Shown here: one piece after another, positions 1 to 40,896 of the stretch
Position numbering within the stretch: the stretch's first letter is position 1
Layout: every line of letters starts with the position of its first letter
Source of the DNA: a virus
IMG/VR virus record: IMGVR_UViG_3300047560_000965
Span: 1-40,896 of that record
Strand: one strand, 5' to 3'
DNA length: 40,896 nt
Notes under the pieces: model-generated
The model's input: only the letters and a program-made list of their open reading frames with translations
Databases searched by the model: none
Told to the model about the DNA's origin: nothing
Translations under genes and position numbers: made by a program

Positions 1-26
1 TTACCTTGTTTTGAATATAATTTCAT
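1..26 (-). CDS. Start of a leftward gene cut by the window edge
   Basis: A reverse-strand ATG at 26 opens eight codons (MKLYSKQG) that run off the left edge without a stop. It lies 26 bases beyond the stop of the 169-aa leftward gene and on the same strand, so it would be the next gene of that operon. Only the first residues are visible, so no function can be given, and a chance ATG cannot be excluded. Confidence 0.35.
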
Positions 27-52
27 GACGCAAATTTTAAGACGTTAATTAA

Positions 53-562
53 TTAAGCTAGTAAAAATTGGCTAGATGCGTTCACTTTTGCGTCAATGGC
101 CGCTAAGTTAGTTTTGTGCATTAATTGCGTTTTACCCTCCGCACCCTGAAGCAATTGCCATACCTGAAGCGCAAAGGCTTTTCTAGAATTAGTATTCAAT
201 ACGCTTTGCCCATCTTTGTTTGTTCTTAATGTTGGCGCACTAACTTTGAACGCTACGGCATCAAATTGAATAATACTAGAATATTCTAAAAAATGTTCTT
301 TGCCGTCAATAATAGCATACAAATTGAAATCTTTGTTAGGGTAAAATTTGCACCCGTTAATAACTAGGGCTTTTCCGCTTTGCTTCATTACATCTAGCAA
401 ATTGAATAACTCAGAACAAAAGTTTATAGTTCTTTGCAAGTTATCGGCCTTTGCATCTATACAAAGATTCCCGTTTGTTTCGAAGCTAATTGTTTCTAAG
501 GTTTCAATACCTTGCTTCTTAATTGTGTTTAATTGTTCAAATTTAAAAGATAAAGTTTTCAT
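53..562 (-). CDS. Hypothetical protein, 169 aa
   Basis: A leftward gene of 169 residues that I do not recognise. The protein looks soluble and mixed alpha/beta: the N-terminal 70 residues alternate strand-like and helical stretches, and the C-terminus is Ala/Gln-rich (around residues 129-169). There is no signal peptide, membrane segment or recognisable catalytic motif. It is the first gene of a leftward unit, and the only good promoter upstream is at 791-821, which gives an unusually long leader of about 220 bases. Its position across a regulatory region from the replication-like operon suggests an early or accessory role. That is inference from layout only. Confidence 0.7.
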   Translation of the reverse strand: MKTLSFKFEQLNTIKKQGIETLETISFETNGNLCIDAKADNLQRTINFCSELFNLLDVMKQSGKALVINGCKFYPNKDFNLYAIIDGKEHFLEYSSIIQFDAVAFKVSAPTLRTNKDGQSVLNTNSRKAFALQVWQLLQGAEGKTQLMHKTNLAAIDAKVNASSQFLLA

Positions 563-784
563 AGTGTGGTAAATTAAAATAATAGCCCTTTAATAATCTA
601 ACTTAAGAAACGGGCATAATATTCCCTAAGCTAGTTTTATAACGTTTTTCAGGTCTGTTATTCCACCTGTACTGAATGAACATTCTTTTCCCAGTACGAA
701 AATGAATTATTTTTTTTCGTTGTGGCCTTTCGGCCTATCTTGTATTATATGTTCTAACTTGTATTCATATCGTTGTGTTTTTTA
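563..784 (-). promoter_or_regulatory. Long structured 5' leader of the leftward gene
   Basis: About 220 bases lie between the predicted start of transcription near 784 and the start codon at 562, with no good ORF. Read on the minus strand, it contains a GGCC-GAAA-GGCC hairpin with a GNRA loop. It also has a compound stem in which GTACT pairs with AGTAC around GAATG-TT-CATTC, and a CAGGT/ACCTG hairpin followed by a run of A. These are consistent with a folded regulatory leader, but no known riboswitch class is recognised. Confidence 0.35.
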
Positions 785-790
785 TCTATA

Positions 791-821
791 CAAATATAAC
801 TATATTATATAATATGACAAA
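791..821 (-). promoter_or_regulatory. Bacteroidota-type promoter, leftward
   Basis: Read on the minus strand, TTTG (821-818) is followed by a 19-base spacer and TATATTTG (798-791). This is an exact match to the -33/-7 consensus of Bacteroides and Flavobacterium housekeeping sigma factor promoters. It would start RNA near 784 and drive the 169-aa gene. Confidence 0.7.
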
Positions 822-853
822 GAAAATTATAAAAAAATGCAAAAATATTTGAA

Positions 854-872
854 ATTTAGAATGATTCTAAAT
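854..872. promoter_or_regulatory. Perfect 19-bp palindrome, Fur-family-like operator (copy 1)
   Basis: ATTTAGAATGATTCTAAAT is a perfect inverted repeat around G863. Its inner TTAGAAT-G-ATTCTAA has the 7-1-7 layout with an AAT-N-ATT core, the general architecture of Fur/PerR/Zur operators. It lies about midway between the leftward -7 box (791-798) and a rightward -7 box (922-929). A phage repressor operator is the alternative. Confidence 0.5.
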
Positions 873-921
873 AACAATATGAATTGAAAATAATTGTGTA
901 AAAACTTGCAAAAGTCAATTT

Positions 922-929
922 ATTTTTGT
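922..929 (+). promoter_or_regulatory. Candidate rightward -7 box
   Basis: TATTTTTG fits TAnnTTTG, but no TTG lies 17-23 bases upstream. No gene follows for almost 700 bases. A transcript from here would run through the TGACACTAAG repeats. Weak on its own. Confidence 0.3.
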
Positions 930-1003
930 ATGCACAAATGAAAGTGGTAATGATTAGTAATTAATCAGGGGAATAACTAGATTCTAAGCAAATAAAATGA
1001 GTT

Positions 1004-1077
1004 AGTGTAACTATGACACTAAGTACTAAAGGTCAACATGACACTAAGGTCGGAGTAAGTGTCAACATGACACTAAG
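1004..1077. repeat. Three operator- or iteron-like repeats, core TGACACTAAG
   Basis: The ten-base core occurs at 1014-1023, 1039-1048 and 1068-1077, spaced 25 and 29 bases apart. Copy 3 sits in a perfect 7-3-7 inverted repeat, AGTGTCAACATGACACT (1058-1074). Copy 2 shares GTCAACATGACACT, and copy 1 keeps AGTGT/ACACT arms. The cluster lies upstream of the operon encoding the RepL-like protein. It could be origin iterons or a three-site operator. Confidence 0.55.
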
Positions 1078-1086
1078 TAAAGATAG

Positions 1087-1103
1087 TTTAGAATGATTCT
1101 AAA
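1087..1103. promoter_or_regulatory. Perfect palindrome, Fur-family-like operator (copy 2)
   Basis: TTTAGAATGATTCTAAA is identical to the inner 17 bases of the 854-872 palindrome, including the central G. The two centres are 232 bases apart. Half-sites also occur nearby: ATTCTAA at 981-987 and TTAGAAT at 1468-1474. Repetition of an exact palindrome in non-coding DNA argues for a protein-binding site. Confidence 0.5.
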
Positions 1104-1165
1104 TAAGGAATTTGGGTTTCGACTTTCCCCTGAGGAACGGGAGGGGATACCAACGGGTGGGAAAG

Positions 1166-1222
1166 ACCCTAAAAAACAGAGATACTTTTTGCAACAAACC
1201 CTAAAAAACACAGAAACTTTTC
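1166..1222. repeat. Tandem direct repeat with 32-bp period
   Basis: ACCCTAAAAAACA followed by an AGA-rich segment and ACTTTT occurs at 1166-1190 and again at 1198-1222, with three substitutions over 25 positions. It is non-coding on both strands as far as can be seen. The A-tract plus direct repeat suits an origin or bending element, but the function is unknown. Confidence 0.5.
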
Positions 1223-1272
1223 AGGGGATAGCCTGATATTAAAGTAAATTAGTAAGGGTATAGCCTTATAGA

Positions 1273-1351
1273 AGTGGGAGGGGTAGTAGTACTATTAATG
1301 TACCCACTAGGGGTAGCATTACAGACGTACCAGGGGTAGTCAGATGGGTAG
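1273..1351. repeat. G-rich repeats (AGGGGTAG) and a nested hairpin
   Basis: AGGGGTAG occurs at 1279-1286, 1309-1316 and 1332-1339, and GGGTAG at 1346-1351, all on the plus strand. AGTGGG (1273-1278) can pair with CCCACT (1303-1308) around an inner GTAC/GTAC stem. The strand-biased G runs could form quadruplex-like or hairpin structures. Confidence 0.4.
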
Positions 1352-1585
1352 GGTACATTCGATGTAGGGATAAATGATTATGGTGCTGATCCTATCCTTT
1401 CGGTATACAATCAGATGTTCACTTCGTACACATCAGATTATATATTCAAGGTATCAATGATATTCTGTTAGAATGACGTAGAGATAAACAGTATATAGAG
1501 AATATTTTTAAGTGGTTGATTACTAATAAGTTAATGTAGTAAAAAGTGGTAACAAGTTGTTCTGACAAAAGTGTATACAAAGTGC
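1352..1585. other. Non-coding remainder of the intergenic region
   Basis: No convincing gene on either strand. Minor structure only: GATGT/ACATC arms around 1413-1433, repeated ATCAGAT words, and ATTCTGTTAGAAT (1462-1474), which carries a half-site of the palindromes upstream. Confidence 0.4.
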
Positions 1586-1615
1586 TTGTTTTCTTAAATA
1601 TAATTTATATATTTG
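1586..1615 (+). promoter_or_regulatory. Bacteroidota-type promoter for the 1620 operon
   Basis: TTG (1586-1588), a 19-base spacer and TATATTTG (1608-1615). The start codon at 1620 lies only four bases after the -7 box, so the message would be leaderless or nearly so. Confidence 0.65.
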
Positions 1616-1619
1616 CCAT

Positions 1620-1856
1620 ATGAAAGTAGTAAATGGATTTTTGTTAACTCGATGTAGTTTTAAGACTAATGATAAATTGGCTAATTTAGGTTTGCCTAGT
1701 GTTAATGAGTTTGATGACTTTAGAGTTAAGGTAAGTGAGATCATTGCCTGGAATAGTGCTGATGATGAAATGCATACAACCGTAAGAACTATTGTTGGTG
1801 ACTTTACTATTGAGGAAACAATAGAGGATATTGACATATTAATGTTGAGTAAATGA
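1620..1856 (+). CDS. Small acidic hypothetical protein, 78 aa
   Basis: First gene of a rightward operon. The protein is 78 residues, acidic in its second half, with no membrane segment or known motif; I do not recognise it. The start follows directly after a strong -7 box and there is no later Met before residue 51, so a leaderless message is implied. Its stop overlaps the start of the next gene as ATGA (1853-1856), showing translational coupling. The overlapping reverse-strand reading frame here has no promoter and was judged a shadow. Position suggests an early or replication-linked accessory protein. Confidence 0.6.
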   Translation: MKVVNGFLLTRCSFKTNDKLANLGLPSVNEFDDFRVKVSEIIAWNSADDEMHTTVRTIVGDFTIEETIEDIDILMLSK

Positions 1857-2383
1857 TTACCAAGGAGGAATGGGGGGATATACCTGGATTTGAAAACAAA
1901 TATCAGGTAAGCAACTTAGGAAGCGTAAAAAGCATTGATAGATTATGCTGGAATAAAAACACCCCATATGTAAGAGATGGCATTACTTTAAACCCATCTT
2001 TAAATAATAAAGGATATTACTCTGTGAATTTATGGGATGGAAAAAATAAACCATATAGAGTTCATACTTTAGTTGCTATGTCTTTTCTTAATTATAGGAA
2101 ATGCGGAATGAAACAAGTAATAGATCATATTGATGGAAATAAATTAAATAATAATCTTTCTAATCTACAGGTAACATCTCAAAGGGTAAACTCTATAAAA
2201 TCGATTCGAAAAAATAAATACAGCATATACCCTGGTGTTACATTTGATAAATCTAGAGGCAAATGGGTTTCATCAATATCAATCAATGGCAAGACGCACA
2301 GAATGGGTAGATTTAATTGCGAAATAAAAGCAGCATACGCATATAATCAAAAATTAAAAGAATCTTTAAATGAGGGGATATAG
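1853..2383 (+). CDS. HNH homing endonuclease (NUMOD4 + HNH + AP2-like)
   Basis: This 176-aa protein has the typical layout of a phage homing endonuclease. Residues 7-30 form a NUMOD4 motif (WGDIPGFENKYQVSNLG). Residues 70-105 form an HNH_3 domain with H71, the D91-H92 pair, N96 and N100-N104 as likely metal and catalytic positions. Residues about 122-170 resemble an AP2-like DNA-binding module (YPGVTFD...GKWVSSI...GRF). Such enzymes cut DNA lacking their own gene and so spread by recombination. It overlaps both neighbours: ATGA upstream and 14 bases with the next HNH gene. That tight fit is odd for a recent insertion. The target site is unknown. Confidence 0.9.
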   Translation: MITKEEWGDIPGFENKYQVSNLGSVKSIDRLCWNKNTPYVRDGITLNPSLNNKGYYSVNLWDGKNKPYRVHTLVAMSFLNYRKCGMKQVIDHIDGNKLNNNLSNLQVTSQRVNSIKSIRKNKYSIYPGVTFDKSRGKWVSSISINGKTHRMGRFNCEIKAAYAYNQKLKESLNEGI

Positions 2384-2696
2384 TAAAAGCGGAGTAAATC
2401 TTGATGTTTGCGTTTATTGTAAAGTTCCTCTAGACGAGTATAGCTTTACATTAGATCATCTGATACCTAAAAGTCGTGGCGGTAAGTTAAGCAATGCAAA
2501 TAAGGTACCTGCCTGTGGTGATTGTAACAAGATGAAAGGAGATATGAGCATTACTGAATTCGGGAGGGCTCTAAATGGATTGATCTTCTATGAGCATACA
2601 CGCCATAAGCAAACCATATCGCATTTGAAGAAAATTAAAATTAACGTAGACACACTTATCGTAGATCGCAATATCCGATCAAAAGACAAAAAATGA
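2370..2696 (+). CDS. HNH endonuclease, McrA-like, 108 aa
   Basis: A compact HNH nuclease with a zinc-binding frame: C14-x2-C17, then D29-H30 in LDHLIPKSRGG, N44, and C49-x2-C52-N53. This CxxC/DHxxPxSxGG/CxxCN arrangement is typical of phage and restriction McrA-like HNH enzymes. The C-terminal 45 residues are basic and helical, probably for DNA contact. Its start lies inside the end of the preceding endonuclease and its stop overlaps the next start as ATGA (2693-2696), so it is translated within the operon. It may be free-standing mobile DNA or a packaging/replication nuclease; the sequence does not decide. Confidence 0.85.
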   Translation: MRGYSKSGVNLDVCVYCKVPLDEYSFTLDHLIPKSRGGKLSNANKVPACGDCNKMKGDMSITEFGRALNGLIFYEHTRHKQTISHLKKIKINVDTLIVDRNIRSKDKK

Positions 2697-3235
2697 ACAA
2701 CATAGTATTTGACTTAATTCTGCTAGAAGCGGATAGGGTAATCAATCAGAAAGTAAAGGGCCTCGATCTTTACTATAAAAACCAAAAGGGAGAATTCGTA
2801 CAGATTGCGGAGGGGTACAACTCGCAGGCGGATGACGTTATTGCGAACCTGCTACGCAGGAAGAAGATGAGGTATATGATTACGTTTACCGAGTCGTTAT
2901 CCATAATGAACGAAATCAAGCCATCGTCAAATAAGATTCTTAGGCTGATGTGTCAGCAGATGAACTACGGTAATTTAATCAAAAATTACAGTTTGCGTGA
3001 TATCCAACAGTTGTCTGACATGAATATGAAGTTCGTGATGAACAGCATCAAAGAACTTTGTGCCAAAGATATTATTAGATTTACATCCGAAAAAAATAGA
3101 AGAACCTACATGGTCAACCCCATTTATTTCTACAAGGGTACAATCAAAAAAATGTTTTACTGCGTAAAGGAGTTTGACCGTATGCCAAAGAGGAATGAAG
3201 AATTAGATATAGAATATTCACCAACACTAGAGTAA
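2693..3235 (+). CDS. Winged-helix protein, RepL-like replication initiator candidate
   Basis: A 180-aa protein whose central part (about residues 78-150) reads as a winged helix-turn-helix: ILRLMCQQM, then an NYSLRDIQQLSDM turn, the FVMNSIKELCAKDII recognition-helix region, and a wing ending in YMVNPIYFYKG. The closing (Y)MVNPxxxxKG signature is characteristic of RepL/RepA-type plasmid and phage initiators. The N-terminal 60 residues are beta-rich and unknown. It is coupled to both neighbours (ATGA upstream, TAATG downstream), and the operon lies just downstream of repeat-rich DNA that could be its target. A transcription regulator is the alternative. Confidence 0.6.
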   Translation: MNNIVFDLILLEADRVINQKVKGLDLYYKNQKGEFVQIAEGYNSQADDVIANLLRRKKMRYMITFTESLSIMNEIKPSSNKILRLMCQQMNYGNLIKNYSLRDIQQLSDMNMKFVMNSIKELCAKDIIRFTSEKNRRTYMVNPIYFYKGTIKKMFYCVKEFDRMPKRNEELDIEYSPTLE

Positions 3236-4125
3236 TGCAATTAATTAGACACTCGAAAAACATCCACGAATTAAAGATTCAAGGAACCAAAGTACAGATC
3301 GCTATGTTTTCAGATATCCACTGGGACAATCCTAAATGCGATTGGGATCTGCTAAGAAGACACCTAGATTACTGCTTAAAAGAATCAATTCCGATGATGT
3401 TCAACGGAGATACCTTCTGCCTTATGCAGGGGAAATGGGACCCGAGGGGTACTAAATCTGACATCAGACCTGAGCACAACAATATTAGATACCTAGATTC
3501 CATCGTAGAAACTGCGGTGGATTTTTTTTCACCCTATGCTCACTTAATTACGGTTATCGGATACGGCAACCACGAGACTGCGGTGCTGAAACGTCAGGAG
3601 ACAGATTTGCTACAGAGATTCGTTGACCTACTTAACTACAAGAATCATTCGAATGTTCAGACCGGAGGGTATGGTGGATGGTTAATCGTTAACCAGGATG
3701 TAAGAACAAATAGAAGAGTCTCTACCAAGATCAAATATTTCCATGGAAGTGGAGGTGGGGGTATGGTTACACGTGGTGAGATCAATCTTACTCGTGCCCT
3801 AGAAATGTATGAGGACTTTGAGGTGTTCAGCATGGGACATATCCACGAGAATAAGTGTACCAACGTAGTGCGTGATACTGTTGATCACCATGCTGCGGAC
3901 GGGTGGATCAATAAACATAAGCAAATCCATATGATGATTACCGGTACTTACAAAGAAGAGTACGGTGATGGATCAAAAGGATGGCACGTTGAGCGTGGCG
4001 CACCTGTTAAACCTATTGGTGGAAGGATTCTAACCATAGATACTAGAAGGGTAAGAGGAACTAATGGAGACAGTTCAACTGATAGAACTGAAAAATTAAT
4101 TGACAGTATTAAGTTTCCATTCTAA
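3235..4125 (+). CDS. Calcineurin-like metallophosphoesterase
   Basis: All signature motifs of the two-metal phosphoesterase fold are present in order: SDIHWD (D27, H29), NGDTF (D59), YGNHE (N112, H113, E114), a conserved His in YFHGSGGGG (H170) and SMGHIHE (H202, H204). At 296 residues it is a complete single-domain enzyme with no extra DNA-binding domain. Phage members of this family are nucleases (Mre11/SbcD-like) or nucleotide phosphatases. Its position behind HNH and RepL-like genes favours nucleic acid processing, but the substrate is not visible. Translation is coupled to the preceding gene through TAATG. A terminator follows at 4194. Confidence 0.9.
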   Translation: MQLIRHSKNIHELKIQGTKVQIAMFSDIHWDNPKCDWDLLRRHLDYCLKESIPMMFNGDTFCLMQGKWDPRGTKSDIRPEHNNIRYLDSIVETAVDFFSPYAHLITVIGYGNHETAVLKRQETDLLQRFVDLLNYKNHSNVQTGGYGGWLIVNQDVRTNRRVSTKIKYFHGSGGGGMVTRGEINLTRALEMYEDFEVFSMGHIHENKCTNVVRDTVDHHAADGWINKHKQIHMMITGTYKEEYGDGSKGWHVERGAPVKPIGGRILTIDTRRVRGTNGDSSTDRTEKLIDSIKFPF

Positions 4126-4132
4126 AAATTAT

Positions 4133-4140
4133 TATATTTG
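4133..4140 (+). promoter_or_regulatory. -7 box TATATTTG ahead of a terminator
   Basis: An exact TAnnTTTG box directly after the phosphoesterase gene, with no TTG 17-23 bases upstream. The next feature is a terminator, not a gene, so it would make a short RNA. Confidence 0.35.
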
Positions 4141-4145
4141 TAACA

Positions 4146-4226
4146 CCTTTGTTGTTTAAGGTACTCTTGTTTTTTGTTTTGTTTGTTTTGATGTAAGGGG
4201 GTGTAATAGCCCCCTTATTTCTTTTA
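4146..4226 (+). ncRNA. Candidate short RNA between a -7 box and a terminator
   Basis: From a start near 4146 the RNA would have a CCTT/AAGG 5' hairpin, a long U/G-rich linker with no ATG-initiated ORF, and the strong terminator at 4194-4217. Length is about 80 bases. It may instead just be the 3' end of the upstream operon. Confidence 0.25.
4194..4226 (+). terminator. Rho-independent terminator
   Basis: TAAGGGGG (4194-4201) pairs perfectly with CCCCCTTA (4210-4217) across an eight-base loop, followed by a T-rich tract (4218-4226). It closes the replication-like operon. Confidence 0.8.
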
Positions 4227-4239
4227 TAACAATTATTCA

Positions 4240-4247
4240 TATATTTG
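4240..4247 (+). promoter_or_regulatory. -7 box for the small-protein/terminase unit
   Basis: TATATTTG lies 16 bases before the ATG at 4264 and directly after the terminator. No TTG is seen at -33. Confidence 0.5.
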
Positions 4248-4263
4248 TGACAAATACATTGAT

Positions 4264-4437
4264 ATGAAAGGAGATAAGTACTGGGCATCTAACCCGAAGA
4301 AAAACGGAAGCTATACAGATAAAGGTCGTGTAGAGGGTAGACCTGCTTCACCTAACACCCTTAGCGAAGATATGTCTTGCTCTTGCAAGCCTACATTCAA
4401 GCTGATGTATAAGAAAAGTAAAGACTCAAAATACTAA
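4264..4437 (+). CDS. Small basic Cys-containing protein, 57 aa
   Basis: A 57-residue gene starting MKGDKYWASNPKKNG and ending in KSKDSKY. It is rich in Lys, Gly and Ser and has a CSC pair (residues 39-41). It sits between a promoter-like -7 box and the next small gene, which starts two bases after its stop, so the arrangement is operon-like. No function is recognised. Its small size, basic charge and place just upstream of the terminase suggest a DNA-binding, packaging or virion accessory protein, which is inference. Confidence 0.6.
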   Translation: MKGDKYWASNPKKNGSYTDKGRVEGRPASPNTLSEDMSCSCKPTFKLMYKKSKDSKY

Positions 4438-4439
4438 TT

Positions 4440-4622
4440 ATGAAAAGAGGTAAGGCAATCAAGCGTGCATTCACTGAATACGCAGGAACAATGGCTGAGG
4501 AGAAATACCGATCTAAAGCTGCCATGATGAAGCACGAAAAATCAGAATTAAAATCTGAAGAAAAAAAAGAAGAACAACTTTCTAAAATCAAAAAGAATGT
4601 TGGGAAAAAAAGAGGGTATTGA
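4440..4622 (+). CDS. Small basic helical protein, 60 aa
   Basis: Sixty residues, strongly charged, with MKRGKAIKRAFTEYAGTMAEEKYRSKAAMMKHE followed in the next stretch by a Lys/Glu-rich helix and a basic tail ending KKRGY. The whole protein is predicted to be alpha-helical or coiled coil. It starts two bases after the preceding stop. Similar tiny basic proteins lie ahead of terminase genes in other phages. The function here is unknown; a terminase-associated or DNA-condensing role is possible. Confidence 0.6.
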   Translation: MKRGKAIKRAFTEYAGTMAEEKYRSKAAMMKHEKSELKSEEKKEEQLSKIKKNVGKKRGY

Positions 4623-4713
4623 TCCTAAGCTCATCAAGAAAGCATACGCTTTAAGTGAAAAGATTAAAAAAAGTAAAAAAATAAAACCTAATAATCATGA
4701 ATCTAAAAGATAA
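4597..4713 (+). CDS. Overlapping small basic ORF, 38 aa
   Basis: An ATG at 4597 opens a 38-residue reading frame (MLGKKEGIDPKLIKKAYALS, then a Lys-rich tail) that overlaps the end of the 60-aa gene by 26 bases and the start of the 96-aa gene by 17 bases. The IDPKLIKKAYALSEKI segment looks like a genuine amphipathic helix and fills the only gap in this packed run. It is too short for confidence and could be a chance frame. Confidence 0.4.
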   Translation: MLGKKEGIDPKLIKKAYALSEKIKKSKKIKPNNHESKR

Positions 4714-4987
4714 AATTCAAGCAGCTGCAAATCGTGCAGCAAATGGACCTGGTGATCCAACTGGTAAAAGTGTTTATAAAGCTCCAACTACTACAATAGT
4801 TCCAAAAGGAAAAGAAATGTCTGGTGGATCAAAAGAAAAATACACTAGCTCACTTAAAAGAAAGTCAACCCCAATGCAGCCAATGACTACATTGAGACCT
4901 ACTTCTGTTTCTGTTTCTGTAGAGAAAAGAACACCTGCTCCTTTAGCTGGTCAGGCTCTTATGAGTAAAACTAAGAAAAGAGGATAA
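4697..4987 (+). CDS. Small Lys/Thr/Pro-rich protein, 96 aa
   Basis: A 96-aa protein with a short N-terminal helix (MNLKDKIQAAANRAANG) followed by a low-complexity, basic region rich in Lys, Ser, Thr and Pro and a KKRG end. It looks intrinsically disordered. It ends 11 bases before the terminase start and belongs to the same transcription unit. No family is recognised. A virion or packaging-associated basic protein is plausible by position only. Confidence 0.6.
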   Translation: MNLKDKIQAAANRAANGPGDPTGKSVYKAPTTTIVPKGKEMSGGSKEKYTSSLKRKSTPMQPMTTLRPTSVSVSVEKRTPAPLAGQALMSKTKKRG

Positions 4988-4998
4988 AACTAGACTAT

Positions 4999-7059
4999 AT
5001 GCGTCAACAAAAAGACGGTATAGCTCGAAGGGAAATATTGACATCTGAATGGAAACCATCTCACGCTGAGTTTGATTATCCTAAGCCATTTGTAGATTGG
5101 ATTGATTCCATCAACAGTGGATGGCAAAACAAGATTTATCATAAACCCTTCGATTTATACTGCGAACAAGCTAAGATTTGGCTACAAGATGATACCCTCT
5201 TAACAGACTTTGAGAACGAAGAGGATCAATACAACTGGCTCGCAAAAGAAATCCAAAAGTGTAACGACAATACACTATACTTCTGTAACAAGTACGGTTG
5301 GATCAAAGAAGATAAAGCCGAGAATGGTATGCTACGCTATCAGGCGTGGGATGCGCAGAAAGTACTACTGTTTTTATTCGACTGCGGTTACTCACTAATG
5401 ATTGGTAAGGCACGTCAGATTGGTTTTACCACTACGATGTGTTTAGCCGGGATGAAACGTGTAAACTTAAACAAATCATATTTCATTAAATTTGTTACTC
5501 ACTCTAAAGACAAAGGTGTCGAGATCTTTAGGGATAAAGTTAAATGGACATACACCAAGATTCCAGACTACCTAGCGCAAGACGTTAAGAACTGGACCGA
5601 TCAGGTGATGTCGTTTGACAAGAAAGGAGAAAAGAAAGGTCGTGACGAAGGTGGTGCATCTCGCTTTCAAGTAGACAGCCCTCAGGTAGATGCTATCAAT
5701 GGTGGATCTCCATCAGCGGTATTCATCGATGAGATTGGTCTATTTGACATATTTGGTGAGATGATGCGTGAAGGTCGACCTGCCTTATTTAAGTACAACC
5801 CTGAGACTGGCAAAATGACCATGCAACAACAGTTCTTAGCATGGGGAACAGGGGGAGAGATGGATAAAGGGGGCTCTGTATTCGAAGCAGAGTTCAAAAT
5901 GGCTCTTAGTCAGTGGAAGGAAAAAAACTACGAGTATGGAATCATACCTTTATTCTTCAACGCCTATGCACGAAGAGGAGTCACAGACGAGCACATCAAC
6001 AACGAACGTAAAGCATACCTTGCATTGGAAGGAACCAAGAAAGGAGAGGTCGCTAAAGTTCAGTTCCACCAACATTATCCTATCACAATTGACGATATGT
6101 TCCTGCGAAAAGCAAGAACGCTCGTTCCGATTCATTATTGTAACGAAAGATTAAGTAGTATATACGGAAAGGATACACCAATAGAGTACGGATATTTCGA
6201 ACCTATCATGGATATGACCCAACCAACACCTGATCTAATCACTGAATATAGGATTACAGGTGCGAGATGGATCCCAACATCAGGAAGAGAAGACATATCC
6301 ACCACAGCAATGATAGTTCACCATCCACCTGAGAACGAAATATGGAAGAATCGCTGGTATCAAGGGACTGACCCCATCAACTCTGAGACAGGTCACTCCA
6401 TGATGTGTAGTGCCATATGGGATGCGCTGACAAATACAGTATCTTCTGTGGTATTTCACCGTGATCGCAAGTTTAAGTACACGTATCTACAGGTATTACT
6501 GCAAAGTTTATACTACGATCAGCAAAGAAGAGGTGGTATTAAGGAACTTGTAGAGAATAACATCGGTGATATGCACGTTGACTTCCAAGAAATACACGGA
6601 TTTAAGCATAAATTCACCGCAAACACGCAGTTGCCTGAATATTTCCAAACTTATGGTGGGAAATGGTTCGGCATTTCCAACAAAGCGAACACGGCACCAA
6701 GAATTATTGCAAAAATTGAGGAAATGATTGATGCCTACGGCATCAATATAGACGTTCCGTGGATCTGGGAGCAGCTGAAGACATTTGTAGAGAAAGACTT
6801 GAAAAGTTCAACGAGTCATCGCCAAACTAGATACCAAGCTGCCGATACGAGATACGATTATGATGATGCCATCTTTGCTATTGGCTTTGCATATATCAAT
6901 GCACAGGCACACGCTAGGTATGAGCCAGAGAATATTAGGTCACAGGACAAGGAAACGCACGTAATTACGAAATATGTTCAGTGTAAAGAAACTAACTACA
7001 GAATGAAGTTAGCTAAAGTAGATAAGAGGACAGGTAAGGTCCTAAAAATACTGAACTAA
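4999..7059 (+). CDS. terL: Terminase large subunit (TerL)
   Basis: The ATP-driven packaging motor and nuclease. The N-terminal ATPase shows the variant Walker A loop GKARQIGFTT (residues 136-145), Walker B VFIDEIG with D244-E245, and the coupling motif around AWGTGGE (281-287). The RNase H-like nuclease shows GTDP (D457), a likely second acidic residue in KELVENN (E517) and the closing YDYDDAIFA (D620, D622, D623). At 686 residues it is full length. The KARQIGFTT form is typical of terminases from Bacteroidota podoviruses and other headful-type phages. I see no adjacent small terminase subunit; one of the small basic proteins upstream may serve. Confidence 0.95.
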   Translation: MRQQKDGIARREILTSEWKPSHAEFDYPKPFVDWIDSINSGWQNKIYHKPFDLYCEQAKIWLQDDTLLTDFENEEDQYNWLAKEIQKCNDNTLYFCNKYGWIKEDKAENGMLRYQAWDAQKVLLFLFDCGYSLMIGKARQIGFTTTMCLAGMKRVNLNKSYFIKFVTHSKDKGVEIFRDKVKWTYTKIPDYLAQDVKNWTDQVMSFDKKGEKKGRDEGGASRFQVDSPQVDAINGGSPSAVFIDEIGLFDIFGEMMREGRPALFKYNPETGKMTMQQQFLAWGTGGEMDKGGSVFEAEFKMALSQWKEKNYEYGIIPLFFNAYARRGVTDEHINNERKAYLALEGTKKGEVAKVQFHQHYPITIDDMFLRKARTLVPIHYCNERLSSIYGKDTPIEYGYFEPIMDMTQPTPDLITEYRITGARWIPTSGREDISTTAMIVHHPPENEIWKNRWYQGTDPINSETGHSMMCSAIWDALTNTVSSVVFHRDRKFKYTYLQVLLQSLYYDQQRRGGIKELVENNIGDMHVDFQEIHGFKHKFTANTQLPEYFQTYGGKWFGISNKANTAPRIIAKIEEMIDAYGINIDVPWIWEQLKTFVEKDLKSSTSHRQTRYQAADTRYDYDDAIFAIGFAYINAQAHARYEPENIRSQDKETHVITKYVQCKETNYRMKLAKVDKRTGKVLKILN

Positions 7060-7066
7060 AAACAAT

Positions 7067-7074
7067 TATCTTTG
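7067..7074 (+). promoter_or_regulatory. -7 box TATCTTTG
   Basis: An exact TAnnTTTG match, 17 bases before the ATG at 7092, without a -33 TTG. Confidence 0.45.
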
Positions 7075-7091
7075 CTATAAATTAATTAATC

Positions 7092-7721
7092 ATGGCACTT
7101 ACTCAAAAATCAAAATTCGGAGGTATTGGTCAACCTTTAAACGAAAAGGCTATTGTAACCGATATCAATGATATAATAGATTCTATTAATAATACACCGC
7201 TTCCTGTTAACCCTTCTAGTGGATACTATCCGATTAATAGAGATGATGCATTTGTAGATAGTGGACTACATAATATAGTTGAGGTTCTTCCTCCATTTAT
7301 TCCACCAACTGAAGGTTCATTAGGATTAGCATTTGATGACCCATTTGCAGGAACAAGATTATTAGCATTAGACCCTTTAAATTTTGCATACACATTTGGG
7401 AATGCTTCTTATGTACCCGGAACAAGTGTACAAGCAGACGGAGGGTTATCAATCCAAGATTCTATTGGTGAAGCAATCATCGGATGTGGTATTTCATCAC
7501 CTTCAAATGGAGTATTTAGAGCAAGTGGTGCTCAAGGATTTGTTACTATTGGAACAACTCCTAGTAGGTCTATTGGTACTTTTGTAGCGGGCAGTCCTGC
7601 AGTAATTGTAGGTTCAGCTTTTAATAATTTAACAGGACCTTCTAATACATCTACACCTGCTCGTTGGACAAAAGTAAGAGATGAAAATGGAACAATATAT
7701 TGGTATCCAATGTATCAATAA
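7092..7721 (+). CDS. Putative virion protein, beta-rich, 209 aa
   Basis: A 209-aa protein beginning MALTQKSKFGGIGQPLNEK, with a short helical stretch near residues 22-33 and then a Gly/Ser/Thr/Pro-rich, beta-strand-like body with few charges. The end, ARWTKVRDENGTIYWYPMYQ, resembles the closing strands of phage fibre and decoration proteins. It has its own -7 box directly after the terminase gene. No family is recognised. Composition and place suggest a head fibre or decoration protein. Confidence 0.6.
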   Translation: MALTQKSKFGGIGQPLNEKAIVTDINDIIDSINNTPLPVNPSSGYYPINRDDAFVDSGLHNIVEVLPPFIPPTEGSLGLAFDDPFAGTRLLALDPLNFAYTFGNASYVPGTSVQADGGLSIQDSIGEAIIGCGISSPSNGVFRASGAQGFVTIGTTPSRSIGTFVAGSPAVIVGSAFNNLTGPSNTSTPARWTKVRDENGTIYWYPMYQ

Positions 7722-7748
7722 TAAATAACTTTTAAAAAATAAAAAAAA

Positions 7749-8039
7749 ATGGCACTTTTAGTAAAAAACGCAAAGTTTAAAAACACTCAGATTACAGCTC
7801 CTGAAGTATATGTACGTCTTCAGTATTTCGCAGAAGCTAATGGTAAAACAGCATCAGTAGCATTGTTAACAGGATTAGATAAAGCAGGAGCTTTAGCTTA
7901 TGATTCAATCCCTGTAAACCTACCTGAGCAATTACTTGTTACAATTCCTGAAGGACAATCTCAAGATTTAGCTACAATACATGCAGCTGTAAAAGAAAAC
8001 CTTGAAGTATTAGGAGTTGAAGTAACTATTCAACTATAA
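7749..8039 (+). CDS. Putative small virion or decoration protein, 96 aa
   Basis: A 96-aa protein that opens MALLVKNAKFKNTQITAPEV, a style similar to the preceding gene. It has mixed strands and a final helix-strand (LATIHAAVKENLEVLGVEVTIQL). No catalytic motif or membrane segment. It is preceded by an A-rich stretch typical of Bacteroidota start regions and followed by a strong terminator, so it ends the terminase unit. It probably is an abundant structural accessory, but no family match can be claimed. Confidence 0.6.
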   Translation: MALLVKNAKFKNTQITAPEVYVRLQYFAEANGKTASVALLTGLDKAGALAYDSIPVNLPEQLLVTIPEGQSQDLATIHAAVKENLEVLGVEVTIQL

Positions 8040-8060
8040 ACTACTACTAAGTTTAGAGAG

Positions 8061-8084
8061 AGCCACCTAATCGGTGGCTTTTTT
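8061..8084 (+). terminator. Rho-independent terminator
   Basis: AGCCACC (8061-8067) and GGTGGCT (8073-8079) form a perfect seven-base stem with a five-base loop, followed by a T run to 8084. Confidence 0.9.
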
Positions 8085-8087
8085 GTT

Positions 8088-8095
8088 TACATTTG
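8088..8095 (+). promoter_or_regulatory. -7 box TACATTTG
   Basis: Directly follows the terminator and lies 15 bases before the ATG at 8111. The upstream TTTTTTGTT matches the sequence before the 9901 box. Confidence 0.45.
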
Positions 8096-8110
8096 TAAAA
8101 ATTTAATGAT

Positions 8111-8236
8111 ATGACAAAGGAACAAGCAATTCAAATTTTAGAGCAGGCATTGAACGCTGCGACATTGAAAGGAGTTTACAATATGGCTGATGTGCACGCA
8201 ATATTAAATGCACTGAGTCTATTGAAGCAAGACTAA
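8111..8236 (+). CDS. Small helical protein, 41 aa
   Basis: A 41-residue gene, MTKEQAIQILEQALNAATLK followed by GVYNMADVHAILNALSLLKQD. It reads as two amphipathic helices joined by a Gly turn. Very similar short proteins are common in phages of Bacteroidota, in my recollection, but have no assigned function. It has its own -7 box behind a terminator. Its stop overlaps the stop of the convergent leftward gene by four bases (8233-8236). Confidence 0.65.
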   Translation: MTKEQAIQILEQALNAATLKGVYNMADVHAILNALSLLKQD

Positions 8237-8586
8237 TAATCTAATAACGATTTATTGAGAACTAGGTCTTTATCGAGGCCTAGTTTTTTATTTTCCCAAA
8301 CAACCCCATTACGGTCATCAACCTCTACGCTGTATTCACTTAGCACAGAAAGGAATAGTTTAAGCTCTTTTCTATTCATAAGTTTGCATGACACACCTTT
8401 GTATCTAGGGCATTCTTCAAATACTCCTTTGTTTAGATTGATCCAATAAAGATGATATTCTGATTTTCTTCTGTGATGCTCGAAAGCTGGATACACGAAA
8501 GATTTGAGGATAAAGTGCTGAGTCTTATTTTCTAAAACTTGTTTAAGCTTGTTACTTGAGTAGGCACTAGATGTGCTCATATGCAT
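8233..8586 (-). CDS. Hypothetical protein, 117 aa
   Basis: Last gene of a leftward three-gene operon. The 117-aa protein is basic in its first half, with a His/Arg-rich stretch (FEHHRRKSEYHLYWI), and mixed charge later; two Cys (residues about 59 and 67) lie in ECPRYKGVSC. A start at the third codon (Met3) would reduce the overlap with the upstream gene from 20 to 14 bases. No domain is recognised. Co-transcription with a RecB-type nuclease suggests a role in DNA metabolism. Confidence 0.6.
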   Translation of the reverse strand: MHMSTSSAYSSNKLKQVLENKTQHFILKSFVYPAFEHHRRKSEYHLYWINLNKGVFEECPRYKGVSCKLMNRKELKLFLSVLSEYSVEVDDRNGVVWENKKLGLDKDLVLNKSLLDY

Positions 8587-9328
8587 TCCAAATTAGGTCG
8601 ACTTCGTTACTTAAATCAAGCGTTTCGATTACTTTAAAGCTATCATTCACTTCATTTACCCAACAAATATAGGAATTACCTAATTTAATTTGACAATTTT
8701 TCTCAATTATTTTTTTATAGACACCTAATTGCAAGCTAAACTTGACTAGTTCACAAGAATCAAGATGCTTTAACGGACCTACCATTTTCTTGTTGTACAT
8801 TGATTTTGAATCAATCTTCTTACTAGTCTTGTAGTCCCATATCTGAAGCTCTTTAGCTTTGACATTGTAGAATAGTTTGTCTACCATTCCACATATTCCC
8901 TTGTCTTTATCTCCTACAACCCATTCCATTTTTACAGGAATAAGCCTTCCTTTAGCCATAGAGTAGAAGTCTTCAATCATTCCCATTAGGTTGACGGGAA
9001 TCTCAAGAGTAGAATAAGGTGTGTAGCACTTCTGGCCAAAGCGCATCTCTGCGTACTTATGTATTTCAGTACCTACAGTTGCTGATCGATCTCTAATGTT
9101 CTCCCAGTCTTTAAGTACATCAAACATTTCTAGGCCGTGTTTCTTTGCGTATAAGCTCGCCATTAGCTCTTGATCAAAGATTGGCTCAAAGTTTTTAATC
9201 ATGGTAGTTACAGAAACACACTCGTGACCATCGTACAAGTATTTATGTTCTTCTTCATGGAATACAATCCCATTGAACTTATCTAGCTTTTCAAATACAT
9301 CAAACATTCTGTAGCTCCAATTCTTCAA
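8567..9328 (-). CDS. PD-(D/E)XK nuclease (RecB/Cas4-like fold)
   Basis: The catalytic set of the RecB-type PD-(D/E)XK fold is visible: H90 in GTEIHKYAE, E135 in KMEWVV, D150 in GICGMVDKLF, and D165-x-K167 in IWDYKTSK. At about 250 residues it is a single-domain exonuclease-like enzyme with no helicase and no obvious iron-sulphur Cys cluster. Such phage proteins act in recombination, replication or end processing. Met8 is an alternative start that would cut the overlap with the upstream gene from 29 to 8 bases and seems more natural. It lies in a leftward operon that splits the terminase and portal regions, unlike the usual continuous packaging module. Confidence 0.88.
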   Translation of the reverse strand: MKNWSYRMFDVFEKLDKFNGIVFHEEEHKYLYDGHECVSVTTMIKNFEPIFDQELMASLYAKKHGLEMFDVLKDWENIRDRSATVGTEIHKYAEMRFGQKCYTPYSTLEIPVNLMGMIEDFYSMAKGRLIPVKMEWVVGDKDKGICGMVDKLFYNVKAKELQIWDYKTSKKIDSKSMYNKKMVGPLKHLDSCELVKFSLQLGVYKKIIEKNCQIKLGNSYICWVNEVNDSFKVIETLDLSNEVDLIWNAYEHI

Positions 9329-9584
9329 TTAATTCCTCAACTAATTTCTCAGCGATAGCATCGTCATCTGAATATGGTCTGAATCGGTTTGCTAAAAAGT
9401 ATTCGTATGGAGAGTTTGAAGGAATCTCTACCTCTGCAAGTTTGTATCCAAGAACCATATGCTGTCTTGCCAACTTTGCTGCATCCACAACCGTGTAAAC
9501 TGAACCCTTCTTGATCCAAGATGATTTAGGAAATGTACTTGGCATACCTGAATCATTAATACAAACTACTCTGAAATTTTCCAT
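9300..9584 (-). CDS. Conserved phage protein of unknown function, 94 aa
   Basis: First gene of the leftward operon, 94 aa. The first 70 residues look like a small beta-barrel (RVVCINDSGMP, WIKKGSVYTVVDA, KLAEVEIP, FLANRFRPYS), and the last 20 residues are an acidic helix. I recall proteins of this pattern (VVCI...P...WIKKG..YTV...ASRF) as widespread in Bacteroidota phages without known function. It is preceded by a full host-type promoter and an unusual folded leader. The acidic tail might mediate contact with a partner. Confidence 0.7.
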   Translation of the reverse strand: MENFRVVCINDSGMPSTFPKSSWIKKGSVYTVVDAAKLARQHMVLGYKLAEVEIPSNSPYEYFLANRFRPYSDDDAIAEKLVEELIEELELQNV

Positions 9585-9594
9585 AACAAAAAGA

Positions 9595-9669
9595 AACCCC
9601 CCGTAAGATTAGCAGGGAACAGGGGGTTGAAAACCTTTTATCTCTAAAACTATGCTGAGTTGCTAATCT
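9595..9669 (-). ncRNA. Structured leader RNA / attenuator or small RNA
   Basis: Read on the minus strand, the RNA from about 9669 has AGATTAGCA (9669-9661), a TTTTA-GAGA-TAAAA hairpin with a GNRA loop, AACCCCC (9628-9622), TGCTAATCT (9614-9606) and GGGGGGTT (9602-9595) followed by TCTTTTTG. The first and third elements pair perfectly over nine bases. The C and G runs pair over seven and are followed by a U-rich tract like a terminator. The two helices interleave, so they form either a pseudoknot or mutually exclusive states. It ends about 10 bases before the first gene. Confidence 0.5.
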
Positions 9670-9674
9670 CGATA

Positions 9675-9706
9675 CAAACCTACGAACCTTTTTTCTATCC
9701 ACCAAA
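9675..9706 (-). promoter_or_regulatory. Bacteroidota-type promoter, leftward operon
   Basis: On the minus strand TTTG (9706-9703), a 20-base spacer and TAGGTTTG (9682-9675), an exact -33/-7 match. RNA would begin near 9669, at the first arm of the leader helix. Confidence 0.7.
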
Positions 9707-9718
9707 TATTCGGTGAAA

Positions 9719-9845
9719 AAATTTAAAGAAAGAAAAAGAAAAATAAGAAAAGAGAAAAGAGAAAAAAGAAGCAAAAAAGAGAAAAGAGAAAAGAAAAGAT
9801 TAACTATATATTCGTATATACTACGTATATACTCACATATACTTA
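9719..9845. repeat. Purine tract plus 11-bp TATA-type repeats
   Basis: 9719-9799 is almost pure A/G on the plus strand. It is followed by helically phased units CGTATATACTA (9813-9823), CGTATATACTC (9824-9834) and ACATATACTTA (9835-9845). The reading frames through this stretch are low-complexity Lys/Arg/Glu and were judged not coding. It lies between divergent promoters and may bend or melt DNA. Confidence 0.5.
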
Positions 9846-9900
9846 ATCAAAAAGAAAAAGAAAGAAACCCAAACCCAAAATTTTTTATGAATTTTTTGTT

Positions 9901-9908
9901 TATATTTG
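9901..9908 (+). promoter_or_regulatory. -7 box for the 274-aa virion protein
   Basis: TATATTTG preceded by TTTTTTGTT, as at 8088. No TTG at the -33 distance. The start codon is 74 bases downstream. Confidence 0.5.
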
Positions 9909-9917
9909 CCGAGTACT

Positions 9918-9965
9918 ATGCACGGTGCATGGTTATTTTTTAACCACACAGACTTATGTCGGTGT
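9918..9965 (+). promoter_or_regulatory. Three consecutive hairpins in the 5' leader
   Basis: ATGCAC-G-GTGCAT (9918-9930), TGGTTA-TTTTT-TAACCA (9930-9946) and ACACAGAC-TTAT-GTCGGTGT (9946-9965, one mismatch) abut each other with no spare bases. They sit between the -7 box and the start codon at 9982, so they probably fold in the leader of an abundant late message and protect it or control its translation. Confidence 0.5.
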
Positions 9966-9981
9966 ATAATTTTATTTAAAA

Positions 9982-10806
9982 ATGGCAATTACTTACAAAT
10001 TACCGGTAATCAATGCTGATTCAGCGTTGATTTTAAACACTCCAGTAGCGGCTACTGATGTTGTTCTTGCTTCTGGCTTACTTAGCATTAAAGATGAGTC
10101 AGGTGCTACTGCTTTGACAATCAAAGCTTCTGATCTTTTAGGTTTCCGCTATACTGCTGGAACTGCTGGAACTGCAAATGTTGTAGATGTAGCTCTTGCT
10201 GCTGTAACATTCCCTGCTGTTGGCGGTGCAAATCTTGCATTAACTATTTCCGCTCCTTACGCTCAAGCTTTCTTCAGCGGTGGTGTTGAAACTAATGCAG
10301 TTTTCCAAGCTCGTACTTACACTGTTGGTACTGATGCTACTCCAACTGCTGCTGAGTTAGCTACTGCTTTTGCTGCTGCTATCAATGCTGACGTTAACGC
10401 TTATTTCTCTGCAACTGTAGTTGGTGGTACAACTGTACGCATCACTTGTGATAACGCAGGATTTGGTGCTCTTAACGTAGTTGCTCCTGCTGGTGCTGTT
10501 GTTACAGACAACGCTGCATGGGTTGCTCCTGCTGGTACTCCAGCTCAAGTATTGAACCAAGTAAACGTAGCTACTTACGTTACTGCTGCAAGCTACCAAA
10601 CTTACCAAATCATGTATCGTAAAGCTATCCGTAGCAACATCGTTAATGGTCTTGAAGTTTACAAGCCAGTTACTGCATTAGTTTATCTTGATGCTGCTAA
10701 CGGTGGTACTGCTGCAACTGTTACAAAATTGACTTCAATCTTGAACGGTTCTTATGCTTCAACTCCAACTAACTGGGTTGATTACCTTGGTTGTCCAGCT
10801 GTATAA
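9982..10806 (+). CDS. Abundant virion protein, decoration-like, 274 aa
   Basis: A 274-aa protein rich in Ala, Thr, Val and Gly with few charges. It has its own -7 box, a hairpin-rich leader and its own terminator, and its codon choice resembles that of the capsid gene, all pointing to high monocistronic expression. The segment TPTAAELATAFAAAINAD followed by FSATVVGGTTVRITC and NAGFGALNV (about residues 113-164) matches a motif seen in phage sheath, tube and decoration proteins: a helix then paired strands. The C-terminal part ends in a conserved-looking NWVDYLGCP. It is most likely a head decoration or other major virion protein; which one cannot be told. Confidence 0.7.
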   Translation: MAITYKLPVINADSALILNTPVAATDVVLASGLLSIKDESGATALTIKASDLLGFRYTAGTAGTANVVDVALAAVTFPAVGGANLALTISAPYAQAFFSGGVETNAVFQARTYTVGTDATPTAAELATAFAAAINADVNAYFSATVVGGTTVRITCDNAGFGALNVVAPAGAVVTDNAAWVAPAGTPAQVLNQVNVATYVTAASYQTYQIMYRKAIRSNIVNGLEVYKPVTALVYLDAANGGTAATVTKLTSILNGSYASTPTNWVDYLGCPAV

Positions 10807-10818
10807 TTAAATTTTAAT

Positions 10819-10826
10819 TATCTTTG
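10819..10826 (+). promoter_or_regulatory. -7 box overlapping the terminator region
   Basis: TATCTTTG ends immediately before the left arm of the terminator hairpin. RNA begun near 10832 would lack most of that arm and so escape termination into the 187-aa gene and portal. Confidence 0.45.
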
Positions 10827-10860
10827 TAGGGTAGGCATTAAATTGTCTACCCTATTTTTT
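10827..10860 (+). terminator. Rho-independent terminator
   Basis: TAGGGTAG (10827-10834) pairs perfectly with CTACCCTA (10847-10854), loop of 12 bases, followed by TTTTTT. It ends the 274-aa gene transcript. Confidence 0.85.
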
Positions 10861-10870
10861 TATTACTTTT

Positions 10871-11434
10871 ATGGCAGGAAATGAAGCGGATTTGCAGATA
10901 TTTGGCATCGAAGGAGATAGCGATTTAAGGCTTGAGTACCCTGAATTAGCTGAGATCGATGAGTTCAAATCTCTCAAAGCAAAAGAAGTAAGACTCGCTT
11001 GGTACATTGGAAATAGAACAAGTCCAATCTACAAGTTGAGCAAAAAAGAAAAGCTAGTCAAGTCGTTAGAACTAACATACGGCAAAGACTATCACGTAAG
11101 GAAAGACCTTGGAGATATAGTAAGAGGTCAACTTCCTGACTACTTGATTGCTGCGATTCGCAAAATGGAAACCTTTAATCCTGAGTACAGGTTAAGGGCG
11201 AAGCTGATGACGCAGTATATGTTTGAAGTACTCAACGAAATGATTGTTCTTGACTCTCAGACACTTGCGAGCATGGACATTGATGAAAAGAAAAAGTATA
11301 CTGACTTAGTTGTTAAAGTCAATGATGAGTTACCGAGTATGATTAAAAATTTAGAATCAGCATACGGTGCTAAGGTCGTTGAAAGAAAAGCTAAGAAACA
11401 GGTTCTTGTTAAAATTAATGACGTATTGAAGTGA
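10871..11434 (+). CDS. Hypothetical protein upstream of portal, 187 aa
   Basis: A mostly helical, highly charged protein of 187 aa with no membrane segment. Regions of note are EYPELAEIDEFKSLKAKEVR (residues 22-41), LAWYIGNRTSP, and a Lys/Glu-rich helical C-terminus. It ends one base before the portal start and is clearly co-transcribed with it. I recognise no domain. Its position suggests a small terminase-like, head-assembly or portal-associated role; the helical makeup is compatible with a small terminase subunit, but this is a guess from place. Confidence 0.6.
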   Translation: MAGNEADLQIFGIEGDSDLRLEYPELAEIDEFKSLKAKEVRLAWYIGNRTSPIYKLSKKEKLVKSLELTYGKDYHVRKDLGDIVRGQLPDYLIAAIRKMETFNPEYRLRAKLMTQYMFEVLNEMIVLDSQTLASMDIDEKKKYTDLVVKVNDELPSMIKNLESAYGAKVVERKAKKQVLVKINDVLK

Positions 11435-11435
11435 T

Positions 11436-13640
11436 ATGAGTTATATGTTTAGCACTGGTAGGTTACGACCTAACAAGTTACAAGGTAAGAAAGACAAAGA
11501 CTACCACAAAGAATATGCGAAGTTCTGTCTTGCTATTATGAGCAATTACATCTATCGCAGATACATTAACAAGTGCTTAATCAACTGGTCCTTCTTCAAG
11601 GGACAGGATGGACAATGGATCTTCGAAGAAGATATCGAGGCATTCTTCCTTGATGAGTCAGGTGACGTTCGTAACCGACTTAAATGGACAAAGAACGTAA
11701 TCAAGCCAATGGTACAGCAGTACGTTGGTAATGCAATCCGTTTAGCTTATGATGCTCGTGCTAATTGCGTATCTGATTTCGTTATTAACAAAAGAGAACA
11801 AGAATTAAAAGAATTGAAGGCTTGGCAGAATGTTGCTGATTCAGATAAATTCTTAAAAGATTTAATCAAAGAAAAAGTTCCTATTCTTGATACGGAATTA
11901 GAGACAGAAGAATTATTCTACAATACATTCGTTGAGAACTACGAGAAGGATATTAATAATCTTCTTGAATTTATTTCAAACGAAATTAACATTGATGAGT
12001 TAAAAACTCAAATCACACGAAATCTTGCTATCTGTGGACTTGGTATTTACAAAGGATACGAGGCGGGAGAGAATTATGCAGCTGAAGCTATTAACCCACT
12101 ATTCTTTTTGTGGGATATGTCTGCTAAAAAGCCTGACTTAACTGATTCTGAGTTTATGGGTGAGTGGTACTACATGGATACACCTTCTATCTTTGAAAGA
12201 TACCCGCACCTCACAAAAGATGAGCGTGAAGCTATTGAGAACTACTCTAATCACACCAACCAAAACAATATGCACAAGATTGTGAATGGTATTTATACTA
12301 TTCCTGGTGGTAAGGTTCCTACATACGAAATATATTGGAAAGACGTTGAGAGAAGAGAGTACGGATGGGTTATGGATGAGTATGGATATCCTTACTACAC
12401 AATGATAAACAACCCTGACTCTAAATATAAAGATAAAGATCTCATTGAGCCTCAAACTGAAAAGCATAAGGAAGAAATGGGTGGTAAGAAGAAACAGACT
12501 ATTTATGTTGATGTTCTTCGTTATTGCATTATGATCCCTCAAGAGGAGATTGGGTACGGTGACATTGTACTTGAGTACGGTATCTTACCTTATCAGGAAA
12601 AGAATCTTTACGATCCTGCAAATGTAAAATTCCCATACAAGTGTTATACTTGGGTTTATGACCGTGGAGAAGTTTTAACACCACTAGATGACGTTATTGA
12701 TCCTCAAAGATTCCTTAACCGTACTATATCTGTTATCGAGTCTCAGATGGCAAATATGCGTGGTAGCGGTACTGTTATTTCTAAGTCAGCTGTTGACGAT
12801 AGAGATGGCGAAGCGGATATCACAAGAAACATTAACTCATCTAAACCAATCTTCGTAGATACTGACCGTGTTGGATCAGTTCAGAATGCTATTGGTACTT
12901 ATGGTACAAACATTGGCTCTGGTACACTTCAGATGTTCCAAGTTATTCAAGCTGTACAGCAATCTATTCAAGATGTTACAGGCGTGAATGAAGCCATGAC
13001 AGGAACTCAAGGTGGATCTGATGTATTAGTTGGTGTAGTTGAAGCTCAAATTCAGCGTGGATCACTTGTACAAGAACCATTCTACTGGGCACTTACTTCT
13101 ATTTTACGTCAGGCATACGAGCATATGGCTACAGTTGGTAAGGCTATCTATCACGATAATCCACGTAAGTTAGCAATGATGGTTGGTGATGAAGGTTTAT
13201 TTAGAATCGAAATCACTAAAGATCACTTACTTCAAGATTATAGAATCTTTATTAAGCGTTCTGAAACGCCTGAACAAGGAGTTAATGCTGCAAATCAATT
13301 GTTATTTACTTTGCTACAGGCAGGTATGATTGATCAATTAATCTTTGCTAATCTATTCAACCGTGCTACACCTGAGTTAGTTGCTAACGCATTACGTCAG
13401 TATCAACGCGATAAGAAAATGGCTCAACAAGAAGCTGATAAGGCTGCTCAAGAAGGAGCTGTTCAAGGTAGAGCTGCTCAAGCTGATATGTTAGCTCAAG
13501 CTCAACAAGAGCAAGCTGCTCAACAACAGCAAGCTATAGATATGCAAGATAAAGCTCACCAACAAGAACTTGAGAAAGTTGCATTAAAAGAAAATGCTAA
13601 AACAGAAAGAGATATAATTAAAATGCAGGGATTACAATAA
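11436..13640 (+). CDS. Portal protein
   Basis: A 734-aa protein in the expected place for a portal of P22 or crAss-like type, forming the dodecameric ring for DNA passage. The N-terminal half has the wing-like helices (YIYRRYINKCLINWSFFKGQ, KWTKNVIKPMVQQYVGNAIR). The middle shows a clip/stem region with PQRFLNRTISVIESQMANMR, and later QVIQAVQQSIQDVTGVNEAMTG resembles the crown-side helix of P22-family portals. From about residue 660 the tail is a Gln/Ala/Glu-rich coiled coil ending in KMQGLQ, comparable with the long barrel helices of such portals. The length is normal for the family. Confidence 0.85.
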   Translation: MSYMFSTGRLRPNKLQGKKDKDYHKEYAKFCLAIMSNYIYRRYINKCLINWSFFKGQDGQWIFEEDIEAFFLDESGDVRNRLKWTKNVIKPMVQQYVGNAIRLAYDARANCVSDFVINKREQELKELKAWQNVADSDKFLKDLIKEKVPILDTELETEELFYNTFVENYEKDINNLLEFISNEINIDELKTQITRNLAICGLGIYKGYEAGENYAAEAINPLFFLWDMSAKKPDLTDSEFMGEWYYMDTPSIFERYPHLTKDEREAIENYSNHTNQNNMHKIVNGIYTIPGGKVPTYEIYWKDVERREYGWVMDEYGYPYYTMINNPDSKYKDKDLIEPQTEKHKEEMGGKKKQTIYVDVLRYCIMIPQEEIGYGDIVLEYGILPYQEKNLYDPANVKFPYKCYTWVYDRGEVLTPLDDVIDPQRFLNRTISVIESQMANMRGSGTVISKSAVDDRDGEADITRNINSSKPIFVDTDRVGSVQNAIGTYGTNIGSGTLQMFQVIQAVQQSIQDVTGVNEAMTGTQGGSDVLVGVVEAQIQRGSLVQEPFYWALTSILRQAYEHMATVGKAIYHDNPRKLAMMVGDEGLFRIEITKDHLLQDYRIFIKRSETPEQGVNAANQLLFTLLQAGMIDQLIFANLFNRATPELVANALRQYQRDKKMAQQEADKAAQEGAVQGRAAQADMLAQAQQEQAAQQQQAIDMQDKAHQQELEKVALKENAKTERDIIKMQGLQ

Positions 13641-13653
13641 ATTTGTATTTTTG
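13638..13653 (+). promoter_or_regulatory. Tandem -7 boxes
   Basis: TAAATTTG (13638-13645) and TATTTTTG (13646-13653) abut each other 19 bases before the scaffold-like gene. Neither has a -33 TTG. Confidence 0.4.
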
Positions 13654-13672
13654 AACCAAATAATATATAAAC

Positions 13673-14848
13673 ATGGATGCAAATCTTGAAAAAGAAGTTG
13701 CTCAAGCAAATCAGGACATATTCTCTGCACCAGCTGTAGAGAATCTTGAGCCCGAAATGCAAGAGCAGCTCCGACAAATTGAAGCTCTGGCCGGAATGGA
13801 CCCTAGCTTTGCAAACTCTGCGGAGTATAAAGACTTGATTTCTAGCATTACTCAAGCAAGCAGTCAAGCAGGTAGTGAAGACGAAGAGGAAGATGAGGAA
13901 GAAGATGAAGAAGAGGATGATGAGGAAGTAGCTCAAACTCCAGATGACATTTTCGGAATCATGGCAACTCCAAAGAAGGCAAAGGAAATTAAACTTAACT
14001 TTGAACCACCTAAGGAGATGATCGATTTGATTTCAAATAAATTTGGAGTCAATGACGCTTCTAAGTTCTTTTCATCTGTCGAAACATGGAGATCGCAAGC
14101 GCAAGAAGGATCTGAAGTAAAGAAAGAGTATGAAGCTCTTACTGCTGACCTTCAAGCTTTACCTAGCGACATTCGTATGCAAATCGAATTGTGGGCTAAT
14201 GGTGAAGATCACGTTGCCGCATTTGCATCTTCGCAAAGACTGGACTTCTCAGCTGATTGGAAAAATCAGGAACCTGAGAGCCTTGTCCAGCACTATTTTG
14301 GTGAGCAGTTTGAGGAATTAGCCGAAGAATTAGAAGACGGCAACATTACTGAATCTGAGTACGAAAATAGGATGAAGCTCTTAGCAAATACAACTAAACG
14401 GTTGTTCGCTGAAGACAAAAAAGCTCTAGAGAAAGATCGTGAGGAGTTTGTGAATCGTCAGAAACATGAATACGAAAACATGAAGAAGACAGCTCTCCTT
14501 TCCGTGGAAAACCTAGGTAAGACTTACCCTAACTTCAGTAAATCCGAAGTCTCTAAGATTAGGAGTATCTTGGTTGAGGGGAAGGCGGAGAACTTGTTTA
14601 TGAATCCTGATGGTACATATAAGGAGGATGCGGCTGAATTAGTTGCATACGCTATGTACGGGAAGAAAATGTTGGAATCTGTTAAGAAAATCGCTGAACG
14701 TCAAGGTGAGAGTAGGGCTAACGAGAAAATAGTAAGCACAAGTCCTAAAGAACTCCGTAAGAGCAAGGCTGCTGCGCCTAATCAGGCAGGTATCCCTCAA
14801 GGAGCTCAACACTTGAGCGGTCTATTTAAAGGTGATCCTTACGCATAG
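13673..14848 (+). CDS. Putative scaffolding protein with acidic tract, 391 aa
   Basis: Lies between portal and capsid, where P22-like phages keep their scaffold. The protein is acidic and helical, with an almost pure Asp/Glu run at residues 69-85, and ends in a small basic segment (LRKSKAAAPNQAG) followed by SGLFKGDPYA. An acidic helical body with a basic C-terminal tail is the usual scaffold layout, the tail binding capsid protein. There is no protease motif. An internal cargo protein is the alternative. Tandem -7 boxes upstream suggest extra transcription of this gene together with the capsid gene. Confidence 0.65.
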   Translation: MDANLEKEVAQANQDIFSAPAVENLEPEMQEQLRQIEALAGMDPSFANSAEYKDLISSITQASSQAGSEDEEEDEEEDEEEDDEEVAQTPDDIFGIMATPKKAKEIKLNFEPPKEMIDLISNKFGVNDASKFFSSVETWRSQAQEGSEVKKEYEALTADLQALPSDIRMQIELWANGEDHVAAFASSQRLDFSADWKNQEPESLVQHYFGEQFEELAEELEDGNITESEYENRMKLLANTTKRLFAEDKKALEKDREEFVNRQKHEYENMKKTALLSVENLGKTYPNFSKSEVSKIRSILVEGKAENLFMNPDGTYKEDAAELVAYAMYGKKMLESVKKIAERQGESRANEKIVSTSPKELRKSKAAAPNQAGIPQGAQHLSGLFKGDPYA

Positions 14849-14884
14849 TAAATTAATTAGTAATTTTTTTAAACCCGAAGCAAA

Positions 14885-16123
14885 ATGGCTTTATATAATG
14901 AACCGAACGTAAAGTTCACTAACCAGAACTACAACTCCGTAGGATCTGAGTATGCTGCTTTATACGGACACGACATTTCGTTGCTCGTACAAAAGTTGAC
15001 TAACCGTGCGATCTTTGATGCTGCTCCTCAGCAGTTCATGGATTTGAAATTGTTGAACATGGTACCGGCAGAGCAAGTTAACTCTGACGAATTCTTCTAC
15101 CAAGAGATGGGTTACCAACGTGAGCCGCTTGTAGCTACTGCTGCATCTGCTGCTGTTTCTTACCCAACTACTCAAACAATTTCTGTTACTTCAACTGATA
15201 ACATCTCTACTAACACAATCATTTCTTACCCTAACGGTCAGAAAGGTAGCGTTGTTGGTGTTGACACATCTTTGTTGACTGTAACTGTTTCTCCTTACAA
15301 TGGCGATACTCTTCCTGCTGTTTCAGCTGATGATATCCTCGCTAACGTATCTTCTGTTGACCACGATGGTTCTGACGGTTTCGCTCAGTACTTCCGTGCT
15401 TCTACAATTGAGCGTGCTAACTACATTCAGTTGTTCAACAAAGCAATCCGTTACTCTGAAGTTGAGCTTCACAAGTTGAAGACTATGGGTACTACCTCTA
15501 ACTTCCTTGAAATGGAACGTAACGCAATGTTCAATCAACACCGTATCGACCTTTCTAACGCATTCTGGACAGGTCAAAAAGGTGAAATCATCACTGCTGA
15601 TGGTACTCCTGCTAAAACAACTGGTGGTGTTTACACTTCTATGCTGGAAGCTGGTTCTCCAAATGCTGTTGCTAACTCTAACACGTTAGTTGACGCATTC
15701 GAAGATATGGTATTGTCTTCTGAATATGGTGATTATGGTCAAGCTCGTATGGCGTTCATGACTCCACGTATGCACCGTATGCTTTCTTTAGCTTACAAAG
15801 AAGAGCTTACTCGTTACGCTCCTAACGATGATATCGCTTTATTGAACTTGAAAGAGATCAACCTTGGTTCTTCTCGTATCGTTCTTGTTCCATTCAAGCG
15901 TTTCGAAGATAAAGCATCATTCCCAGGTTCTTTCGAGAATCGTATTGTTATCCTTGATATGAAAAACATCAAGCGTACACAACTTTGGGGTGAGCGTTCA
16001 GGTGACACCCTCAAATTAGAGGATGGTGTTCCTAAGCGTTATGGAGATGTTTGGGTAGACTGCAACATGGGTGTGAAATTCCACAACCCACTTGCTTGTG
16101 CTTACCTTAACGTAAACCCATAA
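14885..16123 (+). CDS. Major capsid protein, HK97-like fold
   Basis: A 412-aa protein downstream of portal and scaffold, with features of an HK97-type capsid subunit: an N-terminal arm, a long helix region (RANYIQLFNKAIRYSEVELH, about 178-197), a central FWTGQKGEI and GGVYTSMLEAG stretch, then MAFMTPRMHRMLSLAYKEEL, and a C-terminal strand set ending in VDCNMGVKFHNPLA. Residues about 87-155 are Ser/Thr/Val-rich and beta-like (TISVTSTD, ISYPNGQKGSVVG, LTVTVSPYNGD) and read as an inserted domain. Codon use is that of a highly expressed gene, and a strong terminator follows. No linked protease is seen. Confidence 0.85.
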   Translation: MALYNEPNVKFTNQNYNSVGSEYAALYGHDISLLVQKLTNRAIFDAAPQQFMDLKLLNMVPAEQVNSDEFFYQEMGYQREPLVATAASAAVSYPTTQTISVTSTDNISTNTIISYPNGQKGSVVGVDTSLLTVTVSPYNGDTLPAVSADDILANVSSVDHDGSDGFAQYFRASTIERANYIQLFNKAIRYSEVELHKLKTMGTTSNFLEMERNAMFNQHRIDLSNAFWTGQKGEIITADGTPAKTTGGVYTSMLEAGSPNAVANSNTLVDAFEDMVLSSEYGDYGQARMAFMTPRMHRMLSLAYKEELTRYAPNDDIALLNLKEINLGSSRIVLVPFKRFEDKASFPGSFENRIVILDMKNIKRTQLWGERSGDTLKLEDGVPKRYGDVWVDCNMGVKFHNPLACAYLNVNP

Positions 16124-16142
16124 TCTGAATAGATTCTTAATC

Positions 16143-16171
16143 GAGGGGGGAGTAAAATCTCCCCTCTTTTT
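16143..16171 (+). terminator. Terminator after the capsid gene
   Basis: GAGGGGGGAG (16143-16152) pairs with CTCCCCTC (16159-16166) with two bulged G, loop TAAAAT, followed by TTTTT (16167-16171). No -7 box is seen before the next gene, so downstream genes probably depend on read-through. Confidence 0.8.
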
Positions 16172-16188
16172 AAATTAAAAACATAATC

Positions 16189-16974
16189 ATGGCAGTAAAA
16201 AAAGTAGAAAAAGACGTTACTCCTAAAGCTGAAGAAACAGTATTTCAGGAGGTTAACGCAGAAGAAGTGAAAAAAGAAGAAACACCGGTAGTTGAAGAAA
16301 AGAAAGAAGAAGTTCTACCTGTTTCTCTTGTTCAAAAAATGATGAAGGAATTGGAAGACCGATTCAATAATCAAATCAACAAAATCAAAACCACAGTAGC
16401 TCAGAAAGATATTGATGCTGATCTAGATTACATTCAAGATCTTCAAGACGATTGGTTAGAGCAACCTGTAGTATTCTTTGCGTTCTCACTTAACTTCTCT
16501 ATTCACGGAGATAAAAAACGTGGCATCGAGTCAACTCCACCTAATGGAGCTATTAAATTCAAACCACTTGTTCGTACAAAACGTAAGCGTGGTCGTGATG
16601 TTCAAGTAGTATCTGTATCATCTGTTAAGATTCAATCTCAATCTGAATTAGATTATATGCGTAATCACAGTCAGTACGGAATTGCATTCTTTGAGAACAT
16701 GACATCAGCAATGGCTGTAGATTCTACTTGGGCACAAAAAATGATGGAAGCACAACAGTCTATTTCAAGATTGTCTGATATGCAAGTTATTGCTCGTATT
16801 CAGCAAGAAGGATTGTCTGTGACTCAAAGCCCAGAAGCTATGCGTAGACAACTAGTTGAGCTAACAGCTGAAAGAGCTAAGGCACAACAGGATCGTTTAT
16901 TGTACGGCTCGCTTAAAGGCAGTGTAATGGATAAGAACACTGGTCGTGTTATAACAGAAAAAACTATCGGATAA
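16189..16974 (+). CDS. Head-associated protein of unknown function, 261 aa
   Basis: The first 60 residues are a Lys/Glu-rich, low-complexity arm (KKVEKDVTPKAEETV and further Glu-Lys repeats). Then comes a helical stretch (LVQKMMKELEDRFNNQINKI), a globular core with LEQPVVFFAFSLNFSIHGDKK, and a long C-terminal helical part. No enzyme motif is visible. It directly follows the capsid terminator, without its own -7 box, and precedes the ring proteins. A capsid vertex or auxiliary head protein fits the position; not confirmed. Confidence 0.6.
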   Translation: MAVKKVEKDVTPKAEETVFQEVNAEEVKKEETPVVEEKKEEVLPVSLVQKMMKELEDRFNNQINKIKTTVAQKDIDADLDYIQDLQDDWLEQPVVFFAFSLNFSIHGDKKRGIESTPPNGAIKFKPLVRTKRKRGRDVQVVSVSSVKIQSQSELDYMRNHSQYGIAFFENMTSAMAVDSTWAQKMMEAQQSISRLSDMQVIARIQQEGLSVTQSPEAMRRQLVELTAERAKAQQDRLLYGSLKGSVMDKNTGRVITEKTIG

Positions 16975-16976
16975 TT

Positions 16977-17735
16977 ATGATCTCAGCTCAGGAACTACGG
17001 AATCAAATGGCCTTCGCACTAGATGCGGAGAACTCTGATCACTATTTAGATCAGTTAGACTATATCCCTGCAATTAATGCAGCGATTAAATGGTTGACAA
17101 ACGTAGTGAATGCAGCTTACGGTCAAGATAAATTAGGCGAAGAATTCTTTAGGGATCTAGCATACTCTGGGGTGTTTAAAACTACTAACACCTCCAGGGT
17201 ATCCCTAAATGTATTTCCAAGTGAAGTATGGACCATCCTTGGTGTATACGCTAATCCTAAAACAGAAAAGATTGCAGGTTACCCACCTGTGCCAACTCCT
17301 GATGTTACACGAAGCTATTTCTTAAGCGATGAGCTTCATAGATCGTCTACAGACTCTTGTAAGAGACTTAGTGTAGAGGAATGGTCAACTAACGCTTCGA
17401 ATCCATTAGAAGCAGGATATGACGGTAATCAGATATGTGATGCACTTAAGTTGTATGCTTATTTGGCACCTGCTAATTACCAAGGTGTAAATACAGGTAA
17501 TAAAGCCGCAGAAATTGAAATCAGACCATCATCTGTTAATGGTAAGGTTACTGTCTTTTGGGCAAAGAAACCATCAGTAATTACCACATTGGCTCAGAAC
17601 ATAGAGTTTCCAAATAGTGTATTCCAATTACTATTTGACAAAGCATTGAGTTACATTGCATATAAGCAAGGTGACCAAACAAGTATTTACTCGGTAACTA
17701 CTCAAGATATTCAACAACTATTAAGTTCAATGTAA
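16977..17735 (+). CDS. Ring/adaptor protein 1 (head-tail connector), 252 aa
   Basis: First of three consecutive proteins of similar size and plan that probably stack as rings beneath the portal, as in crAss-like and P22 (gp4) virions. It opens with a helix (AQELRNQMAFALDAE), then AINAAIKWLTNVVNAAYG, a strand-rich middle, and ends with EFPNSVFQLLFDKALSYIAYK, a helix shared in style with its neighbours. There are two bases between its start and the upstream stop, and one base before the next gene. Identification rests on order and layout. Confidence 0.6.
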   Translation: MISAQELRNQMAFALDAENSDHYLDQLDYIPAINAAIKWLTNVVNAAYGQDKLGEEFFRDLAYSGVFKTTNTSRVSLNVFPSEVWTILGVYANPKTEKIAGYPPVPTPDVTRSYFLSDELHRSSTDSCKRLSVEEWSTNASNPLEAGYDGNQICDALKLYAYLAPANYQGVNTGNKAAEIEIRPSSVNGKVTVFWAKKPSVITTLAQNIEFPNSVFQLLFDKALSYIAYKQGDQTSIYSVTTQDIQQLLSSM

Positions 17736-17736
17736 G

Positions 17737-18465
17737 ATGACATATAGATACGTAATATATGACTTAGACAAAAGCTTTAACTCTGCTTTTGATGATGCTG
17801 ACTTCACGTTAAATCAGCTTCTTTATTGGACAATGGTTGTGGCTAACCGTATGCGTTTACAGCAGACGATTGCTACCAATACTGACTTATTCACATCTAC
17901 ATTCAATAGTGTAGAAGTTAAAACAGATTCAAAAGGAAGAAAGTACATCGATCTTCCTGCACAAATTATGGACTTACCTAATAACTCAGGTGTAGTCTAC
18001 ATCACATATAACGAGGATACTTGTAAGTGTGATGGACCATCATTCGCTCAGGTGTGGTTTCAAGGTGTTAATGTTGGAAGCGTTCAGCATTTGTACTTGG
18101 ATGAGTATACAAAACCTAGTGCTAAAAATCCTTACTTTTATAGAATAGGTGATCACATTGATGGGGTTAAAGTTAACCGTATCTATCTACTTGGTTTAGA
18201 GTGTGTTCCTGTTAAGGATGTTGAGATTGCAATTAAAGCAACTTTGGATCCAAGAATATTGTGTAGTCTTGACGATGAGATCCCATTACCGGATGAAATG
18301 ATTCAAGAGTTAATGATGCAGGTTCTACAGCTTGGTAGATTCGTGATGTTGATGCCTAAGGAGAATATTAACGATGGAGAAGATGATAGTGAACTAGATG
18401 CTAGACTTTATGCAAATAGATCTATACCTACTCCTGATACAACTACTACTCAAACCGCTCAATAA
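17737..18465 (+). CDS. Ring/adaptor protein 2, 242 aa
   Basis: Second of the tandem ring candidates. N-terminal helices (FTLNQLLYWTMVVANRMRLQQ), a beta middle (KYIDLPAQIMDLPNNSGVVYI), and a C-terminal helix in PLPDEMIQELMMQVLQLGRFV that matches the closing pattern of its neighbours. The final 25 residues are a Thr/Gln/Pro tail. The stop overlaps the start of the next gene as TAATG. The crAss-like ring family is the best guess; a P22 gp4-like adaptor is the general class. Confidence 0.6.
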   Translation: MTYRYVIYDLDKSFNSAFDDADFTLNQLLYWTMVVANRMRLQQTIATNTDLFTSTFNSVEVKTDSKGRKYIDLPAQIMDLPNNSGVVYITYNEDTCKCDGPSFAQVWFQGVNVGSVQHLYLDEYTKPSAKNPYFYRIGDHIDGVKVNRIYLLGLECVPVKDVEIAIKATLDPRILCSLDDEIPLPDEMIQELMMQVLQLGRFVMLMPKENINDGEDDSELDARLYANRSIPTPDTTTTQTAQ

Positions 18466-19235
18466 TGACATCTAACGATTTCGTATCCATAGAACACTTG
18501 TTAGCAGAGGTTACAGCCACTGTTAATGATACTGATTATAAAAAAGGATTCCCTAAGGGTTGGTACATTTCTCGTATCCAAGATGCTATGCAGGAATTAT
18601 CTTTTGACACTTTCTGGTTAAAAGTTCAGCAGGATGTAGAGATGCCTGAGAACTGTCAGATTGAAATGCCTAAAAACACATTTAATATCCGTGAAATATA
18701 TCTTTATAACGGCAGCCTTTGTAATCCTAATAAGAGTCAGGTTGTTTATTGGAAGCGTTTGTTTAACAACACCGCTGATGGAACTGGATACACAGCTCAA
18801 GTAAAAGACGATGGTAGTAATGGATCTGATATCTATCAGCCAAACCAACGTATTTACACTCACAATATGCAGGGATACTATGGTCCTAAATACTACTACA
18901 ATGTATTGAATGGATTAGTTATGTTTAGTAAGGAGTGTAAAGGATATCCATTTGTTCGTATCGTTTATAATGGTATGGGTGTAGAAAATGGAGACCTACC
19001 TGTTATTCCTAGATTCTTTGAGCGTGCAGTAGTTGACTACGTTGAAGAGAAGTTTTACAATGCAATGAAAGCTAGAGATGTTCGTATGTATCGTCCGTTA
19101 TGGCAAGATGCATTTACCAAGTTAAATGATATAGTTAACGGAAGTTGGAACAAAGCTAAAAAACGTATTAAAGCCATGGATTCAAAAGAAAAAGCATCTA
19201 TGGAAGAATATATCTCATCAATGTACCATAAATAA
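18465..19235 (+). CDS. Ring/adaptor protein 3, 256 aa
   Basis: Third ring candidate. KGWYISRIQDAMQELSFDTF (residues 27-46) is a typical opening helix of crAss-like ring proteins, followed by strand pairs (VQQDVEMPENCQIEMPKN, FNIREIYLYNG), a Tyr-rich loop region, and a closing helix FFERAVVDYVEEKFYNAMKA. The last 35 residues are basic and helical. It is coupled to ring 2 by overlap. It probably forms part of the stacked collar between portal and tail hub. Confidence 0.65.
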   Translation: MTSNDFVSIEHLLAEVTATVNDTDYKKGFPKGWYISRIQDAMQELSFDTFWLKVQQDVEMPENCQIEMPKNTFNIREIYLYNGSLCNPNKSQVVYWKRLFNNTADGTGYTAQVKDDGSNGSDIYQPNQRIYTHNMQGYYGPKYYYNVLNGLVMFSKECKGYPFVRIVYNGMGVENGDLPVIPRFFERAVVDYVEEKFYNAMKARDVRMYRPLWQDAFTKLNDIVNGSWNKAKKRIKAMDSKEKASMEEYISSMYHK

Positions 19236-19242
19236 TTTAGTT

Positions 19243-19575
19243 ATGCCTAGTAAAATCAATAAAGAATCTATGCCATGCAATAGGCCAAGACCTGCTAATG
19301 ATGGGAAGCACAAAAGAGTAGTGAAAGCTTGTTCTAATGGTCAAGAGAAAATTGTTCGTTATGGAGCAAAAGGGTACAGCTCTAATTACTCGGCAGAAGC
19401 AAGAAAACAATATCGAAGAAGGCACGCAGGTGAAGGCAATTCATCTAAACTTACGGCAGGCTGGTGGTCATTTCATGATTTATGGTCTAAGGGATCAAAA
19501 GTATATCGTGAAGGTAAATCATCAGGTGTAGGAGAAAGATTTAAAAAGAAAGCCATTAAAAAGGCTATGCGATGA
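19243..19575 (+). CDS. Small basic phage protein, 110 aa
   Basis: A very basic 110-aa protein. Its core, VVKACSNGQEKIVRYGAKGYSSNYS followed by ARKQYRRRHAGEG...SKLTAGWWS, fits a pattern I know from phage head genes: I/V-R-F/Y-G, then a basic RARHA segment, then a K-x-x-A-x-(Y/W)-W strand. These proteins have no settled function, and several sit near head assembly genes. It precedes the 63-aa gene, with which it overlaps by four bases (ATGA). It may bind DNA or act at the head vertex. Confidence 0.65.
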   Translation: MPSKINKESMPCNRPRPANDGKHKRVVKACSNGQEKIVRYGAKGYSSNYSAEARKQYRRRHAGEGNSSKLTAGWWSFHDLWSKGSKVYREGKSSGVGERFKKKAIKKAMR

Positions 19576-19763
19576 GTAAAAACATATTTGAAATGGCTGA
19601 AATGAAAGGTCTTGGTGATGTAGTTGAGAAGGTTGCTCAAATCACCAAAATGGATAAAGTTGCTAAATTTGTTGCTAAAGCATCTGGTGATACGTCAGGC
19701 GGCTGTAGTAGCTGTCAACAAAGAAAGGATACTTTAAATAAGCGTTTCCCATTTAAGAAATAA
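19572..19763 (+). CDS. Small protein with C-terminal Cys pair, 63 aa
   Basis: Sixty-three residues: a helical, amphipathic first two thirds (IFEMAEMKGLGDVVEKVAQI and on to KFVAKASG) and a C-terminal CSSCQQRKDTLNKRFPFK. The end matches a CxxC-x-RK-x-x-LN-x-x-FP-(Y/F)K motif that I recall from many phage small proteins in Bacteroidota. It could bind zinc through the Cys pair with other ligands, or be a virion accessory. It starts within the stop of the preceding gene and ends four bases before the tail hub. Confidence 0.6.
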   Translation: MSKNIFEMAEMKGLGDVVEKVAQITKMDKVAKFVAKASGDTSGGCSSCQQRKDTLNKRFPFKK

Positions 19764-19766
19764 AAT

Positions 19767-22700
19767 ATGCGCCAACAACATCATCCATTAGATAATAAGA
19801 CATATCAAAAAGGTATTAATTCTGATACCAATAATGAGATATTAGGTTCGGCTACAGAGGGAGAACATCTTGATGCGTTGAATATGCGCAGTATGCCAAT
19901 GGATGGTAACAACATGGCAAAGAAAAAGATTAAGGGTGAGGAGATGCTTTTCCCTTTAATTGATAATAGGTGCAATCCTACACCACCTGCTCTTACATTT
20001 ACTGCTTACGAATGTATGATGGCTCAAGAAATCAATGGTCATATCGTAGAGATATGGGCATCTTCTACAGTTGGTGAGCACCCTATTATTCGTGTAGATG
20101 GAGTCATTGTTGCTTACAGCACTGATTTACCATTTGATTTACAGCACCCACTACAATATGACAAGAATGAAAGTTGTGTTGGTGGGGAGTTTTACGTTAC
20201 AAATAATAATACACCACCATTGGTGTTTAACGTAAAAGACTTACTAGATAATTCTACTGGTCCTGATTGCAATGAAAAGTACTTCTCTGAATTCAATTTA
20301 GATATTTACGAGATTCAAGCATCAGCCATACTTTATAAACCTGCCTTCATTAAGCAAGATCCAAGCTCATCAGGCTATGATTATGTTATTGGTGGAACTG
20401 GGCTTCCTGTGGGCAGTTATTCTTATGCCTATCGATTTGTTGATGATCAGGGTGAATATACAGAATGGTCTCCAATTACTGAGTTGATTCCTGTTACTAG
20501 AAACAATAGTCCTGCAAATGGACCTCAGTATCCACATTCAAGAACATTCTCTAGTGAGCCAAATGTAGCATCTCCAACAAACTACGGTAACCACTTAAGA
20601 ATAAGATATCAAAATGACAATCTATTTGCATTTATAGATGTAAGGAGAGATTCATGGTACGCAGGTGATCCAATTGGCACACCTCCTGTTTCTCAAGTTA
20701 TTGCAAGTATTCCTGTTGCTACAGGTATGAATGTAATTGATGTTATGGATAAAGCTCCTGCTGATTTTGATGGTGCTGTTGAGTTAGACGCTGGAGAGCA
20801 AAGCGATACATCATCAAACATTAAAAGAGCTAAATCAATCAGATATTTCAATAGTAGATTGTACCTAATGAACGTAGGTTACGAATCTAAAGATATTGAA
20901 GGTCAAATTCAATTTGTTGACGATACTGTTACGGGTAGATTCCCTGTAATTAAAAATATAGGAAAACCAGGTCATAAGCACGTGTACAACTCAGCTATGT
21001 ACAAAAGCAATATGCGTGGCGAAAGAACAGGTTTTGGAATTGTGTTATTCGACAAGAGTAACAATCCAACATATGCGCTACCTATCCCTAACGCTGAAAA
21101 CTTTGAGTTTCCAAACAGGAGAGATGAGGTAAGTGCAGAAACATTAGACACATCTTACCAAGGATGTGTTTACGCTGCTGATTCAAATGGTAATGTGTCC
21201 TATACCCATGAGGTATTTGATCACTACGATGCTGTCGACAAAGAAGGTCAGGCAGAGGATAAGGATGACGTTGGCTTAATGTACAACTACCACGACAATA
21301 AAACATTCACTAATTGGTGGGAACACGCTAACACTCAAATGAATCCTGTATCTCAATTCGATACAAAGAGTAAACTTAATAAAGCTGTAAACTCATATTC
21401 ATCCGTTCAATCAATTGGTGGAAACGAACTTTATAGACCACAAGGATTTGGATTAAATTATTACGCTCAAGGATTTGGATTTAAGGGAATTAATCTTTGG
21501 CCTAAATGGGCTGATGGATTTTCTGTAGTTCAAACAGAGCCTGCTAAACGAGTTGTTGCTCAAGGTTTAGGATTCTACTCTCTTATTCCTCAAGATGGAA
21601 TTATTGCTACAGTAGAGAAAGAATTGAATTCTTTTTGGTCTTACTTTCCTGATCTAGATATCTTAAATCCTGAGATTGCTGAGGATTTAATTAATAATCC
21701 AAACTCATACAAGATTCAATTGGTTTCTCCTCTTGGATACTTTTCAGAAATTTATAATACTTACAAAGAGGAATTTGACAATAGAAGACAGGGTACTGAT
21801 ATGATTACTTATGCTAGAATCTTAAGAGATAATGCATACCCTAGTGCTTCGGATCAAATAAACCCAGGGATAGGCCCTGAATCAGGTATAGTAGATCCAT
21901 CTGATCCACTTGGATTCTTTAGATATGTTGCATATGGAAGATATACAAACTTTGTAACAGGTGATTCTCCTGCATTCCCTTCGAATGGAAATGGAAACTT
22001 GGAGTTTGCTATTTCAGAAGTTCAAGAAACTACAACGAACTCTACTAGACAATCTTACTTTAAGGTAACATTAGATTCTTCAAATCCAAACGTGTATAAT
22101 GCAGTAAATGGATTGACGGCAATAAACACAAATAACGATGCTGATGAACCTGGTGTAATGGAATGGAGAGAGCCTCTATATGTCATTAACTTGGTTAAAG
22201 ATGTAGACATCAATCAGGGAGTTATTACTGAATACAAATACGGATCTTCATACGTTAAATTCAAGTCATTAGTTCTTGAATCAAATGGAGATGCCAATCA
22301 AAATGCAGTTTTAGTATCTGAAAGATGGGAAGATTGTATTCCTAGAATTGATGGTCAGGTTGCTACAGCTTACGACTCCATAAAGCGATTTGTGTTTATT
22401 GAAGAGCCAAATGGAAACGTCAAGCCTTGGATGAATATTCAATTTGAATCTCCTGCCAATCAAACTACAATACTAAATGGATTAGCTGCTGCCGCTCCGG
22501 GTCCATACAGTGATCCAGTATTGACAAATGGTATTGGAATCTACGGAGTTTACACTAGCACTGAATCAGCAGGTGATGGGGATGGCGTATGCCGTGTATT
22601 CACATTGAACTTCAATGAGATTCCAGGATACAGTTTATTCTCTGTTGTTCCTAAAGATAGAAAAGTTTATGTTAGCTACGACCCTAGAATACCTGTTCAG

Positions 22701-24356
22701 GTTTACGGTGGTGACACTTATATAAATGAATCTATTTGGGCAGCTCTAGATAACAATTATACTAATGATGCCAATCCATCTCAATTAGAAGGTGGTTGGT
22801 TATTCCCTAATAACGAGTTCAAGTTAGACTTACCATTCCCACTTAAGAGATATACATTTGTAGATACATATCCTATTTGGGAAAGAGCAGGAGGTGGTAC
22901 AGGATGGAACTATGATTTTGGATATGACTTCCAATTCTGTGGTGCACTTAAGGCTAACGCTGCATTAATGAGACAAATGATTCTTGTTTGGACAGCAGAA
23001 ACTAGGGTGAACCTATCTTTTGCATTCAACGTAGAACAACCTGACAAAGCAGTAAGCGATCAGTATTACCCTCTAATCAACTATATTCCAAGACCTTACA
23101 AATGGAATGAAAGTGATCCAATGGATGCTGTTCAATTTGCTGACGATAACCATTTGATACCTGGTTATTTTAATGACTATGGTTATGAATGGAACCTGTG
23201 GAACAATGGTGGATTTAGATTCTTGATGAATGACTTTCAGACTAACATTGATTACTCTAAGAGTCAAACAAACAAAAGTTTCTTTACTAAACCATCTGTA
23301 GGTTTCGAGGAACAAACTGATTTCTGTACTAGGATATTGTGGTCACTAAAAAGACCTATCAATTCTCAGAATACTCCTTCAGTAAAAACATATCCTGCTG
23401 CAAATTACTTTGATATCTCTGATGATACAGGTGAGATCAAGTTTGCTTGGTCTGCTATATCAGGTGATAAAGGAAATAACCTTTACGCATTTACAGATAG
23501 CGGTGTTTGTTTATTGCTTGTTGATAAAAGAATTATTCACGAAATTAATGCTAATGAGCTTGCTACTATTGGTTCTGATATTGGCGGTATCCTTAATCAG
23601 CTTTGGATTGACAAGACTATTGGTATGTCTGATGAGACTTGGAGATCTTGGGCTGAATATTCTAATGCTATCTTCTTTGCTAATGGCATATCTGCTTACG
23701 CTTTTTCTGACAATCAATTAACTGAGATTGCTAGAACAGGATTCTTTGAATTGCTAAACCGTAAATTCAATCAGTTGATTGGAGATGGGTACGAAGCTAA
23801 GATGTCAGGTGGATTCAATGTACTTAATAAAGAGTACATCATGAACGTGCAAAACGAAGATGAGTTCAGCACATTAATTTATGGACTTAATCAGAACGCA
23901 CTTCAGTGTCAAAGTTCATACAACTATGACAAATACCTTTACTATAAGAATCACCTATTCGGAATGAAAGGTTCGGGTACTTATGAATTGGGTATTGGAA
24001 ATCAAATAAATGGAGACGATATGCCTGCTTATTTAACAGGTATTTCTGATGCTGAAATTATTGCAGATAAAGAATTTATTCGTATTCGTGTAAACTCAAA
24101 TAGTAAGCCTGAGCAGATTTATTTCTACAAGTCACTTGCTGATTATAAGATTGATGCTTATGATTCTGTAGTTGATGCTAATGCTGTTCCATTAAGCATT
24201 AAGAACTACTTTGGTTACGAGTGTTACATACCAAGATCAATCTACGCTCCTTATGAAAGAAATCAAGGTAGGGTAGTAATATTTAAGATTGTAAGTGCTG
24301 CTGACGAAGACTTTTTAGTTACAAGTACCGCAGTGCAGTACAAGGCTTTAAAATAA
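19767..24356 (+). CDS. Large tail hub/muzzle protein, P22 gp10-like or crAss-like
   Basis: A 1529-aa protein, by far the largest of the tail-assembly group. The N-terminus, NKTYQKGINSDTNNEILG followed by LDALNMR, is the kind of opening seen in P22 gp10-type DNA stabilisation proteins and in the crAss-like muzzle protein. The body is beta-rich with many Tyr/Trp/Asn/Pro, including VGSYSYAYRFVDDQGEYTEW and LWIDKTIGMSDETWRSWAEY, consistent with propeller-like and jelly-roll domains. It lies directly after the ring proteins and small linkers, so it probably plugs the tail and holds packaged DNA. No membrane segment. The size is close to that of crAss-like muzzle proteins as I recall them. Confidence 0.65.
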   Translation: MRQQHHPLDNKTYQKGINSDTNNEILGSATEGEHLDALNMRSMPMDGNNMAKKKIKGEEMLFPLIDNRCNPTPPALTFTAYECMMAQEINGHIVEIWASSTVGEHPIIRVDGVIVAYSTDLPFDLQHPLQYDKNESCVGGEFYVTNNNTPPLVFNVKDLLDNSTGPDCNEKYFSEFNLDIYEIQASAILYKPAFIKQDPSSSGYDYVIGGTGLPVGSYSYAYRFVDDQGEYTEWSPITELIPVTRNNSPANGPQYPHSRTFSSEPNVASPTNYGNHLRIRYQNDNLFAFIDVRRDSWYAGDPIGTPPVSQVIASIPVATGMNVIDVMDKAPADFDGAVELDAGEQSDTSSNIKRAKSIRYFNSRLYLMNVGYESKDIEGQIQFVDDTVTGRFPVIKNIGKPGHKHVYNSAMYKSNMRGERTGFGIVLFDKSNNPTYALPIPNAENFEFPNRRDEVSAETLDTSYQGCVYAADSNGNVSYTHEVFDHYDAVDKEGQAEDKDDVGLMYNYHDNKTFTNWWEHANTQMNPVSQFDTKSKLNKAVNSYSSVQSIGGNELYRPQGFGLNYYAQGFGFKGINLWPKWADGFSVVQTEPAKRVVAQGLGFYSLIPQDGIIATVEKELNSFWSYFPDLDILNPEIAEDLINNPNSYKIQLVSPLGYFSEIYNTYKEEFDNRRQGTDMITYARILRDNAYPSASDQINPGIGPESGIVDPSDPLGFFRYVAYGRYTNFVTGDSPAFPSNGNGNLEFAISEVQETTTNSTRQSYFKVTLDSSNPNVYNAVNGLTAINTNNDADEPGVMEWREPLYVINLVKDVDINQGVITEYKYGSSYVKFKSLVLESNGDANQNAVLVSERWEDCIPRIDGQVATAYDSIKRFVFIEEPNGNVKPWMNIQFESPANQTTILNGLAAAAPGPYSDPVLTNGIGIYGVYTSTESAGDGDGVCRVFTLNFNEIPGYSLFSVVPKDRKVYVSYDPRIPVQVYGGDTYINESIWAALDNNYTNDANPSQLEGGWLFPNNEFKLDLPFPLKRYTFVDTYPIWERAGGGTGWNYDFGYDFQFCGALKANAALMRQMILVWTAETRVNLSFAFNVEQPDKAVSDQYYPLINYIPRPYKWNESDPMDAVQFADDNHLIPGYFNDYGYEWNLWNNGGFRFLMNDFQTNIDYSKSQTNKSFFTKPSVGFEEQTDFCTRILWSLKRPINSQNTPSVKTYPAANYFDISDDTGEIKFAWSAISGDKGNNLYAFTDSGVCLLLVDKRIIHEINANELATIGSDIGGILNQLWIDKTIGMSDETWRSWAEYSNAIFFANGISAYAFSDNQLTEIARTGFFELLNRKFNQLIGDGYEAKMSGGFNVLNKEYIMNVQNEDEFSTLIYGLNQNALQCQSSYNYDKYLYYKNHLFGMKGSGTYELGIGNQINGDDMPAYLTGISDAEIIADKEFIRIRVNSNSKPEQIYFYKSLADYKIDAYDSVVDANAVPLSIKNYFGYECYIPRSIYAPYERNQGRVVIFKIVSAADEDFLVTSTAVQYKALK

Positions 24357-24360
24357 TTAT

Positions 24361-24368
24361 TAAATTTG
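24361..24368 (+). promoter_or_regulatory. -7 box TAAATTTG
   Basis: Exact TAnnTTTG match 13 bases before the ATG at 24382; no -33 TTG. It starts the ejection-protein unit. Confidence 0.45.
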
Positions 24369-24381
24369 AAAAAAGAAAATT

Positions 24382-25176
24382 ATGGGCAATCCTATTTTTG
24401 GTAAGTTATTAGGTGGTCTAGTTGGTGGTGCCGTTGGTGGTCCTGCCGGAGCTAGTGTTGGTTCTCAAGTTGGGGGCGCACTTGGAGGAAATTCAGGATC
24501 TAATCCATCTGCTGATGGTCAGCCTTCTGGTGATTTAAAATCAGGCATAAAAAATATGATTACTGGTAGTAAAGGAACTGGTGCTGTAGGAAATATTGCT
24601 TTTGGTGCTGGTCAAGCATTAGCTGGATTCTTAAAAAAGAAAAAAGGTGAAGAGATGACACCAATGGCAGAAAGTCCAATGGAGCGTCAAATGCTATCTA
24701 CTATCCAAAGAAGAAGAAAAGCTCTTCAATCAGGAACTGCTTACAATTCTCAGTTAGCTTCTAATAAACAGTTAGGTAAGACACTTATGACTAACTCAAT
24801 GAGAGCAGGAGGAACACCTAATTTTGGTCAATACAATCAGTTGATTGGAAATGCTGCAAAAGAAATCGCAGCTCAATACGGTGGTCAATTAAATCAATTA
24901 CTTGGTGCTGAACAACAGCAAACTACAAGTATGGCTAACAGAGCTACTGATATTCAATTGCTTCAGAGAGCGCAGCTTATGGCTGATGCTGCTAATTTGC
25001 AAAAGGACGGAACTAGCAACTTACTTGCTGCTTTGGGATCCGGAAAGATGAAAAGTCAGAATGATGAATTGAATTCATCTAACTCAGCACTTCAGACTCA
25101 GTTAGCATCACAGAATCAAATAATTAAAGCTCTTCAGGCTCAATTATCAGGTTTAAATACTCAAACTCCATCATAA
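24382..25176 (+). CDS. Gly-zipper internal virion/ejection protein, 264 aa
   Basis: The first 40 residues are a glycine zipper (FGKLLGGLVGGAVGGPAGAS and further GG pairs), a membrane-inserting type of segment. A second small-residue stretch occurs at about 72-85 (VGNIAFGAGQALAGFL). The rest is Gln/Ala/Asn-rich helix, with a closing coiled coil (NSALQTQLASQNQIIKALQA). This combination, small size and place at the head of the ejection cluster recall T7 gp14 and P22 gp7/gp20, which help build a channel across the host envelope. Identification is by composition and context. Confidence 0.65.
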   Translation: MGNPIFGKLLGGLVGGAVGGPAGASVGSQVGGALGGNSGSNPSADGQPSGDLKSGIKNMITGSKGTGAVGNIAFGAGQALAGFLKKKKGEEMTPMAESPMERQMLSTIQRRRKALQSGTAYNSQLASNKQLGKTLMTNSMRAGGTPNFGQYNQLIGNAAKEIAAQYGGQLNQLLGAEQQQTTSMANRATDIQLLQRAQLMADAANLQKDGTSNLLAALGSGKMKSQNDELNSSNSALQTQLASQNQIIKALQAQLSGLNTQTPS

Positions 25177-25177
25177 A

Positions 25178-27676
25178 ATGGCTAAACAGAGAAAAGGTAT
25201 ATCAAAAGCTTTAAGACAAGGAAAAGTAGAGTCTGCATATCAGATGCCGGAAGGTGATGTTGATGAATCAGGTTTTGGATCTCCAAAAACAAATGTAGAG
25301 CCTAATGGTTTATTTATAGGTAAAGAAGGTGCAGCCATTTCTGCTATTACTAATCCAGTTTCAAAGGTTTTAGGTCAAATAGAAAATTCAAATCCAGCTG
25401 CATCAGTTTCTAATTCAGTAACTAAAGAAGCTGTTGACAATGCTGAATCAATATCTGATTTAACTAAAGTTCCTACACTTGTAAATCAAATCAATAAAGA
25501 GACTCAAAGTGTAAAGGATCAATTAGATGATCAAACTTTAAATACATTATCTGCTTATAGTCTTTCTGAAGACCCAACAGATGATGCTGCTTGGGGCAAG
25601 CCTAAGGATGCTGTGGAACAGGTAAATCCTATGGAGCAAGTTAATGCGTATACGTTCCCTGAAGGTGAAGTTGATGATTCGGCATACGGTCAACCTAAGG
25701 ATCAAATTCAAGCAACTGAAGAAATTGTTCCAGGAAGCGGTCAGGTTATATCAAGGGTAGTTTCTGATGAAAGTCTTCAAGGTCAAAGGCCTGCATACAC
25801 ACAATTAGCAACGAAAAATGATGTTACTAATCAATTAGCGCAAATATACTCTGCAATGTCTCAGAATTTACCTGGTGCTGTTGTGGAGAAGCTTGGCATT
25901 CAGGATTATTATCCAAGCGCATCTAGGGATATTGCTGTAGGTACATTCAGTGGTAGTAGAATTGGTAGTCAGACTATTTATTCTGGTACTGGAGGATTAT
26001 TACCTATGGGTCTATATGATGCTCGTAAACGTGCTATTTCAGAAGCGGCAAAAGCAAAACAAGCTGAGTTAGATAAAATACTTTCTATTCCTGAGACAAC
26101 TCCTCAGTTCATGGAGCCATTTAATGAATATGCTGTAAATACATTATATCAAGACTTAGCAAGAACAGGTTTTAATCCAAGTGCATACAATAAAGATTTA
26201 CAAGCTCAAAGAAATAAATATAAACTTCAGGCAACTGCTAAAAATTTAACCTACATGACATCTAGAGCTAAAGATTTATTAGCTACTACCGTAGGTAAGG
26301 ATGGTAAGCCAGGTGCTTATATGCCTGAAGATATGAAGCAAGAATTAACTGACTTCTTAACAGGTATGGTTGAGAATCCAGAAGATTATTTCAGTGGTAA
26401 GAAAAATTTATCCGACATTACCAATAACACCAAGATTTATGCTGATGGTACTGTTTGGGTTGATGGTATGATTAAACAGTGGACCGAAAAGCCAACTGAG
26501 GTACCTGTTAATCTAAAAACTGGGCAGCCATTAAATGAAAATCAGCTTCAAGAGCTTAATGGGGCGCTTGATGGATACTTACAAGCTGTTCAAGATGGAT
26601 CTAGAGATACAGATTCATACATGACCATGATTAAGAAGTATTATGATATTGACGAAGACATTGTAAATAAATGGATGGATAGTCAGGGTTATTCTGGAGA
26701 TGACAAGATGAGGGAAACTCTGAAAGATTATTTGAGATATCAGATACCTGCCGCATCATTCGTTCAGTCAATTAAAACTAGCGCAAATCAAAATGTTGCA
26801 AGAGCTAGACTTCAATTAGATAGGGATAAATTTAATTATCAAAAAGAATCTGACAAAGAATCATTCTGGGGCACAATTAACGCCAATCTAAATGATGCAG
26901 TCAACACTAGAACAGGTAAAACATTCAACCAAGAACTTGCTGCGCTTCAAGCTAGCGGTCTTAAAGGAGAAGCTCTTGATAATGCAATTAAGAATGTTTG
27001 GAATAACTACTCTTTTGCAGCAGGGACTAAATTGGTAAAAAATAAGAATGGATCATACGTGGTTCAGATGCCTTCTACGGAAACTCAATCTAAGAGCATT
27101 ACATCTAAGGATGTCTATGTTAATGGTAAGCCAGTTAGAGTTATGGCGGTGCAATATTACGATAAGGATAAAAAACAATGGATTGATGCTAACTTAACAC
27201 CTCAACAAATTGCTGATAGCAAAAAGAATATTAGGGTAGCTGAAAGTAAGCAAATGTTTACTGATGAGCAAAAAGCAGCATTAGGTAAATCAGGTTCTTC
27301 AATATACACAAAAGTTGTTGCTCATCAGATTCAAAAAGGATTCTACAATGATCAAGGTCAATTTGAACCGTTAACTGCTAATAACTTAGCTAGATACAAT
27401 AGAAGTAATAGAAAGGCAACTCTTCAGAGAACTGTTGAGCAACCATACTCTAGAGGAGAGCAGTACGACAAGACTGGAGCAAAAGTTAATTACGTAGAAA
27501 CCATACTTCCTGGTCAGGTTGTTGGTGCTTGGTCTAGAATTGATGATCCTGCTGGTCAGCAGTTATTGGATGAGCAAGCTGGATACACTACTAAGCAATC
27601 TGCCGAAGCACAAGGTGCTCCTGACTCATATTCAGGATCTGGCGAATCAGGAGGAGTTGTCATTGCTCAACAATGA
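25178..27676 (+). CDS. Internal/ejection protein with repeated linear motif, 832 aa
   Basis: A large, hydrophilic, mostly helical protein starting one base after the preceding stop. Three copies of a 19-residue motif occur in the disordered N-terminus: AYQMPEGDVDESGFGSPKT (20-38), AYSLSEDPTDDAAWGKPKD (126-144) and AYTFPEGEVDDSAYGQPKD (157-175). The rest has long helical stretches and no recognised enzyme motif. The end (SYSGSGESGGVVIAQQ) is flexible. Neighbours suggest cargo or ejection function. Its equivalent in known phages cannot be named. Confidence 0.6.
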   Translation: MAKQRKGISKALRQGKVESAYQMPEGDVDESGFGSPKTNVEPNGLFIGKEGAAISAITNPVSKVLGQIENSNPAASVSNSVTKEAVDNAESISDLTKVPTLVNQINKETQSVKDQLDDQTLNTLSAYSLSEDPTDDAAWGKPKDAVEQVNPMEQVNAYTFPEGEVDDSAYGQPKDQIQATEEIVPGSGQVISRVVSDESLQGQRPAYTQLATKNDVTNQLAQIYSAMSQNLPGAVVEKLGIQDYYPSASRDIAVGTFSGSRIGSQTIYSGTGGLLPMGLYDARKRAISEAAKAKQAELDKILSIPETTPQFMEPFNEYAVNTLYQDLARTGFNPSAYNKDLQAQRNKYKLQATAKNLTYMTSRAKDLLATTVGKDGKPGAYMPEDMKQELTDFLTGMVENPEDYFSGKKNLSDITNNTKIYADGTVWVDGMIKQWTEKPTEVPVNLKTGQPLNENQLQELNGALDGYLQAVQDGSRDTDSYMTMIKKYYDIDEDIVNKWMDSQGYSGDDKMRETLKDYLRYQIPAASFVQSIKTSANQNVARARLQLDRDKFNYQKESDKESFWGTINANLNDAVNTRTGKTFNQELAALQASGLKGEALDNAIKNVWNNYSFAAGTKLVKNKNGSYVVQMPSTETQSKSITSKDVYVNGKPVRVMAVQYYDKDKKQWIDANLTPQQIADSKKNIRVAESKQMFTDEQKAALGKSGSSIYTKVVAHQIQKGFYNDQGQFEPLTANNLARYNRSNRKATLQRTVEQPYSRGEQYDKTGAKVNYVETILPGQVVGAWSRIDDPAGQQLLDEQAGYTTKQSAEAQGAPDSYSGSGESGGVVIAQQ

Positions 27677-27694
27677 TTTTGACCTTATATTAAC

Positions 27695-27702
27695 TATATT
27701 TG
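27695..27702 (+). promoter_or_regulatory. -7 box TATATTTG
   Basis: Exact match 16 bases before the ATG at 27719; nearest TTG is 13 bases upstream, too close for the usual -33. Confidence 0.45.
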
Positions 27703-27718
27703 TAATTAAATACTTATT

Positions 27719-30700
27719 ATGGCTCAAGATTTTATGTCTACACAAACAGGTGGTGTTGGTGAAACTATCCAAGCAAAATCTAATGTAGACGTTAGTCCGG
27801 AGCAGTTTTCTGCTAAATTACCGGTTCAGGCTGAGTCAGCTCCTCAACCTCAAGAACAGCAAGTTCAACAGCCACAGGTTCAACAGGAGGTTCCAGTTGA
27901 AAGTGTTCAAGAAGTACAAGTTCAACAAGCTGAGGCTCCACAACAAGTTGCAGAACAGCCTACAGAGCAAGTAACTGAACAGGTTACTACTCAGGTATCA
28001 GATACACTAGATGTTGCTAATGATAGTGAAAACGTCACGTTGTCAGATATGACTACGGATGGTGATGTCATTATTGATCCAGCGGCTGAACAGAAAGCAG
28101 AGGTAAAAGATGTAGAGGTTGATCCTGATACTGAAATAGAATACGATGAGCCTACTTCAGATACGACTACTGATGGTGAAGTAATCTTAGGAACTAATCA
28201 AGAAACCGATGAGAATCTAACCGAAGGTTACAGTCCTGCTGTAAGCGTTAAGCTAAAAGGAAGTAGAGTACTTATTGATAAAGCCAAAGGAGATCCTGAT
28301 CCTAAAAAGAATCCACCAAAGAAAGATGGATACTATAAGATTCCTGGATCTGATGCTGTATTCAAAAAAGAAGGTGGTACTTGGTATAAGTCTACAAATG
28401 GTGGAGATAGTTATTTTAGACTAACCAATGGAGACGTAGAAAAGAGAGTTGCATACATTGAGAGTTCTGCTGTAAAGTTCAATGATAAGAATCTTAAGAG
28501 CACTTCTCAAGTTGTAAACCCAAGACAAGGTAACTTAGGTAAATTTAATTTATCTAATCAAGCTGTAACAATGGGTGGTAATCCTGTTGTTTCTAAAAAC
28601 ATTGCTTTTACAGATCTTACAAAACCAAAGATTGGTTCTGAGACTGATAAATATAATAAGGATGGAACTGTAAACTTTAATTACAATCCAAACGTAGCTA
28701 GAATGTCTCCTGAGACAAAGGCTGTATACGATGCGTCTAAAAAGAAATTAGACAATGGGTTATACAAGTTTCCGGGTAGAGAAGAGGCTTTATTCAAGAA
28801 AGAAAATGGTCAATGGTATGTTGACGATTCAGGATCTGGTAAGAAATTTACAAAGGTAACAGGTGAGAATCTTGATGCTAGGCTTAAGAACTTAGAAGCT
28901 AGAGCTATTCCTACTACGGCAGGAGCTGTTGTTCTATCTAGATCAATTGAAAAACCAATTACTCCTAATACAAATGTTTCTGATGCATTGTCTTTTGTTG
29001 ATGATGTGAAGTCAATGACTCCTAAGATTGAAGAAACAAATAATCAATTAAAGGATGCTTTTGAAGAAGGTAAAAACTTTACCGAGACAGAGATATTAAA
29101 CTATGCTCAAGATAAGCTTACGATGGATCAAAAAGAATACTTAGTTGGTATTCAGAATGACATCAAGCAAATATTAGGGGATGGATCTTATAGCGAATTA
29201 AAGGCTCAAAAGATAGCAGATTTATTATCTAGCGGTGAGCAGTACTTTAATGACGCTGTAAATGCAAATGACATAATTAACAAGGCTTACTCAGCTGGAA
29301 TTAGCGTTGACAGATTAAATTATGAGAATAAAAAGAAATCTTTTCAAACGGACTTTGATCAAAAGTCAATGTCTCCTGCTGATCAGTTTGCTGCTAGGAC
29401 ATTCAATGAGGTTAGATTTATGTCTGACTTTATTTTGGAAAATGTTGATGAAGGTAATATATCTATAGATCCAAAGACTGGAGAATTTTCATACACAAAA
29501 AATGCTTCTCCTTTAGAGATTGAATATATTGAAAAGAAGCTTGCTGAAAATCTACAGCGATACAATCAAATAATGTCAGAGAGATTTGCTGAATCAAAGG
29601 AAATGATTTCCAATGATAAAAGTTCTGCCTCTGATATTAAGAATGAAATTGAAAGTTTGCAGTATCAGTTAGGTGCAGCAAAAAGAAAAAATGATGCCAA
29701 CCTTGCTTCTGCATTATCTGCTGAAATCAATAGTAAAAAGCAAGAACTTGATACAATTGAAAAAAGGATATACGATAACGAGAACTTAACAAATACTCTT
29801 TTTCTTACCAATCCTAAAAAGATATTAAACAATGTTGCAGGTCTAGAAACTGAAACGGCTAGATTAGCTTTTGATGCTTTACCTAAAGGATTGAATTCAA
29901 AACAAAAGTTTGATTTATATTATCAAAACTTACAGAAGAAGAATCAGGAGTTAGCCACTAGGAATAAGATTGATTACGCATCTATGGATCGCATAATCAT
30001 GAGAACAAAGGATTTATTAGATTGGAAAGATTTATACTCATTATCTAAAGCAGAGCAAGAGTACTTAAAAAATAAAGCTACTCTGAATGCTTTAAAGCCA
30101 CTTTACTATAACAATGATACAGGATTTACAGCTCAAGGAACTGGATTCTGGGATTCATTAATAAATGGATATGCTAAGGCATTGACTCCTACTATGTCTG
30201 CTGCCGATGGCTATCAATCAGAGAATGAAAAAGCTCAGATCATAAGCCAAACAATGAAAGATCAGGGGTTTAATCCTGATAGCTTTGTTACTCCTGATGC
30301 TCTTGATAAGATTCAAGAAAAAACAAATGTTGACTTCTGGAGTCCACAATCCTTTGCAGAAATGACTGGTACATCATTGGCTTATATGTCAATGGTTATG
30401 TTGGCTTCTGAGGCTCCCGGAACAATGCTTAAAGGATTGGTAAATGCAGAGAAGTTAATTACAGGAGCAAATACAATTACCAAAGCCGAGAAGTATGCAA
30501 AAGGATTAAATGATGCGTACAATGCAGCTATGAGCACAACTAAGCTTGGTAGATTCCTTAAGCCAATAGCTCAAGAAGCTGTTAACTTTGAAATTGCCGG
30601 AGATATTTTTAATGATCCAGATAATCAATTAAATCTAATCTCAGGTGCTACAGGTGGTGTTTTTGGAGAAGCATTTTCTGTTGCTGCTAATAAGATGGGG

Positions 30701-31828
30701 GCAACAAAAGTATTCAACTATGTTTACAATATATTTGGAAGCAATGCTAATGTAGCTCTTAACACCTTAGCTAAAGCAGGTAAAATGGCTTCTCGTGGAT
30801 TTGGTGAGGTTCCTAGTGAGTTAGGCGAAGAGTTAGCAGGAATATACGTTAACTCGGATAACTTCCAAGAGATGATTGCTGCTGCTCAAGAATCATTTGG
30901 AACTATAGATAAGATACAGCAATTTGTAATATCTTCTATTATATTAGGTACTGCATTCGGTGTAGCTCAAGGCAATACTGCTAAAGAAGCTATGGATGCT
31001 ATGCCTGAAGAAAAAAGAAATCAGGTTAACGCAGTCTTGAACCAATTAAGACAAGACATTAATAAAGGAAAAGGTGCTGCTTCTGATTATGCTCAATCAA
31101 TGTTAAATAAAGAGGAAGCTCAAAATAAAATCAATAAAGATGATCAAGAAGACCAGCAAAGGGTATCAAGTGAAGTCGGAGAAGGGGAAAAACCTGTCGA
31201 AGAACAACCTGTCTCTAAACCAAGCGAAGAAACGCCTAGCCCTAGTGGAATGGTTCAAGGAGAACAAGGGAAAGTTACAGAAGAAGTAACTCCTACAGAA
31301 ACTAAAGTAACTGAAGAGGTAGTCGAAAAACCTCAAATGACAGATCAGGAAATATCTAGTAAGATATCCGAAGCTGTAGAAAGTAACCAAGGGCTTGCTG
31401 ATAAATTAAAGTCAACACTTGGATCTAAAATAGGTGATGGAACCAAACTAAAAGGACCTAAGACTCAAAAGATTTCCAAGGGCATGAAGAATGCAGGCTT
31501 TGACGTTGAAGAGGTTGTGTCTATGTACAATCAAGCAAAGCAGGATGGATCTAATCCTCAATTAGTTGCTGAGGTCGAGAAGATAATAATGCCTAACACA
31601 GAAACTACTGCTGATGTAGAAAGGGCAATGGAAATTCAATCATTGAATATGTTTGATGAGATTTCAACCATATCATCGATTAGAAACTTGTCAAAGAAAA
31701 ATGATGCAATTAAAGAATTTGAGCAAAGAACAGGCCAGTCTTTTAAGAGAGTTTCAAAAATAGAGCGTAACTTTGATAATATAACTAGAGCTCTGAAGAA
31801 GAGCAACTTAATAAATATAGATTGTTAA
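27719..31828 (+). CDS. Very large internal/ejection protein, 1369 aa
   Basis: Residues 1-100 are Gln/Val/Pro-rich and disordered. TTDG(D/E)VI occurs twice (about 112 and 150). A small domain of about 50 residues is duplicated: DGYYKIPGSDAVFKKEGGTW onwards (203-251) and NGLYKFPGREEALFKKENGQ onwards (346-396). Long coiled-coil helices follow (about 520-800). Two hydrophobic stretches (TSLAYMSMVMLASEAPGTML and FVISSIILGTAFGVA) could insert in a membrane. After a Glu/Thr-rich linker comes a basic C-terminal region. The size and layout resemble the giant internal virion proteins of podoviruses. No enzyme domain is recognised. Confidence 0.65.
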   Translation: MAQDFMSTQTGGVGETIQAKSNVDVSPEQFSAKLPVQAESAPQPQEQQVQQPQVQQEVPVESVQEVQVQQAEAPQQVAEQPTEQVTEQVTTQVSDTLDVANDSENVTLSDMTTDGDVIIDPAAEQKAEVKDVEVDPDTEIEYDEPTSDTTTDGEVILGTNQETDENLTEGYSPAVSVKLKGSRVLIDKAKGDPDPKKNPPKKDGYYKIPGSDAVFKKEGGTWYKSTNGGDSYFRLTNGDVEKRVAYIESSAVKFNDKNLKSTSQVVNPRQGNLGKFNLSNQAVTMGGNPVVSKNIAFTDLTKPKIGSETDKYNKDGTVNFNYNPNVARMSPETKAVYDASKKKLDNGLYKFPGREEALFKKENGQWYVDDSGSGKKFTKVTGENLDARLKNLEARAIPTTAGAVVLSRSIEKPITPNTNVSDALSFVDDVKSMTPKIEETNNQLKDAFEEGKNFTETEILNYAQDKLTMDQKEYLVGIQNDIKQILGDGSYSELKAQKIADLLSSGEQYFNDAVNANDIINKAYSAGISVDRLNYENKKKSFQTDFDQKSMSPADQFAARTFNEVRFMSDFILENVDEGNISIDPKTGEFSYTKNASPLEIEYIEKKLAENLQRYNQIMSERFAESKEMISNDKSSASDIKNEIESLQYQLGAAKRKNDANLASALSAEINSKKQELDTIEKRIYDNENLTNTLFLTNPKKILNNVAGLETETARLAFDALPKGLNSKQKFDLYYQNLQKKNQELATRNKIDYASMDRIIMRTKDLLDWKDLYSLSKAEQEYLKNKATLNALKPLYYNNDTGFTAQGTGFWDSLINGYAKALTPTMSAADGYQSENEKAQIISQTMKDQGFNPDSFVTPDALDKIQEKTNVDFWSPQSFAEMTGTSLAYMSMVMLASEAPGTMLKGLVNAEKLITGANTITKAEKYAKGLNDAYNAAMSTTKLGRFLKPIAQEAVNFEIAGDIFNDPDNQLNLISGATGGVFGEAFSVAANKMGATKVFNYVYNIFGSNANVALNTLAKAGKMASRGFGEVPSELGEELAGIYVNSDNFQEMIAAAQESFGTIDKIQQFVISSIILGTAFGVAQGNTAKEAMDAMPEEKRNQVNAVLNQLRQDINKGKGAASDYAQSMLNKEEAQNKINKDDQEDQQRVSSEVGEGEKPVEEQPVSKPSEETPSPSGMVQGEQGKVTEEVTPTETKVTEEVVEKPQMTDQEISSKISEAVESNQGLADKLKSTLGSKIGDGTKLKGPKTQKISKGMKNAGFDVEEVVSMYNQAKQDGSNPQLVAEVEKIIMPNTETTADVERAMEIQSLNMFDEISTISSIRNLSKKNDAIKEFEQRTGQSFKRVSKIERNFDNITRALKKSNLINIDC

Positions 31829-31829
31829 T

Positions 31830-32297
31830 ATGAAAAAACTACTTACAGATCAGGAAGTTGAAATGATCAATGCACTTGGTCATGAAGAGCTAAAGGCTAG
31901 TCACACTTATTTGCACTTATCTAACAGCATGAAGACAATTGGATTCTTTGGTGCTGAGAAATTCTTTTTAGAAGAGTCTAACAGTGAGCGCGAGCATTTT
32001 GGTAAGCTTGAAGCTTTTATGAACGATATGAATGAGCAGATTGAAGTTGGTGCTTTAGACGCTGTTTCTGTAGATGTCGAAGATTTAATGGAGGCATTTG
32101 AGTTAGCAATTGAAATGGAAATGGATTTACTTGGTAAATACGAAGATGCATACAAAAAGGCTAGTCCTAAGATGCAAGCTTTGATTCACCATTTTTTAGA
32201 AATACAAACTGAAAGCGTTGGCGAGTACGGTGATTTAATTGCACGCTTAAGCAGAACCAATGAACCTATTTTCATCGATCAAGAACTAGCAAAATAA
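31830..32297 (+). CDS. Ferritin (non-heme, FtnA-like)
   Basis: A complete four-helix ferritin of 155 aa. The diiron centre lines up with E. coli FtnA: E20 and Y27 in helix A, E53-x-x-H56 in helix B, E97 in helix C, and E128/E132 in helix D (the usual Gln between them is replaced by Ser129). The C-terminus IFIDQELAK matches the FIDKEL ending of bacterial ferritins. Family proteins oxidise Fe(II) and store iron in 24-subunit shells. The gene starts one base after the 1369-aa ejection protein stop and ends one base before the 1449-aa gene, so it is made late with virion proteins. It could be virion cargo or an intracellular iron/peroxide buffer. Confidence 0.92.
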   Translation: MKKLLTDQEVEMINALGHEELKASHTYLHLSNSMKTIGFFGAEKFFLEESNSEREHFGKLEAFMNDMNEQIEVGALDAVSVDVEDLMEAFELAIEMEMDLLGKYEDAYKKASPKMQALIHHFLEIQTESVGEYGDLIARLSRTNEPIFIDQELAK

Positions 32298-32298
32298 C

Positions 32299-35200
32299 AT
32301 GGCTAAAAAACCCTGTAAATACCAATTACCAGGTCAAGACACTTGGATGTCAGAGGCTGAATTTAAGAAAGCACTTAATGATGGACTTTTAGATAAATTC
32401 TTCATTGAGTCTGGAATATCTATTCCTGCTTTAAGAGGATTCAAACCAGAATCTGCTAGAGCTGAATCATACAATCTTAAAGGAAGTAAGTTTGGCAATA
32501 TGGGTCAAAGCCCTGAATTAAAGTCAAGTGGATTCAATCCTAACGACAATCTATTCTCTAAACCTGAATTAGCTCAAAATACAAGCTTTGGATGGAGAAC
32601 AATGGGAACTGATGAATTTAACTTATTAGCATCTGGAGAAAAGAAATATGAAGGTGGCGCACCAAAAGGTGGTAATTGGATTTCAGGCATTCCTGAGTCT
32701 TCTTCTAAATTCGGTGGAGAAGGCAAGGTTATGGTTGAATTTGGAGGCATTGATATCAAAGGTGGAGAAAATATGTCTGCCGGATCTAGTGCTGATAGAA
32801 ACAACGTAACAAAGGTTTGGAAATACAATTCTGATACAAAACAATTTGAAGAAGCACCTGAGTTATTAGACTCTATTAAGAATGGTTCTAAATTAGAAGC
32901 AGAAAGTGTTTCCTCTACGGAAAAAGAAATGTCTTCAGTTCAAAATAAACTTGATGATATTTATGACAATAAGATGCCTGACCTGGAAGAAAGGCTTAAG
33001 AAGACAAAAGATGAATATGGTATGTTCGCTAATGGACATAGCTTAGAGTCTATAGATAAACAAAGAGAACTTCTTAAATCAGAAGGTATTGAATTAAACG
33101 ATTATCTTTCTGATGAACAAAAATCCATTATTGATGAGATGGAATCTCTTCAAAATGAAGCTGATAAATTAGAAGATAGAATATCAGATTTAGATGAATT
33201 AGACGATGCAGATAAATCTAAAAAACCAAAATCATACGAAGCATTAGCTGAAAAGATTAGAAATGGTAAAATTGACACTAAGGGTATGGCAATGTCATCC
33301 CTTCCTGGTTTTACAGAAGCTTGGAATGCCTCAGTAGAGGCTGCCGCTAAAGCTGTTGAAGCCGCAGGTGCTACAGTTGATGCTGTACAAAAAGGTATTG
33401 CTGCTGCACAGGCCGAATTCAAAAAGACTGATTTCTACAAATCTCTTAAAGATAGAGCTGAGAAGAAGCGATATATGGATGATTTAACTCGTGGCATTGA
33501 GATGTCCTTGAATGAAGAAAAACTTACCGGAAAACAAAAGAAAGCAGGTAAGGAATTCAAAGGTAAGGTTGATGAAGCTACTGGCGTAACTCGCGAGGAT
33601 AAAATTGTCCAAATTAAAGAGATGGATTTACTCAAGAGAGATATACGCTCAAGAGTAAAAGCATCTAAAGACGCTGAAAAAGCATTACAAGCGATTAAAG
33701 AAGAAATCAAAAAATTCATCAAGGATACGCTTCCTAAGGAGCAGTATTCTAGAACAGAAGTGAACTATTTAATTAATGCCGTTAATAGAGCTAAAAATGA
33801 AGCTACATTAGATAGGGCAATAGATAAAGTTTCTGAATTAGTTCAAAGAAAAAATGAGCAAATCAGAAAGAAAAAAGTAAAAGAAGTCATTGGCAAAATT
33901 AAAAACAGCAAGACTTTATATTCTAAAGTTGACGGCAAGAAAAAAGGTAAGGTTACAGTAGAAGCTCAGAAAGAATTCTATGACTTCGTAGGCACTTTAT
34001 CTGACATAGAGTCAATGTCAATGGAAGAACTTAATGAGGTTAGCGACATTATAGATGGCATCGTAGAAACAGGTAAGGCTGATCTTAAGAATTTGAAGAA
34101 AATTCAAGATGATATCAAAATGAGAAATGCTGCCGATATGCTAGAAGAATTAGCTGGAAAGCCTGATGCTATATTAAGCGATAACGAAGCTGTTTCAACT
34201 TTCTTTGAGGGTCAGGGTGGGTACGTGATTATTGATGGTAAGATGTACAATAAGAGTTCTTACAACTCTAGTCCATACAATAAGAATGTAGATCCTGAAC
34301 CTATACCTGGTCCTGCAAAAGGATACACCAAGGTAAACATGAGTGAGAAAAAAAGAATCATCTCAGAGAAGAAAGGTAGAGCTGCAAGATTAAAAGAATC
34401 CATAAAAAGATCAGGAATACTTGATAACATATATGGATACTTCCAAGTAATTGGCAAAGGAGCACCTAAGACAGCTAAATTCATTAAAGAGAATATATCT
34501 CAACCTATTAAAGATTACTTTGTTGATGTTGAGAATTCATTCAAGGAAAAAGCAGATAGATATTTTGAAGGTCTAAATGAAATCTTTGGAAGTAAAGATG
34601 CTGCTCAAAAAAGATTAACAGCTGATGCTGATATTAATCCACTAAGAGAAAGTAGAAAGCAAGGAGTTCCTGTGTCTAATTCAGTTCTTGTCTCATTGTA
34701 CAATATGTCAAGACTAGAGAATGGAATGAGTAGACTTGAGAAATCAGGTGTAGATGCTCAGGATCTAGTTGATTACATTGAATCAAATCAAGATTTAAAA
34801 GACTATGCTAACTTCTTAGTTGAGCAATACGAAAGCTTCAAATCTGATTACGAGCCTACTTTTATAGCAGTAAATAATATGCCATTCCCAGAAGGCTACT
34901 ACTACCCTGCTTATGCTGATGCTAATTTTGATGATGACACATTTAGTGAAGGCGATATATTTGATGCTGACAATAACTTCTTGGCGTTAAATGCAATGAC
35001 AAATAACTTGAAGCAAAAGACTGGTTATCAAGGTGCGTTTAACACTTCAATGGGTGCTGAGGAAATATTCTTTGACTATATCAAAAATATGGAAAGAGCC
35101 AAGTATTTGATTCCTGTAGCTAAGGCTGCAAATCAATTATTTGCTCAACAAAACAGACCATACATTCTTGACAAAATGACAGCTCAAGATTTGTCTGATC

Positions 35201-36648
35201 TTCAAACTCAATTAGGAATTATTCTTACAGGTAAAAGACCTATTAAGAAAAGAGGCGAAGCAGTTATGGATGATTTTATGAATTATAACTCATTAACAAC
35301 TCTTGGATTCAAATTAAAGTCCTTACCTACTCAGTTAGTTTCATTTACCAACTTCTGGGGTCAAGGAATTGAAGACGGAATTAGCCCTAAGCAAATTATA
35401 ACCGCATTCCCTAAAACTAAAGCGGAGTGGGAATTCTATAAGGACGTTTTCTTTAGTGAGTACTTAAAAGAACGTAGAACAGGTAAGAACCTTGACCTAG
35501 AATTAAAGCGATTATTTGATGAATCTAAAAAAGGAAATTCTGCTAAATGGTGGTCTAAAGTTTCTAGAGTAGCTATGGCTGTAGCTGGTAACGCTGACTT
35601 CTTAGCTAACGTGTCTCCACTTGGTGGAGGTGGATCATATGCCATTGCAAGATATAGAGATGCATTGGCTCAAGGAATGGGCGAAGCTGAAGCTAAAGAC
35701 TATGCATTTAAGAAATTCGTTGAGGGCGTAGAAGAAACACAGCAAACATCTAGAGAAGATTACGTTTCTAGCTTCCAAAGAGCTACTATCGGTAGGATGC
35801 TTAGTTCTTACAAATCATCACAAATTGGTGGTGCTAGAAAAATAGTTAAAGGTTTCAGAACATTGACTAATGAATCTTCAACAGATAAACAGAAAGTTCA
35901 AGCTTACTACGATATAGTTTATTACTCTGTTCTTAGTAGCATTCTATTCAACTTAATCTCTAATGCGGGTTATGCCGTATTTAAGAAAGATGATGACGAA
36001 CAAGAGTTTGATGAAGAAACAAGAGTAGGATACGACTTGTTTGTTGACCAAGTACAGTCTACGCTACAAGGATTTGGAGTACCTGGGTTTATCGTAGATG
36101 GAATCATAAATGCCGCTAGGGGAGATGAATGGAAAAACAATGTTCCATTAACTCAATTCTTCAATACAATAATGAGTACAGGCGGTGCAGTTATTGAGGC
36201 TTTATCTAAAGATGATTGGAACAAAGACATCGATACTAAAGAAAGAGAAAGATTCCTTGAGGAAATTGGAGATGAGAAGAACCTCACATATAGTCAAGAG
36301 GAATACCTTAAATTAATGGAGCTATATGAAAATGCATCAATATGGAGAAAGATGACTCCTAAGCAAAGAAAAGATGCTCTTAAAGTTTTAGGCGTTAAGA
36401 ACTTGGTTAAGCAAGCTGAAGATTTCGCAGAATACTATAAAGGTAACAAGTCGTTTATTGATGCATTTATGGGTTACGAGAAGGATTACTTTGAGTATGC
36501 TAAAGCAAGAAATAAAAAAGACTACATATTTAAAAATATATTTGGAGAGGATTATATTCCAAAAGAAACACCAGGAAATAAAAAACCTACATACGAGCCA
36601 GAGATGAAGGAAGACCTTAAAAGTACTGAAACAGAAGAGAACTGGTAA
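32299..36648 (+). CDS. Giant internal virion protein, possible ART-like N-terminus
   Basis: 1449 aa. Near residues 95-155 the sequence GWRTMGTDEFNLLASGE, KGGNWISGIP, SSKFGGEGKVMVEFGG has the spacing of an ADP-ribosyltransferase-like fold (R-x-M, a GxW(I/F)S turn, a final V-x-V-E-F strand), though catalysis cannot be judged. Long charged coiled coils follow (about 210-700). The C-terminal third has FMNYNSLTTLGFKLKSLPTQ, a WWSKVSRVAMAVAGNADF helix and a hydrophobic stretch (IVYYSVLSSILFNLISNAGY), as in very large polyvalent phage virion proteins that enter the host. It probably is ejected with DNA. Names beyond that are unsafe. Confidence 0.6.
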   Translation: MAKKPCKYQLPGQDTWMSEAEFKKALNDGLLDKFFIESGISIPALRGFKPESARAESYNLKGSKFGNMGQSPELKSSGFNPNDNLFSKPELAQNTSFGWRTMGTDEFNLLASGEKKYEGGAPKGGNWISGIPESSSKFGGEGKVMVEFGGIDIKGGENMSAGSSADRNNVTKVWKYNSDTKQFEEAPELLDSIKNGSKLEAESVSSTEKEMSSVQNKLDDIYDNKMPDLEERLKKTKDEYGMFANGHSLESIDKQRELLKSEGIELNDYLSDEQKSIIDEMESLQNEADKLEDRISDLDELDDADKSKKPKSYEALAEKIRNGKIDTKGMAMSSLPGFTEAWNASVEAAAKAVEAAGATVDAVQKGIAAAQAEFKKTDFYKSLKDRAEKKRYMDDLTRGIEMSLNEEKLTGKQKKAGKEFKGKVDEATGVTREDKIVQIKEMDLLKRDIRSRVKASKDAEKALQAIKEEIKKFIKDTLPKEQYSRTEVNYLINAVNRAKNEATLDRAIDKVSELVQRKNEQIRKKKVKEVIGKIKNSKTLYSKVDGKKKGKVTVEAQKEFYDFVGTLSDIESMSMEELNEVSDIIDGIVETGKADLKNLKKIQDDIKMRNAADMLEELAGKPDAILSDNEAVSTFFEGQGGYVIIDGKMYNKSSYNSSPYNKNVDPEPIPGPAKGYTKVNMSEKKRIISEKKGRAARLKESIKRSGILDNIYGYFQVIGKGAPKTAKFIKENISQPIKDYFVDVENSFKEKADRYFEGLNEIFGSKDAAQKRLTADADINPLRESRKQGVPVSNSVLVSLYNMSRLENGMSRLEKSGVDAQDLVDYIESNQDLKDYANFLVEQYESFKSDYEPTFIAVNNMPFPEGYYYPAYADANFDDDTFSEGDIFDADNNFLALNAMTNNLKQKTGYQGAFNTSMGAEEIFFDYIKNMERAKYLIPVAKAANQLFAQQNRPYILDKMTAQDLSDLQTQLGIILTGKRPIKKRGEAVMDDFMNYNSLTTLGFKLKSLPTQLVSFTNFWGQGIEDGISPKQIITAFPKTKAEWEFYKDVFFSEYLKERRTGKNLDLELKRLFDESKKGNSAKWWSKVSRVAMAVAGNADFLANVSPLGGGGSYAIARYRDALAQGMGEAEAKDYAFKKFVEGVEETQQTSREDYVSSFQRATIGRMLSSYKSSQIGGARKIVKGFRTLTNESSTDKQKVQAYYDIVYYSVLSSILFNLISNAGYAVFKKDDDEQEFDEETRVGYDLFVDQVQSTLQGFGVPGFIVDGIINAARGDEWKNNVPLTQFFNTIMSTGGAVIEALSKDDWNKDIDTKERERFLEEIGDEKNLTYSQEEYLKLMELYENASIWRKMTPKQRKDALKVLGVKNLVKQAEDFAEYYKGNKSFIDAFMGYEKDYFEYAKARNKKDYIFKNIFGEDYIPKETPGNKKPTYEPEMKEDLKSTETEENW

Positions 36649-36676
36649 CCTAAAAAGTTGACAATTAAATAAAACT

Positions 36677-36684
36677 TAAATTTG
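36677..36684 (+). promoter_or_regulatory. -7 box TAAATTTG for the appendage genes
   Basis: Exact match 15 bases before the ATG at 36700. A TTG (36658-36660) lies 16 bases upstream, just short of the usual spacing. Confidence 0.5.
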
Positions 36685-36699
36685 TAACAATAACTAAAA

Positions 36700-37449
36700 A
36701 TGGCAACACCTATTAACAACCCATTTAAAGCCTCATTACTAGTAAACTCATGTAGTTCACTTGAGGTATCATGTGACTGCAAGAAGATCACTTTTAAAGA
36801 TACTTCTAACTACTCGACTAATGATCTTCCGGGACATGAGTCTACTGACTTTACTAGCCGTACTATTACTATTACTCGTGGTGATGGTAGTACTTACATT
36901 ATGGCTACATCGGATATTGCTAATAGGGATTTCACCATTCCACCTCACAATATTTCAAACAATACTTTTTCATATTCATTTACGAATACTGATGAGGATG
37001 GACTATGGAAAGTAGAATTATGTACTTATCCTAATTGGCGAGATGATGTATTCTATCAAGCGTTTCTTAAGCCTATCGTACTCCGCAATGGCGTATTGTA
37101 CCAAGCTATTGGCTCTTCTACTGATGTTGATCCTGCTCTTGATACGAACCACACTTATTGGTCTGTTTATACTGATACTAGTGATTGCAGTGATACCCGT
37201 TACTGTACTTCACAGACTATTGTAATTACCTGCATTTCTATTGAGAACTGTTATCGTCAAGCTGTAGCTGATGCGTTCTGTGGAATGGAATCTGCTCCTT
37301 GTAAAGATATGTGTGACAACAAATCTTTTATGAAGGCTATGAAGATGCGAGTGGTAATGGATGGACTTGAATTCGCTGCTTGTGCTTTTGATTGGACTAA
37401 CGCTCAGAAGCATATGGATATACTTAAATCACTTTGTTGCTGTAACTAA
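36700..37449 (+). CDS. Cysteine-rich tail appendage protein A, 249 aa
   Basis: Contains 15 Cys in 249 residues, unusual for a cytoplasmically made phage protein. They cluster at the N-terminus (VNSCSSLEVSCDCKK), in DCSDTRYCTS...TCISIENC, in FCGMESAPCKDMC and in the final LCCCN. The middle is beta-rich (TITITRGDGSTYIMATSD). The C-terminal 70 residues are helical (FMKAMKMRVVMDGLEFAACA). Cys patterns suggest metal binding or disulphides formed outside the cell. It begins the appendage operon after the ejection genes and ends overlapping the next gene (TAATG). Function is unknown; probably an adaptor or collar for fibres. Confidence 0.6.
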   Translation: MATPINNPFKASLLVNSCSSLEVSCDCKKITFKDTSNYSTNDLPGHESTDFTSRTITITRGDGSTYIMATSDIANRDFTIPPHNISNNTFSYSFTNTDEDGLWKVELCTYPNWRDDVFYQAFLKPIVLRNGVLYQAIGSSTDVDPALDTNHTYWSVYTDTSDCSDTRYCTSQTIVITCISIENCYRQAVADAFCGMESAPCKDMCDNKSFMKAMKMRVVMDGLEFAACAFDWTNAQKHMDILKSLCCCN

Positions 37450-38387
37450 TGGCTTGTAACTGTAATCAAACACCAAACTGCGTAGAGGTATCAACTTGCC
37501 TCTGTGGAGTCGTAATGGATATTTACGACAGCGGAGTTCTTGTTCAATCTGTTGTATTCAATACTTACTTTAATGGGGTGAGTACATTTTTCGAGGCAAC
37601 TGATGATACTGTATTCAATCCACCTGTAACATCACCTATTACTATTTTATATAATGATGGAGTAGATGAGTGGGAGATGTCATATGGAAGCGGAGAAGGA
37701 ACAGTTGTGTTTGGAACTTTTGCTTCAACATCTATTTGCCCGATATCTAGTTGTGACTGGGTATTGGATTCTGAAATTGTAAGCTCAACATTTAGCATTG
37801 TAGTTTCTAGCGTTCCTTGTGGCTGTTGTGATGAAGAGTTGAATGTGTCTCTATCTATCGGGGATTTATCATTTGAAGCTACTGCGTCTATTACTAAGGA
37901 TGAGTATGGAAACACACTTACTCTAAATGGTAGACCTTACTATTCTTTTACGATATATATAGGCGATATACCTACTACATATTATTTGTTTTTTAACGGT
38001 AATGCATGGTATGTATCTGAAACACTTAATGATACAGGTACTTTCATGACTAGATTGGATTCTGAGAATGATTGCCCATTTGGACCATATGTTATTAGTG
38101 AAGGATTCACTAGATTCTCGGTAAAAGGAGCTGAGTGCTTTGACTGTTGTAATTATTATACGCCAAGATTTAGTAACTTTATCAAGAAAAAGAAGTACCA
38201 ACTTGTTGATGGTATTTCTGCTATTCGTAGCAAAGAGTTGTTTGGATTTAAGTGTGGACCTGAATGGACTGATTTAATGAAACAACATTTAATAATGGAT
38301 GTATTGCATTGTTTACCATATGGAGTGATCTGTGAAGAGACAGAACAATGCTTAATGAATAATTTGAACGAAAACTGTAATTGTTAA
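37449..38387 (+). CDS. Cysteine-rich tail appendage protein B, 312 aa
   Basis: Twenty Cys in 312 aa: MACNCNQTPNCVEVSTCLCG at the N-terminus, VPCGCCDEE near residue 118, AECFDCCNYY near 228, and a CNC end. The middle is strand-rich. The C-terminal helical part (FKCGPEWTDLMKQHLIMDVL) resembles the end of protein A (MK..-(V/I)MD), so the two may be distant paralogues. Start is coupled to protein A by TAATG. It has no enzyme motif. Probably part of the tail fibre attachment complex, judging by its neighbours. Confidence 0.6.
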   Translation: MACNCNQTPNCVEVSTCLCGVVMDIYDSGVLVQSVVFNTYFNGVSTFFEATDDTVFNPPVTSPITILYNDGVDEWEMSYGSGEGTVVFGTFASTSICPISSCDWVLDSEIVSSTFSIVVSSVPCGCCDEELNVSLSIGDLSFEATASITKDEYGNTLTLNGRPYYSFTIYIGDIPTTYYLFFNGNAWYVSETLNDTGTFMTRLDSENDCPFGPYVISEGFTRFSVKGAECFDCCNYYTPRFSNFIKKKKYQLVDGISAIRSKELFGFKCGPEWTDLMKQHLIMDVLHCLPYGVICEETEQCLMNNLNENCNC

Positions 38388-38390
38388 GAT

Positions 38391-38942
38391 ATGAGCTGTA
38401 CAAACTGCGGAAGTAAAAGTTGTTCTTGCTCGGATAATTGTCCGAATAAGACTTCTGACATCACTGTATTTGATGGTCAACTAAATGTATTAGAAGTTCC
38501 GTGTGGTGCTTCTCTAAACGATATTCTAACTTTGCTTGAATCTTACACCACTAATATGGTGAATGAATTGAGCGGTATGACTAGCGTAACTATTGGTGAA
38601 ACTTGTTTATCATTAGCTCCTGGTACATACTCTGTTCAGCAAGTATTTGATGCTGTAATCACTGCGTTATGTGAGACATCAGTAGGTCAGGTTTACGTTG
38701 ATATCACTCAAACTACATCTAACACGTTATTAGCTACCCCATCAGGCGGTGTTGCTCCATACACTTACTTCTGGAAGATTCAAGACTCTAGAGTTGAGGT
38801 AACTACTACAGGGCCAACAATGAACGCTAGTGTATTACTAAATGCAGTTGCTGACTCAGGTGATGCTCTAGTTAAATGTACTGTTACAGATGCTACAGGA
38901 AGAAAAGCAAGTGATTGCTTCTACATAAGAATTACTTTTTAA
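38391..38942 (+). CDS. Cys-rich N-terminus plus Ig/PKD-like domain, 183 aa
   Basis: The first 22 residues carry five Cys (MSCTNCGSKSCSCSDNC). A middle segment with EVPCGASLNDILTLLESYTT is helical and may oligomerise. The C-terminal 85 residues form a likely Ig/PKD-type beta-sandwich: ATPSGGVAPYTYFWKIQDS is the classic PKD-like PxGGxxPYxYxW pattern, closing with DALVKCTVTDATGRKASDCF. Such domains decorate phage tails and bind surfaces. It starts three bases after protein B and belongs to the same operon. It is probably a surface-exposed tail protein. Confidence 0.65.
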   Translation: MSCTNCGSKSCSCSDNCPNKTSDITVFDGQLNVLEVPCGASLNDILTLLESYTTNMVNELSGMTSVTIGETCLSLAPGTYSVQQVFDAVITALCETSVGQVYVDITQTTSNTLLATPSGGVAPYTYFWKIQDSRVEVTTTGPTMNASVLLNAVADSGDALVKCTVTDATGRKASDCFYIRITF

Positions 38943-38952
38943 TATATAAGAA

Positions 38953-39480
38953 ATGATACAAGTTACTAACACAAACTCGCAGCTTAAGATTACTAGCTCT
39001 ACTCTTATTGAGTACTATAAATATGAGACATTCAAGGGGATTTCTTGGGCACTTGATTCTAAAGGATACTATGTTGTAATCAACTTCATTGCTAACGATA
39101 AGAATAACTCTCTTCGTTTGTATATGTCTGACATTGACAATCAAGTATCGTGGACAGATACTGTTACAGGTGTTTCTCAAGCTGTAAATGATATTTCTGG
39201 ATGGATTGCATCTACAGGAACAGTTAATCCTGTGGGAGAGCAAAGAAGTCCTAATTTTAATAGACTATCTGGAACATCATCAGTAGTAGGTCCTTCCGTT
39301 AATAGGATATCATTTTCAAGTGTTGGTACAGCTAATGCTTTAGTTAATGGCGTTGTATTAAAACCAGGAGAAACTATTAATTTTGATGCTGGTGACCCAA
39401 CTAACTATTTTCCAGTAAATAACTTCTCTTACGACACAACCATTCCTGGTGCTGAATTAATTGTAGTTTGGATCGATTAA
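38953..39480 (+). CDS. Beta-rich tail appendage protein, 175 aa, no Cys
   Basis: Two parts are visible: residues about 1-90, with strands and LYMSDIDNQVSWTDTVTGVS plus AVNDISGWIAS, and residues about 100-175, a barrel-like set (NRISFSSVGTANALVNG, LKPGETINFDAG, AELIVVWID). It contains no Cys, in contrast to the three genes before it. It ends one base before the fibre gene. The C-terminal module resembles small virion beta-domains in Bacteroidota phages. A short fibre, baseplate-like adaptor or chaperone-type role is possible; not decidable here. Confidence 0.55.
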   Translation: MIQVTNTNSQLKITSSTLIEYYKYETFKGISWALDSKGYYVVINFIANDKNNSLRLYMSDIDNQVSWTDTVTGVSQAVNDISGWIASTGTVNPVGEQRSPNFNRLSGTSSVVGPSVNRISFSSVGTANALVNGVVLKPGETINFDAGDPTNYFPVNNFSYDTTIPGAELIVVWID

Positions 39481-39481
39481 T

Positions 39482-40896
39482 ATGAAAAGATCTATCAATC
39501 TTTTGCCTAATCTAGGATCTAATCCTAGTATAGAACTAAATAAACCAAGGTTTAAAGTTTATTCATTTGGTGGAAGAGTTGTTGCTGATGGTGGTACATT
39601 TGAGGCTGATAATTGTATGTATAATACGATTAATAATATTTTATTAGATACTGCCTCTTTAATTGTAACACCAAACGGATATAAGGAAGGTAAATTATAT
39701 TCCGTTATTCCATCTGACGGAAGTGGCGACTTGTCAGTAACACGAGCAACCACCGCAACACGAGTAAACTCTGCTGGCTTGGTGGAGTTAGTGCCTTACA
39801 ACCTATTGCAGTACTCACAGCAATTTGACACTTCGCCTTGGATAGCAATTGGTACCACAATAATACCAAATACGCAAATTGCACCTGACGGAACAACAAC
39901 GGGAGATACCTACAATACAAGCCAAAGCATTTTATTGCTTCAAACAGTTTCTGCTTCATCAAATACTACTTACACTATTTCAATGTGGGTAAAATTAGGA
40001 ACTGCAACGAACCTTTGTTTGATCGCAAATAATACTGCTGCGTGGAACACAATAGGAGGTGAAAGTTTTGATTCTGCTGACGGTTTAAATACTTCTACTT
40101 GGACAAGAATATCTTGGACTTTTACAACGCCTATCTCACTTCCTGCTGGCGCTATCAATATTCATTTGGGAGGAAATGCTGAAACAGGTTTAACGCAATC
40201 AACAGGTAGCGTTTATATTTGGGGTGCTCAACTTGTCGAGGGCTCAACCGCTAAAGACTACCAAAAAACGGAAACAAGACTTAACATACCAAGACTTGAC
40301 TACTCAAACGGAACTTGTCCAAGTATATTAGTAGAACCGCAGAGGACAAACTTAACTACATACAGCACCGATATAACTAATGCAGCGTGGACAAAGTCTT
40401 ATTTAAGTATTACCGCTAATGCAATTACTTCACCTGACGGAACTACCACTGCAGATAAATTAATACCGAGTGCAACACCTTCAGTTTTAAAATATACATA
40501 CAATGTCGCTACTTGTTCAAGTGGAGTTGCTCACACTTTTTCAACTTATGCAAAAGCTGGAGAATATGACAAGATTAGACTTGAACACGGAAACAATGGT
40601 CAAGGAGTTTGGTTTGATTTAACAAACGGAACTTTATACTCTAACCCTTTTAGCTTTGATACTTTTATTGAAGATGCTGGCAATGGTTGGTGGAGATGTG
40701 GATTCACTTTAACAAGTATAACAACTAATATTTCTGCAGTAATTGCTTTTAGCGATTCGGCTAATTTTACAATAGGAGACGGAGTTAAAGGTGGTTATTT
40801 ATGGGGAGTACAAATTGAAGCTGGAAGCTACGCTACTTCGTACATACCTACAACCTCAGCAAGTGTAACACGAAACGCAGATGTTATTTCAAAGAC
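39482..40896 (+). CDS. Tail fibre / receptor-binding protein, partial (3' end missing)
   Basis: Open from ATG 39482 to the window edge, 471 codons so far. Residues about 76-104 carry the common fibre motif GDLSVTRATTATRVNSAGLV, a head-to-module joint. Two carbohydrate-binding, jelly-roll-like modules follow: about 105-258 (YNLLQYSQQFDTSPW, SMWVKLGTATNL, WTRISWTFTT, IWGAQLVEGS) and about 290-471 (AAWTKSYLS, FSTYAKAGEYDKIRLEH, GVWFDLTNG, LWGVQIEAGSYATSYIPT). Between them lies RLNIPRLDYSNGTCPSILVE followed by PQRTNL, another standard fibre signature. From about 39715 the codons shift towards C-ending and ACG/GCG forms, unlike upstream genes, suggesting module exchange. Confidence 0.82.
   Translation, partial: MKRSINLLPNLGSNPSIELNKPRFKVYSFGGRVVADGGTFEADNCMYNTINNILLDTASLIVTPNGYKEGKLYSVIPSDGSGDLSVTRATTATRVNSAGLVELVPYNLLQYSQQFDTSPWIAIGTTIIPNTQIAPDGTTTGDTYNTSQSILLLQTVSASSNTTYTISMWVKLGTATNLCLIANNTAAWNTIGGESFDSADGLNTSTWTRISWTFTTPISLPAGAINIHLGGNAETGLTQSTGSVYIWGAQLVEGSTAKDYQKTETRLNIPRLDYSNGTCPSILVEPQRTNLTTYSTDITNAAWTKSYLSITANAITSPDGTTTADKLIPSATPSVLKYTYNVATCSSGVAHTFSTYAKAGEYDKIRLEHGNNGQGVWFDLTNGTLYSNPFSFDTFIEDAGNGWWRCGFTLTSITTNISAVIAFSDSANFTIGDGVKGGYLWGVQIEAGSYATSYIPTTSASVTRNADVISK

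Follow-up and report, generated by a model that had tools for sequence, protein, structure and literature searches.

Ferritin encoded between giant cargo genes, with cysteines at the facing ends of the two giant proteins, is found in several distant phage lineages and suggests that an iron and thiol step takes part in the assembly of the virion or the release of its contents. The analysis started from the window, a whole stretch of viral DNA of 40,896 bases that is nearly identical to another IMG/VR contig (L001) and belongs with related contigs reaching about 65 kb. The ferritin family itself is known; its recurrent place at a joint of cargo proteins is new, and no report of a ferritin between giant cargo genes was found in the literature collection searched on the ferrojan horse and on phage ferritin. 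The cysteine pattern of the giants may be a larger result than the placement of the ferritin.

The ferritin and its ferroxidase site

The product of the 155-aa ORF at positions 31830 to 32297 (plus strand, ATG to TAA) is a true ferritin, in agreement with the initial annotation, which had claimed a complete ferritin gene there. The Pfam profile Ferritin (PF00210) matches it with 62.5 bits against a gathering score of 24.5 (E 5e-17), its sequence matches in the PDB are ferritins (best E 3.6e-10), and the AlphaFold2 model, with a mean pLDDT of 94.4, consists of four long helices (residues 7-37, 40-66, 86-110 and 113-141) and a short fifth one (146-153). The best 50 Foldseek matches in the PDB are all ferritins (TMq 0.88-0.94), the best of them being 24-mer ferritins (TM 0.93), with those of E. 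coli, Archaeoglobus, Helicobacter and Vibrio at TMq about 0.9. A Dps protein, which is a 12-mer without the C-terminal fifth helix, was rejected, since the fifth helix is predicted and no Dps occurs among these 50 matches. The comparison with FtnA and Dps that had been proposed at the outset thus gave a ferritin fold with a fifth helix (TMq about 0.93) and an intact site.

The site was compared in an alignment of E. coli FtnA with 36 phage ferritins (that of the window and 35 others). The ligands first listed for the window protein held in part: E20, E53, H56 and E97, together with Y27, are equivalent to FtnA E17, E50, H53, E94 and Y24, and Q126, which had been overlooked, is equivalent to Q127. 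All six residues are invariant in the phage ferritins (36/36), in contrast to EcFtnB in the same alignment, where two of the ferroxidase ligands are absent. E128 and E132, also listed, did not hold: position 128 is Glu in 13 of the 36, and E132, invariant in the phage ferritins but aligned to FtnA L133, corresponds to no FtnA ligand, so that an FtnA-type site with these two residues is ruled out by the alignment. The FtnA subtype was likewise rejected, its third-iron C-site (E49, E126, E129, E130) not being kept: none of the 36 phage ferritins has E49, E126 or E130 (in their places stand S/D/G/T, I/H/L/K/F and A/S, respectively), and in most of them E129 has also given way, to mixed residues. 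The ending FIDQEL was correctly likened to bacterial FtnA, in which FIDKEL corresponds to it. Since the third-iron site of FtnA is lost, the phage site is read as H-chain-like, resembling that of animal H chains; in the PDB ranking for the window ferritin, animal and other H-type ferritins come first.

Among clade members, the dN/dS of the ferritin is 0.06-0.11 where estimable, which corresponds to purifying selection. The gene is therefore not a decaying host gene, and a stray origin of this kind was rejected on the same values and on the conservation of the site in 36/36 sequences. The invariant catalytic site, taken with this selection, suggests that the window gene encodes a catalytically competent ferritin of the ferroxidase type (H-type); that it forms a cage, oxidises Fe(II) and so works as a ferroxidase is predicted from the sequence. 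A search for a cellular sister of the phage ferritins gave weak plasmid matches only, and no match was obtained in annotated phage records with three diverse phage ferritins as queries (E<=0.01 to 0.1).

The ferritin locus in the window and in other phages

In the window, the ferritin gene is separated by one base on each side from its neighbours, an upstream giant of 1369 aa (27719..31828, plus strand) and a downstream giant of 1449 aa (32299..36648, plus strand), as the initial annotation had stated. Its assignment to the late structural genes fits a gene that is co-directional with the giant late genes and tightly packed between them, and the term ejection-protein operon is reasonable, given that the crassvirus genes gp45, gp47 and gp50, at the equivalent place, are virion cargo by mass spectrometry (PMC10172136). 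In ferritin-less relatives, fused giants run parallel to both proteins: their residues 5-1220 correspond collinearly to the upstream giant, and their C-terminal part to residues 315-1428 of the downstream giant. Domain searches of the giants found almost nothing; the AlphaFold2 model of residues 315-1434 of the window's downstream giant is poor (pLDDT 64), with no PDB match at E<=0.001. An identity of these giants with the crass RNA polymerase was rejected, there being no profile match beyond the leader described below and no DxDxD motif. No iron-dependent enzyme was recognised adjoining the ferritin gene. Three proteins encoded after the downstream giant (36700-38942) are very cysteine-rich (15/249, 20/312 and 10/183 residues), unlike the giants.

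The gene order of the window (terminase, portal, capsid, several tail proteins of 240-260 aa, proteins of 1529, 264 and 832 aa, giants) parallels that of crAss001 by position rather than by sequence. The 1529-aa protein (19767..24356, plus strand) stands where crassviruses have the muzzle protein gp44, and the 832-aa protein (25178..27676, plus strand; 91 kDa, no cysteine) where they have the cargo protein gp45, in both cases by position only and with no detectable sequence match. The portal protein (734 aa; 11436..13640, plus strand) is a distant relative of crassvirus portals (phrog_6547, E 1e-36; profile against crAss001 gp20, E 5e-12). The capsid protein gave no profile match to the crAss001 capsid gp32 and no capsid match in a phage search, the terminase weakly matched T4-like phages (tblastn), and the remaining window genes, apart from the portal, had no detectable match in crAss001. 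The window phage thus appears to be crass-related by its portal and gene order alone, a crass-type capsid and terminase not being found. Two scans of genome contigs for a host gave no match.

When related phages were searched, as had been proposed, the position of the ferritin was found to be kept and its sequence not to be decaying. In the window's clade of about 65-kb phages the gene lies between giants in nearly all cases, and a position between giants is seen across L001-L009 and L012-L036, most of the viral contigs compared being fragments. Of 27 portal-bearing records, 14 have a ferritin. The ferritin-less portal-bearing records with a complete locus (G007, G015, G018 and G019) encode both giants as one ORF, of 2930, 2815, 2580 and 2710 aa, respectively. 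Over their full length, the fused giants in G007 and G015 can be aligned to the 1369-aa (1-1201) and 1449-aa (315-1428) proteins of the window, whereas those of G018 and G019, which give no such alignment, were assigned by gene order; the split between the giants is located in a variable linker. In L023 the ferritin lies one gene upstream of an unsplit giant, and in L024 one gene upstream of a split one. The latter (L024:10576-19670) is split without terminal cysteines or tags, which may reflect a frameshift or an error of assembly, or be a genuine exception.

A second group (L026-L036) is Crassvirales-like, 57-91 kb where long, with terminase, portal and capsid of the crass type in G028, the member on which PHROG matching was run (phrog_6681, 1e-84; phrog_6547, 4e-108; phrog_11589, 9e-65). 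Here the next gene after the ferritin is that of the virion RNA polymerase, or the part of it that encodes the C-terminal half. The whole polymerase gene lies downstream in L027, L029, L030, L033 and L034 (for L029, PDB 6vr4 at E 1.5e-33 and profile against crAss001 gp50 at E 3e-157), and in this subgroup the gene before the ferritin is gp47-like (E 1e-25). In L026, L028, L035 and L036 the polymerase is split in two at the ferritin: relative to gp32 of Flavobacterium phage Fpv3, the upstream giant extends to residue ~2885 and the downstream one starts from ~2898, while in Fpv3 one virion structural protein of 4287 aa covers both halves and no ferritin is detectable. In L026 (L026:10486-17922, residues ~1938-2395), and likewise in L028 and L035, the polymerase polypeptide includes a superfamily-1 helicase (AAA_30, UvrD_C_2) as a fusion within its C-terminal part. 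A third lineage (L183, L184, L198 and L200) carries a more diverged ferritin in an equivalent kind of place; in L200 a putative GIY-YIG-like homing endonuclease ORF of 190 aa (L200:4442-5014) lies between the upstream giant and the ferritin and overlaps the ferritin start.

The collection scans gave 37 genuine loci with the leader, and in 32 of these the ferritin is the gene immediately before it. The other five (L170-L173 and L176) have none there, and none was found elsewhere in those contigs. Given these ferritin-less joints and the joint-less ferritins of L023 and L024, ferritin and joint are separable, and the ferritin was rejected on these grounds as a strict cause of the split of the giants.

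Terminal tags and lone cysteines of the giant proteins

Two short conserved segments face each other across the ferritin. The N-terminal leader of the downstream giant (32299..32433, plus strand, about 45 residues; CxY...W.SE.EFK..L..GLLD), which includes Cys6 (codon 32314-32316), is common to otherwise different proteins of all lineages, crass-like virion RNA polymerase polypeptides among them, and is all that the window giants share with the crass polymerases. A leader profile built from the window clade alone picked up the corresponding segments in the other lineages, with E values from 1e-11 to 2e-3; the only other matches below E 1 were two short partial ones, in L157 and L158 (an unrelated 166-aa ORF fetched by the scan itself). 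The C-terminal tail of the upstream giant (31736..31825, plus strand, last 30 residues; NF..IV..L...[ED]C) is conserved among ferritin-bearing phages and ends in Cys1369 (codon 31823-31825). The clade-1 tail profile matched the tails of other lineages weakly (E 0.04-1.2), and 11 of the 12 sub-threshold matches were exactly those tails; the associated hypergeometric figure, which assumes 20 positives and ignores relatedness, is no more than indicative. Both tags are absent beside the ferritin in L023 and L024, and tail and leader persist in the ferritin-less L170-L173 and L176.

The 1369-aa giant of the window has one cysteine, its last residue, and the 1449-aa giant has one, at residue 6. The pattern extends to all the giants compared (26 upstream and 26 downstream, some proteins being partial and some rows near-duplicates): every upstream giant has a cysteine at the last or next-to-last residue (the sole one in 21), and every downstream giant has one at residue 3-6, with few others save a second, far-end cysteine in the crass-like phages. 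The fused giants of G007, G015, G018, G019 and L023 contain no cysteine, and in fused polymerases the internal cysteine pair is absent at the fused point. L024, split without terminal cysteines, is a clear exception. The pattern is not shown by the further structural proteins compared from the window and crAss001, except for the window capsid protein, which has a cysteine near its C-end. A summed probability for the pattern treats lineages as independent and is no more than indicative.

Cultured and annotated crassviruses were examined after the cysteine idea was formed and were not used in forming it. In Cellulophaga phage phi14:2, cysteines stand at residue 1797 (the last) of gp67, residues 3 and 2179 (of 2180) of gp66 and residue 3 of gp65; in crAss001, at residue 2339 (of 2341) of gp47, residues 5 and 2404 (of 2412) of gp50 and residue 5 of gp49, which gives the order gp47-C, C-gp50-C, C-gp49. 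Fpv3 has Cys4286 (of 4287) in gp32 and Cys3 in gp33, and the facing ends of DAC15, crAss002, jaberico, cr126_1, ZA and cr1_1 carry cysteines, for crAss002 and ZA given an internal Met start (MSC). The RNA polymerase gene starts of crAss002 (L202:9088) and crAssphage ZA (L205:8668) are probably placed too far upstream. Thioredoxin-annotated genes occur near the cargo block of gut crassviruses (crAssphage ZA, L205, 23115-23408 and 24125-24394; L203, 23240-23515) and might handle thiol joints. In the papers searched, no mention of terminal cysteines in these proteins was found.

A proposed thiol-linked cargo chain and its relation to known systems

Because facing lone cysteines recur at separate giants and are absent at fused ones, a head-to-tail, thiol-linked train of cargo proteins is inferred. 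The reading that we prefer is that an H-type ferritin is made late with the giant virion cargo proteins and encoded at their joint (in several lineages the first one), where the facing cysteines would link the giants and the ferritin would be an accessory; it is held tentatively, at somewhat below an even chance. As a fairly likely step, each giant would be linked through these cysteines to the next one in a head-to-tail order, the simplest link being a disulfide (a metal-thiolate being a possible alternative chemistry), so that cargo chains could be packed, threaded out in order and separated in the reducing cytoplasm of the host. As a less likely step, the ferritin, made in step with the giants and either enclosed with them in the particle or attached close to the joint, would take up and oxidise Fe(II) there. 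It might in this way protect the joint, the DNA and the polymerase or ejection machinery against iron, peroxide and Fenton damage, or set the redox state of the joint. The bacterial cytosol is unfavourable to disulfides, and such bonds would therefore need late formation or the released particle. In crAss001, gp45, gp46, gp47, gp49 and gp50 are present in virions by mass spectrometry, and disulfides stabilise tail proteins (PMC10172136), so that virion disulfides have a precedent there; phi14:2 gp65-gp67 are annotated from MS/MS in the record. Against a tie of the ferritin to the joint count the joints without ferritin in L170-L173, L176, crAss001, phi14:2 and DAC15, from which it follows that the ferritin is not needed for the joint; L023 and L024, keeping it with no tail or leader beside it, indicate that it is valuable without one. 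The more general proposal, that in crassviruses and related phages the giant cargo including the RNA polymerase forms a head-to-tail chain through single terminal cysteines, freed by host reduction, and that some lineages package a joint-encoded ferritin controlling iron or redox there, is doubtful, and we give it a low probability.

The ferritin might instead act outside the particle, as a late soluble helper in the dying host that sequesters iron and limits oxidative damage during assembly, its place among cargo genes giving late expression. The complete ferroxidase site and the selected ferritins of L023 and L024, away from a joint, favour this role, and both the Dps and Mn-catalase genes carried by gut Bacteroidetes phages (PMC8008677) and ferritin in giant viruses (PMC7136201) have been read in the same way; an ordinary auxiliary gene, however, has no need to occupy the same joint in three lineages with little else in common, nor to stand immediately in front of the leader at 32 of the 37 loci that have one, and we regard this role as rather unlikely. 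That the ferritin is a mere passenger, which stayed in one of the insert-tolerant gaps between separately translated giants and has a role unrelated to its neighbours, is quite improbable in view of the strong purifying selection, the site conserved in 36/36 sequences and the lack of any other recurrent gene at this place among the loci fetched, even though the endonuclease-like ORF of L200 (190 aa, putative) is such an insertion and joints without ferritin exist. A structural hub, in which the ferritin cage would hold together one giant's C-terminal tail and the next giant's N-terminal leader, would explain why these segments flank the ferritin on both sides and are conserved in giants that otherwise diverge; yet tail and leader persist without ferritin in L170-L173 and L176, ferritin persists without tags in L023 and L024, and invariant catalytic residues are superfluous for a pure scaffold, which makes the hub very improbable.

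A chain through single terminal cysteines, if true, would explain in a simple and testable way how crassviruses, among the most abundant viruses of the human gut, accommodate several very large proteins in the capsid and drive them one after another through a narrow tail, and it predicts that specific peptides are cross-linked. With a ferritin encoded at the joint, iron chemistry would have a part in virion assembly or entry, and the debate over iron in phage particles would have a concrete gene to turn to.

An analogy is offered by the docking domains of polyketide synthases and by split inteins, terminal tags that rejoin consecutive large polypeptides; the short C- and N-terminal tags of the phage giants would likewise reconnect successive giant polypeptides, with the difference that each carries one lone cysteine. 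With animal H-chain ferritin and FtnA, the phage ferritin shares the four-helix bundle with a short fifth helix and the ligands E, E, H, E and Q with a conserved Tyr, but it lacks the third-iron (C) site of FtnA, is about 20% identical to solved ferritins and is encoded between giant genes in a phage structural region. Two phage ferritins in BFVD, A0A8D9C9X5 (uncultured marine phage) and A0A8S5Q7U4 (Siphoviridae sp. ctrzs15), have the same fold (TMq 0.86-0.91) at 18-24% identity. The Dps and Mn-catalase proteins of gut Bacteroidetes phages are also phage-encoded members of the ferritin superfamily, with a presumed action on iron or reactive oxygen, but they belong to other families, and no fixed place between giant cargo genes has been reported for them (Benler et al. 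2021, PMC8008677). The closest parallel in layout is the Crassvirales cargo block (crAss001 gp45-gp50; phi14:2 gp65-gp71), in which portal, capsid and tail are likewise followed by very large cargo genes with lone terminal cysteines; its cultured members examined gave no ferritin match and its polymerases share with the window giants, which have no DxDxD motif, the leader only, whereas in crass-like relatives the ferritin lies within the block itself.
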